A DNA stretch of 64,000 bases. Origin: Sphingobium sp. KCTC 72723. GTDB lineage: Bacteria; Pseudomonadota; Alphaproteobacteria; Sphingomonadales; Sphingomonadaceae. The notes beneath the pieces are model-generated. The model saw only the letters and a list, made by a program, of their open reading frames with translations. It searched no databases and had not been told where the DNA came from. This document shows, in pieces, positions 1 through 64,000 of the stretch; within the stretch, counting starts at the first letter, position 1, and each line of letters begins with the position of its first letter. Position numbers and translations under genes: made by a program. The stretch is taken from contig NZ_CP060388.1 of NCBI RefSeq assembly GCF_014280435.1, positions 1,054,001 to 1,118,000 of the forward strand. Direction: 5' to 3'.

Positions 1-537
1 CTGCGCGAACAGCCTTGCCAGCTCATCGGGGCGCATTGGTCGTGGCAGTTGCTCCGGGACCGAGACCGTGAGGCTCCCGGTCGAACGGCGTCTGATCTGT
101 GGCCCAACACGCGGTCCCCTGCCCTGCCGTGTCTGCAACGGTCGCGGGAACGCACGATGCCGGATGAAGTCGTGATCGAGGGCCCAGGAATAGAAGCGAT
201 AGACGGTGGCAACCCGGGCATTGATGGTGGAGCGGGCAAACGGCCGCCCGGTATGCTGGCTCGGCCCTTCGAGCATTCGGGATCGATAAGCTGCGAGTAT
301 ATGCTCGTCAGCGACATCCCATTTGATGTTGGACTGCTCGAGCGCATCGAACCACTCATACAGGTGCTCGCCATAGGTCCGTACCGTCTCCGAGGCCTGG
401 GAGTGGCCATGAACCTCGGCATGTTCGAGCAGATAGGCAAAGGCCGGCTCGATGATGGCCATGTTCGCGTCGAACAGGATGGGGAACCCGGCGGGAATGC
501 CGGGCTCACCTGGAACGGCACGGATGATCGTCACCAT
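1..537 (-). CDS. Tyrosine recombinase/integrase, 5' part only
   Basis: An open frame of 179 codons runs from an ATG at 537 leftwards off the window edge, so the catalytic C-terminal domain is not visible. The start is well placed: GGAGG lies at 546-550 on the minus strand, 8 bases upstream. The N-terminal part resembles the core-binding (SAM-like) domain of phage-integrase family recombinases: a helical stretch with HSQASETVRTYGEHLYEWF (about residues 45-63) followed by STINARVATVYRFYSWAL. Such recombinases cut and rejoin DNA at specific sites and often sit at the edge of mobile elements or resolve plasmid multimers. The next gene (arsR) is divergent. Family assignment rests on the N-terminal domain only, because the R-H-R-Y catalytic residues would be outside the window. 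Confidence 0.7.
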   Translation of the reverse strand, partial: MVTIIRAVPGEPGIPAGFPILFDANMAIIEPAFAYLLEHAEVHGHSQASETVRTYGEHLYEWFDALEQSNIKWDVADEHILAAYRSRMLEGPSQHTGRPFARSTINARVATVYRFYSWALDHDFIRHRAFPRPLQTRQGRGPRVGPQIRRRSTGSLTVSVPEQLPRPMRPDELARLFAQ

Positions 538-666
538 GGATCACACCTCCGCCTCACGCACGCGGGATCAGGGCGGTTATTCTAGCATCATCCCGGCCTT
601 TCCAGTTCGGACAGTCGGCTGAGCGAGCACTTTTTGGGCCGGGCGACACGACGCCTGTTCCAATTC

Positions 667-698
667 ATCCATATATCCACTATCTCGGATATATGGAT
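667..698. promoter_or_regulatory. Perfect inverted repeat, probable ArsR operator
   Basis: ATCCATATATCC (667-678) and GGATATATGGAT (687-698) form a perfect 12-bp inverted repeat with an 8-base spacer. The right arm covers the ATG of arsR (693-695). ArsR/SmtB repressors bind AT-rich dyads of this kind near their own promoter, so this is the probable autoregulatory operator. That the repressor binds here is inference; the symmetry is seen directly. Confidence 0.75.
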
Positions 699-1025
699 AC
701 TGATTCGGCTATCACGGCCCTGGCCGCTCTCGCGCAGGGCACACGCCTTGACGCATTTCGGTTGCTGGTGCGCCACGAGCCCGAAGGATTGCCCGCCGGC
801 GAGATCGCAAAAGCGCTCGACGTTCCTCAGAACACGATGTCCGCGCACCTCGCCGCGTTGACGCGCGCGGGCCTGCTGAAGTCCGAGCGGCAAAGCCGGT
901 CGATCATCTACTGCGCCGACCTCGATGCGCTGCGCGCGCTGACCCTCTTTCTGGTGAAGGACTGCTGCGCCGGAAAACCGGAACTGTGTGCACCGCTCGT
1001 CGCCGAACTCGTCCCCTGCTGCTGA
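693..1025 (+). CDS. arsR: ArsR-family arsenic-responsive repressor
   Basis: A 110-residue winged-helix repressor of the ArsR/SmtB family, expected to release the ars promoter on binding arsenite. The sequence shows the usual helix-turn-helix (LPAGEIAKALDVPQNTMSAHLAALTRAGLL, about residues 33-62, given in the family-typical form) and cysteines near the C-terminus: CC at 91-92, a further C, and a terminal CC. These cysteines could be the thiol ligands for arsenite, as in ArsR variants with C-terminal ligands. It is first gene of the ars operon, 11 bp before arsC. The start chosen lies inside the operator dyad and has no Shine-Dalgarno upstream, which suggests a leaderless transcript. Confidence 0.9.
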   Translation: MDTDSAITALAALAQGTRLDAFRLLVRHEPEGLPAGEIAKALDVPQNTMSAHLAALTRAGLLKSERQSRSIIYCADLDALRALTLFLVKDCCAGKPELCAPLVAELVPCC

Positions 1026-1036
1026 CGGAGACTGCC

Positions 1037-1567
1037 ATGTCCACCGATCGCGTGTTCAACGTCCTGTTCCTCTGCACCGGCAATTCGGCACGCTCGATCC
1101 TCGCCGAGAGCGCCATGAACAAGCTCGGCCAAGGTCGCTTCCATGCCTTCTCGGCCGGGAGCTATCCCAAGGGCGCGGTTAACCCCGACGCGCTCGCACT
1201 GCTGGAACGGCTCGACTATCCGACCGAGGGCCTGCGCTCGAAAAGCTGGGAGGAGTTTTCCCGGCCCGGTGCGCCGGTCATGGATTTCGTGTTCACCGTC
1301 TGCGACGACGCAGCCGGTGAAGTCTGCCCGGTATGGCCCGGCCATCCAATGACGGCCCATTGGGGCATCGAAGATCCAAGCCATGTCCAGGGCGGTGACA
1401 TAGAGCGCGAACGCGCTTTCGTGATGGCGCTGAACTATCTGGAAAACCGTATCCGGCTGTTCATCTCGCTGCCGATCGACAAGCTCGAAGCCACGGCGCT
1501 GACCGCCAAGCTGCGCGAGATCGGCCATACCGAAGGCTCGACCACTCGCCGGGGAGATGCGGCGTGA
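1037..1567 (+). CDS. arsC: Arsenate reductase, low-molecular-weight phosphatase type
   Basis: A 176-residue cytoplasmic enzyme of the low-molecular-weight protein tyrosine phosphatase fold, reducing arsenate to arsenite. The P-loop CTGNSARS (CX5R, Cys13-Arg19) is at the N-terminus. The start ATG at 1037 has GGAG at 1027-1030; a longer upstream reading frame (from 986) overlaps arsR and is not needed. The stop overlaps the GTG of the next gene by 4 bp, showing translational coupling in the ars operon. It may use thioredoxin or glutaredoxin as electron donor; the sequence alone does not settle which. Confidence 0.9.
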   Translation: MSTDRVFNVLFLCTGNSARSILAESAMNKLGQGRFHAFSAGSYPKGAVNPDALALLERLDYPTEGLRSKSWEEFSRPGAPVMDFVFTVCDDAAGEVCPVWPGHPMTAHWGIEDPSHVQGGDIERERAFVMALNYLENRIRLFISLPIDKLEATALTAKLREIGHTEGSTTRRGDAA

Positions 1568-1989
1568 CCGACATCATCGTCTATCACAACCCGGAGTGCG
1601 GCACGTCGCGCAACGTGGTGGGCCTGATCCGCAATGCCGGGATCGAGCCGCATGTCATCGAATATCTGAAGACCCCACCGTCGCGGCCATTGCTGGTCCA
1701 GCTCATCGCGCGCGCCGGGATCACGCCGCGCGAGCTGCTGCGCGAGAAGGGCACGCCCTATGCCGAACTAGGCCTGGGCGATCCCTCGCTGTCAGATGAA
1801 GCCCTGATCGACGCAATGATGGCACACCCGATCCTCATCAACCGGCCGCTGGTCGTCTCGCCGCTCGGCGTGAAACTGTGTCGCCCTTCGGAGGCGGTAC
1901 TGGACCTGCTACCCGCACCGCAACAGGGCGCATTCGCCAAGGAGGACGGCCAACAGGTCGTCGATGCGGCCGGCGCGCGGGTGATCTGA
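1564..1989 (+). CDS. arsC: Arsenate reductase, glutaredoxin-dependent type
   Basis: A 141-residue protein of the ArsC/Spx thioredoxin-fold family, the classic plasmid R773-type arsenate reductase. The catalytic Cys12 is in HNPECGTSRN, and basic residues follow in the usual places (for example LREKGTPY and the NRPLVVSP motif, the latter being diagnostic). It is the second, unrelated arsenate reductase in the same operon. It begins with GTG overlapping the previous stop (GTGA) and ends 3 bp before the efflux gene. Confidence 0.93.
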   Translation: MTDIIVYHNPECGTSRNVVGLIRNAGIEPHVIEYLKTPPSRPLLVQLIARAGITPRELLREKGTPYAELGLGDPSLSDEALIDAMMAHPILINRPLVVSPLGVKLCRPSEAVLDLLPAPQQGAFAKEDGQQVVDAAGARVI

Positions 1990-1992
1990 GGC

Positions 1993-3063
1993 ATGGCGAC
2001 CGTTCTCGACGCCACGCCGGCTCGTCCCGGCATCTCCTTCTTCGAGCGCTATCTGACCCTGTGGGTGGCGCTCTGCATCGTTGCTGGGATCGCGCTCGGC
2101 CATATGTTGCCCGGCCTGTTCGGCGCGATTGCCTCCGCCGAGGTGGCGCGGGTCAATCTCGTCGTCGCGGTGCTGATCTGGCTGATGATCGTGCCGATGC
2201 TGCTCAAGATCGACTTCGGCGCGCTGGGATCGGTGCGCCAGCATTGGAAGGGCGTCGGTGTCACGCTGTTCATCAATTGGGCGGTCAAGCCTTTCTCGAT
2301 GGCGCTGCTCGGCACGCTGTTCCTGGGCTGGATGTTCGCGCCGTTGCTGCCGGCGGGCGAAGCGCCGTCCTATATCGCCGGGCTGATCCTGCTGGCGGCT
2401 GCGCCCTGCACGGCAATGGTGTTCGTGTGGTCGAACCTCTGCGACGGCGAACCCAATTACACGTTGAGCCAGGTGGCGCTGAACGACCTCATCATGGTGT
2501 TCGCCTTCGCACCGCTGGTCGGGCTGCTGCTCGGCGTCGCCTCGGTGACGGTGCCGTGGGATACGCTGTTGCTCTCGGTCGGCCTCTACATTGTCGTGCC
2601 GGTGATCGTCGCGCAGCTCGTCCGTCGCGCCGTGCTGGCATCAGGCGGACAGGCCGCGCTTGACCGGCTGCTGGCCCGGCTCGGGCCGGTGTCGCTCACC
2701 GCCCTGCTGGCGACGCTGATGTTGCTGTTCGGCTTCCAGGGCGAGGCAATCGTCGCGCAGCCCTTTGTGATCGCGCTCATCGCCGTGCCGATTCTGGTAC
2801 AGGTCTATTTCAATGCCGGGCTGGCCTATTGGCTGAGCCGCCGTTTTGGCGTCGCATGGTGCGTGGCGGCGCCCGCCGCGCTGATCGGCGCGTCCAATTT
2901 CTTCGAGCTGGCGGTGGCCGCCGCAATAAGCCTGTTCGGCCTCAAGTCCGGCGCCGCGCTCGCCACGGTGGTTGGCGTGCTGGTCGAGGTGCCGGTGATG
3001 CTGTCGGTCGTGGCGATCGTGAAGCGGACACGCGGCTGGTATGAGAAGGGAGCCGCTGCTTGA
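1993..3063 (+). CDS. acr3: Acr3-family arsenite efflux permease
   Basis: A 356-residue integral membrane protein with about ten hydrophobic segments, of the ACR3/BASS family that exports arsenite from the cytoplasm. The conserved cysteine of membrane segment 4 is visible in [17 protein letters not shown] (Cys139), next to the characteristic NWAVKPF motif (residues 95-101). The length matches bacterial Acr3. The gene lies between the arsenate reductases and arsH, overlapping arsH by 4 bp, so it provides the export step for the arsenite made by the two ArsC enzymes. It is often labelled arsB in operons of this kind, but the sequence belongs to Acr3, not the 12-segment ArsB family. Confidence 0.95.
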
Positions 3064-3800
3064 CCCGTATCAGCGAGTTGACCGACCCGGATCATCTGCC
3101 GGCGCTCGATCTCCGCTATGTCCATGAGCGGCCCGCGTTCGGGCTTGGTGCGGGCGATCCACCGCCGCGTATCCTGCTGCTCTATGGTTCATTGCGCGAA
3201 CGGTCCTTCTCGCGTTTCGCAGTCGAGGAGGCGGCACGGTTGCTCCAGTTCTTCGGGGCGGAGACGCGCATCTTCGATCCGACCGACCTGCCGTTGCCCG
3301 ATCAGGTGAAGGGCGACGATCATCCCGCCGTCCATGAACTGCGCGACCATGCCATGTGGTCGGAGGGCATGGTGTGGTGCAGCCCGGAGCGTCACGGCCA
3401 GATCACCGGTATCATGAAAGCGCAGATCGACCATCTGCCGCTGGAGATGAAGGGGATGCGCCCGACCCAGGGCCGCACGCTGGCGGTGATGCAGGTGTCG
3501 GGCGGATCGCAGTCGTTCAACGCGGTCAACACGCTCCGGCTGCTCGGCCGCTGGATGCGGATGTTCACCATCCCCAACCAGTCAAGCGTGGCGATGGCCT
3601 ACAAGGAGTTCGACGAAGCCGGTCGCATGAAGCCCTCCAGTTACTATGACCGCATCGTCGATGTGATGGAGGAGCTGGTGCGCTTTACCGTGCTCACCCG
3701 TGGGCACGCCGTGCAGCTCGTCGACCGCTATTCGGAGCGGAAGGCGGAGGCGGCAAAGCAGGATGCCGCCCCCGATCTGGCATCGCAGTCGATCGCTTAA
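3060..3800 (+). CDS. arsH: ArsH, NADPH-dependent FMN reductase
   Basis: A 246-residue flavodoxin-like protein. The FMN-phosphate loop [16 protein letters not shown] lies near residue 43, and the family motifs [20 protein letters not shown] and [13 protein letters not shown] follow. ArsH proteins oxidise trivalent methylated or aromatic arsenicals and reduce quinones or metals in some bacteria. It is the last gene of the ars operon and is followed at once by a long hairpin that may end transcription. Confidence 0.95.
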
Positions 3801-3820
3801 GTCGAGCGCCTCGCCAAGCG

Positions 3821-3879
3821 AGGGATCAGGCCGACCACCGCCAGCTCTTTGGGTTAGCGCGGCGGTCGGCCTGATCCCT
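3821..3879. terminator. Long imperfect hairpin between arsH and dpdA-like gene
   Basis: AGGGATCAGGCCGA (3821-3834) pairs perfectly with TCGGCCTGATCCCT (3866-3879); after a 3-base bulge, CCGCC (3838-3842) pairs with GGCGG (3861-3865), leaving an 18-base loop. It sits between two convergent genes, the usual place for a bidirectional terminator, but there is no clear T-run on either side. It could instead be a recombination relic. Confidence 0.5.
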
Positions 3880-3906
3880 CTCCGCATCCGTTCCTAATGA
3901 GACAGA

Positions 3907-4860
3907 TCAGAGGACCGGACCTAAGAGGTCTCCGCTTTCGATCAGGTCGCGAATCTCCGCTCGGGCGTGCCGAATGGCCGCCTCCCAAGCGTTCGCGGGA
4001 AAGCTCGAACAGGATCTGACAGCTTGATGTCGAAGGCGACGGGGAGGTTCGGTGAGGCGGACGAGCTGCTGATGCGTCCATCGTTCCATATGCTCGGCGA
4101 CCAGCGCGTCCGACTTGGACACCCGGCGCCGATAGGCATCCCGGCGTGCGGCGATGCCATAGGCCTGGCTGTCGATCGACGCGATCCGCCCGGAAAATGG
4201 GGCAAGATAAGGCAGTGCCGACCCTTTGACGCCGAAAGCGTGAAGGGTGACACCGGCTGGCAGAATGCGGTCGAGATGCTCGATGACGGCAATGAGGCCT
4301 TCAGGTCCGGCGATCTCGCGGCGGCACATGCTACCCACACCGATGACCGTTCCCGGCTGAACCGACAGCCAAAGCGCGTCGATACAGCGCTCATAATCGC
4401 TCGGGCGCCGTCCTTGGATCACAGGCATCAGGCGATCGAGTAACCCCAAATCGGCGGCACGCTCGCGGCAGTCCCGGTTAGCGCGGATCGTCCGCGAGAT
4501 GCGGTCGAGAACTTCCTCGCGATCGGCGGCGACTTCCGTTTCGGTGCAATAATCGAGACTCGCAATGCGCCGGAACGGAAAGGCACTGGCGAGATGAAAA
4601 TAGTCGTCCACGCTCCAGGGGAAGCCGCGGTAGCGGGCCATTGCCACGAATCCGGCGCTGTCGAGGTCGAGCGCGGCAAGGCCATAAGCATTGGCGAGTT
4701 GCCCGAGCCGCCATCCGGTCCATTCGCGCCGGCCGCGCCGGTTGGACCAGGAAGATAGGGCATTGGCGGATATCAGCATGGGCTGCTGCAGGCGTCGCGC
4801 CCGGGCGAGGATGGGACCCTCGTTCAGATGGGGCAGGCCGATGACGATCTCTATCGACAT
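3907..4860 (-). CDS. DpdA/TGT-family 7-deazaguanine transglycosylase-like protein
   Basis: A 317-residue protein of the tRNA-guanine transglycosylase superfamily, closest in its motifs to the DpdA-like branch. Seen motifs: LDLDSAGFVAM (Asp67, matching the DSGGFQ base-binding loop of TGT), SLDYCTE (Asp103), LMPVIQGRRPSDYERC (146-159, matching the PVLQG/Y region), IGVGSMCRR (173-181), HAFGVKGSAL (207-216) and SIDSQAYG (Asp230, in the position expected for the nucleophile). The zinc-binding Cys/His cluster of tRNA-acting bacterial TGT is not seen. Known DpdA proteins exchange guanine for preQ0-derived bases in DNA; that this one does so is inference. No preQ0 synthesis or dpdB/dpdC-like gene is visible nearby, so it would need host preQ0. 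It lies 60 bp downstream of the ParB-like gene, same strand. The start at 4860 gives the full N-terminal strand; a longer reading frame from 5370 overlaps ParB and is a shadow. Confidence 0.7.
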   Translation of the reverse strand: MSIEIVIGLPHLNEGPILARARRLQQPMLISANALSSWSNRRGRREWTGWRLGQLANAYGLAALDLDSAGFVAMARYRGFPWSVDDYFHLASAFPFRRIASLDYCTETEVAADREEVLDRISRTIRANRDCRERAADLGLLDRLMPVIQGRRPSDYERCIDALWLSVQPGTVIGVGSMCRREIAGPEGLIAVIEHLDRILPAGVTLHAFGVKGSALPYLAPFSGRIASIDSQAYGIAARRDAYRRRVSKSDALVAEHMERWTHQQLVRLTEPPRRLRHQAVRSCSSFPANAWEAAIRHARAEIRDLIESGDLLGPVL

Positions 4861-4919
4861 GGCGACACGGAAAAATCGGGGCCACAGCCTATGCCGCGAC
4901 CCCGATTCCCTCGTTTCGA

Positions 4920-6962
4920 TCAGGCCGCCTCGGGCAGTATGACCGGTTTGTCGTCCTGCATCTGCTCGGCGTCGTTGAGGTCCTGATCGTTCGCCACCTT
5001 CGGCGCATCTCCGAACAGGGTCTCGTCGGCCTCCGCATCCTCCGTGGCGAACCGCATCGGTCCGGGAAGCCAGGCGATCGCCCGCTCCTTGACCTCCGCC
5101 TCGGCGATGATCTGGCCGGCGAACAACTTTTCGGACGATGCGGCCAGATCGAACTTGCGCGATGCCGCGTAGCGGCTCTTCAGCTCGTTGCCGCCAATGG
5201 CCTCGAACAGCTTCAGGATCGCAGGCCTGGTGATGCGATCGAAGAAGTTGCGCGCGGTCGGACGCCACCAGGCCGCGACATCGATGCGAAGCTTGGCCCC
5301 CAGATGATTGAGGAAGCTGCCGCCGGTCATACCGTCGGGAACGGCATGGAGCGTCCGGGCAACCGCCCAACCGAGCCAGGCCGCGCGGGCGCCGTCATCG
5401 AGCGCGCAGAAGGCATCATAGCGCTCATGGATCTCCTTGTGGTTGATCCAGCTCCGATCGAGCGCCTCGTCGAGTTTCGCCCAGGCCTGTGCGGCCGGAG
5501 TGTCGCTCGTAAAGCCGGAGACGCGCGGGCTCGGCGACCTTGCCCGAAGTTCGCTAGGCATCCCGTAATAGCCCGCGCGGCAGGCATCATCGACCATGAT
5601 GAAGGTGCCGAGATCAAGGGCGAAGTGCGGGTCATTGGCAATATGAAGCGCGAGCAGCTCGGTTTTCATCATCGCCAGTTCGTCCTTGAGCTTCTGGCTG
5701 TAGCTCTCGGTCGCAGGCGCCTCTGCGTCCTCCCCATCATGCTCGGCCGGATCCTCGTCATCACCGATGTCTTCGTCTTCGTCCTCCTCGTCGGGGTCTT
5801 CCGAAACCGCGACATAGAGCTGCTCGTAGATGCAGGGCTGGCCGTCCTTGCCGATCATGACATAGGCGATCGCCGAGGCTTTCTGCGTTTCCGTGATGAC
5901 CTCCTGCGTATCGATGATCGCGCCGATCTCTTCCTCGAGCGCCTCGACCCGATCGGACTGTTCCTCGGTATAACCGTCGGCTTCCTCGGCTTGTCTTTCG
6001 ATTTCGGCGATCTCCGTTTCGATCTCCGCCTTGCGAACCTCGGCCTCGGGTGCGAGCGGGACAGGCTCGCCGACGAGACGTGCGAGCTGGAAGGTCTCCG
6101 AATAGGGAATGGTCGTTGCCTCAATCGTGCGGACTTCGGCAAACCCTTCACGGTCGCGGATCGCTTCCGCTGCCGTCGCGAGCGCCTCGGCGGCGAGACG
6201 GTCGACCAAGGCGCCGTCGCGCCAGATTTCTGTGATGGTGTTGGAGAAGAGATCGCTGTCGATGTGACCGCCCGCCGCGACATAGGCGTCGCGGCCGACG
6301 AGCAATGCCTTGGGATCACCGCCAGTGTACGAGCCGCTGGCGAGATGCCGCCGGATCTCGTTCACATTATGTCGGTGATAGCTGGTTGCCATCTGCTCGA
6401 ACACCTTCGCCTGCCGCTCGGTGTCGGAGGTGCTGGCATAGGCCGTGGCGACTTCCAGCGTGATCTCGCTTGTGCGCAGCGCCTCGAAGACCGGTTCCGC
6501 CAAGCCTGCAAGGCGCAGCCTGCCGAGTACGAAACGCTCGGTTTTGCCGAAGCGCTTGGCAACGTCGACGGGCGTCTTCTTTTCGCGCTCGATGATAGCC
6601 TGGAAGCCCCGGCACTCGTCAGCCGGATTCATGGCGAGATTGAAGTAGTTTTCGGCCATGCTCATCTCGATGGCGTCGCGGGCATTCTTCACCGGAAGGA
6701 CCGGGACCATGAAATCCTCGCCGAAAATGCCCTTGGCGATGAGGCTGTGAATACGGTCGAGCCGGCGACCGCCACCGAAGATGCTGTAATGGCCCTTCTT
6801 GCGCGGCACGGCGACGCCGATCAGGTTCTGAAGGACGATGCCGCTCTCGCCGATATTGGCTTCCAGTTCGGCATCGGCATCCGCATCGCTTTGGGTGCGG
6901 ACATTGTGAGGCGATTTGGTGCAGTCCAGGGCCCGCACGTAGATGATGTTCGGGTTCGTCAT
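4920..6962 (-). CDS. Large ParB/RepB-type nuclease-domain protein
   Basis: A 680-residue protein with an N-terminal ParB/Srx-like domain (about residues 5-115): GGGRRLDR (63-70) and MAENYFNLAMNPADE (102-116) are the two ParB boxes. A ParB-type helix-turn-helix follows (DVAKRFGKTERFVLGRLRLAG, about 133-152, one residue shortened here). A charged coiled-coil stretch lies near 320-370 and a very acidic stretch (EEDEDEDIGDDEDPAEHDGEDAE region) near 395-420. It is much longer than chromosomal ParB and belongs to the plasmid/ICE class found next to Toprim proteins. The ATG at 6962 is preferred over the GTG at 6971 because GGAG at 6974-6971 is 8 bases before the ATG and would overlap the GTG. No ParA partner is in the window, so a role in partition is not assured; a KorB-like regulatory or DNA-binding role is possible. 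Confidence 0.85.
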   Translation of the reverse strand: MTNPNIIYVRALDCTKSPHNVRTQSDADADAELEANIGESGIVLQNLIGVAVPRKKGHYSIFGGGRRLDRIHSLIAKGIFGEDFMVPVLPVKNARDAIEMSMAENYFNLAMNPADECRGFQAIIEREKKTPVDVAKRFGKTERFVLGRLRLAGLAEPVFEALRTSEITLEVATAYASTSDTERQAKVFEQMATSYHRHNVNEIRRHLASGSYTGGDPKALLVGRDAYVAAGGHIDSDLFSNTITEIWRDGALVDRLAAEALATAAEAIRDREGFAEVRTIEATTIPYSETFQLARLVGEPVPLAPEAEVRKAEIETEIAEIERQAEEADGYTEEQSDRVEALEEEIGAIIDTQEVITETQKASAIAYVMIGKDGQPCIYEQLYVAVSEDPDEEDEDEDIGDDEDPAEHDGEDAEAPATESYSQKLKDELAMMKTELLALHIANDPHFALDLGTFIMVDDACRAGYYGMPSELRARSPSPRVSGFTSDTPAAQAWAKLDEALDRSWINHKEIHERYDAFCALDDGARAAWLGWAVARTLHAVPDGMTGGSFLNHLGAKLRIDVAAWWRPTARNFFDRITRPAILKLFEAIGGNELKSRYAASRKFDLAASSEKLFAGQIIAEAEVKERAIAWLPGPMRFATEDAEADETLFGDAPKVANDQDLNDAEQMQDDKPVILPEAA

Positions 6963-6995
6963 GGGGTTCACTCCAATGGCGGAGCCACCTGACCA

Positions 6996-7907
6996 TCAGG
7001 CCGCTAACCGCACCCGATCACCCACCTCCTTCCCCTCCCGCAGCAGCACGCGGTTCCAATCGTTCAACCGATACCAGGGCCAATGGGTCACGATCTCGCG
7101 ACCGGCGCGCGCATAGGCGAGCTGGGCCTGTCGCTCGGCCAGGCGGCCGGCGAGATCATTGTCGGGCAGGAGAATGAGGCGCTCGACGAAATCGGGGACC
7201 GCGATACGGGCCAGTCGTTCACTGCCAAGAGCCGCCCAGACCGGGATACCCAGCAGAAGCGCCGCGGATTCCGCGGTCTCGATCCCCTCAGCGATGCCGA
7301 GGCAATTGCCCGGCCGGTATAACTGAACGGCGCCTGCAAGCGGTCGCCCCAATGTCAGCTTGGGCTTGGGAAGATCAGCTGCAAGTCCGGCATTCGCGCG
7401 ATCGAGAAAGTTTCGCTGGACCGCCACGATCCGCGATTGCTCGCGGACGGCCGCTATCAGCGCTGGCCGAAAGCGAACGGCGCGCCCTCGTCCGAGTGGC
7501 GTGCGCGGATGGAAACGCAACGCCGGTGACAGATGCACGATGCCCCGAGCCGCAAGATAGGCGGCTGCAGGCGTCCCGGCGATGGGTTCGGCCTGGCTCC
7601 AGATCGCGCGAGCACGCTCGGCCATATCTATGTCGTAATGCGACGAGGCGAGCGGTCCCAAATTATCCTCCACGGGAACATCCAGCTTCATTCGCCGGAC
7701 CGCTCGAATGATGTCGACGCCCGAGCAACCGGCGAAGCATTTGAACAACAGGCTCCGATCGCCAATGCGTACCGACAGACTGGGCGTCCGATCGGCATGG
7801 GCAGGGCAGCAGCACATCCCGCCATTGGGACGCCAGACGCCGCCAAGCCTCTTGACGAGTTCGGACGCCGCGGCCTCGAGTTCAAGATTACGTGCTGAAG
7901 TCGACAT
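6996..7907 (-). CDS. CHC2 zinc-finger/Toprim primase-like protein (DUF7146 type)
   Basis: A 303-residue protein joining a DnaG-like zinc finger to a Toprim domain. The N-terminal part reads CPAHADRTPSLSV (Cys34, His37) with CFAGC (Cys57, Cys61), matching the CHC2 finger of primases. The Toprim part shows GIAEGIETAESA (acidic residue near 207) and LILLPDNDLAG (the DxD-type motif). Plasmid proteins of this build are thought to make primers during replication or conjugative transfer. The gene starts the minus-strand group that continues into the ParB-like gene 33 bp downstream. Confidence 0.8.
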   Translation of the reverse strand: MSTSARNLELEAAASELVKRLGGVWRPNGGMCCCPAHADRTPSLSVRIGDRSLLFKCFAGCSGVDIIRAVRRMKLDVPVEDNLGPLASSHYDIDMAERARAIWSQAEPIAGTPAAAYLAARGIVHLSPALRFHPRTPLGRGRAVRFRPALIAAVREQSRIVAVQRNFLDRANAGLAADLPKPKLTLGRPLAGAVQLYRPGNCLGIAEGIETAESAALLLGIPVWAALGSERLARIAVPDFVERLILLPDNDLAGRLAERQAQLAYARAGREIVTHWPWYRLNDWNRVLLREGKEVGDRVRLAA

Positions 7908-8131
7908 GGGGCTGGGTCCACTGAGCTAGAGACTGACCAACAGCCCGATCCCCCTTCCCTTCTGCGGTCTCGCTTACATTCCTGCAGCGCGACACGACGG
8001 CCGTTAGACCGCCGCGCGCAATTCGATCCGAAATGGTGATTATGGCGAAAAGCTGCAATTTCTGCGCAAAATGTTACAAGAAGCCCGTCACCAAAGGGAG
8101 ATGCTCAGCCTCTCAACTTTGGAGCGAGCAG

Positions 8132-8890
8132 ATGGTGGACCAGTTTAACTTCAAGAAGATGATCAACGGCTTTCTCAGCGTGCAGATGGAGGATCAGTTA
8201 CATCTCCATTTGGAACAATGTGCCTTTGATCTTGGATTTCGACAGTTCGCCATGGGGCATCATGTCGACCTCTCAGGGCCTCCACAGGACGCCATTCGTA
8301 TCACCAACTATCATCCCGCATGGATCGAACGATCGCTCGGCGAAGGTTATTTCGTCTACGATCCCGTCCATTTGGCGAGCACCCGGACCGCGATGGGCTT
8401 TCTCTGGTCCGATGTGCCGACGATGATCCGGCTCACCCAGAAGCAGAAGATCATCCTCGATGCAGCCCGCCCCTATGGTCTCAGCGAAGGCTATACAATT
8501 CCTGTGCATGTTCCTGGAGAGTATCGCGGCACCTGTTCCTTCGGCGGGGACTCGCTGGAACGGCTTCGCCCCAACGCACTGCCGATCGCCAACATGATCG
8601 GGACTTATGCGTTCGAAGCGGCGCGCCGCATCATGCGAACGCGCCGCGGGATTCCCGAGGGTCTGGACGCGCTGCCCCAGTTGACCGAACGCCAGCGCGA
8701 CTCGCTCGTTCTGGTCGCACGCGGAAAAGGAGATCCGGAAATCGGTGTTCTCCTCGGAATCTCGGCGGCGACCGCGCATGAACATGTCGAGAATGTCCGC
8801 CGCGCCTATGGCAACGCGCAACGCCCGCTCCTGATCGCGCGGGCGTTGTTCGATGGTCAGATCTCCTTTTCGGAAGTGTTTGGACGCTGA
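8132..8890 (+). CDS. LuxR-type quorum-sensing regulator
   Basis: A 252-residue regulator with an N-terminal autoinducer-binding domain (about residues 15-165) and a C-terminal GerE-type helix-turn-helix (LTERQRDSLVLVARGKGDPEIGVLLGIS region, about 190-245, with TAHEHVENVRRAYG as recognition segment). The start ATG at 8132 is chosen because GGAG lies at 8121-8124; a longer open frame starts at 8033 but adds a Cys/Lys-rich stretch unlike LuxR. It is next to luxI, same strand, so it is the probable cognate receptor for the acyl-homoserine lactone made there. The helix-turn-helix lacks the usual KTVxxH form (here ATAHEHV), seen in other sphingomonad LuxR proteins. Confidence 0.88.
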   Translation: MVDQFNFKKMINGFLSVQMEDQLHLHLEQCAFDLGFRQFAMGHHVDLSGPPQDAIRITNYHPAWIERSLGEGYFVYDPVHLASTRTAMGFLWSDVPTMIRLTQKQKIILDAARPYGLSEGYTIPVHVPGEYRGTCSFGGDSLERLRPNALPIANMIGTYAFEAARRIMRTRRGIPEGLDALPQLTERQRDSLVLVARGKGDPEIGVLLGISAATAHEHVENVRRAYGNAQRPLLIARALFDGQISFSEVFGR

Positions 8891-8892
8891 CA

Positions 8893-8910
8893 ACCCCCTG
8901 ATCAGCGGGT
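8893..8910. promoter_or_regulatory. lux-box-like palindrome upstream of luxI
   Basis: ACCCCCTGATCAGCGGGT is symmetric at 16 of 18 positions with a perfect CTGATCAG centre. Its centre is about 66 bp upstream of the luxI start, which is where a lux box for a LuxR-activated promoter is expected. Binding is inferred from symmetry and place. Confidence 0.55.
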
Positions 8911-8967
8911 CGCAACCGGGGCGTCTTTGGTTGAGCTGTTCTTCCGCTAACCAGCGGGAGAAGCTCC

Positions 8968-9594
8968 ATGATTCAATATTTCGCAGGCCATGCCGGTCCG
9001 GGCGCCTCGGCTACACTCGACAATATGCACCGGGACCGCAAGCGCGTGTTCGTCGATATGCGCCAATGGGAAGTTCCAGTCGTCGATGGGCAATTCGAGA
9101 TCGATCAGTTCGACGGCGAGGATGCCGTCTATCTGATCAGCGCGGCGGAGGACGGCGAGCATTTCGGATCGATCCGTCTGCTGCCGACCGACCGGCCGCA
9201 TCTGCTGGGCTCGATCTTCCCACATCTGTGCGATGAGCCGCCTCCGTCCGGAGCCGATATCTGGGAGATCACCCGCGGCTGCCTTTCGCCGCGCCTGCGC
9301 GCGGCGGAACGGCTGCGTGTTCGGAACCGCCTTACGACGGCCGCGGTGCAATATGCGCTTCTGCATGGCATCACGCGCTTCGTCTGCATCGCGGATTCGG
9401 GATGGCTGACCCAGATCCTGACGCTGGGTTGGCACTGCGAGCCGCTGGGAGAGCCCCGGATGATTGCCGGCGCCACGACGGGCGCGTTGCAAATCCATAT
9501 CTCGGGGCGGACAATTGAGCAGCTCCGCCAAGCCGGCACCTATGCCTCGATTACCCTTCAATTCGGCGGCGTCTCAACGCCGCTTGCGGCGTAG
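8968..9594 (+). CDS. LuxI-family acyl-homoserine-lactone synthase
   Basis: A 208-residue autoinducer synthase that joins an acyl-ACP (or acyl-CoA) to S-adenosylmethionine to give an N-acyl homoserine lactone. The conserved LuxI residues are present: Arg24, Phe28, Trp34, Glu44/Asp46/Asp49, Arg70 (GSIRLLPT), Phe84, Glu100 and Arg103 (WEITRGCL). The start ATG follows a GGGAG site. It is downstream of luxR and followed 10 bp later by a phytanoyl-CoA dioxygenase-like gene, an order known in sphingomonads. Acyl-chain length cannot be read from the sequence. Confidence 0.92.
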   Translation: MIQYFAGHAGPGASATLDNMHRDRKRVFVDMRQWEVPVVDGQFEIDQFDGEDAVYLISAAEDGEHFGSIRLLPTDRPHLLGSIFPHLCDEPPPSGADIWEITRGCLSPRLRAAERLRVRNRLTTAAVQYALLHGITRFVCIADSGWLTQILTLGWHCEPLGEPRMIAGATTGALQIHISGRTIEQLRQAGTYASITLQFGGVSTPLAA

Positions 9595-9604
9595 GGAGGC
9601 GACC

Positions 9605-10516
9605 ATGCTCATGGAGCCCATCCCTGACCCAAGGGACATTGCCGTCGCCACATGGGTGGAAGCGCTGTCCGCCGATGGATATTGCATCATCCCCGATGCG
9701 ATCTCGCCTGTCGCGGTCGATGCTCTCGCCACCGATCTTGCGGATGATTTCGCCAGGACGCCACATGCGTCGGGACCATTTTACGGCGAATGGACCAAGC
9801 GCTTTCATGGCTTGCTGCGGCGATCACCCCACATGGACGCGTTCGTTCGTCACGCGCTCGTGCTGGAGATCGTCCAGAGCATCCTGGGGGCCGGCTGCGA
9901 CAGCATCCAGCTCAACCTGACCCAGGCGATCGAAATCCTGCCCGGCGGTCGTGTCCAGCCCCCGCACCGGGACCAGGATATGTGGCCGGTGCGGGCGCCC
10001 GGGGTCGAATATCTGGTCAATGTGATGTGGCCGTTCACGCCGTACACCGAAGCCAATGGCGCCACGCGCATTTGGCCGGGGAGCCATCTGCGACAGGACG
10101 AGATCCTCATCGATCCTGTAGAAGCGATCCCGGCCGAGCTTGATCCGGGGGCCGCCCTCCTGTTTCTGGGCTCCACGCTGCATGGTGGCGGCGCGAACCG
10201 AACGGCGATTTCGCGACGCGGCATGATCGTGAGCTACAGCCTGGGCTGGCTCAAGCCTTATGAATTGCCGTGGCTGGCTTATCCCCCCGAGGTCGCGCGC
10301 GCGTTCCCTGCCGGCCTCGCCGCGCTTGCGGGCTATCGGGCCCATCGGCCCAATCTCGGCACGTTCGAAGGGCGCTGTCCCTCGACACTGCTCGACGCTA
10401 AGGCCGCTGGCTCCCTTGGCGCTGTCGATGCACTGAGGCCGGAACAGGAAGCGCTGATCGAGCAATTTTATGCTGGAACATTGCCGGCCGGGCTGCGGCT
10501 GGCGGATCGGAGGTGA
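9605..10516 (+). CDS. PhyH-family Fe(II)/2-oxoglutarate dioxygenase (luxI-linked)
   Basis: A 303-residue double-stranded beta-helix oxygenase of the phytanoyl-CoA dioxygenase family. The metal triad is visible as His121-x-Asp123 (PPHRDQDMW) and His193 (TLHGGGANRT), with Arg204/205 for 2-oxoglutarate. Start ATG at 9605 with GGAGG just upstream; the longer frame from 9464 is inside luxI. It is translated 10 bp after luxI and 3 bp before the MarR-like gene, so all three probably share the LuxR-controlled transcript. The substrate is unknown; a role in altering the acyl-homoserine lactone or a metabolite under quorum control is a guess from position. Confidence 0.87.
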   Translation: MLMEPIPDPRDIAVATWVEALSADGYCIIPDAISPVAVDALATDLADDFARTPHASGPFYGEWTKRFHGLLRRSPHMDAFVRHALVLEIVQSILGAGCDSIQLNLTQAIEILPGGRVQPPHRDQDMWPVRAPGVEYLVNVMWPFTPYTEANGATRIWPGSHLRQDEILIDPVEAIPAELDPGAALLFLGSTLHGGGANRTAISRRGMIVSYSLGWLKPYELPWLAYPPEVARAFPAGLAALAGYRAHRPNLGTFEGRCPSTLLDAKAAGSLGAVDALRPEQEALIEQFYAGTLPAGLRLADRR

Positions 10517-10519
10517 CCC

Positions 10520-10915
10520 ATGAGCGGCGCCCTACCCAGCGTCATGGCAACGCTCGACCGGTGCGTGATGATCAGCCTTGCAGTTCGCGCGCACTGCCTC
10601 CTCGGCAACCGATTTGGCAGCGACCTGTTTTCGATGCCGGCTCTCAACATGCTGTTCGATCTGTATGCGCGCGAGGATCGCCGGCCCAGATCGTTGACCA
10701 GCCTTTGCGGCGCATCGAAGGCGCCGGCCCGGACTGCGTTGCGGATGATCCACCGAATGATCGAGCGTAATCTGCTCGTCCGGACACCCGATCCGCGTGA
10801 TCAGCGCCGGATCAATGTCGACCTATCGCCCGAGGGAACCGCGTTGCTCGACGCCTATTTCGATGGCCTTCTCGACATACTTGCGAAGCCCGAACTGAAG
10901 GAGTGTCCGCCATGA
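10520..10915 (+). CDS. MarR-like winged-helix regulator
   Basis: A 131-residue predicted DNA-binding protein. The winged-helix part includes SLTSLCGASKAPARTALRMIHRMIERNLLVRTPDPRDQRRI (about residues 56-97), and DPRDQRRINVDLSPEG is the wing form typical of MarR. It lies 3 bp after the PhyH-type gene and ends the luxR-luxI cluster; it may tune the quorum response or an unlinked target. The N-terminal third is not MarR-typical. Confidence 0.65.
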   Translation: MSGALPSVMATLDRCVMISLAVRAHCLLGNRFGSDLFSMPALNMLFDLYAREDRRPRSLTSLCGASKAPARTALRMIHRMIERNLLVRTPDPRDQRRINVDLSPEGTALLDAYFDGLLDILAKPELKECPP

Positions 10916-11189
10916 ATCATGGGTGGCAACGGCCCCGTCCCTTTCAAAGGCAATTTCGTGACGTCGTCCTCTTGCATCCGATATGGAGTTAATGCACATT
11001 TTGGGTGCAGCGCGGGAATAGGCTGGAAGCCGTCTGCAGGATAAACCTACCAGGCATAAAATGCGCCGATCCATGACGGTTGGGCGCGCGCATTGGACTT
11101 AAGTAGGCCGGCCCGCCTGGACGGTTCCGTCGTGACTGAATTTCCTGACACGCTCACCGGCGCGCTTTGCTCTGCGCCCTCGTGGTCCT

Positions 11190-11744
11190 GTGCTTGACGC
11201 AATGCCGGAGCCGGATGATGGCGGCGGTCAGAGCACCGAGCCGGAGGGTATCGATCGCAAGCAGCTCGAGGCGGTCTATCGCTCCGAGGCTCCGCGCCTC
11301 AGACGACTTCTCAAGCGCAAAATCTGGATCGAAGACGACCGCAACGACATCGTCCAGGAGGCCTTCACCCGTCTTGCTGAATCCAAATCGGGTGCGGCGT
11401 CGCAAAACCCCGGCGCGTACCTGCAGGGAATTGTCCGGCACCTCCTCGCGGATAGGGTACGGCGATGGGCCAGGGCACGATCGCATGCCATATTGGATGT
11501 GGCGATCGGTCCAGAGTCGCTTGGCCCCGATGCGGCGGCCGAGATAAACCAGATGCGCGAGCGTTACCGCGCTGCCGTCGACACTCTCCCGCCGAAAACG
11601 CGTGAGGTCTATATGCTACACCGCGCGGAGGAACTGGAATATAAGCAGATCGCCGAGAGGCTTGGTATTAGTATCCGCACAGTGGAATGGCACGTGGCTC
11701 AGGCAATCATCCGGATCAGCAAGAGCATCAACACCGATGGGTGA
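11190..11744 (+). CDS. FecI-type ECF sigma factor of the lasso peptide locus
   Basis: A 184-residue extracytoplasmic-function sigma factor with region 2 (about residues 25-90, DDRNDIVQEAFTRL) and region 4 (about 125-180, LPPKTREVYMLHRAEELEYKQIAERLGIS region with TVEWHVAQAI). GTG at 11190 or ATG at 11202 could be the start; neither has a clear ribosome site. Its stop overlaps the FecR start by 8 bp. FecI-FecR-TonB receptor trios report ligand arrival at the outer membrane; here the trio leads into the lasso isopeptidase, so the probable signal is the lasso peptide or its uptake. Confidence 0.88.
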   Translation: MLDAMPEPDDGGGQSTEPEGIDRKQLEAVYRSEAPRLRRLLKRKIWIEDDRNDIVQEAFTRLAESKSGAASQNPGAYLQGIVRHLLADRVRRWARARSHAILDVAIGPESLGPDAAAEINQMRERYRAAVDTLPPKTREVYMLHRAEELEYKQIAERLGISIRTVEWHVAQAIIRISKSINTDG

Positions 11745-12807
11745 AAATGAGATACCGGGCAATGTGCCCCGGCAGGATCAGTTGCTCGAAGAGGCCTCCT
11801 TCTGGTTCGCGCGCATGCGCGGCCCGGACGCTGAACAGTATCGCGCGGATTTTGACGCCTGGCTCGCCCTCGGGGCCGTCCATCTTGGCGCCTATAATCG
11901 CGCCGGGGAAATTTTTGCCCTGGGCAAGTTTCTGGCCGAGTCGCCGAATGCGGCGGCCGACGGCGATGGCGGGGAGCATTATTCGGCACCCTCGCGTTGG
12001 CGCGGTTTGGCGATCCTCGCCAGCATTCTGCTGGTCGTTGGAATCGGCGCTTGGGTTGGACAGGACTCCTTCTCAACGATGTTTGGCAGAACCCCCGAGA
12101 TTGCTTTGGTGGATCCGGCAGCGGCGCCCGACGGCCAACGGCTCTCGACGGTGGGTGGCGCGCGTCGCAGCTTCAGGCTGGACGACGGCTCGACGGTCAC
12201 CCTGGACGCCGAAAGCGTTCTGTCGACGACGTTCGACAGCCAGCGGCGCGCGCTGCGCCTTGAGCGCGGGCGAGCGCGTTTCGAGGTCGCCCATGAAACC
12301 AGGCCCTTCGTCGTTCTTGCTGGTGGAGGAAGCGTGACAGCAAGGGGAACGATCTTCGACGTCATCATCAACCAGGAAAGCGGCGTGACGGTACGACTGT
12401 TGCGCGGCGCGGTGGATGTCGTGCGCCCCAGCGAAGCGGGCGACGCGGACCCAGACAAGCAGGCGACGACGCGCCTGGTCCCCGGGGAAGTGCTGAGCTT
12501 CGGTGACGGCCGTATGCCTGACCTTGCAGCGACGACGAAGGTCCGGGACGTTGTTGCAGGCGCTGCGTTGCCGGATATTCCCGTCGCCAAGGAGTTTGAC
12601 ATGGCGCCGTTGTCCCAGGTGATCGCCGAGGCCAATCGGGGTGCTGCAATCCCGATCCGCGTCGCCGATCCAGCGGTAGGAGCGCTCAAGGTCTCGGGTC
12701 GTTTCCGGGTCGACAACCCCGAGCTGACGGCCGACCGGCTCGCGGCCTTGTTCGACCTGAAGATCGATCGAACCCGTCACGATGAGATTCTGCTCCGCTC
12801 CCGATGA
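11737..12807 (+). CDS. FecR-type anti-sigma/signal transducer
   Basis: A 356-residue inner-membrane protein. An N-terminal cytoplasmic FecR segment (SFWFARMRGPDAEQYRADFDAWL, about residues 17-38, trimmed) is followed by one membrane segment (LAILASILLVVGIGAWVG, near 88-106), the periplasmic FecR domain (near 140-250, LDDGSTVTLDAESVL and RGRARFEVAHETRPFVV) and an STN-like C-terminal part that reads LADRLAALF-like. It should relay the receptor signal to the overlapping sigma factor. Start ATG at 11737 is the overlapping ATGGGTGA; longer upstream frames run inside the sigma gene. Confidence 0.87.
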   Translation: MGENEIPGNVPRQDQLLEEASFWFARMRGPDAEQYRADFDAWLALGAVHLGAYNRAGEIFALGKFLAESPNAAADGDGGEHYSAPSRWRGLAILASILLVVGIGAWVGQDSFSTMFGRTPEIALVDPAAAPDGQRLSTVGGARRSFRLDDGSTVTLDAESVLSTTFDSQRRALRLERGRARFEVAHETRPFVVLAGGGSVTARGTIFDVIINQESGVTVRLLRGAVDVVRPSEAGDADPDKQATTRLVPGEVLSFGDGRMPDLAATTKVRDVVAGAALPDIPVAKEFDMAPLSQVIAEANRGAAIPIRVADPAVGALKVSGRFRVDNPELTADRLAALFDLKIDRTRHDEILLRSR

Positions 12808-12912
12808 TAAATATGAAAGAAATATTGCAGTGGTGACCCCGTAGTTAGCATCTCTGCTGCGATGCACCCTGAAAACCTCGCCAAAATGGCGGGATTGAAA
12901 AGGGGGTAGATC

Positions 12913-15516
12913 ATGGGGTTAGATCGGAGCCGGGTACGGATTCAGCTTCTGGCGGCGGTTGCGATGAGCGCGATGACTATCGCGACACCCGCCAGGGCAG
13001 ATGGCGGTCAACGACAGGAGTATAATGTCGAGGCCGGGAATCTCGGTGACGCGCTGCGGAACGTCAGCCGCCTTTCGGGTCGCGAAATCATCTTCAGTGC
13101 AGAGGCGGTTAACGGCAAACGTGCCCCGCGCCTCCGAGGTCGCTACAACGCGGACGAGGCAGTGAAGGCGCTGCTTGTCGGCAGCGACCTCACCGCCGAG
13201 TTCAGGAAGGATGCGATCCTCATTCGGGGGCGATCAGACCCGTCGGGCGAAGTAGCAGACCGCCCGGCGGAGGATGCGGACATTGTGGTCACAGGCACTC
13301 ACATCCGGGGAGGTGAGTCCACGTCTCCCATGATCGTAGCGAGCAGATCGAAGATCCAAGACGAGGGGCTGACGGACCTTGGCGCATATGCGCGTACCCT
13401 CACTCAGAATTTCTCCGGGGGTCAGAATCCGGGTGTCGTTGGCGGCGGAGGCCAGGGCGGATCCGAAAATACCAACTCGTCGTCCGCGCTCAATTTGCGT
13501 GGCCTCGGCCCCGACGCCACGCTGACCCTCATTAATGGTCACCGAGCTGCATACGACGGAATCTTTCAGGGAATCGACCTTTCTGCCATTCCTTTAGCCG
13601 CGATCGATCGCATTGAAGTCGTCGCAGATGGTGCATCTGCCCTGTATGGCTCCGACGCGGTTGGCGGCGTGGCGAACATTCTGCTCCGCCGCGATTTTCG
13701 GGGGGCAGTGACATCGGCCCGCCTTGGAGCCGCAACCGACGGCGGCGATTTCGAACAGCAGTACAACATCGTTGCTGGAACTCGGTGGCGTAACGGCGGC
13801 ATCATGGTGGCAGTCGACTACAAGCACGTGACAGCAATCACGGCAGGTCAACGAGCCTATACGCAGGTTCAGGATAGCGATGCGACGTTACTTCCGCGCC
13901 AGGAGCAGATCGGCGCAGTTGTTTCGGGGCATCACCAGCTCGCGGCCGGGGTCCAGCTGGAATGGGACGGATACTTCAACAAACGCGACGCCGTCATGTG
14001 CAATGCCTTCCAGGCGACATCAAATTGCACAACGAATGGCGCCAAGATCGAGACGAGCGTCCGCTCCTATTCGATGACCCCGACATTTCGCTTCGAATTG
14101 CCCCATAGTTGGGAGTTGAGCCTATCCGGCACCTATGGTGGAAGCAAAACCGAGATATATTCCCCCACGTACAACCAAGGGAAAATCACGGCTACAACAC
14201 GGCCGAACTATAATAACACATTCACGACGATAGAAGCGGGAGCGAACGGCTCGCTGTTTCAGATGCCGGGCGGTATGGCACGACTAGCGCTCGGGATGGG
14301 ATATCGCTCCGTCAAGCTTGACGTGAACTCAATTCGAACGACCAGTACCGGCGCAAACACTCCAGTCTATCTCTTCAGCGCCAAGCGCGACATTTACTTC
14401 GGCTACTCCGAGTTATCTATACCGCTGGTGGGCGCGGACAACCGCTCCCCGCTGTTCGAGCAACTTCTGGTTACCGGAGCCGCGCGTTATGAGAATTACC
14501 GGGGTGTCGGCGATGTGCTTACCCCCAAGTTCGGGCTCATCTACAAGCCGACTACCGAGGTCACAATTAAGGGAAGCTGGGGAAAGTCGTTCAAGGCGGC
14601 GACGCTCTTCCAAGCGGGACAGGCGCGCGAAGCGTTTCTCGCTCCGGCATTCATCTTCTCACCGGGTAGCCCGGGCGGTTTGCCCGTCATTCTGATCGAT
14701 GGGGGCAACTCCACTTTGAAACCCGAACGTGCGACGACCTGGACCGCGTCGGTTGGCTACGCTCCGGGCTTTGCCGAAGGGCTCCGGATTGAGGCGAGCT
14801 ACTTCCACATCCTCTACAAGGATCGCGTCGCCGCGCCCATCTCGTCGATCGTTACGGCGCTCGATCCCATGTACGCGGACTTGTATGTCCTGAATCCCAC
14901 GCTCGAGCAGGTAAACTCCACCTTGGCGAGCCTGAACACGGGTCTCACAAATCAATCCGGCGGTCCGTTCAACCCGAGCGCGGTCGGGGCGATCGTCGAC
15001 AACTCACTTCAGAACATTTCCCGCCTCACGGCCCAAGGCATCGACCTTGCGATCGACTATCGGCATAAACTTGGGTCTCGTGACCAACTGCAACTGAATA
15101 TCGCTGGAAGTTATCTGGAAAGTGACCAGCAGCTCGCCGGTGGGATGCCTGTGGTTCAACGTGCGGGGATCATCTACAATCCGCCGCACTGGCGCGGTCG
15201 CGCCGCAGCGACATGGCAACGGGACAATTTCAGCCTGACCGGTGTCGCAAGCTACATCGGCGGGACCCTCGACAACCGATTCCAGCCCTCCGCCCGCGTC
15301 GGGTCATTCACCACTCTTGATGCCGTCGCGCGGATACAGACAAGCGAAGAGCGGGGCCTTCTCGGAGGCGTAGACGTCACGTTGGCAATCCAGAACATTC
15401 TGAACGAGAAGCCGGATTCGATCCGGACGACGAACCCGGCAGCATTTCCTTTCGATTCAACAAATTACTCCAGCATCGGCCGAACGATCAGCGTCACTAT
15501 TTCCAAGACGTGGTAA
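12913..15516 (+). CDS. TonB-dependent transducer/receptor for lasso peptide uptake
   Basis: An 867-residue outer-membrane receptor: signal peptide (residues 1-29, ending TPARA), STN secretin/TonB signalling domain (about 35-95, VEAGNLGDALRNVSRLSGREI), plug with VVADGASALYGSDAVGGV (a classic plug motif), and a long beta-barrel ending in an aromatic residue (SKTW). The STN domain marks it as a transducer that talks to FecR. It follows fecR by about 105 bp and its TAA overlaps the ATG of the isopeptidase (TAATG). In astexin-type clusters the receptor sits beside the isopeptidase, so import of the lasso peptide is the likely job. Confidence 0.85.
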   Translation: MGLDRSRVRIQLLAAVAMSAMTIATPARADGGQRQEYNVEAGNLGDALRNVSRLSGREIIFSAEAVNGKRAPRLRGRYNADEAVKALLVGSDLTAEFRKDAILIRGRSDPSGEVADRPAEDADIVVTGTHIRGGESTSPMIVASRSKIQDEGLTDLGAYARTLTQNFSGGQNPGVVGGGGQGGSENTNSSSALNLRGLGPDATLTLINGHRAAYDGIFQGIDLSAIPLAAIDRIEVVADGASALYGSDAVGGVANILLRRDFRGAVTSARLGAATDGGDFEQQYNIVAGTRWRNGGIMVAVDYKHVTAITAGQRAYTQVQDSDATLLPRQEQIGAVVSGHHQLAAGVQLEWDGYFNKRDAVMCNAFQATSNCTTNGAKIETSVRSYSMTPTFRFELPHSWELSLSGTYGGSKTEIYSPTYNQGKITATTRPNYNNTFTTIEAGANGSLFQMPGGMARLALGMGYRSVKLDVNSIRTTSTGANTPVYLFSAKRDIYFGYSELSIPLVGADNRSPLFEQLLVTGAARYENYRGVGDVLTPKFGLIYKPTTEVTIKGSWGKSFKAATLFQAGQAREAFLAPAFIFSPGSPGGLPVILIDGGNSTLKPERATTWTASVGYAPGFAEGLRIEASYFHILYKDRVAAPISSIVTALDPMYADLYVLNPTLEQVNSTLASLNTGLTNQSGGPFNPSAVGAIVDNSLQNISRLTAQGIDLAIDYRHKLGSRDQLQLNIAGSYLESDQQLAGGMPVVQRAGIIYNPPHWRGRAAATWQRDNFSLTGVASYIGGTLDNRFQPSARVGSFTTLDAVARIQTSEERGLLGGVDVTLAIQNILNEKPDSIRTTNPAAFPFDSTNYSSIGRTISVTISKTW

Positions 15517-17774
15517 TGACGACGGCCGCTCTCATCTGGGGGCACGGTCTCGCCATTGCGGGCGGATCGTTGTTATTGGGTTTACCCGCTGATGCGCAGT
15601 CGAAGGCTCCTTGCCCGTCTGTGCGAGCGGCGGGACCATCCGACGATAGCGCTCTCCGGCCACTAACCACGTCTGATCTTGCACGCCTCCGCGACATTGG
15701 TCCGCCAAGTAGCGACGACTTAGGGAGACCCATCCTCACCATCTCTCCGGACGGCTCGGCGATCGCGTTCCAGCTGACCGAGCCGAATCCCGAGCAGAAC
15801 CAATTCTGCATCGACTTCATTGTGTTGCCGCTCGAACCAGGCGCGATGCCTGTGAATGTGGATGGAGGCAATGAACTCATCCGGCTGTCACTGGAGATAC
15901 TCGGTCGGGCAGCGTCGCCGACCGGGATTGCAATGCCAATCACGCTTCGATGGACACCGGACAGCCGGTCTGTCTTGTATTTGAAGCGCGTGGGAGGAAA
16001 GACTCAGGTCTGGCGGGCAAGCACGGACGGGGCGAACGCGGTCCAGCTTACAAATGGTCCGGACGATGTAGATGATTTCAGAGTTACTCGCGATGGCACG
16101 GCAATTATATTCACGACGCGACCTGGTTTGCGCGTGGCCGAAAAGAGCTTTGCGCAGGAGGGTCTGACCGGCTTACGATACGACGACCGTTTCTCCGCGG
16201 CCTCGGGCAGCTCTCCGTTTACCCTTGGTCCCCTGCCCCGCGAATTTACTGCTATCGCGCTTCGGGACGGTCGCCCCCGGGTTGCTACGGACGCTGAAGC
16301 AGCTCTGCTCACCGCCCTCCCCACTGACGCACCGACGAATGCGATTGCCATTGAACGATCGACATCGGAGCGCGTCGCGTTCCTACGAACCCGTGCGCCG
16401 GCGAGCTTTCCGCCGTCAACTGAATTGGTCGCCGACGGCTTGGCTGGACGCAAGAAGGTTTGTGCGTACGAACGCTGCCGCGACATTTCGACACCGATCT
16501 GGTGGACGGCGGATGGCAAGCGCGTTCGCTATATGCGACGGGAGGGTTGGGGCAAGAGTCAGACCTCAATCTATGAGTGGACACCCGGATCAAGCGCGCC
16601 CCGGAGACTGTATTCCACATCGAATTACCTGGTCGAATGCCACCCTCTGACCGACGACCTTATCTGCCTCCAAGAGGAAGCTCGCAGCCCTCGGCGCGTC
16701 ATCCGGCTCAATCTCGCGACCGGTTCCACCAAGATCTTGTATGATCCTAATCCCCAGTTTCATGAACTGCAGCTCGGTCAGGTCGAGCGCCTTCAATGGG
16801 TCAATTCCTTCGGAATAGAATCATTCGGAGACCTGGTTTACCCGACCGGCTATATCGTAGGGCAACACTATCCGCTGATTGTCGTTCAATATCAGTCCCG
16901 GGGTTTCCTGCGTGGCGGCACGGGCGACGAGGTTCCGATCCAAGCTCTCGCGAATCGTGGATTTGCCGTGCTCAGCACGCAGAATCCGAGCTTCTTGCCT
17001 TTGATTGCAGGATCGAAGACGCCGAACGAGGCGGACGCAGCGCTCTTGCAGGATTTTGCAGGCCGCAGAAGTATTCTATCGTCCATCGAAACGGCTGTCA
17101 GAGCTCTTGTCGACCGCAGGATCGTTGATGGAGAGCACGTCGGAATATCCGGATTGAGCGATGGTTCATCCACCGTCCAGTTTGCCGCTCTCAACAGCCA
17201 TCTCTTCAAGGCGGGATCGGTGAGCGGCTGTTGTTGGGAGCCGGATCAAGATGCAATTCTCGGCCCCAGAATCGCGCAGATGTTTGCGAAAACCGGTTGG
17301 CCAAAAATGACTGAGACGCGGCCGGATTTCTGGAAATATATCTCGCTCGCTCAAAATCCTGACCGCGTGCGCTTTCCGATTCTGATGCAGATGTCGGATG
17401 ACGAATACACGCTTGCATTGTCGAGCCTTACTGCCCTTCGGCAGTCCGGCCATCCAGCCGACATGTTCATTTACCCGAACGAACATCATATCAAATGGCA
17501 GCCTAGCCATCGTCTCGCCGTGTACGACCGCAACGTCGCCTGGTTTGAATTCTGGTTGCGGAACATCATTCCTCCAAACGGGCGAGGCCGGGAGGAAGCG
17601 CTTCGGTGGCGCGATATGACCAATTCGCGCGTCGCTGGCAACCAGCGCGCCGAATGTCAGCCCGCACTATGCACATCCTGTATTGGGTCAGTTAACTTGC
17701 TGGCGCCCGTCCAGTGTCGAGCCCATGCTTCCGCATCGGCTAAGAGCAATAAGCGGACATATGAGTTTCCGTAG
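15516..17774 (+). CDS. Atxe2-type lasso peptide isopeptidase
   Basis: A 752-residue exported serine hydrolase of the prolyl-oligopeptidase type. A signal peptide ends near ADAQS (about residue 28), a beta-propeller region spans about 60-430, and the alpha/beta-hydrolase domain carries the nucleophile Ser548 in GISGLSDGSS and a late His in YPNEHHIKW. This form (GLSDG) fits lasso isopeptidases, which open the macrolactam ring of their own peptide. ATG at 15516 overlaps the receptor stop. The C-terminal tail (about the last 40 residues) reads into the 3' end of the convergent cyclase gene (118-bp antisense overlap) and looks non-conserved, as if a stop was lost. Confidence 0.85.
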   Translation: MTTAALIWGHGLAIAGGSLLLGLPADAQSKAPCPSVRAAGPSDDSALRPLTTSDLARLRDIGPPSSDDLGRPILTISPDGSAIAFQLTEPNPEQNQFCIDFIVLPLEPGAMPVNVDGGNELIRLSLEILGRAASPTGIAMPITLRWTPDSRSVLYLKRVGGKTQVWRASTDGANAVQLTNGPDDVDDFRVTRDGTAIIFTTRPGLRVAEKSFAQEGLTGLRYDDRFSAASGSSPFTLGPLPREFTAIALRDGRPRVATDAEAALLTALPTDAPTNAIAIERSTSERVAFLRTRAPASFPPSTELVADGLAGRKKVCAYERCRDISTPIWWTADGKRVRYMRREGWGKSQTSIYEWTPGSSAPRRLYSTSNYLVECHPLTDDLICLQEEARSPRRVIRLNLATGSTKILYDPNPQFHELQLGQVERLQWVNSFGIESFGDLVYPTGYIVGQHYPLIVVQYQSRGFLRGGTGDEVPIQALANRGFAVLSTQNPSFLPLIAGSKTPNEADAALLQDFAGRRSILSSIETAVRALVDRRIVDGEHVGISGLSDGSSTVQFAALNSHLFKAGSVSGCCWEPDQDAILGPRIAQMFAKTGWPKMTETRPDFWKYISLAQNPDRVRFPILMQMSDDEYTLALSSLTALRQSGHPADMFIYPNEHHIKWQPSHRLAVYDRNVAWFEFWLRNIIPPNGRGREEALRWRDMTNSRVAGNQRAECQPALCTSCIGSVNLLAPVQCRAHASASAKSNKRTYEFP

Positions 17775-19447
17775 TCCCCCATCGACGGAGTAAGCGCGCG
17801 TGCGATGGCGGCGCGGTCCACGATCCCCTGGGCCGACAGTATTCCGTCCATCAGGCGGTCTCTGATCGCGTCCCGGAAGTGGCCAAGGATCTGCGCCGCA
17901 AAGCCGTCTGGACCACCCTTTGTTCTACGGTGGACGATTACTGGAGGCAGTCGCTTCCCGAACGCTTCGCGGGCGACGGCCCGGTCCCTTCCTCCCGCGC
18001 ACGCCTCCCACGAGGGGATTCCGAGGCACAATTCTACAATTGGTTGAGAGGTGAGCGGATTTAGCACCGCTGGACCAATTTCCCGATCAAAGCCCTCGAG
18101 ATGGTTGTGCATCCGAAGGAGCATTGCAATGTGCGCGGCTTTGCCTGGGAGCGCTTTAGCCGGCGCGTCGAGCCACGGGTGATGGATCTCATGCTCGATA
18201 CCGGCCGGGACCACATCCGGCTCGAGAAAGGTTGAGTTGATCGGCCATCGGTAGTTGCATCCCGGCAGCCGAGCGATCCTGATCGCCTCTCTGACAGCCT
18301 GCGGGATGCTGCAACCCGTTAGGGTGCAGATATCTCGCACTGTCCGGACAAGGTTCCAGCCAAGACCTTCAACTCTAAACCGATCAACTATCGCGCGAGC
18401 GGAATGGCTGAGGAAAAACACATTGTCACCACCATTGCCGGTACAGAACGCATCGATTGAATGACGGTTGACCGCGTCCAAGACTTGTCTGTCATATGCA
18501 AGCGCCTGGCTGCGCCCGCCTGGTCGGGGAAGATGCGCCCCGACCGAACAATCGATATCGATGTTTTTCAGCAGATATGGCGCCTCAATGAGTTCGGCCC
18601 CTACTGCGCGGCACATGACGCGCGCATACTCGCGTTCGTCTCCAGACGGGTCGTCGGCCGACAGCGTTATGCAGGTCAGCTCGGCCTTCGTGGCGGCAAA
18701 GCAGTGCGCCAGGATGGAGGAATCCAGACCGCCTGAGACGCCGAGGAGAATGCCATTGAAGCACGATGCCCAAGCGCTCGTACAGGACTGGATCGTCCGT
18801 TCCAGTTGAGGCGGGTCTGACTTCGAATGTAATGGAGAATGCGGCGTCACATGGTCCCAAGGAGACCAGAGCGTAATGATGCGGTACCCTTCGCTCGACT
18901 CCAATGAGGCCGAGCCAGGCATGACTTGAGACACTCCATCCAGCGCCGTGGCGGCGAACGGAAGATCCGGGAGGTAGAGATGCCGGGCAAAAGCCTGCCA
19001 ATTGATCGAGGGCGTCAGGAGTCCGGCGGCCATCAAAATGGCGGGATCGGAACAAAACGCCGTAAATGTCGCAGTTCGGATCGTGTAGCACGGCATCCCA
19101 CCGGAGGGATCGCGGAGGACCATGATACCGTTGCTGTTCGGGATTATCGCGACGTAGGCACCCCAGTATTTTTCAATGAGTTTCGCGCCTCCCGATCTCT
19201 GAATTGCGAGGCCCTCATGCTCATCAATTTCCCGAATTTGATGAGCATGTCCAAATCGATGGAAGAGCTTCCCAGCGACCGCGCCATCGGGGAAACTGAT
19301 CACATCGCTCCCGTCAGGGGTCAGCAAAGCGAATTGCGGCCCCGAAGCCGAAACCACAAGCCCCGACATGTGAACAAACCGATCGGTCAGCGCCCGCGAA
19401 TCTGAAAGATCACGGAATACGACGAGAAGATATCGGAGCGGCTTCAT
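17657..19447 (-). CDS. Lasso peptide cyclase (asparagine synthetase-like)
   Basis: A 596-residue asparagine-synthetase-B homologue. It keeps the ATP-pyrophosphatase loop GVSGGLDSSILA (SGGLDSS at 238-244) and the second half motif NGGDNVFF, but lacks the catalytic N-terminal cysteine of glutaminases (MKPLRYL), as expected for lasso cyclases that adenylate the Asp/Glu side chain of the core and close the macrolactam with the freed N-terminus. It overlaps the upstream B gene by 4 bp and is convergent with the isopeptidase gene. Confidence 0.92.
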   Translation of the reverse strand: MKPLRYLLVVFRDLSDSRALTDRFVHMSGLVVSASGPQFALLTPDGSDVISFPDGAVAGKLFHRFGHAHQIREIDEHEGLAIQRSGGAKLIEKYWGAYVAIIPNSNGIMVLRDPSGGMPCYTIRTATFTAFCSDPAILMAAGLLTPSINWQAFARHLYLPDLPFAATALDGVSQVMPGSASLESSEGYRIITLWSPWDHVTPHSPLHSKSDPPQLERTIQSCTSAWASCFNGILLGVSGGLDSSILAHCFAATKAELTCITLSADDPSGDEREYARVMCRAVGAELIEAPYLLKNIDIDCSVGAHLPRPGGRSQALAYDRQVLDAVNRHSIDAFCTGNGGDNVFFLSHSARAIVDRFRVEGLGWNLVRTVRDICTLTGCSIPQAVREAIRIARLPGCNYRWPINSTFLEPDVVPAGIEHEIHHPWLDAPAKALPGKAAHIAMLLRMHNHLEGFDREIGPAVLNPLTSQPIVELCLGIPSWEACAGGRDRAVAREAFGKRLPPVIVHRRTKGGPDGFAAQILGHFRDAIRDRLMDGILSAQGIVDRAAIARALTPSMGDYGNSYVRLLLLADAEAWARHWTGASKLTDPIQDVHSAG

Positions 19448-20106
19448 ATGACCAGGATCGGCACAAACAGTCGGGCGTGCTCAGCGGTATCGTTGAGCAC
19501 AACGTCGCGGAGCTGGACCCAACTATGAGCCGAGAAGGGATTTGTGCGAACTCCGAAGATCAGCCGTGGCGCGATGCCATAGGCGTGCATCATGGACATC
19601 AGAGCAAGGGATCTCACCAGACATCGATCCGCCGACGCAAGGACCAGGCTGGTACGTTCAAAGGCGGCAGAAATCTTGGCGATTTCTGCGTTCGGCAACT
19701 GGCGTGAGCACCTCCGCACTCGCGCCGACCGTTCAGCGATCTTGAATTTGACTGCCGCTAAGGAAGTGTAGCGGAGCGAAAGTGCGGCGGAGATTTGATA
19801 TGCGATCGCGCGCGCGACTTGAAACGCCGATGGATCAAGGGAAGCCCATGCCCCAATCTCGCTTATCGGGATCGGTGGGGGGACGCCTGCTGCAATTCTT
19901 TCCGACATTTTGTCCGGGACAAGCACCCCTCGAGCAACGAGCGTGTCGAGTTCGTGATGTGCGGTGCCGGAGCTGCCTTCAATATATCCCGCAAATGCCT
20001 GCTCCATAGGGTCGGACAAGCAGAAGTATTTGTTTGCATCGACGTCGAGGAAGATTGATCTCCCGCCAGATCGACAATGATAGAGATTATCCCGGAGCCG
20101 ATACAT
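19444..20106 (-). CDS. Lasso peptide B1-B2 fusion: leader-binding domain plus leader peptidase
   Basis: A 220-residue protein. Residues 1-75 look like the PqqD-type RiPP recognition element (IFLDVDANKYFCLSDPMEQAF, trimmed) that binds the leader. The rest is the transglutaminase-like B2 protease with Cys162 (DRCLVRSLAL), His194 (FSAHSWVQL) and Asp206 (VVLND). It would cut the leader after Lys23 of the precursor. Proteobacterial lasso clusters usually have this fused form, as here. It lies 59 bp after the precursor stop and overlaps the cyclase by 4 bp, giving the order A-B-C on one strand. Confidence 0.9.
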   Translation of the reverse strand: MYRLRDNLYHCRSGGRSIFLDVDANKYFCLSDPMEQAFAGYIEGSSGTAHHELDTLVARGVLVPDKMSERIAAGVPPPIPISEIGAWASLDPSAFQVARAIAYQISAALSLRYTSLAAVKFKIAERSARVRRCSRQLPNAEIAKISAAFERTSLVLASADRCLVRSLALMSMMHAYGIAPRLIFGVRTNPFSAHSWVQLRDVVLNDTAEHARLFVPILVI

Positions 20107-20165
20107 GCTGAGTTCCCCCCGGAATCAAACGGGCGCGCGACCTTGCGGAAGCGCGCCCAAGGTGG

Positions 20166-20303
20166 TCAGTCGTCCGACAGGCCGGGAAGGCCCTGCTGCT
20201 GGCCGGCGCTGTCATTGCTGACAATGGAGCCGCCCTTGGTCTCCTCGGTGACGGCGCCGAGGTCGATCAGATGGTCCTCGCGATGTTCGTCGATGCTCTG
20301 CAT
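20166..20303 (-). CDS. Lasso peptide precursor
   Basis: A 45-residue precursor. The leader is 23 residues (MQSIDEHREDHLIDLGAVTE then ETK) with the LIDLG box and the conserved Thr at position -2 (Thr22, ETK before the cut, like the LTK site of the microcin J25 precursor). The core is 22 residues: ring segment GGSIVSND and tail SAGQQQGLPGLSDD. Gly1 to Asp8 gives an 8-residue macrolactam, and the GLSDD end matches sphingonodin/syanodin-type cores. ATG at 20303 has AGAGGAG a few bases upstream. By hand, the threaded product has a monoisotopic mass near 2082.9 Da. The ring closure and plug residues are predicted, not shown. Confidence 0.9.
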   Translation of the reverse strand: MQSIDEHREDHLIDLGAVTEETKGGSIVSNDSAGQQQGLPGLSDD

Positions 20304-20417
20304 GACACGCTCCTCTTGATCCGCCGCAACAATTCGCGGCAGTTCACAGTTAGCGCGCTCCAATTGTTCACGGACCTAAATATATCTGGACAAAATGGCG
20401 CGATATCCGCGAGTTGC

Positions 20418-20435
20418 CAGTGATAAGCTTCACTG
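20418..20435. promoter_or_regulatory. Inverted repeat upstream of the lasso precursor
   Basis: CAGTGA (20418-20423) and TCACTG (20430-20435) flank TAAGCT, forming an 18-bp dyad about 115 bp upstream of the precursor start and 40 bp past the end of the GntR-type gene. It is a candidate operator for one of the two adjacent regulators; no binding evidence. Confidence 0.4.
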
Positions 20436-20475
20436 ATGGAAACAGAACCCGGCTTCGCGCGACTAAGTGTCTGGA

Positions 20476-21117
20476 TTATTGTTCCAATGCCTCTTGAGCC
20501 AAGATTTGGATAATTTTCTGTTGATGGACGATTCTCCGCTCATGGTAGGATTCAATACGCCGATGGATGCTCTTATGGACATCGGCCACAGCGGAATTTG
20601 TCATTGTGCGGAGCTCCTTGGCCGCTTCTTTGACCTTGGCTGCGCCAGCGACTCGCGGATAAAATAGACGATCATTGATCTGTGCGACGGTGGCGACGGC
20701 CTCCGGATTTCCTGTGGATTCGGCAAGTGCGAGGAAGATCGATCCGGTAAGTGTCGCGATCTCAACGGGGGTGGTGCCGAATCCGGAACGCGAGAAGCGG
20801 TCCAGAGTCTGGCTGAGAACCGATTTCTTCATTTTCTGGGCCAAGCTCAACAGCAGATGTGCATTCCAGGCATAGAGGTGGATCAGCACTAGCGGGGGCG
20901 CGAGCGTGACCCGAAATCCGCCGGCGCTATCTGGCTCGACCAAGCCCTCTCCCATCAGTCGACAGGCTGCTTCTCGCACGGGTGTTTTACTCGACCCATG
21001 GCGGTCTGCGATGTCCTGGATTTCGAGCTTCTCGCCAGCGTGAAACAGTCCCGCCAGATAATCTGCCTTGAGTGCGCGATAGACGCGCTCTTGCGTGATC
21101 GGATCGGCGGCAGACAT
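20476..21117 (-). CDS. GntR-family regulator near the lasso precursor
   Basis: A 213-residue regulator with an N-terminal GntR winged helix (ITQERVYRALKADYLAGLFHAGEKLEIQDIADRHG region, residues 6-41, then SKTPVREAACRLMGEGLVE) and a helical FCD-like ligand domain. The start ATG at 21117 lies 2 bp after the stop of the XRE-type gene, so the two are co-transcribed. A longer frame starts at 21156 inside that gene. Its place directly upstream of the lasso precursor suggests control of the cluster, but this is inference. Confidence 0.8.
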   Translation of the reverse strand: MSAADPITQERVYRALKADYLAGLFHAGEKLEIQDIADRHGSSKTPVREAACRLMGEGLVEPDSAGGFRVTLAPPLVLIHLYAWNAHLLLSLAQKMKKSVLSQTLDRFSRSGFGTTPVEIATLTGSIFLALAESTGNPEAVATVAQINDRLFYPRVAGAAKVKEAAKELRTMTNSAVADVHKSIHRRIESYHERRIVHQQKIIQILAQEALEQ

Positions 21118-21119
21118 CA

Positions 21120-21536
21120 CTAGCTCGCCCCTGCTGCGAACGCCGAGGGCTGCCATCGGGGCGTGAGGGCGTTGGTCAACTGGCTGAGATTTCGCTCGGC
21201 GACCACTTCAACGCATAGCCGCTCGAGATCGCAAAGATCGCCGGCCGCCAGCTGCCTTGGAAAGCACATGCGCTGGCCCGCGAACAGCAGGGGGATGAGA
21301 ATATGGCCGGTCGACAGACCAAGCCGATATGCACAGCGCAGATGATCATCGAGCTTCGACTTCGGATTTCCGGATTCGATCTCGCGCAGCCAGCGGACTC
21401 CCATACCGAGATTCCTCGCCAGCTCCCGCTGCGTGATACCTATCTTCTTCCGTGCTTCCTCAATCTGCCGTCCCGACTGTTCTTTCACATACGAGAGCGG
21501 TGCGTCAGCAACGGAAGCCGCGCAATCCAGCGACAT
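21120..21536 (-). CDS. XRE-family helix-turn-helix regulator
   Basis: A 138-residue protein with a Cro/C1-type helix-turn-helix near residues 22-65 (EARKKIGITQRELARNLGMGVRWLREIESG in parts) and a C-terminal helical part of unknown role. The HTH is of the HipB-like short form. It is co-directional with the GntR-type gene and followed by it after 2 bp. It may act with that regulator on the lasso operon. Confidence 0.75.
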   Translation of the reverse strand: MSLDCAASVADAPLSYVKEQSGRQIEEARKKIGITQRELARNLGMGVRWLREIESGNPKSKLDDHLRCAYRLGLSTGHILIPLLFAGQRMCFPRQLAAGDLCDLERLCVEVVAERNLSQLTNALTPRWQPSAFAAGAS

Positions 21537-21666
21537 GTCCGTGTCTCCTTACGGGAGATACCGCCCGCCAAGGCCATTTCGGACCCTATTGCTAGGTGTG
21601 CATACCACCACTGTCAAACGGAACCGCCGCCAATTTGGCCAAGCATCGACTGCCAGCATTCTGAAA

Positions 21667-22110
21667 TCATTGACCAATCTTGCCATCGGCGATGAGCGGC
21701 CTCTTCACCGGCGGGCTCGCGCGCTCGAAAGCAGCCAGGAGCTGTGCGCCATCCGCGCGCGCAAGATGCTGAAGCGCGAGGATGTAGATGCTCCCGAGTG
21801 AGGGCGGCTCACGATCCGGCGTGGCACATCGGACACGCTCGGCGATCTGTGAGGCAGTATCCCAAAGACGATGCGGCGCGCCGACGTGATGCTCCTCCGA
21901 TCCGCTCAATGGTGCTTCTCGCAGGGCATTCAAAGAGTCGACTATAGCGCTTGCTGGGACCGTATCGAGATAGTTCACCGCCACATGCAGGGTAGTGCCC
22001 CACGCAAGAAGGCAGCGCGTGGTGCGAATCAGATGGCAGTGCGAGTCGATTAGTACATCCATCCCGGCCGGCGAGAGCCGGAGTTTGAAGGTTCGTGTTG
22101 CTCGGCCCAT
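21667..22110 (-). CDS. Hypothetical protein beside the transposon insertion
   Basis: A 147-residue protein that I do not recognise. It begins MGRATRTFKLRLSPAG at 22110, with a purine-rich GGGAAGGGGG about 10 bases upstream, and ends RPLIADGKIGQ. The middle has GTTLHVAVNYLDTVP and LGSIYILALQHLARADGAQLL. There is no signal peptide or membrane segment. The composite transposon is inserted 46 bp upstream of its start, so its native promoter may have been cut away; the open frame that continues through the IS to 23094 is a chance fusion. Confidence 0.5.
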   Translation of the reverse strand: MGRATRTFKLRLSPAGMDVLIDSHCHLIRTTRCLLAWGTTLHVAVNYLDTVPASAIVDSLNALREAPLSGSEEHHVGAPHRLWDTASQIAERVRCATPDREPPSLGSIYILALQHLARADGAQLLAAFERASPPVKRPLIADGKIGQ

Positions 22111-22156
22111 TCGCTTATTACCCCCTTCCCGATAGCGATTTGCTGTTGTTTCGGGG

Positions 22157-22164
22157 CAAATGTC
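22157..22164. repeat. Target-site duplication, left copy (CAAATGTC)
   Basis: These eight bases directly precede the left end of IS copy 1 and match the eight bases that follow the right end of IS copy 2 (33951-33958). The inner flanks (23591-23598 GATAACCC; 32517-32524 GAGCAAGC) match neither each other nor this repeat. Confidence 0.85.
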
Positions 22165-23590
22165 GGTCGCGTCCCAGGACGTGGTGTAAGATGTGAGGTT
22201 AGCGCTGCTGGCCGGACGCGCGCTTTCAATATTGCGCTTTAGCGTCCGGCCAGTAGCGCGGGTGGTCACCGTGATTTTCGGATAGGCTTGGGTTGCGAAG
22301 CTCGAACCTGGAGAACCACGATGACCGATTCCATGATGCACTTGCGCGCGTTGGTCGAGAAGGCCCCTGACGCAGATATTTTGCGCGATATGATCTCGTT
22401 TGCCGCCGGGCGGCTGATGGAGATGGAAGTAGGCGGCCTGACGGGCGCTAGCCACGGCGAGAAGTCGGCCGACCGGCTTGTTCAGCGCAACGGCTATCGC
22501 GAGCGTGACTGGCAGACCCGTGCTGGCACAGTCGAACTGCGCATCCCTAAACTGCGTAAAGGCAGTTATTTCCCAGGCTTTCTGGAACCGCGTCGGATGG
22601 CCGAGCGGGCACTGACGGCAGTCATTCAGGAAGCGTATGTGCAGGGCATCTCCACGCGTTCTGTCGATGATCTGGTCAGAGCGCTTGGCATGGATGGCAT
22701 CTCGAAAAGCCAGGTCAGTCGCTTGTGTGAAGAGCTCGACGAGAAAGTGCATGCCTTCCTTGATCGCCCGATTGAGGGTGACTGGCCGTACCTTTGGATC
22801 GATGCCACTTACGTCAAAGTCCGCCAGAATGGCCGGATCGTCTCGGTCGCGGTGATCATCGCGGTGGGCGTCAACAGCGATGGACGTCGTGAAGTGCTGG
22901 GCATGGATATCGGTCCCTCGGAAGCAGAACCGTTCTGGACCGCCTTCCTGCGCAAGCTGGCACGCCGTGGTCTGCGCGGGGTGAAGCTGGTGATCTCCGA
23001 CGCCCATGAAGGCATCAAGGCTGCAGTCTCCAAGCTGCTGTGCGCGAGCTGGCAGCGCTGCCGCGTTCACTTCATGCGCAATGCGCTGGCCCATGCCGGC
23101 AAGAGCGGCCGCCGGGTCGTCTCAGCCTTTATCGGAACCGCCTTTGCCCAAGAAACACCCGAGGCAGCCAGCCAGCAATGGCGCTCCGTTGCCGATCAGA
23201 TGCGATCCAAACTCCCAAAACTTGCGGGGTTGATGGATGATGCTGAATCTGACGTCCTTGCCTACATGACGTTTCCCAAGGAACACCGCGCCAAGCTTCA
23301 CAGCACAAACCCCATCGAACGGCTCAACGGCGAAATAAAACGGCGAACCGAGGTCGTTGGCATCTTTCCAAATGAAGCCGCGATCACGCGCTTGATCGGT
23401 GCCATCCTAATGGAGCAGAGCGACGAATGGGCTGTTCAGCGCGCACGCTACATGACGCTTGAAACGATGGCCCCGCTAAGCGATAATCCCATCGTCACGC
23501 TATCGGCTGTACCCGGCGCGTGATCGGCTCAAACTGACGCCGAAAATCGCGGTGGCCTCAAAAACCTACACCACGACCTGGGACACGATC
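22165..23590 (+). mobile_element. IS256-family insertion sequence, copy 1
   Basis: A 1,426-bp element, apparently identical base for base to copy 2. Its left end GGTCGCGTCCCAGGACGTGG and the complement of its right end GATCGTGTCCCAGGTCGTGG are imperfect terminal inverted repeats (17 of the first 20 positions agree). One transposase gene fills it. It has no duplication of its own flanks. Confidence 0.9.
22321..23523 (+). CDS. IS256-family transposase, copy 1
   Basis: A 400-residue mutator-type (MULE-like) DDE transposase. The catalytic triad is visible: Asp161 ([10 protein letters not shown]), Asp227 (VISDAHEG) and Glu333 ([15 protein letters not shown], matching the family NxxER form). Start ATG at 22321 follows GGAG about 8 bases upstream; an upstream in-frame start at 22288 is less likely. 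The protein is identical to that of the second copy, as expected for two recent copies. Confidence 0.95.
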
Positions 23591-23704
23591 GATAACCCAG
23601 CGATGGAGAGCTTCTTTTCATCGCTCAAACCTGCCCTGCCCGCAACATTCAATACCCGCAATCAGGCACGGGAAGACGTATTCGATTATGTCGATAGCTT
23701 ATGA
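23591..23704 (+). pseudogene. Remnant of an IS3-type transposase (OrfB end)
   Basis: The frame reads DNPAMESFFSSLKPALPA then TFNTRNQAREDVFDYVDSL and stops. This matches the C-terminal region of IS3-family OrfB (…NAxMESFFxxLK…R…ARxDVFDYIExFYN…). The 5' part is cut off by the IS256 element and a frameshift after FDYV explains the early stop (a +1 shift continues as AYDVHYGCNRIHR, similar to the YN-RRH box). It is a relic of an earlier insertion inside the present cargo. Confidence 0.6.
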
Positions 23705-23750
23705 TGTCCACTACGGATGCAATCGGATCCATAGGCTTCGAAAGGAAATC

Positions 23751-24560
23751 TCATATAGTCTGGCTAACATTCGTCGAACCGGGTTTAGCACAATCCGCTT
23801 GGGTTCGTGCGACATCGATCATTCCAAGGCCCATCGCGAGAGCAACTGCATGCGCGCGGTTAACGGCGTCGAGCTTCTGATTTATTCGCTTCAGATAGAT
23901 TTTCACTGTTTCCATGGAGATCGATAGGATAATCGCGATTTCGCCCGCAGTCTTGCCCTGTGCGGACCAGTTGAGGCATTCGAGTTCGCGCGAACTTAGC
24001 GGCTGTGGCGGCTGGATGCTGCGCTCAAACCGACGGCCAATGACGTTATGGAAATAGTTGGCAATCAACTTGAAGACCGGCTTTGTCGCCTGAGCTGTGG
24101 CGTGCCAGCCGTCGCCGCTAATTGGTTCGCCAACCGCAGAGATATACGTGAACTGACCGCGATGACCGATGCCGAGCGTCAGGCCCCGATGGAGACCTAA
24201 ATCTGACGAATAATTGATGCAGTCGCGTTCCGCTTGCGTGAAGCTCTCGCTGCGTGACCGCACTTCATCCCAATCGGCCTCGCCGTTCAGAAACGCGGTG
24301 TGGAAATAAGTATCGTGTTCGCTATGGCGGGCCCAGTCCCGATCCCAATGTGTCGGAAAACCGCGGGTCTTTACAGGCACCGCCGCCCAGCGCCCGTTGG
24401 CGTGCTGGGCACTCCGTGTCCAGCCATAGGCGAGCTGGGGAAATCCGAGCCCGACAATTGTTTCATGGAGTACCTCGATCGCTTCGTCGAATGAACGAGT
24501 GCGATCGAGGCTCTCTACAAAATCAACCACAAAGGCAAGATCACTGGATTGGAGAAACAA
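23751..24560 (-). CDS. LuxR-type regulator in the transposon cargo
   Basis: A 269-residue regulator. The N-terminal half (about residues 10-175) looks like an autoinducer-binding domain (FDEAIEVLHETIVGLGFPQLAYGW region, DYFHTAF-like stretch HDTYFHTAF), and the C-terminal part has a GerE helix-turn-helix (LSSRELECLNWSAQGKTAGE then IAIILSISMETVKIYLKRIN). No luxI accompanies it inside the transposon, so it is a LuxR solo that may sense another ligand or the lactone made by the luxI at 9 kb. It lies about 170 bp beyond the end of the TonB receptor gene, on the same strand. Confidence 0.85.
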   Translation of the reverse strand: MFLQSSDLAFVVDFVESLDRTRSFDEAIEVLHETIVGLGFPQLAYGWTRSAQHANGRWAAVPVKTRGFPTHWDRDWARHSEHDTYFHTAFLNGEADWDEVRSRSESFTQAERDCINYSSDLGLHRGLTLGIGHRGQFTYISAVGEPISGDGWHATAQATKPVFKLIANYFHNVIGRRFERSIQPPQPLSSRELECLNWSAQGKTAGEIAIILSISMETVKIYLKRINQKLDAVNRAHAVALAMGLGMIDVARTQADCAKPGSTNVSQTI

Positions 24561-24731
24561 GCTGTCGTTACCTCCCTTCGAGGATGCTCAAGCTCTCTCC
24601 CTACGTCCTGCTGGACGCTCGATTCGTGAGTTTGATGCTATCCTCAAATGAGCCCTGCTGAAACCCCGCTAGTGCACGATGCCCGCGAATATGAACGCTA
24701 TCGATACTGGAGGACGCAAACCTGATAGCGT

Positions 24732-27056
24732 TCACAGTTTGAACGACGCTGAAAGACCGTAAGTACGTGGATTTCCATAGATGTTGAGCAAAAAGCCCAG
24801 ATCCGGTAGATCGTTCACGTATGTCCTATATACGGCCTTGGTCGCATTTCGCGCGAAGACTCCGATGGACCAGCGATCGTCACTGCTTTTCAGTCCCAGT
24901 CGCGCATTGACGATCCAGTAGCCGGGCTCAAGGCTGTTCACTGAATTCGTTGTCTCGAAATATTGTGAGGATCGATAGTTCGCATCGCTGCTCGCAAAGA
25001 AGTCAAGGCCGTTGGCGATAGGCTGATCAAAAGTGCCTTGAACTGTGTAGGTCCACTTCGGCGACTGGACCGTCCGGTTGCCCCGCAAGCTTTGACCCCC
25101 GACCGAGATGTCGCTGGCGATCCGCGAACGCAGCCAGCTGCCGCCCATGCTGAGCGTGAACTGTCTAATCGGACGCCATTCCGCATCGAACTCGACGCCG
25201 TAAGATTTGATGCTGGCGGCATTGACGGTAAGTGGAATTGGTGAGCTGGGATTGTCGACGTTGATGAATCCGTCACTAAAATTATAATGAAACACTGATG
25301 CGTTAAAGAGCAGCTTACGATTCATTGTCACCGATTTGAAACCAGCCTCGTATGCGGTGATCTTCTCTGGCGAGAGCGACGTAAGCGCATCGATCGAGCC
25401 CACGAATTCGGAGTTAAAGCTGCCCGACCGGAAGCCGGTCGATACGTTTCCGTAAAACATCAGCTTATCGATCCAGGTAGAGCTGAGTTGGGGCTTCCAT
25501 TCGACACCAAGCTTGAAGGTCGCTGCGTCGTCCGTGCGCGAGGCTGTGGTGACGGCCGTCGGACCCACGATCGTCGTCGGGCGGGGTGGCACGCCGCCAA
25601 CGCCGGACCCCGCATAAGTGCCGCCGTCGAAGTTGATCGTTTCACGCGAATACCGCACGCCCGCAGTCAGGCTCAGCGTGTTGGTGAGTTCGACATTGTT
25701 GTGAAAGAACACCGCAAGTGCATCGACTTTTTGCGTGAAAGGACTCCACAGCCCGACTCCAGCACCGTAGCCGACCTCGAAATAGTCGCCATTGGTGTAT
25801 TGGTCGTGCTCGTAATAAGCGCCGAGAACATAGTTCCAGCGGCCACTCCCGGTCGAATTCAGACGAAGTTCCTGAGTAAACTGCTTCTGCACATTGTTGC
25901 TATCGACATCAACGAAATCACCCGGACTTTCGTCGCTGTCTTCATGCTGCCGCCGTCGGAAAAATTGGTAGCTGCTGAGCGAAGTAAGCGTGGCATTATC
26001 GAAATCATGTTCGATGCGCAGGATTGCACCAGCGCCTTTGTTGCTAACCGTGTGTGGCCGATTGCCTGTCGTCGTATAAGGATCGTTATCGCCTGGATTG
26101 AGGCCGTCGGTGCCACGTACGCAGTTCGGATCGTTGCCGCGCACCGTGCCTGCCTGATAAGCAGCGCAGCGAACGAGCGACGAGGTAGCAAAGGATTCCG
26201 GCGTATAGACCCCAACGCTCTCATAGGGTTGTAACGTGCCGGTCTGTCTACCCGCGTTAACCGTCAGGTTAACGCGGGTATCAGCGTCGTCCCACGCAAG
26301 CTGACCGCGCAAAGCCCAGCGCTTTTCAGCACCTTCGCGATTACCAAGCGTCAGGTTTCGATAATAACCCTTGCCCTGATCTACGAGCATACCCGAAATT
26401 CGAGCGCTGAAGCCCCCGCCAAGTGGGCCGGATATATAACCCTCCGTGCGAACCGTCTGATAATTGTCGTAACTGACGGTGCCGCCGATGCTAAACTGTT
26501 CGGTGGGCTTACGGGTGAAGAAATTAACGGCACCGCCGGTCGCGTTACGACCGAACAAGGTACCTTGCGGCCCCTTCAGCACTTCGACACGATCAACGTC
26601 GAACAGAAGCAGGCCGGTCATAAATGTCTTGGCAAGATAGACTTCGTCAAGGTTCACCGCGACGGGTGAATCGAGATTGGCGGAAAATTCGTTGGTACCG
26701 ATACCGCGGACGTTGAATGCGACCTGGCCCGCGCCATAATTGGCCTGCATATTAGGCACGAGACCGGTTAGATCAGTAACCGACGTCGCGCCGGAGTTTG
26801 CCAGCGCTTCCGACGAAACCACCGACATGGTGATGCCGACATCCTGTACGGACTGGTTGCGCTTCTGCGCAGTCACGACGATTTCAGAGATACCGGCATC
26901 TTCTGACGCTGCCGACGCGGGAGCCATGGCGTTCGGCGGAGTGACGGCTGATTGAGGCGTCGCATGCGCTACGTCGATCGGCATCATAATCAGAGCGCTC
27001 AATGTGGAGGTGGCAAGTAACGCCGACCTCCGTCGTGCGAAGTATATAATGTCCAT
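24732..27056 (-). CDS. TonB-dependent outer-membrane receptor in transposon cargo
   Basis: A 774-residue receptor with a signal peptide (ending VAHATP, about residue 33), a TonB box-like stretch (ISEIVVTAQKRNQSVQD, about 55-71), a plug with VEVLKGPQGTLFGRNATGGAV, and a barrel ending LSASFKL. It lacks the STN domain of the lasso receptor and is of the common sphingomonad type for aromatic or hydrophobic substrates. It is on the same strand as the dimethylformamidase-like genes but separated from them by 360 bp, so it has its own promoter. It may bring in the substrate of the catabolic module; this is inference from position. Confidence 0.88.
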   Translation of the reverse strand: MDIIYFARRRSALLATSTLSALIMMPIDVAHATPQSAVTPPNAMAPASAASEDAGISEIVVTAQKRNQSVQDVGITMSVVSSEALANSGATSVTDLTGLVPNMQANYGAGQVAFNVRGIGTNEFSANLDSPVAVNLDEVYLAKTFMTGLLLFDVDRVEVLKGPQGTLFGRNATGGAVNFFTRKPTEQFSIGGTVSYDNYQTVRTEGYISGPLGGGFSARISGMLVDQGKGYYRNLTLGNREGAEKRWALRGQLAWDDADTRVNLTVNAGRQTGTLQPYESVGVYTPESFATSSLVRCAAYQAGTVRGNDPNCVRGTDGLNPGDNDPYTTTGNRPHTVSNKGAGAILRIEHDFDNATLTSLSSYQFFRRRQHEDSDESPGDFVDVDSNNVQKQFTQELRLNSTGSGRWNYVLGAYYEHDQYTNGDYFEVGYGAGVGLWSPFTQKVDALAVFFHNNVELTNTLSLTAGVRYSRETINFDGGTYAGSGVGGVPPRPTTIVGPTAVTTASRTDDAATFKLGVEWKPQLSSTWIDKLMFYGNVSTGFRSGSFNSEFVGSIDALTSLSPEKITAYEAGFKSVTMNRKLLFNASVFHYNFSDGFINVDNPSSPIPLTVNAASIKSYGVEFDAEWRPIRQFTLSMGGSWLRSRIASDISVGGQSLRGNRTVQSPKWTYTVQGTFDQPIANGLDFFASSDANYRSSQYFETTNSVNSLEPGYWIVNARLGLKSSDDRWSIGVFARNATKAVYRTYVNDLPDLGFLLNIYGNPRTYGLSASFKL

Positions 27057-27416
27057 GTGAATCCCCTTATAAACGACTCATCGCCCGCTTCAGTCATTTC
27101 CCCAGAGTCGCTTGTGTCAGCTGGCGGAACTACGTTCCTTTGGATACGCAAGCCCGTCGACCCTATGCACATTTGTTCCGCATGTGACCTGATCCTTCAA
27201 GTAACCCGAATGAGGTACTATCTAGTTCCCAGTCGCGGAGCCGTGCGTCTTTAATGCTCTCGCCAGCCAAGAGGCGAAGAGCGCCGAAAGAGTAAAACCG
27301 CAGACACTGCTCATATTGACAGGCTTCACGTCTGTCAGTGTCCGAGCATTGACACGCCGGCAACATTTTGCGCCACCGTGTCAAAATTTCAGGACCTCAA
27401 GCTTCCCATTTTTACG
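27057..27416. other. 360-bp intergenic region with a dyad
   Basis: No gene is supported here. It lies downstream of the large dimethylformamidase-like subunit and upstream of the TonB receptor, both minus strand, so it should hold the terminator of the first and the promoter of the second. A dyad TGACAG (27317-27322) / CTGTCA (27332-27337) with a 9-base spacer could be a regulator site. No T-run follows it. Confidence 0.4.
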
Positions 27417-29672
27417 TCATAGCTCTGCAAGCGGCTCGTCACTTGCCAGCCTGTCGAGCACGTTACGCGTCAGTCGCGCGACGTTGTTGTCGCCCCCGTT
27501 GCAGGGCAACGCCTGGCTCCATGCAATGGAACCTGCCGAAAAAACCGCGCCCCCATTGGCTGTCGTAAAATAAGTGATATCCCCGCGCACCATCGGATCC
27601 TGTGTACCGCCCCGCCCCACATAAGTTACCAAGATTTCCTCCGGCACCAACGGATAACTGTCCGAGTGCCCGAACGACGCGGCCAGCAGCAGCGTATGTG
27701 GCGGCGTGCCAAGCGCGAGATCGTAGCGATCCATTTCGAGCCCGGAGGCACCATCGAGCGCAAGGCCGAAGTCTCCGATCAGCTCATCTTCACCGATATT
27801 TTCAAACATCCAGGCAACGCGTGGATCGAAGCTATCCTGCATACGCTCGAACGGCTTGCTCTCGTCCATGCCTTCAGTGGTGAAGCCAACGCCAACCAAT
27901 TTCTGCGGCGGACGACCGCGTTGGCGCCATATACCGGATCGTTCGCCAGTCGACGTGAGGTAGCCCTCACCGGGATCAGCTTGCCAACCGCGAATACCTG
28001 AATCGAGCTTGCGAACCTCGACGCACCACGGCGCATCCTCACGCGGAGAAGTAACCCAGTAATATCCGTTCCCGCCGAGATAGAGCAGGCGTCCGCCATC
28101 GCCGAGATAATCCTCGATAGCATCAAGCATGGGCCGCGAATGATATTCTGGATGAGTGCAGTTCACAATTGCGTTGTAGGGCGCAAGAGCAGCCTGTCCG
28201 TCGCGATGCAGATCATGATCGGTTATAATGTCATAATCATAGCCCGCAGCGTGCAGCCACCATATCAGCGACAGATCGGCGGGAAACGCCCAGGGCAGAC
28301 CCATTGCGGATATCCTGTAGCGCGGGCGCATATTTCGGATCGGACGCCGCCACGACGAGAAGCAAACCCCCGCGCCATCGCTGTGTAGATCGTAAGTTGA
28401 CAGCCCGAAGGACTCACTCAGTGCATCGTCAAGCTGGCTCGACTGGAGAACTGCCGTCCGTCCGGCAACGGCCTGCATTGCCGCACCGTCATGCGCCAAC
28501 CGCTCATTGGCATAAGCGAGATAGCTGAACGTTGCGATCAGCACCGCGATTTTCGCCTTAGGTTCAGCGGTTCGAACGAAAAAGGGAATATGGTCCTCTT
28601 TACCGTTGCACCGCACGCGCAAGGCATAGCAGCCGCTTTTTAGAGTGCGCGATGTTTCGAAACGTGCGTTCGGCGTCCAGGCGCAGTCGATTAGCGCATC
28701 GTCATGGAAAGCCACGCCGCCATATTGCGACGGATCGAGCCGGAAGCAATCTTCGATTCCATTCCAGTTCCATCCAGTCATGCCGCGAATCGGACGATTG
28801 ATGCCGTCAGCGTGCAGGCCATGTGGCCCTACGTCGCTGATCCGATCGCCTATGCCGGTGGCTGTGTAGCCAAGACTCGTATCCCAATGCGCCAAGATAC
28901 CTGTTGAAACGGATTCACCGCAGCTGAGAGCGAGGAGTTCGTCATCGGTAAGAACTTGACTCCGTATACCGGGACGATCGATTTTTCCGTTGAATAAAGC
29001 TTCGACGAGGCCATTGCTCGACGGTCTGCCAGCGATCAGGAAGTCGACGCCTTCGGTCGCCGCAAATCCAGTCGAGTGATGGATCAGCGTACTGTCGTCA
29101 TAGTCATAGTCAGCCACAATGCCGACACGGGAATTCCAGCGACTGACTTTGCCAATCTGGCGAAGCGATATGATACCGAGGCTCGCATCCCAACCGGCAG
29201 CAACGAAGTACCAGCATTTTGGCGCTAACCTCGTCTCGAGAACGACCTCCTTGACACCGTTACCAGTGCCGATCCGAAATGCGAGCCGCCCCGTGGCGTC
29301 GATGAGCAGTTGATAGCCTGTAGGACCATCCACGCCCCAGCAACCCGCGATCACTTGTTCGCCAACGCCGGGAGAAGTCGGCTGGATGAACGCATAGAGC
29401 GTCCCTGCTGGCAAGTCGGCAAGCTGGCCCGCGCCGGTTGTCACGCGTGCAAACGAGCCATGCTGCGTGACCTGAGGCCCGATTGCGCAGTCTGCAGGCA
29501 GATCGCAGTCGATCTCTTCTTCAACAAAACCCGGCCCGTCGGGATTAGTGTCGCCGTGCAGCAGGCGGACAATGCGGATGTCCGCCTTGCCCAAATCGCC
29601 GGTGATCATAAAATCGACGGCATCTCCCGCCGTGATCGAGAGTGGGTCCGAATAACCGGTCAGTTGAGTCAC
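27417..29672 (-). CDS. dmfA2: N,N-dimethylformamidase-like large subunit
   Basis: A 751-residue protein matching the large (beta) subunit of N,N-dimethylformamidase, which hydrolyses dimethylformamide to dimethylamine and formate. The known Paracoccus enzyme is a mononuclear iron amidohydrolase with a Tyr-Tyr-Glu site (Tyr399, Tyr440, Glu521, from memory). Here the same motifs occur about 12-13 residues earlier: Tyr384/Tyr387 in TFSYLAYANE, Tyr427 in LSTYDLHSDG and Glu509 in CTHPEYHSRP. The N-terminal third contains a laminin-G/concanavalin-like region (LPAGTLYAFIQPT, CWYFVAAGWDA). Length is close to the reference 762. Start overlaps the small-subunit stop by 4 bp. The substrate may be another N-substituted amide. 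Confidence 0.88.
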   Translation of the reverse strand: MTQLTGYSDPLSITAGDAVDFMITGDLGKADIRIVRLLHGDTNPDGPGFVEEEIDCDLPADCAIGPQVTQHGSFARVTTGAGQLADLPAGTLYAFIQPTSPGVGEQVIAGCWGVDGPTGYQLLIDATGRLAFRIGTGNGVKEVVLETRLAPKCWYFVAAGWDASLGIISLRQIGKVSRWNSRVGIVADYDYDDSTLIHHSTGFAATEGVDFLIAGRPSSNGLVEALFNGKIDRPGIRSQVLTDDELLALSCGESVSTGILAHWDTSLGYTATGIGDRISDVGPHGLHADGINRPIRGMTGWNWNGIEDCFRLDPSQYGGVAFHDDALIDCAWTPNARFETSRTLKSGCYALRVRCNGKEDHIPFFVRTAEPKAKIAVLIATFSYLAYANERLAHDGAAMQAVAGRTAVLQSSQLDDALSESFGLSTYDLHSDGAGVCFSSWRRPIRNMRPRYRISAMGLPWAFPADLSLIWWLHAAGYDYDIITDHDLHRDGQAALAPYNAIVNCTHPEYHSRPMLDAIEDYLGDGGRLLYLGGNGYYWVTSPREDAPWCVEVRKLDSGIRGWQADPGEGYLTSTGERSGIWRQRGRPPQKLVGVGFTTEGMDESKPFERMQDSFDPRVAWMFENIGEDELIGDFGLALDGASGLEMDRYDLALGTPPHTLLLAASFGHSDSYPLVPEEILVTYVGRGGTQDPMVRGDITYFTTANGGAVFSAGSIAWSQALPCNGGDNNVARLTRNVLDRLASDEPLAEL

Positions 29673-30049
29673 TGTGCATACTCCAGATCGGCTTGCATCA
29701 AATCAGCGACGCGTAGCAGGAACACCGCATGAAGTGCCTCGTTAAGGGTGTCATAGACGGGGTCTTTGTTAATCACCGGCGCCGCGCCGCGGCTGCCAGA
29801 GAAGGACGCGAGTCCATAGGCAGGAGTCGAATGACCGACGTTGAGCACTGCAAGCTTCCCGGCGACCGGCGCGCGCCGGAAATAGTTGAGGACGCGTTCG
29901 AGCGGATCGCTGTGCTGGCCGCAGGGTCGCACGCGATGCTCCTCTATCAGGTCATCGGTGATGAGCGCGCGCAGCATCGTGCGAAGGCGGCGATCGAAAC
30001 GATCAAAATATTCGAGTTGCCGATCGCGGGCATCGATTGGAAAGCGCAT
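29669..30049 (-). CDS. dmfA1: N,N-dimethylformamidase-like small subunit
   Basis: A 126-residue protein equivalent to the small (alpha) subunit of dimethylformamidase (about 132 residues in the reference). It begins MRFPIDARDRQLEYFDRFDR and contains IEEHRVRPCGQHSDPLERVL and VINKDPVYDTLNEALHAVFLL. It precedes and overlaps the large subunit by 4 bp, as in known dmfA1A2 operons, so the two chains would be made together. A ribosome site lies just upstream (AGGAGG in minus-strand sense near 30055-30060). Confidence 0.85.
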   Translation of the reverse strand: MRFPIDARDRQLEYFDRFDRRLRTMLRALITDDLIEEHRVRPCGQHSDPLERVLNYFRRAPVAGKLAVLNVGHSTPAYGLASFSGSRGAAPVINKDPVYDTLNEALHAVFLLRVADLMQADLEYAQ

Positions 30050-30310
30050 GGCTGACCTCCTGTTGAGATGGTCCCCGGACTAAGGTGAAAGCAATCGTCA
30101 GTCTGGAGGATTGGCACCGAGTATGTTGGAATCGCTACGCCGGCTCAACTCACCCAAACGAGGGACACACCGCTGCTTGCTCGTGATTTTTACGTGTTGT
30201 AGCCTGCTCAACAATAGGCGCTCCGTGATCGGAATCAGGCGCCGACGAGGGAGAAGCTGTCCAGCAGGCCGACGATCTAGGCGAGAGTTGTCGCAACACG
30301 AATCTGTCGA
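30050..30310. promoter_or_regulatory. Divergent control region dmfA1A2 / luxR-type gene
   Basis: This 261-bp space separates the dimethylformamidase-like operon (minus) from the LuxR-type gene (plus) and should hold both promoters. I see no perfect dyad. AGGAGGTCAGC, on the minus strand just upstream of the small-subunit ATG, is the likely ribosome site. Confidence 0.5.
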
Positions 30311-31024
30311 ATGGAGACTGCCTTGGATATCATCGGAGATCGCTACTCAGAACGCGTAATCGGCAATGTACTCCGTTTCGGTAGCCAGCTGGCTAACGCA
30401 CAAAGCGCGGTATTCTTCTGGCTCGACGACCAGTTCGAATTCTCTGCGACCGACGAATTCAACATGCCGGGCGATTTCATCAGCCAGTATCTGCGCGAAA
30501 TCCGCTCGGTCGATCCGCTCGCCACGCGCGAGCTTTCGCAACGCAAGGCGCGGGTGGAAATGCTGCATGGCGATGCGGCGCGCAGTTCCGGTTCGTGGTC
30601 CAACTATGTGAATTATCTCGAATCGCATGGCTTCGGTGACGAAGTCGATATGTTGCTGTGGAGCGGTGATCGGCCGGTAGCTGGAATGGCGATGTTCCGG
30701 CCCGTCGACAAGACTGCTCCGTTCGCGGCCGATCATCGCGACTGGGGCGGAATCCAAGTGCATCTGGAACATATGATCCAGATGCACTGCAAGGTCCGCG
30801 CAGATCGGGTAAGGCTGTCGCTCGCCGGTCGTTACGGACTTCAGCCGCGCGAGATCGAGCTGACCGGTATCCTAGTTCAGGGTGCCAGAAATGCCGAAAT
30901 AGCAGAGGCCATGGGCATTAGCGTTTCGACTGTGAAAACCCATATCGTCAACATCCTCGACAAAATGGGAGTACACAGCCGGGCCGAGATTGCGGCCTGC
31001 ATAAACTATCTTCAGTTCGACTAA
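30311..31024 (+). CDS. LuxR-type regulator, probable activator of the dmf-like operon
   Basis: A 237-residue protein with an N-terminal sensory region that does not show a clear autoinducer fold and a C-terminal GerE helix-turn-helix (YGLQPREIELTGILVQGARN then AEIAEAMGISVSTVKTHIVNIL). It is divergent from the dmfA1A2-like operon. In Paracoccus the dimethylformamidase operon is activated by an adjacent LuxR-family regulator (DmfR), so the same role is likely here. It ends 3 bp before the convergent Rid-family gene. Confidence 0.83.
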   Translation: METALDIIGDRYSERVIGNVLRFGSQLANAQSAVFFWLDDQFEFSATDEFNMPGDFISQYLREIRSVDPLATRELSQRKARVEMLHGDAARSSGSWSNYVNYLESHGFGDEVDMLLWSGDRPVAGMAMFRPVDKTAPFAADHRDWGGIQVHLEHMIQMHCKVRADRVRLSLAGRYGLQPREIELTGILVQGARNAEIAEAMGISVSTVKTHIVNILDKMGVHSRAEIAACINYLQFD

Positions 31025-31027
31025 TGC

Positions 31028-31429
31028 CTATTTCGCCAGCAATGCGGTTGCCGTGATTTCGACCATTTGCTGAGGATGCGCGAGCGTGGAGCAACCGACA
31101 AACGTCGAGGAGGGACGGTGGTCGCCGAGCCAAGGTAACAGCACCGCTCCGGCAAGTTCCATCAGTTGATCCATGTCGGTGGTATAGACCGTCCAGTTCA
31201 CGATAGCGCTGGGGTCGAGGTCTTCCTTGCTAAGTATTGCTTTTAAGATCTTTAGCACGAAGCTGGTTTGTGCTGCCATATCGCCCAAGCCGACTAACTC
31301 GAGATCAGCCATGTTCCCGCGCAGCGGTGCGACGCCTGATATGAAAAGCAAATCACCAGCCTTGGAACAAGGCGCAAAGGCGAGCGCATCAAATACGTCA
31401 GCCTCAAGATAATCCTCGATCAAGCTCAT
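31028..31429 (-). CDS. Rid (YjgF/YER057c/UK114) family protein
   Basis: A 133-residue protein of the Rid fold: LLFISGVAPLRG, QTSFVLKILKAIL, NWTVYTTDMDQLMELAGAV and RPSSTFVGCSTLAHPQQMVEITATALL are the family blocks in order. The arginine that RidA uses for enamine/imine hydrolysis (R before VEI) is Gln here (PQQMVEI), so it belongs to a non-archetypal Rid subfamily, many of which sit in catabolic operons. ATG at 31429 has GGAGG upstream. The gene diverges from the dioxygenase gene to its right. Confidence 0.8.
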   Translation of the reverse strand: MSLIEDYLEADVFDALAFAPCSKAGDLLFISGVAPLRGNMADLELVGLGDMAAQTSFVLKILKAILSKEDLDPSAIVNWTVYTTDMDQLMELAGAVLLPWLGDHRPSSTFVGCSTLAHPQQMVEITATALLAK

Positions 31430-31587
31430 CAATCTGCCTCCGAATAGAATGTGTGTTGATTGAGCACAGCATGATCGCGCGGCAATCCATCCAAGGATCG
31501 ATTGTAGATAGCGAGCCTTCGAAGCATCTTCTGACTGAAGCCGCGCTCGCAGTGTACGTGCGCCGCACCCCAATATCGGAGAAAACA

Positions 31588-32472
31588 ATGGCCGCTGATC
31601 ATCTTCCCGCCACAGCATCGATCGAGGATGCCGTTACGATCCTGCGCGATCTCGGTTACGTCATAATCGACGAACTTGTGCCGCCTGAGGTCATGGACAA
31701 GATCCAGCAAGAGGTCGATCCGTACATGCCCGAAGTACTGTTCGGCAACGACAACTTCCTCGGCAAGCAAACCAAGCGGGTAGGATCGCTGATCGCGCGC
31801 TCACCAACATGCCGTGACCTTGTGATGAATCAGCTTGTGCTTGGTATCACGAGCAAGCTGCTTGAGCGGGCGTCGAGCTATCAGGTCCACCTCACCCAGT
31901 TGATCGAACTGGCGCCCGGTTCGCCCGCGCAAAAGCTGCATCAGGACGAATTGGTGTGGGACATGTATGATTTCCCCACAGACTATCATCTGCAATGCAA
32001 CACGCTGTGGGCGATGACCGACTATACCGAAGAAATGGGTGCTACTCGCATTGTGCCGCGCAGTCAGGAAGCAGGTAAACTCGCCAAATTCTCATTTGAG
32101 GATACTATTCCAGCGGTGATGAAACGTGGATCGGTACTGATCTATACAGGAAAAGTCTATCATGGCGCGGGCGAGAACAAGAGTAACCGTATCCGCCAGG
32201 CACTAAACCTCACCTATTGCGTCGGATGGGTGCGACAGGAAGAAAATCAATATCTTTCGTGCCCGATCGAAGTCGCTCGAACGCTTCCCGAGGATCTGCT
32301 CAAGCTGATGGGTTATCGCACCGGATCTTTCGCACTGGGCTACATCCGTGATTTCGAGGATCCCATGGTCGCCATCCGCGACGATGGTGAGAAACGGATC
32401 GTTGGCACCCTTGAGGTCAAGAATATGGTCCAAAGTGAGGCAACCAGCACTTTCCTCGAAGGCATCAACTGA
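31588..32472 (+). CDS. PhyH-family dioxygenase in transposon cargo
   Basis: A 294-residue Fe(II)/2-oxoglutarate dioxygenase. The metal triad is His118-x-Asp120 (QKLHQDELVWD) and His192 (KVYHGAGENKSN), and Arg203 (NRIRQAL) is the probable 2-oxoglutarate ligand. Start ATG at 31588 follows GGAG (31577-31580); the longer frame from 31453 overlaps the divergent Rid-gene promoter. It is distantly similar to the luxI-linked PhyH-type protein at 9.6 kb. Oxidative N-demethylation or another hydroxylation in the same pathway as the dimethylformamidase-like enzyme is possible but unproven. Confidence 0.85.
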   Translation: MAADHLPATASIEDAVTILRDLGYVIIDELVPPEVMDKIQQEVDPYMPEVLFGNDNFLGKQTKRVGSLIARSPTCRDLVMNQLVLGITSKLLERASSYQVHLTQLIELAPGSPAQKLHQDELVWDMYDFPTDYHLQCNTLWAMTDYTEEMGATRIVPRSQEAGKLAKFSFEDTIPAVMKRGSVLIYTGKVYHGAGENKSNRIRQALNLTYCVGWVRQEENQYLSCPIEVARTLPEDLLKLMGYRTGSFALGYIRDFEDPMVAIRDDGEKRIVGTLEVKNMVQSEATSTFLEGIN

Positions 32473-32524
32473 CATCGTGATGCTGATGACACAATAGAAA
32501 TGGAAGTGCGGCAATGGAGCAAGC

Positions 32525-33950
32525 GGTCGCGTCCCAGGACGTGGTGTAAGATGTGAGGTTAGCGCTGCTGGCCGGACGCGCGCTTTCAATATTGCGCTTT
32601 AGCGTCCGGCCAGTAGCGCGGGTGGTCACCGTGATTTTCGGATAGGCTTGGGTTGCGAAGCTCGAACCTGGAGAACCACGATGACCGATTCCATGATGCA
32701 CTTGCGCGCGTTGGTCGAGAAGGCCCCTGACGCAGATATTTTGCGCGATATGATCTCGTTTGCCGCCGGGCGGCTGATGGAGATGGAAGTAGGCGGCCTG
32801 ACGGGCGCTAGCCACGGCGAGAAGTCGGCCGACCGGCTTGTTCAGCGCAACGGCTATCGCGAGCGTGACTGGCAGACCCGTGCTGGCACAGTCGAACTGC
32901 GCATCCCTAAACTGCGTAAAGGCAGTTATTTCCCAGGCTTTCTGGAACCGCGTCGGATGGCCGAGCGGGCACTGACGGCAGTCATTCAGGAAGCGTATGT
33001 GCAGGGCATCTCCACGCGTTCTGTCGATGATCTGGTCAGAGCGCTTGGCATGGATGGCATCTCGAAAAGCCAGGTCAGTCGCTTGTGTGAAGAGCTCGAC
33101 GAGAAAGTGCATGCCTTCCTTGATCGCCCGATTGAGGGTGACTGGCCGTACCTTTGGATCGATGCCACTTACGTCAAAGTCCGCCAGAATGGCCGGATCG
33201 TCTCGGTCGCGGTGATCATCGCGGTGGGCGTCAACAGCGATGGACGTCGTGAAGTGCTGGGCATGGATATCGGTCCCTCGGAAGCAGAACCGTTCTGGAC
33301 CGCCTTCCTGCGCAAGCTGGCACGCCGTGGTCTGCGCGGGGTGAAGCTGGTGATCTCCGACGCCCATGAAGGCATCAAGGCTGCAGTCTCCAAGCTGCTG
33401 TGCGCGAGCTGGCAGCGCTGCCGCGTTCACTTCATGCGCAATGCGCTGGCCCATGCCGGCAAGAGCGGCCGCCGGGTCGTCTCAGCCTTTATCGGAACCG
33501 CCTTTGCCCAAGAAACACCCGAGGCAGCCAGCCAGCAATGGCGCTCCGTTGCCGATCAGATGCGATCCAAACTCCCAAAACTTGCGGGGTTGATGGATGA
33601 TGCTGAATCTGACGTCCTTGCCTACATGACGTTTCCCAAGGAACACCGCGCCAAGCTTCACAGCACAAACCCCATCGAACGGCTCAACGGCGAAATAAAA
33701 CGGCGAACCGAGGTCGTTGGCATCTTTCCAAATGAAGCCGCGATCACGCGCTTGATCGGTGCCATCCTAATGGAGCAGAGCGACGAATGGGCTGTTCAGC
33801 GCGCACGCTACATGACGCTTGAAACGATGGCCCCGCTAAGCGATAATCCCATCGTCACGCTATCGGCTGTACCCGGCGCGTGATCGGCTCAAACTGACGC
33901 CGAAAATCGCGGTGGCCTCAAAAACCTACACCACGACCTGGGACACGATC
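32525..33950 (+). mobile_element. IS256-family insertion sequence, copy 2
   Basis: The second 1,426-bp copy in the same orientation as copy 1, offset by exactly 10,360 bp and apparently identical over its full length. Its right end abuts the right target duplication; its left end abuts cargo DNA without a duplication. Confidence 0.9.
32681..33883 (+). CDS. IS256-family transposase, copy 2
   Basis: A 400-residue DDE transposase identical in sequence to the first copy (triad Asp161, Asp227, Glu333). It completes the right end of the composite transposon and can in principle mobilise the whole unit in trans or in cis. Confidence 0.95.
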
Positions 33951-33958
33951 CAAATGTC
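33951..33958. repeat. Target-site duplication, right copy (CAAATGTC)
   Basis: Identical to 22157-22164 and directly abuts the right end of IS copy 2. With the left copy it marks the outer limits of the composite transposon. Confidence 0.85.
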
Positions 33959-33987
33959 AGTCTTCACCCTACTCCAACCATGACTAA

Positions 33988-34035
33988 AGCGGCACTTCAG
34001 TGCCGCTCGGTTCCATTTAGCGCCCATCTGGGCGC
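33988..34035. other. Two adjacent hairpins before the conjugation operon
   Basis: AGCGGCAC-TTCA-GTGCCGCT (33988-34007) is a perfect 8-bp stem with a 4-base loop, and GCGCCCA-TC-TGGGCGC (34020-34035) a second perfect 7-bp stem. The region 33959-34257 has no supported gene and must contain the promoter of the transfer operon. The hairpins may be terminators or part of a transfer origin or regulatory leader; there is no T-run. Confidence 0.45.
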
Positions 34036-34257
34036 GTGATGGCCTGCAATATTCAAGTTGCGGACTTATAAGCTTTCTTTCGCCGCTTCGGCATCTCAGT
34101 GCCCTCCCTATTGCAGGCATTTCAAGACATCGGCATTGCTTGTGGCACACCGGATCGGTGGTCATGGGCGGCTCTAGCTAACGCCCGCAGTCCCTCGATC
34201 CGCACCTTTCGAACCCTGAACCAAAGCGCGGATTCGCGCCACGAGGAGACGCGTCTC

Positions 34258-34563
34258 ATGACCTTTCCATGCCCATCGAGCAGGCTTGCTGCGATCCTTG
34301 CGGCCAGCCTGCTCGCGTCCCAGGCCCAGGCCCAGGATTATCGGCCCGACGCCGAAGGCTATCCCTGTGCCGCCCGCAGTCAGCTCGCGATCGTCCAGGA
34401 CGATCAGGGCTATTCGATCCGCCTCCGGCAAGTGGCGGGACAGGCCGCCAAGCCGGTGGTTGCTACCGCGATCCCGATCGGTGCCGCGTTCAAGATCGAC
34501 GCGAGGATTTTCGCGCTTTCGACCCAAGCGAGCGGGGAGGCTTCCAGTGCGTCGCGCCGCTGA
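34258..34563 (+). CDS. Exported hypothetical protein, first gene of the transfer operon
   Basis: A 101-residue protein with a clear signal peptide (LAAILAASLLASQAQAQDY, cut near residue 22) and a short periplasmic part (PCAARSQLAIVQDDQGYSIRLRQ region). I do not recognise its family. GAGGAGA lies 10 bases upstream of the ATG at 34258. It overlaps the DsbC-like gene by 17 bp and is probably part of the conjugation machinery by position. Confidence 0.6.
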   Translation: MTFPCPSSRLAAILAASLLASQAQAQDYRPDAEGYPCAARSQLAIVQDDQGYSIRLRQVAGQAAKPVVATAIPIGAAFKIDARIFALSTQASGEASSASRR

Positions 34564-35320
34564 ATTGCTGGCAGCTTCGCTGCTGATCGCGGGAACATCC
34601 GCTTTCGCGCAGGATGCTCCGATAGCGCGAACGACCGATCCCCTGCCTGCGGCGGCTGCAGACGCCCAGCGTCAATTGCGCCAGACCTTCACCAACCTCA
34701 GCTTTGAGGACTTCGGACCGGCGCCCGTCAAGGGAGCCATCTATCAGGCGACGGCCGGTGGGCGCATCATCTATTTTGCGCCGGAGAGTGGTCATCTGCT
34801 GTTCGCAGCCGTCTACGACAAGAACGGCATCAACGTCACCGCAATGGCCCAGGATGCGAGCGCGCGAAAGCGGCTCGGCGCGATCGACCCAGCCGATGCG
34901 CTTGTGATCGGTCCGGCCGGTGCGCCCCAGGTGATCGAATTCACCGATCCCGACTGCCCCTATTGCCAGGCGCTCGATCGCTTTTGGGCGGCGAAGGCCG
35001 CCGAGGGCAAGCCGGTTCAGCGGCTGATCTACTTCGTCAGCACGATCCATCCGGATGCCGCGGCGAAAGCCGAGCATATCCTCTGCTCCCCCGACAAGGA
35101 AGCCGCGTTCAAAGCGGTCTACGCCGGCGCGAAGCCCGCAGTGCTCCTCAAATGCCAGGCCGGACAGCAGAAGGTCGCGAAGGACGCGCGCACCGTCAGC
35201 AAGATGGGCATCGCCGGTACGCCGACGCTGTTCGTCGATGGCAAGCTCGTCTCCGGTTTTCAGCAGGCCGAGCTCCAGGCGTTCCTCGATCAGAAGGGCA
35301 ACGCCGATGCACAACCCTGA
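34547..35320 (+). CDS. DsbC-like thiol-disulfide isomerase of the transfer operon
   Basis: A 257-residue periplasmic thioredoxin-fold protein: signal peptide (LLAASLLIAGTSAFAQ), a DsbC-type dimerisation region, and the active site CPYC (Cys137-Cys140) in EFTDPDCPYCQALDRFW, with the cis-Pro loop GIAGTPTLFVDGK. It starts with GTG at 34547 after GAGG. The transfer machinery here has many cysteine-rich exported proteins (TraU, TraN, TraH, TrbC), which need disulfide formation or isomerisation. Confidence 0.85.
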   Translation: MRRAAELLAASLLIAGTSAFAQDAPIARTTDPLPAAAADAQRQLRQTFTNLSFEDFGPAPVKGAIYQATAGGRIIYFAPESGHLLFAAVYDKNGINVTAMAQDASARKRLGAIDPADALVIGPAGAPQVIEFTDPDCPYCQALDRFWAAKAAEGKPVQRLIYFVSTIHPDAAAKAEHILCSPDKEAAFKAVYAGAKPAVLLKCQAGQQKVAKDARTVSKMGIAGTPTLFVDGKLVSGFQQAELQAFLDQKGNADAQP

Positions 35321-35546
35321 CTCGCCCAGTGCAGTGCCGAACGCCTGCACTCCCCTTCCCTATCTGGCGGGCCTCACCGCCACTCCGCGCCGCTGCTCCA
35401 ATGAGCGTGCGCCGAGCGGTGCGAGGGCCGGGATGCCGGCGGCCGCGCTCCTTCGGAGCCGTCCAGCGTCGCCGTCGGCCGACAACGATTCCCATCGGTG
35501 CCGGCAGGCATGTGTTCGGACGGCTCCGTTTCCAAGGAGACCATCA

Positions 35547-35864
35547 ATGCTCAGTCTGCTCCCCAACCGGACTTTCCGCACCGTCGACGCGGCGGTCCTG
35601 TTCTTGCTGGTTGCCATCGCCTGCACCAGCGCCGCCCATGCCTTCCAGGCACCGGCAGCCGGCGATCTTGGCTACGACATCTACGACATCGTCGTGAACA
35701 AGGGCGTCAAAGGCCCGCTCGGCTTTGTCGGCGGTGTCGCCGCCTTCCTGTTCGGCGTCTCGCGCCTCTTCAGCAACATCATGATCGGCATTCCGACGAT
35801 CGTGGCGGCGGTCTGCCTGATCAAGGCGGATTCGATCCTCCAGACCTTCGGCATGGTGATCTGA
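35547..35864 (+). CDS. Candidate TraA-type conjugative pilin
   Basis: A 105-residue small protein with a long signal-like N-terminus (AAVLFLLVAIACTSAAHAFQA, in parts) and two hydrophobic segments (GPLGFVGGVAAFLFGVSRLF and IMIGIPTIVAAVCLIKA) separated by a short polar turn. That build, and its place directly before traL, fit an F-type pilin precursor. AAGGAGA lies about 10 bases upstream of the ATG at 35547. Sequence identity to F TraA is not obvious by eye, so the call rests on topology and context. Confidence 0.7.
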   Translation: MLSLLPNRTFRTVDAAVLFLLVAIACTSAAHAFQAPAAGDLGYDIYDIVVNKGVKGPLGFVGGVAAFLFGVSRLFSNIMIGIPTIVAAVCLIKADSILQTFGMVI

Positions 35865-35953
35865 GCCTTGGCGCGCCGCGCCGGGTCTTCCGGCTCGCGC
35901 GCCTTTCGAGACGGGGGGTGGTGGTCACCTCTCGGAAATCACGCTGACGCGTG

Positions 35954-36241
35954 ATGAAGCAAGGGAGAAGGGCGTTGGAAGAACGTCTGCCGCAGTTCCT
36001 GCACCGGCCGGTCCAGATCCTCTGGTTCGACAGTCAGGAGTTCATCGTCGTGATGTCCACCATCTTCGTCGCCGTAATCGTCGGCGGGATGATCGGCTGG
36101 GCGCTCATCGGCGCTCTTCTCCTCTTCATTCCCTGGAAGCGAACCAAGCCGCGCGGGTTCATCCCGCATCTGGCCTGGCGCTGGGGTCTTCTCCGCTTCC
36201 GTCATTATCCGGGTCCGACCCAGACCCGCTTTTTCGAGTAG
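35954..36241 (+). CDS. traL: TraL, type IV secretion inner-membrane protein
   Basis: A 95-residue protein (from ATG 35954) with the TraL hallmark LPQFLHRPVQILWFDSQEF followed by two hydrophobic segments and a basic C-terminus. TTG at 35975 is an alternative start with a well-spaced GGGAG (35963-35967), giving EERLPQFL at the N-terminus, which fits TraL length better. VirB3-like, helps build the pilus. Confidence 0.85.
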   Translation: MKQGRRALEERLPQFLHRPVQILWFDSQEFIVVMSTIFVAVIVGGMIGWALIGALLLFIPWKRTKPRGFIPHLAWRWGLLRFRHYPGPTQTRFFE

Positions 36242-36246
36242 AGCGC

Positions 36247-36882
36247 ATGGGGCATCCATTCAGACGCAAAGTCGATGCCGACATGATCGGCGACACCCGG
36301 CCGAGCTGGCATCTTCACCGCTATCTTCAGGGCTCGGCCAATCTCTTCGAGGAGAACCGGCTCCTGAAGTTCGCGATCGCGGGGCTCTTCGGGATCACCG
36401 CAGTGCTCGGCACCGTCGTCTACACGTCGAACCAGAACCAGCGCACCGTGATCGTCCCGTTCGGTGCGGGCGGCGACCTCTATGTCACCGGCAACAAGCC
36501 CTCGACGACATATCTGCGGACCATCACGCGGAACATCGTCAGCCTGGCCGGGACCTACTCGGCCTATTCGGCCGATCGCCAGTTCCAGGAGCTGCTAAGC
36601 CTTGTCCATCCGAGCGCCTATAATGGCCTGCGTGACAGCCTGAACCGGCTGCTGGACGAGCTCGACAGCAATCCGACGCTGTCGATCGCAACGTACATCC
36701 GTGGCGATCAGCCGGTCACCTACACCGACACCGAGATCGTCGTGCCCGTCGAGAAGGTCCGCGTCATCGGCGGCGTCATCCGCAAGTTCCGCGGCAACCT
36801 GCGCATCCGCTTCGCGATCGACAATGGCCGCTTCTGGCTGACCGCCCTTCAGGAGGAGAATTTCAGTGCCGAGATTCGGTAG
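36247..36882 (+). CDS. traE: TraE, VirB8-like T4SS protein
   Basis: A 211-residue inner-membrane protein with one N-terminal membrane segment (LLKFAIAGLFGITAVLGTVVY) and a periplasmic domain of the TraE/VirB8 type (TTYLRTITRNIVSLAGTYSA and VIGGVIRKFRGNLRIRFAI). It follows traL by 5 bp and overlaps traK by 17 bp. Confidence 0.92.
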   Translation: MGHPFRRKVDADMIGDTRPSWHLHRYLQGSANLFEENRLLKFAIAGLFGITAVLGTVVYTSNQNQRTVIVPFGAGGDLYVTGNKPSTTYLRTITRNIVSLAGTYSAYSADRQFQELLSLVHPSAYNGLRDSLNRLLDELDSNPTLSIATYIRGDQPVTYTDTEIVVPVEKVRVIGGVIRKFRGNLRIRFAIDNGRFWLTALQEENFSAEIR

Positions 36883-37633
36883 AAGCTCGAGGCTTGCCTG
36901 TGCCCTGGCGGTATTCACCACCACAACGCCGGCACTCGCCCAGTCGGTCGCGGCCCTCCCCGACCAGACCAGCCGCATCCGGCTGTCCAACCACGACGTC
37001 AATCATATCGTCTGCGTCGGCGGCGATATCGACGATGTGAAATTCTCGGCCGAGAAGGGCCTCGCCGTCGAGCGCGGCGGCTCTGACGCCTGGGTCAAGT
37101 TCCTGGTGCTCGAGACCGACGACATGGGCGCAAAGACCCGCACGTTCGTGACGACGCCATCGGAATTCTTCGTCTCGTGCAATGGCGCGATCTATCCGCT
37201 TTACGCCGAACCGTCGGACATCCCCGCGCAGACCGTGACGCTTGTCCCCGGAGCGTCCCAGCGGGCACGCGCCAATGATGCACTGCTGGGCCCGCTGGTC
37301 GAGGAGGAGCGCGCGGTCGGCATCGTCCTCGCACTGCTGCAGGATCGCGTGCCCGCTTCCTTCTCGGAAGTGGCCCCAGGCCGGAATCCGCTGACAATCG
37401 CTGATCTGCCGACCGTCACCCTGACCGAGCGCCGGCGGCTCGATATCGAAGGCGCCGGGCTCTCGGCAAGCGAGTATCTGGTTCGCACGAGCGCGCAGGT
37501 TGCGCTCGACGAGCGTGCGTTCCTCGACAGTGCGCTCGGACCCGACATTTTCGCTGTGACGATCGACAGGCTCGCGCTGGGCCAGGGCGACAGCGCGCGG
37601 CTGATCGTCGTGCGGCGGAGTGTGACGCAATGA
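36866..37633 (+). CDS. traK: TraK, VirB9-like outer-membrane-complex protein
   Basis: A 255-residue exported protein (signal peptide ending TPALAQ) of the TraK family (HDVNHIVCVGGDIDDVKFSA then EKGLAVE; DAWVKFLV). It starts at GTG 36866, inside the end of traE. TraK with TraV and TraB forms the core channel. It overlaps traB by 4 bp. Confidence 0.9.
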   Translation: MPRFGRSSRLACALAVFTTTTPALAQSVAALPDQTSRIRLSNHDVNHIVCVGGDIDDVKFSAEKGLAVERGGSDAWVKFLVLETDDMGAKTRTFVTTPSEFFVSCNGAIYPLYAEPSDIPAQTVTLVPGASQRARANDALLGPLVEEERAVGIVLALLQDRVPASFSEVAPGRNPLTIADLPTVTLTERRRLDIEGAGLSASEYLVRTSAQVALDERAFLDSALGPDIFAVTIDRLALGQGDSARLIVVRRSVTQ

Positions 37634-38934
37634 CCGGCCCGGCTGATCCCGCCACGCCCGGCGCGGCACCGCTGCCCGGAGCGCCGTCCGGCATGGACGC
37701 ATCGCTCGACGAGGCCGGCGATCGTCCGGCCCTGCTCGACCTGCGGACGCAATGGGCACGGCTCACATCGGACCAGAAGCTGCGCGCGAAGCAGGCAGGC
37801 GTCGTCGCCACGATCGCGGTGCTCGGCTTCGGCCTCTATACTGCGAGTTCGAGCGGCACGCAGGAGCTGGCAAAGACCCCTGAAGCGTTCAAGCTCGACA
37901 TGGGGGCAGGCCTTCGCGGCGACAGCCTCGAGGTCAAGATGCGCGGCGACCTCCAGAAGATCCTCGACGGGCAGTCCCTGCTCGGCGACCGCGTGACCGC
38001 TATCGAGCAGGGCCGCGTCACGCCCGGCGCCAACGCTGGTGTCGGCGATCATGGCGCGGATGCGGGATTGCCGCCGGCCCTGCCCGGAGAGGCGCCTGCC
38101 TATCCGCCGGCACCCCCGGAAGCAAAAACCGAGGGCGACTCCCTGCCCCCGCCGCCCGCCGCTCCGGCAGCGCCTCCGGCGCCGCCCGCGCCGCCGACCG
38201 AGCGCCAGGTAGGCGCGATCGGCGCGGCCACGAACGCGGTCGCGGCGGAGGGAGGCGCGGCCGGCGGGGCACGATCAAAAAAAGCCAATCGGACGATCTA
38301 TTTGCCACCTGGTTTCATGAAAGCGAGGCTGCTGACCGGGATCGACGCGCTCGCCAGCCGCGATGCGACCAGCAATCCGGAACCGATCATCGCGCGTGTT
38401 CAGGCCCCCGCCGTGCTCCCGAATGACGTGAAGGCGAACCTGTCCGGGTGCTTCGTCATCGGCAATGCGACGGGCAGCCTCGCCAAGGAGCGGGTCGAGA
38501 TCCAGCTCATCTCGATCTCCTGCGTCGACTTCGATGAGCATGCGGTCGTCGATCAACCGATCAAGGGCTTCTTCGTCGATGCCGACGGCAAGAAGGGTCT
38601 GTCCGGCAAGGTGGTGACCCGCGCCGGAGCGACGCTCGCGCGCTCATTCATCGCCGGCACGATCGCGGGCATCGCCCAATCGGTCGAGGGCACGTTCGGC
38701 AATGTCTCCACCTCGGCGCTCGGCAGCGTGCGCACGCTCGATGCGGGCGATGCGGCGAAGACTGGCATCGCGGGAGGTCTCTCGCGCTCATCTGACAAGC
38801 TGACAGATTTCTATCTCGATCTCGCCCGTCAAGCGGGGCCTGTCGTCGAGGTGGGCGCCGCCAAGGACGTGGTGGTCGTCATCCAGGAGGGCGTCGCCCT
38901 CGAGATCAAGCCTTCGGTGGGAGCCAAGTTCTGA
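37630..38934 (+). CDS. traB: TraB, VirB10-like core-complex protein
   Basis: A 434-residue protein anchored by one membrane segment (AGVVATIAVLGFGLYTAS, about residue 57-74). A Pro/Ala-rich spacer (PPPPAAPAAPPAPPAPP, about 172-190) crosses the periplasm, and the C-terminal TrbI/VirB10-like domain has YLPPGFMKARLLTGIDAL and FVIGNATGSLAKERVEIQL. Length matches the family. It joins inner and outer membranes in the secretion core. Confidence 0.93.
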   Translation: MTGPADPATPGAAPLPGAPSGMDASLDEAGDRPALLDLRTQWARLTSDQKLRAKQAGVVATIAVLGFGLYTASSSGTQELAKTPEAFKLDMGAGLRGDSLEVKMRGDLQKILDGQSLLGDRVTAIEQGRVTPGANAGVGDHGADAGLPPALPGEAPAYPPAPPEAKTEGDSLPPPPAAPAAPPAPPAPPTERQVGAIGAATNAVAAEGGAAGGARSKKANRTIYLPPGFMKARLLTGIDALASRDATSNPEPIIARVQAPAVLPNDVKANLSGCFVIGNATGSLAKERVEIQLISISCVDFDEHAVVDQPIKGFFVDADGKKGLSGKVVTRAGATLARSFIAGTIAGIAQSVEGTFGNVSTSALGSVRTLDAGDAAKTGIAGGLSRSSDKLTDFYLDLARQAGPVVEVGAAKDVVVVIQEGVALEIKPSVGAKF

Positions 38935-38969
38935 TGCGCCGACCGACCATCCTCCAAGGAGCACCAGCA

Positions 38970-39587
38970 ATGTCCAAGCATGTCATACGCGGTGGAGCGC
39001 TCACATTCGCCTGTGGAGCAGGACTGTTGCTCTCCGGCTGCGCGACCATGGGATCGCTCATGTCGCCCTATAGCGAGAAGTTCTCGTGCAAGAATGATGA
39101 TCACGGCCAGTGCATCCACCCCGAGAAGGCCTATGAGGACGCGGTCGCCGGTGTCGCGTCCAAATCCGATCCGGCGGTCACCAACGACCGCAAAATGCTG
39201 CACGACCAGACCGCAGCAAAGCGCGGTCAGCGCGGCGATCGCGCCGGGTCTCCAAGTGTCTACGGCACCTATCGCGACAGCGTCTATCAGGAGCTGAAAG
39301 GCCTGATAGACGCCCCTGTGACGCCGATGCTCAAACCTGCGCGGACCGTCCGGACGTTGATCCTGCCTTATGCCGATCGCCAGCGGCCGGATCGGCTCTA
39401 TATGCCACGCTACGTCTATTCCATCATGGACAAGCCCGTCTGGGTGGTCGGAGGGACTCTGGTCGCACCGTCGAGCCAGGCGGCAAAAGCGCCGATCCTT
39501 GGCCAGGTCCAGGAGCCCGCAGCCGCGACGGCAGGCGGCGATACGCCTGAATCCCCGATCGCGTCCACGACGGAGCCGCGGCGATGA
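38970..39587 (+). CDS. traV: TraV, outer-membrane lipoprotein
   Basis: A 205-residue lipoprotein: lipobox LLLSGC (Cys near residue 26) and the TraV-type motif MSPYSEKFSCKNDDHGQCIHPEKAYEDA (in parts). ATG 38970 is preferred over the upstream frame start at 38934 because AAGGAG lies about 9 bases before it. VirB7-like member of the core complex. It overlaps traC by 4 bp. Confidence 0.9.
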   Translation: MSKHVIRGGALTFACGAGLLLSGCATMGSLMSPYSEKFSCKNDDHGQCIHPEKAYEDAVAGVASKSDPAVTNDRKMLHDQTAAKRGQRGDRAGSPSVYGTYRDSVYQELKGLIDAPVTPMLKPARTVRTLILPYADRQRPDRLYMPRYVYSIMDKPVWVVGGTLVAPSSQAAKAPILGQVQEPAAATAGGDTPESPIASTTEPRR

Positions 39588-42109
39588 GCGCGCCTGGCTC
39601 CAAGCGAGGCCGCGGGCTCTCTTATTCTCGCCTGCGCAATGCGGTCCGCCGCGACGCCTATTCCGATTACCTGCCGCTCGTCGCCTGGGACGCGGAGAGC
39701 GAGGCGTTCCTCTGCATCGACGATACATGGGGCCATGCGTGGGAAATCGTGCCGACGGCGTACATGTTCGCGCATGTTCAGGGTGCGCTGCAGGGCCTGC
39801 TGAACGTCAATTTCCCGGACGGCACGGTCCTCCAACTCCACACCTTCGCCGACCCGCTGATCGACGACGCGCTCGACGCGTTTCTCGATCTCAAAACCCG
39901 CGACGACCCCCTCATCCAGGCGTCCGCGCGGCGCACCCGCGAATATCTGAGCCAGGGCCGACATGGCCTAAAGGCCCTGCACGGCATCCCTGTGCGAAAC
40001 TTTCGCACGCTGCTGTCGATCAAGACCCGGCGCCCCCTCGGCGAGGATCTTCGGCGCCAGGTCGAGGAGCAGCTCGCCAAGCTCGGTATTCGCCGGCTCG
40101 AACCCGAGGAGATGATCTCTTTCTACCGCCGCATTTTCAATGGTGTGACGCAATCAGCACCCGGCGTGTTCGCCGATGGCGCGACGATCGGCGCGCCGAC
40201 GCTCGCCAAGCAGATCATCGACGCTGGCCCCGACCTCCTGTTCGAGGGACCGGAGGTCTTTCTCGGCAACCAGGTCGCGCGCTGCCTGACGCCCAAGGCA
40301 CCCGCGCGGCGCATCACTGCCGAGCGCGCGAACCGCCTTCTGGGCGGGATGCGCGGCTCGGCGGAAGACAGCGACCAGATCGGCGGTCCGTTCCTCTACA
40401 CGCTCAACATCCTGTTCGACCATTCACAGTTCGAGATCCACAAACGCGCGCAGATCCTTTCTGCGCAGAAGGCTGCGGGCTCCTTCGCGGTCGAGGTCGG
40501 CAAGCAGATCGAGGAGATCGGCTGGATTCTCGATGAGGCGGGCAACTCGAAGTTCGTCCGCGTCATCCCGATGGTTTGGGTGTTCGGTCGTGACCGCGCC
40601 CATGCGCGCGAGCTCGCCGCCCGCGCAAAGCGTCTGTGGGAGAGCGAACCACTGCCCTTCTCGATGCAGGAGGAGAGCTATCTCAATCCAACCCTGCTCC
40701 CGATGAGCCTGCCGTTCGGTCTCTATCCCGACCGCACGACGCTGCGCATGCTCGAGCGCGACTTCCGCATGCCAGTCAAGGCGGCTGTTCTGCTGGCGCC
40801 GATCCAGACCGACTTTCGCGGCGGCGGCCGGCCGGCATTGCTCTACACGGGCCGCAAAGGTCAGCTCATCACGCTTGATCTCTTCGATCCGCGTATCAAC
40901 AATTATAATTTCATCGTCTCGGCGGAGTCCGGAGCGGGCAAGAGCTTCCTCCTCAACAATCTCTGCCAGCAATATTATGCCTGTGGCGCGCTCATCCGCA
41001 TCATCGATATCGGCGGTAGCTACCGGAAACTCTGCACGCTCTGTTCCGGCCGCTATATCGATATCGGCGAGGAGCAACTGGTCCTCAATCCGTTCGATAT
41101 GGGCCTGGCGCTGGACGGGGACGACAAGCAGTCGGCGATTACCATGGCGGTGGCGATCGTCGCCGAGATGGCCAATGCCTCGACGCGCAAGGGTGTCTCG
41201 ACTTCCGAATGGAATTTGCTGAAATCGGCCGTCCAGTGGACGATCGACACTGGCCGTGCCGATCATGGCATCGACTCGGTGCGCGAATGGCTCGGAACCT
41301 ATCCGGCGCAAACTGGAAGCGACCTCGACCGGGTCGAGCACCTCATACCCGTAGCCCGCGAGCTTGCCTTCAACTTGCGGGATTTCGGCTCGGACGGCGC
41401 CTATGGCCATTATTTCAACGGCCCCTCGACGCTCGACATCAGATCGGACGAGTTTGTCGTACTGGAGCTCGAACGGCTCAAGGCGATGCCCGATCTCTTC
41501 AATGTGATCGTCATGGTGGTGGTCAATGCCGTCACCCAGGAGCTGTATCTCTCCGCCCGCGATCGTCCACGCTTCGTGCTGTGCGACGAGGCCGCGCAGT
41601 TCATGACGCGGACCGAGGGACAGGACCTGAGCCGCCTCGCCGAGGCTTTCGGTCAAGGCTATCGGCGCGCGCGCAAATATCGCGGTTCGTTCGGCATCGT
41701 GCTGCAATCGATGAACGACCTGACTCTGTTTGGCGGCACCGGACAGGTGATCCTCGAAAATGCGGCGACCCGGTTCCTGCTGCAGGGCTCGACCTATGAT
41801 CGCGCGGTCGAGAACAAGATCCTCGACTATTCGGGGTTCGTTCTCGACCTCCTGAAATCGGTCCGCAACTCCAAGCCGAACTATAGCGAGGTCTTCATCG
41901 ACTCCCCATTGGGCCTGGGCATCGCCAGGCTCGTCGTCGATCCCTTCTCCTACTGGATCAACACGTCGGCGCCCGATGAGGTCGCAGCCTTCGAGGCGCT
42001 GATCGCGCTGGGTTTGTCGCCGCTCGAGGCGGTCTGCCGCCTCGCAGGCGTCGATCCCGCCGAGATCCTTGGATTGCCGGATCCGGTCCGGCTGGCGGCA
42101 GCGGAGTGA
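39584..42109 (+). CDS. traC: TraC, T4SS assembly ATPase
   Basis: An 841-residue cytoplasmic ATPase of the VirB4/TraC family that powers pilus assembly. Walker A is ESGAGKS near residues 448-454 (FIVSAESGAGKSFLLNNLCQ), Walker B-like FVLCDEAAQF near 660, and the VirB4-type motif QGYRRARKYRGSFGIVLQS follows. Length matches F TraC (about 875). Overlaps both neighbours by 4 bp. Confidence 0.95.
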   Translation: MSAPGSKRGRGLSYSRLRNAVRRDAYSDYLPLVAWDAESEAFLCIDDTWGHAWEIVPTAYMFAHVQGALQGLLNVNFPDGTVLQLHTFADPLIDDALDAFLDLKTRDDPLIQASARRTREYLSQGRHGLKALHGIPVRNFRTLLSIKTRRPLGEDLRRQVEEQLAKLGIRRLEPEEMISFYRRIFNGVTQSAPGVFADGATIGAPTLAKQIIDAGPDLLFEGPEVFLGNQVARCLTPKAPARRITAERANRLLGGMRGSAEDSDQIGGPFLYTLNILFDHSQFEIHKRAQILSAQKAAGSFAVEVGKQIEEIGWILDEAGNSKFVRVIPMVWVFGRDRAHARELAARAKRLWESEPLPFSMQEESYLNPTLLPMSLPFGLYPDRTTLRMLERDFRMPVKAAVLLAPIQTDFRGGGRPALLYTGRKGQLITLDLFDPRINNYNFIVSAESGAGKSFLLNNLCQQYYACGALIRIIDIGGSYRKLCTLCSGRYIDIGEEQLVLNPFDMGLALDGDDKQSAITMAVAIVAEMANASTRKGVSTSEWNLLKSAVQWTIDTGRADHGIDSVREWLGTYPAQTGSDLDRVEHLIPVARELAFNLRDFGSDGAYGHYFNGPSTLDIRSDEFVVLELERLKAMPDLFNVIVMVVVNAVTQELYLSARDRPRFVLCDEAAQFMTRTEGQDLSRLAEAFGQGYRRARKYRGSFGIVLQSMNDLTLFGGTGQVILENAATRFLLQGSTYDRAVENKILDYSGFVLDLLKSVRNSKPNYSEVFIDSPLGLGIARLVVDPFSYWINTSAPDEVAAFEALIALGLSPLEAVCRLAGVDPAEILGLPDPVRLAAAE

Positions 42110-42444
42110 CCGTGATGCGCCGCGCCAACCCTTCCCACCCCGATCAATTGCCGCTCGATCTGACGGCCGATCTCGAACTCGAGCGGGTGATCGAAGCGCG
42201 GGTGGCTGCGCGCTGCGAGGCGGAGTCCGTCCTCTGGAAGTTCCGCCTGGTCGCAATTGAAACACTGATGATGGGGGTGCTCGTCGCAGCGGCCGGCATC
42301 GTACTGGACCAACCCGCGATGCTGGTCCTGCGCGCCGCCATATTAGTGGCCGCCTCCTGCTTTGCCAGCGGACTGCTGCTCCTCGGCCTGTCTGCCTGGA
42401 GCGCGCGGCTGCTCACCCGCTTCAAACAATGGAGGGCGTCATGA
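42106..42444 (+). CDS. Small two-pass membrane protein of the transfer operon
   Basis: A 112-residue protein with two hydrophobic segments (LMMGVLVAAAGIVLDQPAM and LVAASCFASGLLLLGLSAW) after a charged N-terminus. GTG 42106 overlaps the traC stop; ATG at 42115 is an alternative. It occupies the trbI position between traC and traW but has two membrane segments, so I do not call it TrbI. Confidence 0.65.
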   Translation: MTVMRRANPSHPDQLPLDLTADLELERVIEARVAARCEAESVLWKFRLVAIETLMMGVLVAAAGIVLDQPAMLVLRAAILVAASCFASGLLLLGLSAWSARLLTRFKQWRAS

Positions 42445-42674
42445 ACGGCCTCCTTGATGACAATCCCTCACCCGGAGCAGTGCGTCTCGTCGTCGGCGGC
42501 TCCCTTCTGCTGTTCGTGCAGACATTCCTGCTGATGCTCGAGCCGGGCATCGCGAGCCATCTGCGCGTGGTCGTCAGCCTGGTCAGCTTCGTCTCCGGCG
42601 CATCGCTCATGTTCGCGCTCGTCGGCTTCCCCGATCCTCCTCCCACCGACTGGAGGCGCCGCCGTGGCCGCTGA
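42441..42674 (+). CDS. Small membrane protein of the transfer operon
   Basis: A 77-residue protein with two hydrophobic stretches (LVVGGSLLLFVQTFLLML; VVVSLVSFVSGASLMFALV) and a basic tail RRRRGR. ATG 42441 overlaps the preceding stop (ATGA) and has GGAGG upstream. Family unknown; possibly a bona fide transfer component by its tight coupling. Confidence 0.6.
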   Translation: MNGLLDDNPSPGAVRLVVGGSLLLFVQTFLLMLEPGIASHLRVVVSLVSFVSGASLMFALVGFPDPPPTDWRRRRGR

Positions 42675-43362
42675 TCCTCTCATCCCGTCCAGCGCCAAAT
42701 TGGTCGTTCTTGGGCAGGCCGCGACCGTCGTGCTCCTGCTGATCGGCGCCGGCGCGCTGGCATTTGCCGCTCGCGCCGAAACCCCCGGCATGGATCGCAG
42801 CACGATCGGCAGAACCTGGCCGATCGTCGAGCCCGACGCGCTGACCGAAATCGAAGCCAAGGTCGCGACGTTGCCGCCCGATATGTCGAAGGCATTCGGT
42901 CCCCGCGAGAAATGGAGCGCCCTAAAGGCCGCGGCGCTTGCGCCCGCGACGACGGATCGGGTGCGGACCGTCGTGCCCTTCTACACGCTCGATTTCGACA
43001 TTCGCCTGCCCGACGGCAAGACACTCTACCCCAAGGGCTTCACCTTCAATCCCCTGACCTTCGTCAAACTGCCGCAGCGGCTCGTGGTCGTTCATCCGCG
43101 CGACCTGGGCTGGGCGCTCCGGACCGCGCGGCCGACCGACTTCATTCTGCTGACCGCACTCGGCGGCGATAGCGGCGACCCGATCGCGCTCACCGAGAAG
43201 ACGGGCCGCGCGATCTACATCCTTGAGGAAAGGGTCAAGGAGCGCCTCGGGTTGACCGTCGCGCCCGTCGTCGTCGCCCAAGCTGGCCAGAAGCTCGTGT
43301 TGACCGAATTTGGCCCGCGAAGCCGCCGGCTGCCAATCAACCTCAGAGGAGCAGTGCGATGA
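42664..43362 (+). CDS. traW: TraW, pilus assembly protein
   Basis: A 232-residue exported protein of the TraW family: hydrophobic N-terminus (LVVLGQAATVVLLLIGAGAL), IGRTWPIVEPDALTEIEAKV, then YPKGFTFNPLTFVKLPQRLV and a C-terminal FGPRSRRLP end. It starts with GTG at 42664 inside the previous gene and overlaps traU by 4 bp. TraW acts with TraU and TrbC in pilus assembly. Confidence 0.9.
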   Translation: MAADPLIPSSAKLVVLGQAATVVLLLIGAGALAFAARAETPGMDRSTIGRTWPIVEPDALTEIEAKVATLPPDMSKAFGPREKWSALKAAALAPATTDRVRTVVPFYTLDFDIRLPDGKTLYPKGFTFNPLTFVKLPQRLVVVHPRDLGWALRTARPTDFILLTALGGDSGDPIALTEKTGRAIYILEERVKERLGLTVAPVVVAQAGQKLVLTEFGPRSRRLPINLRGAVR

Positions 43363-44372
43363 TCCGGCGCTGGCAGATCTTCCTCATCGGGCTTGCGATC
43401 GGCCTGGTCGCGACCCTCGCCTGGCCGAGCCAGGCGCATGCGTCGAAATGCGAGAGCAGTGTCTTCAATCCCATCACCAAGGTGCGCTGGACGTGCATCT
43501 TTCCGATCACCGTCGGCGGCGTCCGGATCGGCAGCTTCGACAAGCTCGACAAGGCGCTGGATGCGCAATCGGCGTCGAAACCTCTCTGCGCCTGCCGCAA
43601 AGGGGTCCAGTTCTGGTTCGGCGTGAAGGTCTCCTATTGGTCGCCCAACCGCATGGTCGACGTGGTGACGGAGCCAGGGTGCATGATGGCACTCGGCGCC
43701 GATCTCATGCCGACGGGCGGCAAGCTCCAGGGCAGCCAATCCTCAATCGCTGACGGAACGAACACGCGCAAGATGTTCGCGCAGATGCACTATTATATCT
43801 CGCCGGTCTGGGCGATGCTCGACATGTTCACCGATCTTCCGTGCCTGGAAGATGACGGGTTCGACGTCGCGCTGATCACCGAGATTCTGCCGACCTGGCA
43901 ATCGGGCACATTGGGCGCGATCATCCAGCCCGAGGGCATATTGTTCGGCAACCCTGCCGCCGGCCTGGCGTGTATGGGCGACAGCGCGGCAGCCGCGGCC
44001 GGCAAGGTCATCGATCCGCTCTTCTGGTGCATGGGCTCCTGGGGCGCGACCTATCCAATCGCCGGCGACATTCATTTCGATGACTCGGTCGAGGCATGGG
44101 CGGGGCTCGCGGCGCGCGGCACGTTCATGATGGGGCGCCTCGGCGCGCTCACCATCAGTTCGTCCGATGGCTGCTCGTTCAAGCCCAGCCCGATCTGGAC
44201 CAAGTCGCGCTACAAGCTTCAGCTGATGGAGCCGGTCAAGGGCGGCAAGTGCGTCAATATCGGCCGGCCCGGTGCGCTCTGGACGAGCGGCAAGCACGCA
44301 CCCGGCAAGGACAACGCCCAGTTCATGCTTTTCGAAAAGGTGATCTGCTGCGCCGGGATTCCGGTGCCATGA
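43359..44372 (+). CDS. traU: TraU, pilus/DNA transfer protein
   Basis: A 337-residue exported, cysteine-rich protein with the TraU signatures: WTCIFPITVGGVRIGS, LCACRKGVQFWFGVKVSYWS then PNRMVDVV, and the paired motif WCMGSWGATYPIAGDIHFDD. Signal peptide near residues 1-29 (ending SQAHAS). Length agrees with F TraU (about 330). Stop overlaps the traN start (ATGA). Confidence 0.95.
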   Translation: MIRRWQIFLIGLAIGLVATLAWPSQAHASKCESSVFNPITKVRWTCIFPITVGGVRIGSFDKLDKALDAQSASKPLCACRKGVQFWFGVKVSYWSPNRMVDVVTEPGCMMALGADLMPTGGKLQGSQSSIADGTNTRKMFAQMHYYISPVWAMLDMFTDLPCLEDDGFDVALITEILPTWQSGTLGAIIQPEGILFGNPAAGLACMGDSAAAAAGKVIDPLFWCMGSWGATYPIAGDIHFDDSVEAWAGLAARGTFMMGRLGALTISSSDGCSFKPSPIWTKSRYKLQLMEPVKGGKCVNIGRPGALWTSGKHAPGKDNAQFMLFEKVICCAGIPVP

Positions 44373-46501
44373 GCGGGTCGCTTTTCCCCCATCCCTTTCA
44401 AGAACGTCTCGCGCACGCCGCCGGCAATTACCGGAGGTCTGCCCGCCAAGGCCCTGACGGCCGCTGGCGCGCACGCGAGGCGGGAGCGACGCCGACGTCC
44501 CCCCGCGGCGTCGCTCCACCCACGGCCAGCGCGGTCGTCACGCTCCCCTGGCGGTCCGGGCTGCTCCCCCTGGTCTGGACCGTTACCGCGACCGCGCTGG
44601 CCACCCTCTTTTCGGCGCCGCCCGCGCTCGCCCAGACAATGGAGGAGCGCGCGCGGACAGCGGCCGAAGCCGCGCGCGCCAAGTCCGGCGACAGCGAGGC
44701 TCTACAGCGCAACTATGTCACGCCGGGGCTTTCGGGGCAGCCGATCACGACGGTCGACAGCAGCAAGGCATTCACACCCAATCTGGCCTGTCAGAAGACG
44801 GCGACGCTGATGGAAGTGCTGGTCCAACCGGCCTCCTCCGGCGACCTGGCCTCAGTTCAGATCGCGCGGGACACCGACTTCGATGGCACGGTCGATAGCC
44901 GCATCAATCTGCCGGTGCCGGTCTCGGGCATTTGCGCGAACGGCGTGATCTCCTGCCAGCCAGGCACCTGGAACCAGTGCAACTATTTTCGCTGGGACAT
45001 GGATACGGCGCGCAATCTGAAGCTCACCCAGGTCGACATGCCGCAACTCGCCGGTTGCTACTGCATCAACAATAGCTGCGGGACCAATCTTGCCTGGGGC
45101 AACATGGCCTCGGTGCTCGGGGATCTGGGCGGCGGGATGATCGGCGCGCTCACCACGGCCGATCCACGCATCGGTGTCGCGCAGGCGGTGATCGACGGCC
45201 CCTCGATCCGCTATGTCGGCGCCCAGTCGACCGCCTGCACGAGCGACCCCTCGCTTGCCCAGACCGCTTATCGCGCCAACCCCGGCGCGCTCGCGGACGA
45301 TGCATTCGCGGCGGCGTCCAGCAACCAGGTGTTCCAGTCGCTATCCGGTTCGCCGGTCGGCATCGGGACCGCGCAGCAACTCCGGCACTGCACGATCGAA
45401 CGGCAAGTGACGGTCGTCAAATCCGGCATCGACGATATCATCACCCGGACGAGCGGCGGCTATTCGACGATCAAGAGCGGCAAGGCGGTCGACTTCTATC
45501 TGGGCTCACCGAGCGACAACAGCCTTTCCGGGGGAAGCTGCCGCCTGTTCGACTTCAAGATGAGACTGCATGTCGGCGATTCCGACCGCATCGTCGATGC
45601 CCGGCTCGCGGAGTATTTCGCCGACGATTGGGGGCAAATTCGGATCGACGGGACACTCGTCGCCTCCGGCCCGACGCCATGGACGTCGACCGGCTTCCCC
45701 CCCAGTGGATGCGAGAAGAAGAAGACCTTCTATGTCTATCCAAATCTGGACCTGAAGCCCTGGCTTACCCCGGGCGATCATGAAATCTGGCTGCGCGTTG
45801 CCGTCGGCGAGGGCGGCGAGGGCATGGCGCGGGTCCATGTCGAAGTCGATGCTAGCTGCCGAACGGTCGAGCAACTGGTCGACCAGTGCGGACCGATCGC
45901 GGCTGATCCCAAATGCCGGGTCGACAGCGAGATGGTCGACGGCGTCCAGACCTTCCGAGGCGGCATCAACACGGGCCTGCGTCCGCTGCCCCAGACGCGG
46001 CTCCTCGGCACCGAAGCCTGTCCGGTATCCCTCACCCGGGACTACTTTCAGAAGGACAGGACCTATCGATGCGCGATCGACAGCACATCGCTGCCGAAAC
46101 CGGACACGAGCCGTGGCACCTATATCATCGACCATTCGACCGAGACGATATTGGCCGATCGCGCGCGGCAGGGGGATGGCAGCTTCGCGGAATCGACGCG
46201 GCCATTCAGCCTGCCAGATCGTGGCAGCGTGCCGGCATGCGAGCCCATCTGCAAGACCCGCGCGCCTCGCGTGAATACGGCCGCGGCGCCGGCCGGCGTC
46301 GTCGGCAGCCTGCAGAACAATCCGACCGCCTACGACAGATTCTATCATGCTTGCGGGAGCGACAATGTCTGTCCGACCGGCCCTGGCGAGGAGATCGTCT
46401 CGGCTTGCGGCTGTCTCGACGATTGCCCCGAGGCGGTCGTGATGATGCAGACCGTGCGCCTCGGCGGCGCGGACCTTGTCTGCACGGGGACGGTGCGATG
46501 A
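44369..46501 (+). CDS. TraN-like mating-pair protein, N-terminal module
   Basis: A 710-residue exported protein rich in cysteine (for example GCYCINNSCGTNLAWGN, and pairs near the C-terminus: CEPICK, CGCLDDCPE). A hydrophobic stretch near residues 65-90 (LLPLVWTVTATALATLFSA) ending PALAQ looks like a late signal peptide. It corresponds to the N-terminal and middle part of TraN-type outer-membrane mating-pair stabilisation proteins; the C-terminal TraN block is encoded separately in the next gene. The ATG at 44369 overlaps the traU stop; a longer frame from 44096 is antisense-free but lies within traU. Confidence 0.75.
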   Translation: MSGSLFPHPFQERLAHAAGNYRRSARQGPDGRWRAREAGATPTSPRGVAPPTASAVVTLPWRSGLLPLVWTVTATALATLFSAPPALAQTMEERARTAAEAARAKSGDSEALQRNYVTPGLSGQPITTVDSSKAFTPNLACQKTATLMEVLVQPASSGDLASVQIARDTDFDGTVDSRINLPVPVSGICANGVISCQPGTWNQCNYFRWDMDTARNLKLTQVDMPQLAGCYCINNSCGTNLAWGNMASVLGDLGGGMIGALTTADPRIGVAQAVIDGPSIRYVGAQSTACTSDPSLAQTAYRANPGALADDAFAAASSNQVFQSLSGSPVGIGTAQQLRHCTIERQVTVVKSGIDDIITRTSGGYSTIKSGKAVDFYLGSPSDNSLSGGSCRLFDFKMRLHVGDSDRIVDARLAEYFADDWGQIRIDGTLVASGPTPWTSTGFPPSGCEKKKTFYVYPNLDLKPWLTPGDHEIWLRVAVGEGGEGMARVHVEVDASCRTVEQLVDQCGPIAADPKCRVDSEMVDGVQTFRGGINTGLRPLPQTRLLGTEACPVSLTRDYFQKDRTYRCAIDSTSLPKPDTSRGTYIIDHSTETILADRARQGDGSFAESTRPFSLPDRGSVPACEPICKTRAPRVNTAAAPAGVVGSLQNNPTAYDRFYHACGSDNVCPTGPGEEIVSACGCLDDCPEAVVMMQTVRLGGADLVCTGTVR

Positions 46502-47604
46502 TCGCGCGGTGGCTCCTTTTGCCACGCGGTGCGGCACATGCAGTGCTGTTCGGCTGTGCCTTGGTCGCGGCGTGCCAGGCACAGCCGGCTTCCGCACAGC
46601 AGATGTGCGCCGCCGATCTCAACGGCAATGGCGACGCAGCCGACGCCGGCGAGATGGCCTATTGCACCATCACCTCGAGCGGCCAGTATCAATGCCCGAT
46701 CGAGGAGACCGCCTGCGTGGCGGCCCCTTTCGGCGATTATAGCTGCCCGCTCGGATCCCAGTTCGCCTGCCTGCCCAAGAATGGCGGCGCGACCTGCTCG
46801 CCCCATGCCTGCGCCGATGTCGCGAGCAACCCGGTCGTCGAGGAACCTCCGATCGAGGACCCCGGCACGGCGCCTGACGGCCCGGTCGATGCCGACGGCA
46901 ATTGCCTGGGTACGATCGAGATATTCAGCGGCCGCGCGATGCGCTGCCGGCCTCCCGGGCTCAGCACGACCCTCTCGAATTGCTGCAAGGACAAGGGCAA
47001 GATCGTCAAGGACGGCATGGGATCGTCGATCGGTTCGATCGGCACCAAGATCGCTGTCGCCAAGGGTGTCTTCACCGGCATGAGTGCGGCCTTTACCGCG
47101 TTCCGTGCCGGGGCCACCGCGGGCCAGGCGGCGAACGCCGGCGCGAATGCACTGATCATCGGCCTCGATCCGACCTCGATCGCGATCAGCCTCGCGATCA
47201 ATTTCATGATTGAGGTGCTCCTCCAGGGCTGCGACCAACAGGACATGGAGGTCGGCATGCTGCGCGGCTCGGGCATGTGCCACGAGGTCGGCAGCTACTG
47301 CACCTCGAGCTTCCTCGGCATCTGCCTGCAGAAGGCGCGCGGCCATTGCTGCTTCAACACCAAGCTCGGCCGCATCATCCAGGAGCAGGGCCGCCCGCAA
47401 TTGAAGGCGTTCAACGGCAATCCGTGGGGCACGCCCAAAAAGCCGATGTGCCGGGGCTTCACGCCCGAAGAGTTCCAGGCGCTGGATTTCTCCAAAATGG
47501 ACCTATCCGAATATTATGCGGACATCGAGGCTCGTGCCCAATCCGACATCCAGATCGATATGAAGGAGCGCGTCAATGCGTATCTCAAGGCGGTCGGCGA
47601 GTAG
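46498..47604 (+). CDS. traN: TraN C-terminal module, separate gene
   Basis: A 368-residue exported, cysteine-rich protein (signal peptide ending PASAQ). The C-terminal half has the hallmark of TraN: CCKDKGKIVKDGM, the glycine/alanine-rich hydrophobic stretch, EVGSYCTSSFLGICLQKARG, HCCFNTKLGRIIQEQGRPQL and CRGFTPEEFQALDFSKMDLS. It starts in an ATGA overlap with the preceding TraN-like gene. F TraN carries both parts in one chain of about 600 residues; here they are split into two genes. Acts in mating-pair stabilisation at the outer membrane. Confidence 0.82.
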   Translation: MIARWLLLPRGAAHAVLFGCALVAACQAQPASAQQMCAADLNGNGDAADAGEMAYCTITSSGQYQCPIEETACVAAPFGDYSCPLGSQFACLPKNGGATCSPHACADVASNPVVEEPPIEDPGTAPDGPVDADGNCLGTIEIFSGRAMRCRPPGLSTTLSNCCKDKGKIVKDGMGSSIGSIGTKIAVAKGVFTGMSAAFTAFRAGATAGQAANAGANALIIGLDPTSIAISLAINFMIEVLLQGCDQQDMEVGMLRGSGMCHEVGSYCTSSFLGICLQKARGHCCFNTKLGRIIQEQGRPQLKAFNGNPWGTPKKPMCRGFTPEEFQALDFSKMDLSEYYADIEARAQSDIQIDMKERVNAYLKAVGE

Positions 47605-48433
47605 CGCCCTCGCCCTGGCCGGGTTTGCCATCGCAACCGTGGCGCTCGCCCAGGATTCGGCGCGAGAGCGCATCCAGGACCAGGGCGGCGCGGCGATGGA
47701 ACGGGTAAAAGGCGCTGTCACGCGCGCCAGGGAGGGGCGCGCTGATGTGCCGGACCCCAAGCTGCCGCCTGGCCCCAGCGAGGCAGAGCGTCGGCGTGCC
47801 TTCGAGGGCTTGCGCAAACGGTTGCCCAGGCCCGCGATCGACGCACGCGCCCGCGCCGCTCTCGCTGCCGGCGAAGCGCGGATGGCTGCCGAACGCGAGG
47901 CGCAGGCGAAGCGACTGCGACAGGCGCTCGGACTCGAGCCCGGCGAAATGGAGGCGGTAGCCAAGGCGGCGCCCTCCCCCACGATCAAGGCGTGGGTGCC
48001 GGTGCTGTTCGTCTCGTCGTCGATACCCGTGCCGATCCTGCGAACCTACGCCGCGCAACTCGAACGCGTGCATGGCGTCCTCGCCTTTCGCGGCATGCCG
48101 GGTGGTCTGCACAAGGTTGGGCCGATGGCGAAGCTGTCGGCCGAGATTCTCCGGATCGATCCAGGGTGCGAGGGGCCGTCCTGCGCGATGCGCAACGTCC
48201 AGCTCATCGTCGACCCGATCGTGTTTCGGCAGCACGGGGTCGCCCGTGTGCCCGCGCTGGCCATGGTCCCGGGAGATCCGACCCAGGCCTATTGCGAGCG
48301 CGAAGATGAGAGCCCGAGAGCGTCTTACGTCGTCTATGGCGACAGCGCACTCCCGGGTCTGTTGGAAGAATATGCCCGATTGGGCGGCGACAAGGAGGTG
48401 CGCGATGCTCAGGCTCTTTTGGGCGCTCGTTAA
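47576..48433 (+). CDS. trbC: TrbC, F-type pilin assembly protein
   Basis: A 285-residue exported protein (signal peptide ending VALAQD) with an alanine/arginine-rich helical middle and the C-terminal TrbC_Ftype domain (VPVLFVSSSIPVPILRTYAA, GVLAFRGMPGG, CAMRNVQLIVDPIVFRQHGV and VPALAM). It overlaps traN by 29 bp. TrbC works with TraW and TraU in pilus assembly. Confidence 0.88.
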   Translation: MRISRRSASSALALAGFAIATVALAQDSARERIQDQGGAAMERVKGAVTRAREGRADVPDPKLPPGPSEAERRRAFEGLRKRLPRPAIDARARAALAAGEARMAAEREAQAKRLRQALGLEPGEMEAVAKAAPSPTIKAWVPVLFVSSSIPVPILRTYAAQLERVHGVLAFRGMPGGLHKVGPMAKLSAEILRIDPGCEGPSCAMRNVQLIVDPIVFRQHGVARVPALAMVPGDPTQAYCEREDESPRASYVVYGDSALPGLLEEYARLGGDKEVRDAQALLGAR

Positions 48434-49010
48434 CGCCGTCCTTGGCCTGTGGCCGCGGCTCCGGCGCCTGCCGAGCAAGGCTGCGGTCGCGCTCGGAGCA
48501 CAGGGCCTGGGCGAGCCGGCACGGCCTGCGCGTTTGTGGCGCGCGCTTGCGATCGTCCTGCCCGTGGCGCTGCTCGCGGCGATTGTCCTGCCGCAGATCA
48601 GCCTGGTGATGAGCCCCTCGATCGGCGCTTGGGCCGTCCGCAAGGCGCCGGGGCCGATCGCGAAGGGCGACTATGTGATGTTCACGCTCCACCATCCGAT
48701 CGCCGGACCCAAGCCGGTCAGCGTCACCAAGCACGCGCTTTGCATGCCGGGCGAGCGGCTGACACTGATCGAAACACCGTCGGTCGGTGCGCCCAAATCC
48801 TGGGACGCTCATTTTTTCTGCAATGGCGTGCTGCTCGGGGTCAGCCTTCCCTATGGGATTCACGGCCTCAAGCTCGAGCATTTCCAGTGGAGCGGCGTGA
48901 TCCCGCGCGGCATGGTCTATATCGGATCGCACCACCCGCGTGGGTTCGACAGCCGCTATTTCGGTTTGGTCCCGATCAGGCGGCTAACCCGGATGGAGCG
49001 GCTGCTGTGA
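48405..49010 (+). CDS. S26 signal-peptidase-type protease of the transfer operon
   Basis: A 201-residue membrane protease of the TraF (RP4)/signal peptidase I type. One membrane segment (LAIVLPVALLAAIVLPQISL) precedes the catalytic serine region (VMSPSIGAWAVRKAPGPIAKG) and the lysine motif VSVTKHALCMPGERL. It probably matures pilin or another exported subunit, replacing the host or TraQ/TraX steps. Start ATG 48405 after AAGGAGG; the longer frame from 48072 lies in trbC. Confidence 0.83.
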   Translation: MLRLFWALVNAVLGLWPRLRRLPSKAAVALGAQGLGEPARPARLWRALAIVLPVALLAAIVLPQISLVMSPSIGAWAVRKAPGPIAKGDYVMFTLHHPIAGPKPVSVTKHALCMPGERLTLIETPSVGAPKSWDAHFFCNGVLLGVSLPYGIHGLKLEHFQWSGVIPRGMVYIGSHHPRGFDSRYFGLVPIRRLTRMERLL

Positions 49011-49903
49011 GCCGCCGCGTCATGCTCGGCGCCGCGGCGATTGCCACCAGCCTGTTGCTCCCGGCAACCGCGTTCGCGCAAAGCTCCGGCGATCCCGCGA
49101 AACTGAAGCAAGGCTATTGGTGGTACGAGGCGCCCAAGGCTCCGCCGCCCGCGGCCGAGGATCCAGAAGCACTGGCCAAGCCCGTCATCCCACCGATGGC
49201 AGAGCTTGCGACCTGGACGCCGCCCAAGATCCGCAAGCTGATCGAGCAGCAGCGCGACTATGCCGCCACGGTGCTGACGGTCGATGCGGTCTCCGACTTC
49301 TGGCGGCTGCAGGACTTCGCGCGGCGCAAGGCGCGGGCGTTTGCGGGCGTGACCCAGATCGCGATGCTCCAGCACCCCGAGCTCAATTCGAAATCCGCGA
49401 ACCCGATGGTTGGTGACGCGCGATCGGAACTCACGGCGCAGAAGGATGCGATCCGCCGCGGCTATCTGCGCGCACATGCCAATGAATTCGCGCTCGTCAT
49501 GTTCTCGCGTTCGACCTGCGGCTATTGCCGTGTCCAATGGCCGATCGTCCAGCGCTTCCAGGAGGAGATGGGCTGGCAGGTCACGCTGATGGACGTCGGC
49601 AAACGACCCGAGGTCGGGCAGCGGTTCGGCGTCGAGATCACGCCGACCACGATGGTCATCCGGCGGGGCAGCGCGCAGCGCATGGTGATCGCGAGCGGCG
49701 TCGAGGCTTATCCCAATCTCGCGCAGATGGCCTATCAGGCGGTGCGGCTGCTGCGCGGTGATATACGCCCCGAGCAGTTCATGACCGGTCCCGGCGAGGA
49801 TGACGGCTTCTTCGATGCGCTCGGCAACGGCCCGGTTTCGGCGACCGATCCGCGAGCCTTGGGCGGCGATCTCGTCGATGCCAGCCTGGAGCCGAAGCGG
49901 TGA
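49007..49903 (+). CDS. traF: TraF, F-type conjugation thioredoxin-fold protein
   Basis: A protein of 298 residues from GTG 49007 (293 from ATG 49022) with a signal peptide (GAAAIATSLLLPATAFAQSS) and the TraF layout: GYWWYEAPKAPPP near the N-terminus and a thioredoxin-like C-terminal domain with STCGYC (active CxxC) and VEITPTTMVI (cis-Pro). Periplasmic, needed for pilus assembly. The GTG overlaps the preceding stop (GTGA). Confidence 0.9.
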   Translation: MSRRVMLGAAAIATSLLLPATAFAQSSGDPAKLKQGYWWYEAPKAPPPAAEDPEALAKPVIPPMAELATWTPPKIRKLIEQQRDYAATVLTVDAVSDFWRLQDFARRKARAFAGVTQIAMLQHPELNSKSANPMVGDARSELTAQKDAIRRGYLRAHANEFALVMFSRSTCGYCRVQWPIVQRFQEEMGWQVTLMDVGKRPEVGQRFGVEITPTTMVIRRGSAQRMVIASGVEAYPNLAQMAYQAVRLLRGDIRPEQFMTGPGEDDGFFDALGNGPVSATDPRALGGDLVDASLEPKR

Positions 49904-50481
49904 TCCGGCTGGTCGTCCTGATCGGCATCCCCGGCCTTGTGATCGCTACCGGATCCGCAGCCACCGCGCAGTCCGTTACGCGCGAGCAGGCGATGCGCGC
50001 CGCGATCCATCCGGTCGCAGATAACAATAGCATGCGGGCCTGGTTGTCGCGGGTTCCGATGACGCGCGACTTCCCAGATGACTTCAATGCCACGCTGCGC
50101 GGTCAGGGTCCGGCGTTCGTCATTGAGATGACCACCACACCGGGATGCGTTCCCTGCGGCGATCTCTGGACCAAGCTCACGGCGCTCGGAGCACGTTATG
50201 GCTGGCAGGTTCGGACGATCAGCGCGCAAGAGGCGATGATCCGATCGGGGCGGCTCGGTCTGCCCTGGGTCGGGCATCCGGTTTCCTGGGCGCGCCCGAT
50301 CGCCGACGCGGGGCGCGTGGTGCCGATCGCGATCGGCACCGATCACAGCGCCAACCTTGCGCGCAACCTCTATCTCGCGGCGAAGATGCTGACCGGCGTG
50401 CGGCCCGCGGTAGGGGTGCGCGCCATGTCCAAATTCACCGGCATCGTCGGCATGCCGGCACAATCACAAGGGAGGCGCTGA
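49900..50481 (+). CDS. TrbB-like periplasmic thioredoxin protein
   Basis: A 193-residue exported thioredoxin-fold protein (signal peptide ending AATAQS) with CVPCGDLW as active site (CxxC). It starts with GTG at 49900 overlapping the traF stop. F plasmids carry TrbB, a disulfide isomerase, in this region; sequence similarity is weak by eye, so the name is by analogy. It is the third thiol-redox protein in the operon. Confidence 0.72.
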   Translation: MIRLVVLIGIPGLVIATGSAATAQSVTREQAMRAAIHPVADNNSMRAWLSRVPMTRDFPDDFNATLRGQGPAFVIEMTTTPGCVPCGDLWTKLTALGARYGWQVRTISAQEAMIRSGRLGLPWVGHPVSWARPIADAGRVVPIAIGTDHSANLARNLYLAAKMLTGVRPAVGVRAMSKFTGIVGMPAQSQGRR

Positions 50482-50534
50482 GCAATGGCGGGCGCAGCAC
50501 CTCTCCTTCCCTTTGATTTCAACAGGAGCCCGCC

Positions 50535-51962
50535 ATGTTCCCAGCCCCCACCCGCGTCCGCCTTTTCCTCTCGGGCCTGATCCTTGCGACGGCTGCGAAT
50601 GCCGTGCCAGCGAGCGCGCAGAGCTGGGCCGAGAGCTGGTTCGACAATGTCACCTATACCAGTCCGGGCAGTTTCGAGGACCAGACGCGCGGTTATGTGA
50701 CCGCAGGCGGCATGTCGGGCCGGGTCGATGTCCATAACGACTATCTGATGTCGTTGACGCTTCCCAAGGTGAAAGCCGGCTGCGGCGGCATCGACATGTT
50801 CCTGGGCGGCATGTCGTTCCTCGACCCGGACTATCTCGTGCAGAAGCTCGAGAGCATTCTGCAGGCCGCGCCTGCGGTCGCGTTCCAGTATCTGCTCGAG
50901 ACGCTCGACGAGAAGATGGGGAACATCATCTCGAAGATGGAAGCGGCGACCAACTTCCTGAACTCGATCCAGGTCAATGACTGCCGCCTCGCCAACCGCA
51001 TGGTTCAGATCGCCAAGGGCGACGACAATATGTCGGGTATTATCGAGGAGATGACCGGCTACAAATCGGTCAAGCAAGGCTTCGCCAAGAGCTACCAGAA
51101 CTCTCGCGAGAAAATACAGGCCAACAACAACAATCCGACCGAGGATCTGCGCGACGCGCTGACCAATTGCCCGGCCGAGGTCACCGAGATCTTCCGTACC
51201 GGCTCGCTTTTGAGCCATGCGGCGACGCGGGTCGGAGCGGGCGACTGGGCAAGCGTGATGCGCGCCAGGGTCGGTGACGTTTATATGCGCTGGGATCCGA
51301 CGGATAAGGTGCCGCTGTTCACCGCGATCCCGCAATGCCCAGCGCAGGATACGGAGAGCCCCCAGGATTTCCTGACAGGTCGAGTCCAGAAGCGAGCGCT
51401 GAACATTCCCCCGACCGGCGCCGATTGCGCGCAGGATGGGACCGGGCGCGGGGCATTGATCCTGGCGCGCGAGCGAATGGAGTCGATCGCTACCAAGATT
51501 CGCACGCGCGCTGCGCTGTCAGCCGAGGAGCGGCAGTTTGTCGCCAATGTGCGGACCCTGCCAGTCTATCGCATGTTGGAATGGGGCGTGCGTCAGGGCG
51601 TGGTGAACTCGGTCATTGGCGACACCGACGAACTGGTCGCACTCACCCTCGCCTATCAGATGCTCAACGACCTTACGCGCACGATTGACTTCGCGGTGAG
51701 CAATGCCGAGCGCGGCGCGAGCGCTGCGGGCGCTGCGGACGGCAATAGCGCCACGATCTGCCAGACCCGGATCCTGTCCAAAGGCATCGAGCAACTGCGC
51801 GACCTGCGGGACGAGGTGCTGCGCCAGCGCGCGCAGATGCGCCAAAGCTATATGGCAGCGCTCAACCAGGCGAACCTGTCGGCCAACTATGCCGGCCTCG
51901 TCCGACAGCGCGACCGCGACGCGCGCGATGCCGCCGGCGCCGCCGCCACTCGCAACCAATAG
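50535..51962 (+). CDS. traH: TraH, pilus assembly protein
   Basis: A 475-residue exported protein (signal peptide ending VPASAQ) with the TraH motifs GYVTAGGMSGRVDVHNDYLM, VKAGCGGIDMFLGGMSFLD (the diagnostic block) and a helical C-terminal half (VRTLPVYRMLEWGVRQG). Length matches F TraH (about 458). A 15-bp gap precedes traG. Confidence 0.95.
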   Translation: MFPAPTRVRLFLSGLILATAANAVPASAQSWAESWFDNVTYTSPGSFEDQTRGYVTAGGMSGRVDVHNDYLMSLTLPKVKAGCGGIDMFLGGMSFLDPDYLVQKLESILQAAPAVAFQYLLETLDEKMGNIISKMEAATNFLNSIQVNDCRLANRMVQIAKGDDNMSGIIEEMTGYKSVKQGFAKSYQNSREKIQANNNNPTEDLRDALTNCPAEVTEIFRTGSLLSHAATRVGAGDWASVMRARVGDVYMRWDPTDKVPLFTAIPQCPAQDTESPQDFLTGRVQKRALNIPPTGADCAQDGTGRGALILARERMESIATKIRTRAALSAEERQFVANVRTLPVYRMLEWGVRQGVVNSVIGDTDELVALTLAYQMLNDLTRTIDFAVSNAERGASAAGAADGNSATICQTRILSKGIEQLRDLRDEVLRQRAQMRQSYMAALNQANLSANYAGLVRQRDRDARDAAGAAATRNQ

Positions 51963-51976
51963 CCGAAGAGATCGCC

Positions 51977-54900
51977 ATGCGCCGCCTCGCCAAGCCCCTC
52001 GCCTTCCTGCCCGCGCTTTTTGCCGCGACCCCGGCGTTTGCAGTCGATACCAGCTTTCACACCTATGACGGGTTCGCCGAGACGGTCGATGCGTTCCGCC
52101 TGGTGTCGATGATCTTCGCCGATCCGCGTTATGAGACGCTGGTGCTGATCGTCGCGACCGTCGGCATCGGCCTGGGTGCGCTGCTCGCCAGCGTTCGTGG
52201 CTCGGGCATGGGACTGGTGGCGTTCGGGTTCCAGATTCTGGTCGGCATCGGCATCTTCGTCGGGCTGATCGCCACCACCGGCACGGTCCATGTCTACGAC
52301 CGGGTCCGCAATGCCTATCAGCCGGTCGGTGGCGTGCCCACTTTGCTGGTGCTGGTGGCGGGTGCGACCAACATGATCGAGCGAGCACTGGTCGAGACGA
52401 TCGACGACAACACCCTCGATCCCAATGCCAAGATCGAGTTCGGTGCCGGCGGCCATAGCTTCGACCTGTTCCTGAACGCGGTCTCGCCGCGCGGGCCCAT
52501 GACCGACACGTTCCTGGACGCGACGATCAAGGATTACGTCCGTCAATGCTATCCGGTAGCGCGTGTTTCGGCTGCCTATGGCGTCGACGACGACAAGCTG
52601 TTCCGCACGACCACCGACCTGCCTGCGGCGTTCGCGGCGATGGCGGGGCCAGCGACCTTTTCGACGGTCTATACCGAGTCCGACAAGGGCGGGACAACGG
52701 TGAGCTGCACCGATGCCTGGGCGCATATCTCGGACCGGCTGTCCGACCCGACCCTGTTCGAGAGCTATAGCCAGCAGGTCTGTTCGCGGACCGGATTCGA
52801 CACGGCCAATGCCCAGCAGCTCGGCCGTTGCCGCCAGCAGCTCGGTGAAATGGGACAGATGATGCTCGGCCGTCCCCTGACCATCCAGGCGCTGATGTCC
52901 CATATCCTGCTCGGCAACACGGTGGGCGATGTGCTGTTCGAGGATTCCCCGGCGACAGCCGCGCGCGTGATGGCCAACCGGGCGGTCGTTTCGAACGGCT
53001 TGGCGACCATGTCTGTGGCCAATGAATGGATGCCGACAATCCGCGCGACGGTGTTCGGGATCATGCTGTTCATGATACCCGTCGCGCTGCTGTTCATCCT
53101 GACGCCGATCAATCTACGTGTCGCGAGCTTCGCGCTTGGCCTGTTCGTATTCGTGGCGCTCTGGGGTGTCATCGATGCCGGTATCTATCAGCTGACGCTT
53201 GGCCGCGCGGCTGATGCGCTCGCCGAGATGCGATCGAATGCGCTCGGCGCCAATGCCTGGTTGCTGGCCCCGTCGGCGGCAATGAAGGCACTGGCAATCT
53301 TCGGGAGCTTCCGCACGGCTGCCGCTGGCTTAGCCGGCGCATTCGTGTTCACCGTCTTTCGGTTCAGCGGCAATGTCTTCACTTCCTTCACCAGCGGCAC
53401 CCTTGGCGTCACTGGCCAGGCCAGCGCGGCCGCGGCATCGCTCGGCACGAGCGAAGGCTACGCCTCGGCACTCGAGAGTCAGGCATCGGCCGCAGGCACT
53501 CGCTCGCGCGCCGGCGCGGCTTCCAGTTTCGGCGACTTTGGCGAGCGTTCGACCTTCGGCGCCAATCGCGCCTATGGTGAGGCTGGCCGCATTCTTGGCG
53601 AACGGCCGGGTGCGGCGGGTGGCACCGCGTTCGCGCTCGGCGGCATCGAGGGCGCGCGGCAGATGGGCAGCCTGTCGCCGGCCCTCAACGGCCGTGACCT
53701 GGGCGACCCGCAAGTAGCCCGCGCGGTCCAGGCCAATGCCGCCACCAGCGCCATTCACCAGTTCGCCGAGAAGGACGCGCTTCGGTCACTCGGCAACACT
53801 TATTTCGGCCAGGGGGAGGCTGGTGAGAAAGCGTTCGCAGCATTTTCGCAGAACCTCGTCCAGTGGCGGGCATTTGGCGACCAGCGGGCATACGGCATGA
53901 TGATGCAAGGGGCGACGCGCCATTTCGAGCGCGGCGGCTATTCGGCGAAAGACGCCGAGCTGAAGGCGTCGGGCGTGATCGGTGAAGCCCAGTCCGACCC
54001 GACCTTCGCCAAGCTGATCGCCAATGCCTATGACCAGGAGCAGATGATTGCCAACGACCTGACATCGGCCCAGGTTCATGTCGGCGCGATGGAAGGCCGG
54101 CGGGATTTTGCCGGGGATAGTGTCGCCGGGATCGAGCGCGGCAACGTCGCGACCGAGCAGGCGCTGCGGACCGGCACCAACCAGGGCCAGCGCGACGCCG
54201 CGCAGATGCTCGGCCTTCCTCCACAGGAGACCGCACGCCGCATCGGCTTCGTCAACGCGCTATCCGGTGAAGCCCGCAGTTCCGCAATCTCCCAACTCTC
54301 CCGCGCCACCGGGCGCAACGAGGCGCAGGTGCTTCACGCCCTCGAAACCTATAATGCCGCGACCCAGGTCGGCACCGCCGATGGTGCGACGGCCGAGGCC
54401 GGTCGCGAAGGCACAAGTGTCTATGGGCGGACGCGCGAAGCGGCAGGATATGATTTCGCCGAGCGCTCCGGCAAACTCGACGCCCAGCGCGAGGTGGGCA
54501 CCGGCGGCACACGGTCGGCTGCGCGGATCGGAGAGCAGCGTCGGCAGTCCGATAATTTCGGGTTTGCAGAAGGCGCCGCAGCAGCCGGCGTCTCAACGCG
54601 CGAGGCGGCGCGCCTCGACAGCTTCATCCAGGCCCTGAGCCGGACGGCCGGCAATCAGGTCGATATGGCTGAGGGCGGTGCTGCAGGCATCGCCGATCGC
54701 GCCGGGAACGAGCGGCTGACCAGGATCGTCGATAACGAGCGGCTGAGCCGGATGCAGGGGCTGCTGCGCAGCCACGGCATCACCATGTCGAAGCGCGAGT
54801 TGGCGATGGCGCAGAATGGCGATCTCGCAATGAACCTGACCGCGGATCAGGCTGGTCAGTTGCTCCGTGCCGGGCTTATCAACGACAGCCAGTTCGGTGC

Positions 54901-55720
54901 TCTCGCACAGGGAGGAAATGCTCGCTTCAGCTTTGCCGAGAATGACCTGCTCGTATCCAGCAGCGCAGGGTTCCAGCAATCCGCGCGCAATGACACCAGC
55001 ACGCGATTCGAGGCGGGCAAGCAGGCCGGTCCGGACACAATCGAACATTTCATGGGCGGCGGCGAGGAAGGCCGTGCCGCGATGGCCAACTGGCTGCAGG
55101 GCGGGTTCGAGATGGACCGCAAAGGCGACTGGCGGCTGAAGCCGCAGGTTGCAGACACGCTTCAGCGCGATGTTCAGGCGGTCATGGCGCAGACAGGGTG
55201 GCAGCGGTCACTGAGCCGCTCGGCGGACAAGCAAAATTCGATGGGGACCACGGTTGGTTTGAACATCGGCGGCGGGGCGTCAATTGGGTCAGGGGGACAG
55301 GGTTTGCCCGATGGAAAAAAAGGCAGTTCGGGCGGAGGCCGCACCGCACGAGGGCAGGCTGGCGGCACCTTGGGATTCAATAGTACCGAAACCAGTCAGA
55401 CCAATTCGAGCGCGATGGCGACGATGGACATCGTCAATTATGATGTTCGCAATGCGATCGCAGCGGCGGAACGGGTCGCTTCCAAGTCAGGCAATCCGGA
55501 AAGAGCCTTTTCGGAGGAGTTGGGACGGCAGGTGTTTGGGGCCCAGGGCCTTCGAAACCGCTATCTCGAAAACGCGGACTCGGGCAGAGGCACATTCGAC
55601 TATGCAGCACCTCTCGTTTCCGGAGAGCAATCCTCAATCCTGAGCAGTGGAAGACTACGCGGCGATCGCGATCATGGCAGCAACGATGGTGACCCATCGT
55701 TCAAGACGCGCAAGGATTAG
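51977..55720 (+). CDS. traG: TraG, mating-pair stabilisation/entry protein
   Basis: A 1,247-residue protein. The N-terminal half (about 450 residues) has several hydrophobic segments (signal sequence, VGIGLGALLASVRGSGMGLV, FQILVGIGIFVGLIATTGTV, MLFMIPVALLFILTPINL, AAGLAGAFVFTVFRF), and the rest is a long Ala/Gly/Glu-rich periplasmic part with many short repeats (for example TREAA, RTRAGA-like). The order and topology match TraG, whose C-terminal domain also takes part in entry exclusion in F. It ends the operon; its stop overlaps the convergent gene by 4 bp. Confidence 0.92.
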   Translation: MRRLAKPLAFLPALFAATPAFAVDTSFHTYDGFAETVDAFRLVSMIFADPRYETLVLIVATVGIGLGALLASVRGSGMGLVAFGFQILVGIGIFVGLIATTGTVHVYDRVRNAYQPVGGVPTLLVLVAGATNMIERALVETIDDNTLDPNAKIEFGAGGHSFDLFLNAVSPRGPMTDTFLDATIKDYVRQCYPVARVSAAYGVDDDKLFRTTTDLPAAFAAMAGPATFSTVYTESDKGGTTVSCTDAWAHISDRLSDPTLFESYSQQVCSRTGFDTANAQQLGRCRQQLGEMGQMMLGRPLTIQALMSHILLGNTVGDVLFEDSPATAARVMANRAVVSNGLATMSVANEWMPTIRATVFGIMLFMIPVALLFILTPINLRVASFALGLFVFVALWGVIDAGIYQLTLGRAADALAEMRSNALGANAWLLAPSAAMKALAIFGSFRTAAAGLAGAFVFTVFRFSGNVFTSFTSGTLGVTGQASAAAASLGTSEGYASALESQASAAGTRSRAGAASSFGDFGERSTFGANRAYGEAGRILGERPGAAGGTAFALGGIEGARQMGSLSPALNGRDLGDPQVARAVQANAATSAIHQFAEKDALRSLGNTYFGQGEAGEKAFAAFSQNLVQWRAFGDQRAYGMMMQGATRHFERGGYSAKDAELKASGVIGEAQSDPTFAKLIANAYDQEQMIANDLTSAQVHVGAMEGRRDFAGDSVAGIERGNVATEQALRTGTNQGQRDAAQMLGLPPQETARRIGFVNALSGEARSSAISQLSRATGRNEAQVLHALETYNAATQVGTADGATAEAGREGTSVYGRTREAAGYDFAERSGKLDAQREVGTGGTRSAARIGEQRRQSDNFGFAEGAAAAGVSTREAARLDSFIQALSRTAGNQVDMAEGGAAGIADRAGNERLTRIVDNERLSRMQGLLRSHGITMSKRELAMAQNGDLAMNLTADQAGQLLRAGLINDSQFGALAQGGNARFSFAENDLLVSSSAGFQQSARNDTSTRFEAGKQAGPDTIEHFMGGGEEGRAAMANWLQGGFEMDRKGDWRLKPQVADTLQRDVQAVMAQTGWQRSLSRSADKQNSMGTTVGLNIGGGASIGSGGQGLPDGKKGSSGGGRTARGQAGGTLGFNSTETSQTNSSAMATMDIVNYDVRNAIAAAERVASKSGNPERAFSEELGRQVFGAQGLRNRYLENADSGRGTFDYAAPLVSGEQSSILSSGRLRGDRDHGSNDGDPSFKTRKD

Positions 55721-56157
55721 TGCCCCTGGCGCCGTGCCCGGCTTTCCGCGCTCTCGTGGTGGATCGCTTGATACAATGGGCTAAGGGGATCCGCATACGC
55801 TGGAGGACTGTAGGGCGTTCGCCGATAGAACAGGCTTGAGCTGTTATGCTCGCCCTCCGAAATGTCGACCCAATGCTCGCTGTCGCGCCATTTTCGGGCA
55901 TAGCCGAAGCCGAGCACGAGGAGAGCGGTTATGGGAAGAAAGACAATGTTGAGATAGATACCGACGCTGCTGCCATAGAAGTCTGCGAGGAAGTCGATTC
56001 CGAAAGGTGATCCGGCAGGAAGCCAGTAGATGGGGATCGCAGCCCACCAGAGCTTCGCGTACCATGGACGCCACAGATAGTCCGCAGCGCGCGGCCGAAC
56101 CCACTCCTCGGCTGGAACGACCGGTTCATCCATATTGGTGGCAGAATCTGGCGACAT
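55717..56157 (-). CDS. Small membrane protein convergent with traG
   Basis: A 146-residue protein with two hydrophobic segments (LWWAAIPIYWLPAGSPFGI and IYLNIVFLPITALLVLGFGY) and a polar C-terminus (SLFYRRTPYSPPAYADPL, ending ESRARRQGH). Start ATG 56157 (MSPDSATNMDEP) is chosen over longer frames starting at 56250 or 56364. Family unknown. Convergent, 4-bp overlap with traG; an entry-exclusion role is possible by position but speculative. Confidence 0.6.
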   Translation of the reverse strand: MSPDSATNMDEPVVPAEEWVRPRAADYLWRPWYAKLWWAAIPIYWLPAGSPFGIDFLADFYGSSVGIYLNIVFLPITALLVLGFGYARKWRDSEHWVDISEGEHNSSSLFYRRTPYSPPAYADPLSPLYQAIHHESAESRARRQGH

Positions 56158-56386
56158 TTGATCCGCGTTCCTGTGCGTGACGGTTATAGCAAAATCCGCA
56201 CGCTTTTGGAATCGACGATCTGGAATGGATGGGAAATATTCATGGCGCATAGCCAATCTCCTCCAGCCGCGATCCCCCCTTCCCCTCCGACCCGGAATTT
56301 CGGCCATAGGGTCATGCCATGCGGCCGAGGGGGGCGCCCAATGAACATTTAGACCCGTCGGCAAAATGTGACGGAAGCGTAAAATT

Positions 56387-56398
56387 ATGTCATGACAT
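56387..56398. promoter_or_regulatory. 12-bp palindrome, probable TacA operator
   Basis: ATGTCATGACAT is a perfect palindrome centred about 52 bp upstream of the DUF1778 start. DUF1778/GNAT pairs autoregulate through palindromic operators near their promoter. Confidence 0.55.
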
Positions 56399-56444
56399 TG
56401 TCCGGCATGTCGGGTATGAGGGGTGGATCGAAAGGAGGTGTGTC

Positions 56445-56732
56445 ATGGCTTCTGCTACCGCCCGAACTGAGAAACTCGATCTACGCCTGTCACCCACTGC
56501 AAAGCGGACGCTTCAACAGGCTGCGCTCGCTGCGCATCGCTCGGTCAGCGAATTCGTGCTGGAAAGCGCATTGGCGCGCGCTGAAGAGACGCTCCCCGAT
56601 CGTCGGGAGTTCAATCTGGACGCGGACCAGTGGGCGGCATTCCTGGCAGCACTCGATGCGCCCCCTCGCCACACGCCAAGGCTGGCTGAACTGCTTACAA
56701 AGCCGAGCGTGTTCGAGCAGGACCCAGGTTAA
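56445..56732 (+). CDS. DUF1778 antitoxin (TacA-type)
   Basis: A 95-residue antitoxin: ribbon-helix-helix DNA-binding N-terminus (KLDLRLSPTAKRTLQQAALA then AHRSVSEFVLESALARAEE) and a C-terminal toxin-binding tail (LDADQWAAFLAALDAPP). ATG 56445 follows a strong AAAGGAGGTG (56431-56440). It precedes the GNAT toxin by 8 bp, the usual order for TacAT/AtaRT pairs. It would also repress the pair through the palindrome upstream. Confidence 0.93.
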   Translation: MASATARTEKLDLRLSPTAKRTLQQAALAAHRSVSEFVLESALARAEETLPDRREFNLDADQWAAFLAALDAPPRHTPRLAELLTKPSVFEQDPG

Positions 56733-56740
56733 GCGCACCG

Positions 56741-57244
56741 ATGGCGCCCCAGTTTCGCATTGAAAAGCTTCGCCGCGACCATGCCATCGATGTTTTCGAT
56801 TGCGGTCGCGAGGAGCTCAACCGGTTCCTGTCGCGCTACGCCTGGCAGGCGCAGCAAGGCGGGGCATCCCAGTCCTACGTTGCCCTAACCGGAGACGAGG
56901 TTGTGGGTTTCCACACTCTGGTTGTGGGGCATGTCGATCATAGTGATGCGCCCGATCGCCTGACAAAGGGAATGGCGCGGCACCCCGTTCCGTTGATGAT
57001 CCTTGCACGGCTCGGCGTTTCGACTGGCTATCAAGGAAAAGGGCTCGGCTCCGGTCTTCTGAAAGATGCCCTCACGCGGACTTTGCAGGCAGCCGATATC
57101 GCTGGAATTCGCGCAATCGCTGCACATGCCAAGGACGAGGCTGCACGCCAATTCTATCAGAATTTCGATTTCATCCCAGGGTTATCGGATCCAAATCACA
57201 TGTTCCTATTGTCGAAAGATGCCCGGCGGCATCTCCAAGGGTAA
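56741..57244 (+). CDS. GNAT acetyltransferase toxin (TacT-type)
   Basis: A 167-residue GNAT enzyme that in this family blocks translation by acetylating the amino group of aminoacyl-tRNA. N-terminal FRIEKLRRDHAIDVFDCGRE then ELNRFL is diagnostic of TacT. The acetyl-CoA P-loop GYQGKGLGSGLL (motif A) and the catalytic/acceptor Tyr-Phe in ARQFYQNFDF follow. Length fits the family. Confidence 0.93.
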   Translation: MAPQFRIEKLRRDHAIDVFDCGREELNRFLSRYAWQAQQGGASQSYVALTGDEVVGFHTLVVGHVDHSDAPDRLTKGMARHPVPLMILARLGVSTGYQGKGLGSGLLKDALTRTLQAADIAGIRAIAAHAKDEAARQFYQNFDFIPGLSDPNHMFLLSKDARRHLQG

Positions 57245-57270
57245 TTGCGAAGAACAGAAACAGGACAGCC

Positions 57271-58185
57271 ATGCGAACAGAACTCGATCATCTCCCTCTA
57301 GCGAAGCGGCGCGAGCTTGATCGTGTCGTTCAAATTCTGTTCGAGGAATTCGATGATGCACATGGCAAACCTGACGGCCAGCGCAAGCTTGGCCGCATAC
57401 TGAAGGTCATTCTCTACGGCTCCTATGCGCGCGGCAACTGGGTTGATGAGCCGCACACGGCAAAGGCATATCAATCGGACTTCGATCTGCTCGTCATCGT
57501 CAACCAGAAGGAGCTGACCGATCGCGTGGCTTACTGGGAGAAGGCCGACGAACGCCTGAACCGCGAGCGGACGATTACCCAGAATTTAAAGACGCCCGTA
57601 AACTTCATTGTCCATTCCCTTCAGGAGGTAAATGACGGGCTCGCGCACGGGCGCTCCTTCTTCATAGATGTCGCGCGCGACGGAATCGCGCTTTATCAAG
57701 CCGAGGACAGCGAACTTCATCAGCCGAAGCCGAAAACACCCGATGAGGCGTTCACGGCGGCTTCCGAGTATTTTGAGGAGTGGTTCTCTGCGGCCGTCAG
57801 CTCCAGAAAGATATTTCACTTCTGTATGTCGCAGGAGGAATACCGGGATGCCGCCTTCAATCTGCACCAGGCATGTGAACGGCTGTATCATTGCGTCCTT
57901 CTCGTCACGACCTTCTACACGCCACACGTCCACAATCTGGCGTTCCTGCGTACTCAGGCCGAACGGCAATCCAATCATCTTTTCGAGGCATGGCCCCGCG
58001 ACAATGCCCGGGCCAGAGCGCGTTTCGCGAAGCTCAAGGACGCATATGTGAAAGCGCGCTTCTCAAGGCATTATCGCATCACAGAGGAAGAACTTACCTG
58101 GCTATCCGAAAGGGTGGAAGAGCTTGGCCGCCTCGTCCATGAGGACTGCACGTCGCGTCTCGACCAACTGCGCGCCGCGCTTTGA
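57271..58185 (+). CDS. Nucleotidyltransferase-HEPN fusion protein
   Basis: A 304-residue protein with an N-terminal polymerase-beta-type nucleotidyltransferase domain (LYGSYARG, residues 48-55, and SDFDLLV, 69-75) and a C-terminal HEPN-like helical domain (EYRDAAFNLHQACERLYHCVLL, trimmed; HEPN-type Arg/His near RFSRHY). When separate, these two domains form MNT-HEPN toxin-antitoxin pairs in which the transferase AMPylates the HEPN RNase; here they are on one chain. The ATG is 26 bp after tacT. A standalone toxin-like or regulatory role is possible; function unproven. Confidence 0.75.
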   Translation: MRTELDHLPLAKRRELDRVVQILFEEFDDAHGKPDGQRKLGRILKVILYGSYARGNWVDEPHTAKAYQSDFDLLVIVNQKELTDRVAYWEKADERLNRERTITQNLKTPVNFIVHSLQEVNDGLAHGRSFFIDVARDGIALYQAEDSELHQPKPKTPDEAFTAASEYFEEWFSAAVSSRKIFHFCMSQEEYRDAAFNLHQACERLYHCVLLVTTFYTPHVHNLAFLRTQAERQSNHLFEAWPRDNARARARFAKLKDAYVKARFSRHYRITEEELTWLSERVEELGRLVHEDCTSRLDQLRAAL

Positions 58186-58566
58186 TTGGACCGGTATAGC
58201 GGGACGATGGCAAAACTTCGATAATAAGCGTGGCCGCAAACAGGAGTGACCTTAAAGCTGCCTTGATGCCGAACCGGTGAAATGGCGAGGCTGTCGGGAA
58301 CTGACGACCAGAATAAGACGCTCAGCGAGCGATTTCCTCTCCACAATTCCTGACAGTATTCTATTCGAGCGGTTGTCGACCATAATCAGTCGTTCCGCTC
58401 ATCGCCGAGGACCGACCGCTTTTCCTTCCACCCTGTTACTTTCTACCTTGAGCATGACGATCGCTCTGTTTGGTGACCATCGGTGGACAACCGTGCGCGT
58501 TGCGATATGGTTGGGGTCAAGGAATGCGGGCGGATGCCGTGACGCACTAGGGGGACGGCGAAGGGC
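58186..58566. other. 381-bp non-coding region before the defence operon
   Basis: I see no supported gene, repeat or strong dyad. It should hold the promoter of the SIR2-type gene. A 97-codon open frame (58277-58570) has no recognisable features and is not called. Confidence 0.5.
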
Positions 58567-60315
58567 ATGACGGTCGAAGCGGCAACCAACGCAACGATCC
58601 CCGATGTCCTGGCACAGCTCGACGGTGATTTCGCGCCGATGGCAAACGCCTTCGGCAACGCCGCGTTTGCGCTTTGGGTCGGGTCGGGCATTTCCTTCGG
58701 TCGGGCGCCCGATCTCGGTGTGATCGCCGCGAGGGCGCTCGAGTTTCTTCGCCTGAAGGCGGTGGATCCTGCAACACAAGCGACATTCGAGCCAGCGCTG
58801 CGAGCGGCCATTATCGAGAGCCATACCGATGTCGCGCTCGCCGTACCTCACTTTGGAACCGCTTTCGGCGCTTGGCCGGATGAAGTTCGGGTGCCAATTA
58901 TCAGCGGGCTGTGGAACCGTTACTCACAGCTTCTCAATATCCGCCTCCCCAACACCGACGAAGATTATATCCTGTGGGATGCGGTCGATGTGCGCGATGC
59001 ATTTAGCAATCCTCCAGCGCCAGGCTGCGCCCATCTCAGCATCGCGATCCTCGTCCTGGAGGGTGTGCTGCGCGAGATCGCGTCGGCTAATTGGGATGGA
59101 TTCATCGAAGCCGCTATCGAACGCCTGGGCGGCGGCCTGCCCGGCAATCTCCAGGTGGTGGTCGATCCCGCACATTTGCGTGACAACCCCGGTAAGGCGC
59201 GGCTGATCAAGTTTCACGGCTGCATTGTCCACGCGACCGAAAATCAAGAACTCTATCGCAAATTCCTCGTGGGTAGCACGAGTCAGATCAACGCTTGGCC
59301 CCACCAGCAGCTCTACACAGCTATCCGCAATGAGGTCATCTCGCTCGCGACAAATCACCGCGCGCTGATGACGGGGTTGTCGCTTCAGGACGGCAATCTA
59401 CAGGCGGCCTTCAACGTCGCGCGTCAGGCCAATCCTTGGCCTTGGCCATGCGACCCACAGGCGCATGTCTTCTGCGAGGGCGACCTTGGCAACGGCCAAC
59501 GCCTGATGCTCCAAACGGTCTACGCGGGCAGCTATAACAACGCGATCGCCGACATCGAGAACAGTGCGCTGCTGGTTGCCTGGGGCGAGCAGGTGCTGCT
59601 CGCCCTGGTCTTAAAGGTCCTCACCGACAAGCTCAGCGCGCTGATCGACGTGGCGCTCGAGGGGCAAGTACTCGCGACCGACCGTGCGGTGCTGGTCGGC
59701 TCATTGGCGCGGTTGCGCGATGCCGTGGCGGGGTTCGCAACCGACGACCGCACCGCTTTCCTCGAAAGCGCGATCTTGGTCTGGTCGCGGCTCCTCAGCC
59801 TCTTTCGGACGGGCAAGCTGCCCCATGGCGCCGGCGCATACGAAGTGCTCACCGGCGGTCCGGTCGGCGGGGTCGGCCAAGATCAGAACGCCCGCGTGGC
59901 CTGCCTGGGTGAACTAGGCGTCGCGCTGGCGCTCCTTCAGCATGGCGTCGACAATGGACTCTGGACCTTGGCACCGCCTTTGAACGACGAGTTGGTCTCG
60001 GGTGCAATCGCAGGAATCGCCAGCTGGGAGGACGCTGACCCGCGCCCCCTCTTCTTTGCGCGCTCGGCCGGCGTAGCCATCGCGCTAGAGAAAAGTGGCG
60101 CATTCGCTAACGACAACGCGATCGTGATCCATGCGGACGAGGCTTGGCATGTGATGCAGGAGGCGATCGTCGGCGACAGTCCACGCAATATGAGTAGGAG
60201 CCCTGGCCGCACCGGCAGGGTCGGAACGCAGCATGTCTGCTTGGCCCGGATGGTCTCCGGCGAGACCACCGCGGCTGGCCTCGCCGCGCGGTTCGTACAG
60301 GAGCTATCGCTGTGA
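58567..60315 (+). CDS. SIR2-domain effector (Lamassu LmuA-like)
   Basis: A 582-residue protein whose N-terminal part is a SIR2-type NAD-binding domain: FALWVGSGISFGRAPDLGVI (residues 35-54, trimmed; the GxGIS loop) and KFHGCIVH (215-222, the KLHG-type motif). The C-terminal half is alanine-rich helical with no motif I recognise. It begins a tightly overlapping three-gene operon with a small protein and an SMC-like ATPase, the DdmA-DdmB-DdmC / LmuA-LmuC-LmuB order. In Lamassu systems the effector varies (Cap4, SIR2, others); SIR2 effectors deplete NAD to stop phage growth. The match is by architecture and domain, not by search. Confidence 0.75.
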   Translation: MTVEAATNATIPDVLAQLDGDFAPMANAFGNAAFALWVGSGISFGRAPDLGVIAARALEFLRLKAVDPATQATFEPALRAAIIESHTDVALAVPHFGTAFGAWPDEVRVPIISGLWNRYSQLLNIRLPNTDEDYILWDAVDVRDAFSNPPAPGCAHLSIAILVLEGVLREIASANWDGFIEAAIERLGGGLPGNLQVVVDPAHLRDNPGKARLIKFHGCIVHATENQELYRKFLVGSTSQINAWPHQQLYTAIRNEVISLATNHRALMTGLSLQDGNLQAAFNVARQANPWPWPCDPQAHVFCEGDLGNGQRLMLQTVYAGSYNNAIADIENSALLVAWGEQVLLALVLKVLTDKLSALIDVALEGQVLATDRAVLVGSLARLRDAVAGFATDDRTAFLESAILVWSRLLSLFRTGKLPHGAGAYEVLTGGPVGGVGQDQNARVACLGELGVALALLQHGVDNGLWTLAPPLNDELVSGAIAGIASWEDADPRPLFFARSAGVAIALEKSGAFANDNAIVIHADEAWHVMQEAIVGDSPRNMSRSPGRTGRVGTQHVCLARMVSGETTAAGLAARFVQELSL

Positions 60316-60938
60316 GTCAGTCTCTGCTCGTTCGAGGTCTGGTGCAGCGCCTCGAAGCCAATGACTATAAGGCGCTTTCGACCCCCTTTCGGGTTGCCTC
60401 GGTGGATTTCGACTTCACTGCCGCGCTGCTCGGGACAGGTGGCAGGTCGCTTGACCTGATCCTCATTGTCGATACCGCAACAGGCGATTTTGGCGATCGT
60501 GATGCCGCGTCGGTGCGGCAGCGGGTCCATTCGCTCAGCCGAGCATTCGACGTCACCCAGTCCCGTTATCTGCTGACGGTGATCCTCGCCGGCGCGAGCC
60601 TGGCGAGCCTCGTCGAGGCGCTATCGCCGATCTGCCGCGTGCTTAGCATCGAGGATGCCGCGCTCGGTGCCGATGGTGTACCCAGCAGCGCCGAAGCCCT
60701 GGAAGCGCTCGATGACCATATCCGGTTGTTGCTGCCGCTCGATCTCCAGCTCGATGACAATGTCGAAGCGACAGCGCCGGCCGATCCGATCGCCGAGTTG
60801 CTCGCCGCGCTCCCGACCGATCTTGATCAGGAACTGCTGACTGGACTCGCTGCGGCGTCGATCCGCGGCGATGGGGCTGTAACCCGAGCGCTGGCCAAAC
60901 GCGTCGGTGAAGTCCTGGTCCTGGAGCCCGGCGCGTGA
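60312..60938 (+). CDS. Small middle component of the SMC defence operon (LmuC-like)
   Basis: A 208-residue protein of no family I recognise by sequence: LVRGLVQRLEANDYKALSTPF, DLILIVDTATGDFGDRDAAS, SRYLLTVILAGASLAS. It overlaps the SIR2 gene and the SMC-like gene by 4 bp each. Size and place fit LmuC/DdmB, the adaptor between effector and SMC protein, or the middle component of ABC three-component systems. Confidence 0.65.
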   Translation: MSQSLLVRGLVQRLEANDYKALSTPFRVASVDFDFTAALLGTGGRSLDLILIVDTATGDFGDRDAASVRQRVHSLSRAFDVTQSRYLLTVILAGASLASLVEALSPICRVLSIEDAALGADGVPSSAEALEALDDHIRLLLPLDLQLDDNVEATAPADPIAELLAALPTDLDQELLTGLAAASIRGDGAVTRALAKRVGEVLVLEPGA

Positions 60939-63361
60939 CTGGCCCCATGCTCCACTCGCTCGACCTGAACAATTTCCGCAGCATCCGTGGCACCGTACAC
61001 GCGCCGCTCGATGCGAAGGTGGTGCTCGTGCATGGCGAAAATGGCGCCGGCAAGACGAGCCTATTGTCGGCCATTGAACTTGCGCTGACGGGACGGGTCA
61101 TCGCGCTCGAACGGGCTGATCCAGACTATGCCAAACAGTTGCTGCTCCGCGACGCCCAGGCGGGCCGGGTGGGCGTTCGCACCACCGGCCTCGAGGGGCT
61201 CAACGACTTCGAGACCCTGCTCGCCCGCGATGGCATCAGCAACAAGGCGATGCTCCCGATTGATCCGGCGAGCTTCTTCAGCGAACGCTGCTATCTGCCA
61301 CAAGCGATGCTCGGCCAGCTACTGCAGATTTATCAGGATTCAGATTCTTCCCCTGATTCGCCACTCGCGCGGTTCGTGACCGAACTGCTTGGCCTCGATC
61401 GGCTCGATGCCATCGAAACCGGCCTCCTTCCGGTTGCTGATCTGCGAAACTTCCGGAAAACGAGCCCCGGCTACGCCCCGACCGAGAGCGAGAAGCAGCG
61501 CCTCGATCGCCTGATCACCGACCATCAACAGGCCCGGACCGTCGCGCAGCGTGCCCTGACGGCGATCGTCGCGGAGATCAATGCGGCCTGGAAACGCCTG
61601 GGCCAGACCGACACGCTTGCGGAAACCGATCTGGAGGGCCTCGGCGAGCGCCTGGCGCAGTTGTCGGACGAAGCGGCTGTCGCGCCGCTCATCGATCAGA
61701 AGCGAACCGTGGAATCGCTTCGGCGCGGATTGGCGGGTGGCACTGCGGCGACAACAGAGGTGGACCTCGCCGTCGCCCATCGCACGGCCGCCGATGCGCT
61801 CGGCCGCTGGATCGCCGACTATGGTGTCGCGTTCGATAGGATCGATGGAGAGGTCACGAAGCTACTACCGACGCTCGCGACGCCGGCCAGCGACACCAAG
61901 GTCTGGCTCGATGCGGCAACCGTTCAGATCGGCGAGGCCCGTCGTCAGGCCCGTGAGCGTTCGGTCCAGGTGACCATCGACGCGGCGCGCAAGATCACGC
62001 TCGCCGCCGAACTCGAAGTCGAGCGCAAGAATCTTGCGACGATCGATAAGGAGATCGCGCTGATCGGAAAGAATGCGGGCTCGCTTGCTGAAATGCTTGC
62101 CGAGATCAGCGCCGTGATCGACTCCGACGTTTGCCCTGTCTGCGACCGCAATTATTCGGAGAAGGGCGACGGCGCTCTCATCGACCATGTCCATGCCAAA
62201 GTGACCCAGCTGTCGGGCTCAGCCGAGCGCCTATTGGCGCTTGGCCGTAACCGGTCGACCCAGCAGGAACAGATCGACCGCCTTGTTCGCGAGGAAGCAA
62301 CGCTCGGCGCGCGAGAGATGAAGACCGAGGCCGCCGCCGACCTTGCCCGCCGGGCCGCCGATCTTGATGCCGTCGCTACCGAGCTGGCACGTCTCGCGCA
62401 GCCGATCGGAGAGCGGGTTGAAATCATCTCGCTGGAAACGTCGACCCGCCGCACGTTGAGTGACCATCAGGCACGCAGCCAGTCGCGAGCGGCGACCGCC
62501 GGACATGTGGCGACGCTGGCCGAAGCGCTAGGCCTTGCCGCACCGGATCCCTTGCGCCCGCTCAGTGACGTGATGCAGGACATCGGGACCGCCATCGACG
62601 CCAAGCTTACGGCCATAAATGGCCGCGAAGAGGCGCGGCGTTCGATCAGGGACAATCTGACCCAGGCCGATATGCAGTTCGGCCGTCTCCGCGAAGCGGA
62701 TGCACTGCTCTCTCGGGATCGGGCGACCGAGCGTCTCCACGATGCGGCGCTGAAGCGAGCCGCGCGGATCCGTAAGGACGGGCAGACCATCAAGGATGCC
62801 GTCGAAGCGGTGCGCGCGCAGATCATCAGCCGCGCGTTCAATGATCGGCTGAACCGGCTGTGGCGCGACCTGTTCATCCGGCTCGCACCGACCGAGCCTT
62901 TCGTTCCAGCGTTTCATGTGCCAACCGAGCCGACCCACAAGCTCAAACCGAAACTCGTAACGCGCCACCGGGCCGGTGGCGCGGGTGGAACCCCCGGCGC
63001 GATGTTGAGCGCCGGCAACCTCAACACCGCAGCGCTCACCCTGTTCGTGGCGCTGCATCTGACGGTAGCGCCGCAGCTGCCCTGGCTGATCCTCGACGAT
63101 CCAGTCCAGTCGATGGACGATGTTCACATCGCCCATTTCGCGTCCTTATTGCGGACGCTGTCGAAGGAGCATGGCCGTCAGGTGATCGTCGCGGTCCATG
63201 ACCGCCAGCTGTTCGAATATCTGCGTCTCGAACTCAGCCCCGCGTTTGAGGATGACAGCCTGCTTACTCTCGAGCTGACACGCAACACGACGCGCGACAC
63301 CGACCTTCTATCCAAGCGGTTCCAGCACAAGCCAGAGACGGCGCTGCGCTTCGCGGCTTAG
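60935..63361 (+). CDS. Rad50/SMC-like ATPase (Lamassu LmuB-like)
   Basis: An 808-residue ATPase with Walker A GENGAGKT (34-41), a zinc-hook CPVC (400-403) exactly mid-chain between two coiled-coil arms, the ABC signature LSAGN (691-695), Walker B LILDDP (718-723) and an H-loop VAVHDRQLFEYL. This is the plan of Rad50/SbcC-like SMC proteins, where two arms meet at the hook. Position after SIR2 and the small protein fits LmuB/DdmC, the DNA-sensing part of the Lamassu family. Overlaps its neighbour by 4 bp. Confidence 0.83.
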   Translation: MTGPMLHSLDLNNFRSIRGTVHAPLDAKVVLVHGENGAGKTSLLSAIELALTGRVIALERADPDYAKQLLLRDAQAGRVGVRTTGLEGLNDFETLLARDGISNKAMLPIDPASFFSERCYLPQAMLGQLLQIYQDSDSSPDSPLARFVTELLGLDRLDAIETGLLPVADLRNFRKTSPGYAPTESEKQRLDRLITDHQQARTVAQRALTAIVAEINAAWKRLGQTDTLAETDLEGLGERLAQLSDEAAVAPLIDQKRTVESLRRGLAGGTAATTEVDLAVAHRTAADALGRWIADYGVAFDRIDGEVTKLLPTLATPASDTKVWLDAATVQIGEARRQARERSVQVTIDAARKITLAAELEVERKNLATIDKEIALIGKNAGSLAEMLAEISAVIDSDVCPVCDRNYSEKGDGALIDHVHAKVTQLSGSAERLLALGRNRSTQQEQIDRLVREEATLGAREMKTEAAADLARRAADLDAVATELARLAQPIGERVEIISLETSTRRTLSDHQARSQSRAATAGHVATLAEALGLAAPDPLRPLSDVMQDIGTAIDAKLTAINGREEARRSIRDNLTQADMQFGRLREADALLSRDRATERLHDAALKRAARIRKDGQTIKDAVEAVRAQIISRAFNDRLNRLWRDLFIRLAPTEPFVPAFHVPTEPTHKLKPKLVTRHRAGGAGGTPGAMLSAGNLNTAALTLFVALHLTVAPQLPWLILDDPVQSMDDVHIAHFASLLRTLSKEHGRQVIVAVHDRQLFEYLRLELSPAFEDDSLLTLELTRNTTRDTDLLSKRFQHKPETALRFAA

Positions 63362-63498
63362 GCCGCCGCGGCTTCAGAGCCGGGTCTTCTCCATCTGGAC
63401 TTGATGGTCATCGACCCCGCTATTCCGGTTTCATGGAAGCGGATATGTATCAGCACCCTAGCACCACTCGCGTGCTCGAAGTGCCGCGTCGGCGGTGG

Positions 63499-64000
63499 CT
63501 ATTCCGGTTGATCCGACTCCAGCCAATCGAGCGGCACTAGGGCGTGATCGCGCCACTGCTCGGCAAGAACCACGTTAGCAAGGCCGCCCCATACATCCTC
63601 GTCTGCATGGTCGAGGACGATGACCTGGAGGCGGCCGGTGGCGGCTGCGACCTGCTCGCCTAGCAATGCGAAGACTTTGCGGACGGCTTCGACATCCTGG
63701 TCGCGCCACGTGACCGGATCCGCCTTTTCATCCCGTGCCGTTCGGCGCGGGAAATATACCTGGCTGGGTTGGTCGTAAATCAACAGTCCCGGGACGGGGT
63801 GATGCGGCAGCGCCAAGAAGAATGTCTGTAGCGCGAGGGTCAGGGCTACATGATAGGCAAGCCAGTTCGCACCGCTGCCGATCTCCCAGAGATAGTCGTC
63901 CCGGGTTCCGCGAATCACCTTCACCGTCAGATCCTGGATCATCAATCGGACGGGCGCTTCGGGCCATTCGGCGTCGAGCCGCGGAATCAGCCGGCCGGTC
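63499..64000 (-). CDS. DUF3732 ABC ATPase, C-terminal part
   Basis: The open frame enters from the right edge and ends at 63499; about 166 residues are visible. [20 protein letters not shown] (the ABC signature region of DUF3732), [15 protein letters not shown] (Walker B) and [10 protein letters not shown] (H-loop) are diagnostic. DUF3732 proteins are the ATPase of ABC three-component conflict systems. The start and partners lie beyond the window. It is convergent with the SMC-like gene, about 137 bp apart. Confidence 0.85.

Follow-up and report, generated by a model that had tools for sequence, protein, structure and literature searches.

Is a lasso peptide cluster that lies beside conjugation genes a standing part of the element that carries it, and what would its peptide be for? 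The biological role of lasso peptides of the isopeptidase type has been called enigmatic (PMC9266682, accessible part), and the question is raised here by a stretch of 64,000 nucleotides of Sphingobium sp. KCTC 72723 (positions 1,054,001 to 1,118,000 of contig NZ_CP060388.1, which has 4,372,398 bases), hereafter the window. Our reading, to which we give a probability of about 0.65, is that the window carries a benenodin-family, isopeptidase-type module resident on conjugative elements, in which a block-swapped specificity unit would feed constant regulators.

The lasso module and its surroundings

The window contains at 11190-21536 a full isopeptidase-type lasso module, and all genes named in the first-pass annotation, which had called the locus complete, are open and in place. 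F-type transfer genes lie at 36247-55720 (Pfam; the TraE, TraC, TraU, TraN, TraF, TraH and TraG models all score over their cut-offs), which supports the conjugative setting that had been proposed. The features are listed below (window coordinates, strand; percentages are identities to the sister element L061).

8033-10915, +: LuxR, LuxI, PhyH-like dioxygenase and MarR (Pfam), element genes left of the module
11190-11744, +: FecI-type ECF sigma factor (PF08281/PF04542), constant frame, 99%
11737-12807, +: FecR-type anti-sigma factor (PF04773, 64.6 bits), constant frame, 85%
12913-15516, +: TonB-dependent transducer (STN aa 59-105, Plug aa 137-253, barrel aa 385-829)
15510-17774, +: AtxE2-type lasso isopeptidase (NF033523, 770.9 bits, cut-off 400), exchanged block, 41%
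17657-19447, -: lasso cyclase C (PF00733), exchanged block, 39%
19444-20106, -: leader peptidase B (NF033537, 80.7 bits, cut-off 33; PF13471), exchanged block, 33%
20166-20303, -: precursor A (leader 20235-20303, core 20169-20234; translation and NF033522)
20371-20412, -: conserved paired motif in the A promoter, a candidate regulator site, upstream of A in five loci including the window
20476-21156, -: GntR regulator (PF00392), constant frame, 89%
21120-21536, -: HTH regulator (PF01381/PF13560), 99%
22164-33950, no strand: 11.8-kb insertion between HTH and tra, with perfect 1427-bp direct repeats at both bounds, absent from L061
36247-55720, +: F-type transfer genes TraE, TrbI/TraB-like, TraC, TraU, TraN, TraF, TraH and TraG (Pfam)

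The STN domain of the receptor scores 37.1 bits (cut-off 28.4), and an STN-bearing TonB receptor beside FecR and FecI is the gene set of FecI/FecR-type cell-surface signalling. GntR before A, a TonB receptor and a sigma/anti-sigma pair form the layout already described around isopeptidase clusters and likened to siderophore systems in the accessible part of PMC9266682, and the astexin-2/-3 and benenodin-1 clusters (AtxE2, BenE) share both this layout and the isopeptidase family with the window (same source). Aligned to AtxE2 structures, the window's isopeptidase keeps GLSDG (with the catalytic serine), where entry 5txe reads GLADG. No exporter gene was found within the module. The description of B as a B1-B2 fusion holds in part: B is a single protein of 220 aa with its protease-domain match in the C-terminal part, but its N-terminal ~100 aa match no model, so that we infer a leader-binding domain there rather than recognize one. 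A weak resemblance between the A and TonB promoters was seen in the window's clade only.

The precursor translates to 45 aa, with a leader of 23 aa, Thr at -2 and the core GGSIVSNDSAGQQQGLPGLSDD. It scores 45.9 bits against NF033522 (lasso_benenodin; cut-off 33), so the cluster is a new member of an already known kind; the precursor, earlier described as easily missed by gene finders, is now recognized by a curated NCBI model. Thr at -2, Gly1 and Asp8 (an acid is expected at 7-9) are residues of the benenodin type. Among 35 distinct related cores, collected with a pattern that required Thr at -2 and preferred, among several fitting Thr, the one giving an acid at position 8, Gly1 is found in 35 and Asp8 in 33, which supports the predicted Gly1-Asp8 closure; the ring of benenodin-1 has 8 residues (PMC13352647, accessible part). 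The pattern missed 7 of the 54 lasso-bearing loci described below, six of which show a plausible precursor on inspection (L075 shows none), and these six add five distinct cores, all with Gly1 and Asp8. The mass computed for the core minus one water, 2082.945, is the one given earlier. The core had also been called new: it is absent from the open-access literature searched, but a protein search gave two clusters at 100% identity to the window precursor, which together comprise 5 member sequences from 9 contigs.

The sphingocin cluster of Sphingomonas BPH resembles the window in its 45-aa precursor, 22-aa core, Gly1 and Asp8, GLSDD end, and isopeptidase and TonB receptor genes divergent from A-B-C; it differs in its core (GPGFINNDGVGGKLPFAGLSDD) and its mutant phenotype on phenanthrene, and the accessible part of its description does not mention conjugation genes (PMC11006600).

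A tyrosine-integrase frame (39.5 bits) spans the window's left edge. As for the ends of the element, we found no tRNA in the window or in 80 kb of flanks, and a direct-repeat search gave just 26- and 21-bp repeats, none of them convincing; no relaxase was found among the 10 flank proteins scanned.

Residence beside the transfer genes

In 94 Sphingobium genomes, B and GntR are found at 54 of the 79 listed TraE loci of the window's class (one F-type tra class), where the low and high TraE and TraU classes were divided by eye at the score gap and the linkage counts for TraE, TraU and B2 are among the matches listed. Another tra class is almost never found with a lasso module. Orientation relative to tra is the same in 54/54, with a median B-to-TraE distance of 4278 bp; the 11.8-kb insertion accounts for the larger A-to-TraE distance in the window. 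GntR is present in all 54 lasso-bearing tra loci and in 0/25 of the others, and the HTH regulator in 54/54 and in 15 of the 18 informative lasso-less tra loci. (What looked like an empty site between MarR and HTH in L057 was set aside, since the MarR match there lies on the opposite strand.) Seen from the precursors, 54 of 104 lie at most 20 kb from a window-class TraE, versus about 1.6 expected at random with every genome taken as 4.7 Mb.

Plasmids carry the arrangement too. Among the matches listed are eight plasmids with TraC above 80%, and in seven of them a lasso cyclase lies at a distance of 8.2-8.5 kb; no copies of the module itself were found at megablast level in the plasmid collection searched. 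Plasmid pCHQ1 of Sphingobium indicum UT26S, typed MPF_F, has its lasso cluster beside tra as in the window, in the order LuxI, PhyH, MarR, FecI, FecR, TonB, C, B, A, GntR, HTH, DsbC, TraL, TraE (the LuxI-PhyH-MarR genes left of the module are from its annotation). It differs in having its own core GMGSGSTDQNGQPKNLIGGISDD, which we take to be sphingonodin II, and in a cyclase and an isopeptidase that are 36% and 38% identical to the window's. Judged by this gene content and slot, the lasso module is a standing resident of one F-type conjugative element family of sphingomonads.

We rejected tra linkage as a general rule for isopeptidase clusters: of the 52 informative isopeptidase loci beyond the genus, 2 have window-class tra on the usual side (the check covered ~18 kb to one side of each isopeptidase gene and window-class tra only, and the partial matches G190 and G327:C24 were left out of the 80).

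Exchange of the inner genes

Comparing the window with L061 separates the module into two parts. TraE (100%), FecI and HTH (99% each), GntR (89%) and FecR (85%) are close; identity falls to 33-45% for the TonB barrel, isopeptidase, cyclase and leader peptidase. The divide runs through the receptor, whose residues 1-313 are 70% identical and counted mostly with the constant frame, and whose residues 314-867 are 45% identical and assigned to the exchanged block. DNA similarity covers 11190-13853 (84%) and 20231-21536 (87%), with a gap in between, seen in two comparisons:

13854-20230, no strand: exchanged block relative to L061 (TonB barrel, isopeptidase, C, B and core), without DNA similarity at E 1e-10

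The border at 13853 falls inside tonB, beyond the STN and Plug domains, and that at 20231 within two codons of the leader/core junction. In five loci similarity extends across the A leader, and in two of them it runs past the junction (L049 to 20126, L106 to 20151).

The same pattern is found across loci. Among 44 loci with all 11 genes (the window's own locus, L060, was left out and compared separately with L061), 32 pairs have outer genes (FecI, FecR, GntR) at least 80% identical; identity of the inner genes (TonB, isopeptidase, C, B) reaches at least 80% in 16 of these and stays below 55% in 15, with one pair between. No pair has inner genes at 80% or above while the outer ones are below 55%. 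The 15 swapped pairs derive from only 9 loci, so that independent exchanges are few; their TonB N-terminal parts average 0.68 identity (split at residue 310 of the L061 open frame, which begins ~25 residues before the likely start). Gene identities, again with L060 left out, correlate at r 0.91-0.95 among TonB, isopeptidase, C and B, at 0.83-0.93 among FecI, FecR and GntR, and at 0.61-0.68 between the groups. From these comparisons, what related elements seem to exchange is a single block (the peptide, its enzymes and the part of the receptor that binds the ligand), with the regulators kept.

In the comQXPA and agr pherotype loci, the peptide, a maturation enzyme and part of the receptor co-vary under more constant regulators. 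The window-type modules likewise exchange peptide, maturation enzymes and receptor part jointly under constant regulators (the pairs are not independent); they differ in that the unit holds a lasso peptide, an outer-membrane TonB transducer and a dedicated isopeptidase, and in its location on a conjugative element. In listings of the open-access literature searched, and in accessible parts of PMC8600333, PMC6771000, PMC12670498, PMC7549694 and PMC13352647, we found no paper that links lasso clusters of the isopeptidase type with conjugation genes or with an exchange of blocks.

Proposed working and alternatives

With enzyme activities, ligand identity, signal path and the targets of FecI and GntR carried over from known families, we propose that B would remove the leader and C would close Gly1 onto Asp8, that the TonB receptor would bind and import the element's own lasso peptide, and that a signal passing from the STN domain to FecR and then FecI would yield more receptor and isopeptidase. 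The isopeptidase would open the imported peptide (known isopeptidases show cognate specificity; PMC9266682, accessible part), and GntR would set precursor expression. The swapped block, which we read as a ligand-specificity unit feeding constant regulators, would comprise core, B, C, isopeptidase and receptor barrel and would be replaced as a whole. Its borders would fall in tonB, past the part for the signalling and plug domains, and at the leader/core junction or close to it, and the same regulators would thereby receive new ligand parts. A transferable signal or scavenging loop, as suggested in the first-pass annotation, is a plausible candidate. An operator common to the A and TonB promoters was rejected in general (2 of 38 loci scored above all 30 base shuffles), and a closed self-inducing loop is thus not supported. 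Also counting against the preferred reading are the lack of an exporter gene in the module, the small number of independent exchanges, the identity of no more than 70% in the N-terminal part of the window's receptor, the similarity past the junction in L049 and L106, the elements that have no lasso module, and the scarcity of window-class tra beside isopeptidase loci outside the genus.

A strong rival, which we put somewhat short of even odds, is neutral cargo. The slot lying upstream of HTH and tra would be a hot spot for insertions, and the lasso module, one cargo of several, would benefit the host through siderophore-like scavenging or substrate use and have nothing to do with transfer. In one element (L055) a cobalamin-salvage operon together with a TonB receptor sits between MarR and HTH; the lasso module is missing from 18 of 72 informative elements; within the order, 17 of 84 genera have the isopeptidase, which for the most part lies away from window-class tra; and phenanthrene use was lost in a B2 mutant of a related cluster (PMC11006600, accessible part). 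Against it stand the single orientation and narrow distance to TraE, and the retention of GntR, FecI and HTH beside the tra genes when the inner block is exchanged.

The combination of constant regulators with an exchanged peptide, enzymes and receptor part hints that the lasso peptide is a recognition signal. In the form that we consider doubtful, the peptides would be self-recognition signals of the element, reporting like carriers nearby or marking cells that already hold it: each element would make its own type, sense it by the matched TonB barrel and the shared STN-FecR-FecI path and clear it by the matched isopeptidase, thereby gauging carriers and tuning transfer or exclusion, and a change of type would be a barrel-to-core swap, the crossovers lying within tonB and where leader and core meet. 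The standing place beside tra with its regulators, the exchange of types as a unit and the LuxR/LuxI genes adjoining the module in the window fit such a role, but most isopeptidase loci outside the genus are without window-class tra on the usual side, and co-resident elements give little sign of it: equal types (C identity of at least 60%) are found in 0 of 26 pairs against 0.72 in shuffles, and at 50% there are two equal pairs against 1.23. Avoidance of equal types among elements of one genome is not significant in these 26 pairs.

A narrow-spectrum inhibitor, from which the isopeptidase would protect the producer and whose variety would be driven by resistance of neighbours, is in our view quite unlikely; the cores are variable and astexin-1 is said to show narrow-spectrum activity, but the other known isopeptidase-containing lasso peptides lack antimicrobial activity (both from the accessible part of PMC9266682), and the module has no export gene. 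Faster evolution of the inner genes without any exchange is disfavoured and very improbable: overall divergence of these genes is among the highest (mean identity 0.28 for B and 0.34 for C versus 0.73 for TraE), but the two-state split among close elements, FecI at 99% beside C at 39%, and the abrupt DNA borders all speak against gradual divergence.

The preferred reading, a resident module with a block-swapped specificity unit, reaches beyond one window. Named now are the parts that change jointly (core, B, C, isopeptidase and receptor barrel) as well as the parts kept (FecI, FecR, in part the N-terminal part of the receptor, GntR, HTH and tra), so that the role of isopeptidase-type lasso peptides, possibly including one in mating, becomes testable, and the swapped elements are natural chimaeras for studies of lasso specificity.

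Components and predicted core of the lasso module

The lasso peptide locus proposed by the first-pass annotation is borne out, with FecI, FecR, TonB receptor, isopeptidase, cyclase (C), leader peptidase (B) and precursor (A) all present at the place it gave. No exporter gene was found in the lasso module.

Genes of the lasso module and their neighbours in the window
8033-10915: LuxR, LuxI, PhyH-like dioxygenase and MarR, left of the module
11190-11744, +: FecI
11737-12807, +: FecR
12913-15516, +: TonB receptor (STN domain present)
15510-17774, +: AtxE2-type isopeptidase
17657-19447, -: cyclase C
19444-20106, -: leader peptidase B
20166-20303, -: precursor A (core start at 20234)
20476-21156, -: GntR
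21120-21536, -: HTH protein
36247-55720: F-type transfer (tra) genes, right of the module

The precursor scores 45.9 bits on the NCBI benenodin-family model (cut-off 33), so the cluster belongs to a described family and is an additional member of a known lasso family. Residues 50-704 of the isopeptidase align to AtxE2, with both the GLSDG serine (alanine in AtxE2 entry 5txe) and the NEHH motif kept, and the TonB receptor, having an STN domain, is of the signal-transducing type.

In the protein search two clusters matched, each 100% identical to the window precursor (5 member sequences, 9 contigs in total). The core had been called new, which holds only in that its sequence was not found in the open-access literature searched. 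Near described relatives are the core of plasmid pCHQ1, GMGSGSTDQNGQPKNLIGGISDD, which we take to be sphingonodin II, and the sphingocin core, GPGFINNDGVGGKLPFAGLSDD (the latter from PMC11006600). The mass computed for the core minus one water, 2082.945 Da, agrees with the earlier value. With a core pattern that demanded Thr at -2 and, if more than one Thr fitted, favoured an acid at 8, 49 precursors adjoining tra loci gave 35 distinct cores, including 35 with Gly1, 33 with Asp8 and 33 with Gly five places from the end; Gly1 and Asp8 are also found in all 5 further cores outside the pattern. This conservation among related cores supports the predicted Gly1-Asp8 ring closure of the earlier reading. 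At two loci (L098 and L124), one module contains two precursors of different cores.

Residence of the module beside transfer genes

Among 94 Sphingobium genomes, 53 contain benenodin-family precursors (104 matches altogether). By score, TraE and TraU matches divide into a higher and a lower class, and those of the window belong to the lower. Among the matches listed, a window-class TraE stands no more than 20 kb from 54 of the 104 precursors, where chance would give about 1.6, and one precursor is near an other-class TraE (about 0.7 by chance). When TraE and TraU are taken together, the numbers are 57 up to 20 kb away, a further 2 up to 50 kb away and 1 beside the other class; the remaining 44 have no tra gene among the matches listed inside 50 kb. 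A precursor was found in 43 of 50 genomes with a window-class TraE (again among the matches listed), versus 10 of the remaining 44.

We then compared the upstream sequences of all 79 window-class TraE genes among the matches listed. B and GntR are found upstream in 54 of these loci, with B in the same orientation in all 54 and a median B-to-TraE distance of 4278 bp (quartiles 4093-4366). The maximum, 16141 bp, is that of the window's own locus, because a segment (22164-33950) is inserted there. This composite-transposon-like segment has perfect direct repeats of 1427 bp at its ends (22164-23590 and 32524-33950) and carries genes for a TonB receptor, DMFA2_C and RidA-like proteins and a LuxR-type regulator. 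It is missing from the sister element L061 (genome G073), in which the two sides adjoin, overlapping by 12 bases. Lasso genes are lacking in 18 loci despite at least 12 kb of upstream sequence, and in 7 more with shorter sequence. GntR is found in 54/54 lasso-bearing tra loci versus 0/25 others, and HTH in 54/54 lasso-bearing loci and 15 of the 18 lasso-less loci with at least 12 kb upstream. In element L055 (G083:C1:541797-561697), a cobalamin-salvage operon that includes a TonB receptor lies between MarR and HTH, the lasso slot elsewhere, so the slot can hold non-lasso cargo.

The window's own genome has a second tra-linked lasso module of a different type on the same chromosome (C1:2645733-2662817; loci L037 and L050), whose core, GAGVGNADSLGTEIRQMGIADD, recurs in elements of genomes G085 and G005. 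Co-resident elements do not avoid equal lasso types beyond chance. Possible defence genes lie 3' of the tra operon (window 57271-63361 and L035:1981-3249), namely HEPN/nucleotidyltransferase, SIR2-like and SMC-like ATPase genes (the last with 103.8 bits on the LmuB model), with an ABC-3C CTD7 protein farther right.

In the plasmid collection, TraC identity steps from 9 records at 80-90% down to 39% and below. Among the matches listed at 80-90%, 7 of 8 plasmids, from Sphingobium and Novosphingobium, carry a lasso cyclase at a distance of 8.2-8.5 kb; that of Rhizorhabdus wittichii DC-6 does not. Plasmids pCHQ1 and pHR1a share the window's gene order from TonB through tra; the annotation of pHR1a lists no FecI/FecR next to TonB. 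The isopeptidase gene of pCHQ1 (L046:21650-23772) is unannotated, yet gives a tblastn match at record positions 71253-73418.

Across the order (396 genomes), 13 genomes from 3 genera contain a TraC of at least 83% identity, 15 copies in all. Judged by the precursor and B2 (the protease part of B) matches listed, 7 of these loci have the module in the usual slot upstream of HTH/tra and 5 have none on the contig; the remaining 3 (G190:C18, G212:C1 and G259:C13, of another genus) have a B2 match 23-29 kb away on the opposite side of tra, perhaps an independent placement. The isopeptidase is found in 70 of the 396 genomes and 17 of 84 genera (E 1e-100). Outside the genus there are 80 isopeptidase loci; the comparison took in 60, of which 52 have at least 12 kb of sequence. 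Window-class tra genes are on the usual side in 2 of the 52, so tra linkage belongs to this element family and not to isopeptidase clusters generally.

Exchange of an inner block between elements

Averaged over pairs of lasso-bearing loci, identity is 0.73 for TraE, 0.74 for TraL, 0.61 for DsbC, 0.44 for HTH and 0.28-0.41 for FecI, FecR, TonB, isopeptidase, C, B and GntR. By their identity matrices, the module genes fall into two tight groups, the inner genes TonB/isopeptidase/C/B (r 0.91-0.95) and the outer genes FecI/FecR/GntR (0.83-0.93), with correlations of 0.61-0.68 across the groups. All 11 genes are present in 44 loci, which make 946 pairs. Outer-gene identity reaches 80% in 32 of these pairs; within the 32, inner-gene identity likewise reaches 80% in 16, stays under 55% in 15 and is intermediate in 1. 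The reverse (inner at least 80%, outer below 55%) was found in 0 of 946 pairs. The 15 swapped pairs (outer alike, inner divergent) come from 9 loci; since they share loci, they represent few independent exchanges, by eye two groups of elements, to which the window's own group is added. Identity profiles along these pairs drop within TonB and at the core start: mean identity is 0.68 in the TonB N-part against 0.40 in the barrel, and in the 12 pairs with precursors it is 0.62 in the leader, 0.32 in the ring and 0.11 in the loop. In the 17 other outer-alike pairs (16 with precursors), the TonB parts, leader, ring and loop are all at 0.95-0.99.

The window and L061 are identical in TraE (100%) and alike in FecI (99%), HTH (99%), GntR (89%) and FecR (85%); identity is 70% over TonB residues 1-313, 45% over residues 314-867, 41% for the isopeptidase, 39% for C and 33% for B. 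DNA similarity covers 11190-13853 (84%) and 20231-21536 (87%), with none in between at E 1e-10; another DNA comparison gave a similar gap. The left border is near TonB residue 313, beyond STN and Plug; with the core starting at 20234 and similarity resuming at 20231, the right border is at most 2 codons from the leader/core junction. Similarity across the A leader is seen in 5 loci, starting at 20229-20233 in 3 and extending into or beyond the core in L106 (to 20151) and L049 (to 20126). The ends of left HSPs bunch at 13672-13865 in 27 cases, which may be partly due to general plug conservation.

Proposed working of the module

In the working we propose, A, B and C would make a lasso peptide that the TonB receptor would sense and import, FecI would raise the receptor and isopeptidase, and the isopeptidase would clear the imported peptide. 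Known isopeptidases cleave their own threaded peptide only (according to PMC9266682). Upstream of A, many loci, the window included (20371-20412), have A/T-rich near-palindromes in pairs (TTATAAG type, or GATATCGCGCCA...GATATAT), which are candidate regulator sites. A closed self-inducing loop is unsupported, as the A and TonB promoters have in general no common operator; A does have its own conserved paired motif. Bearing on a possible role of the peptide in transfer, 18 of 72 informative elements have no lasso module, L055 has a cobalamin operon in the slot, and equal lasso types in co-resident elements are no rarer than chance.

As far as our searches of the open-access literature reach, the standing place of a lasso module in a family of conjugative elements and the exchange of its putative specificity block are new. 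If the lasso peptide is the ligand of the receptor and the regulators are generic, one would expect barrel and core to be exchanged jointly and FecR and FecI to be retained, as is seen.
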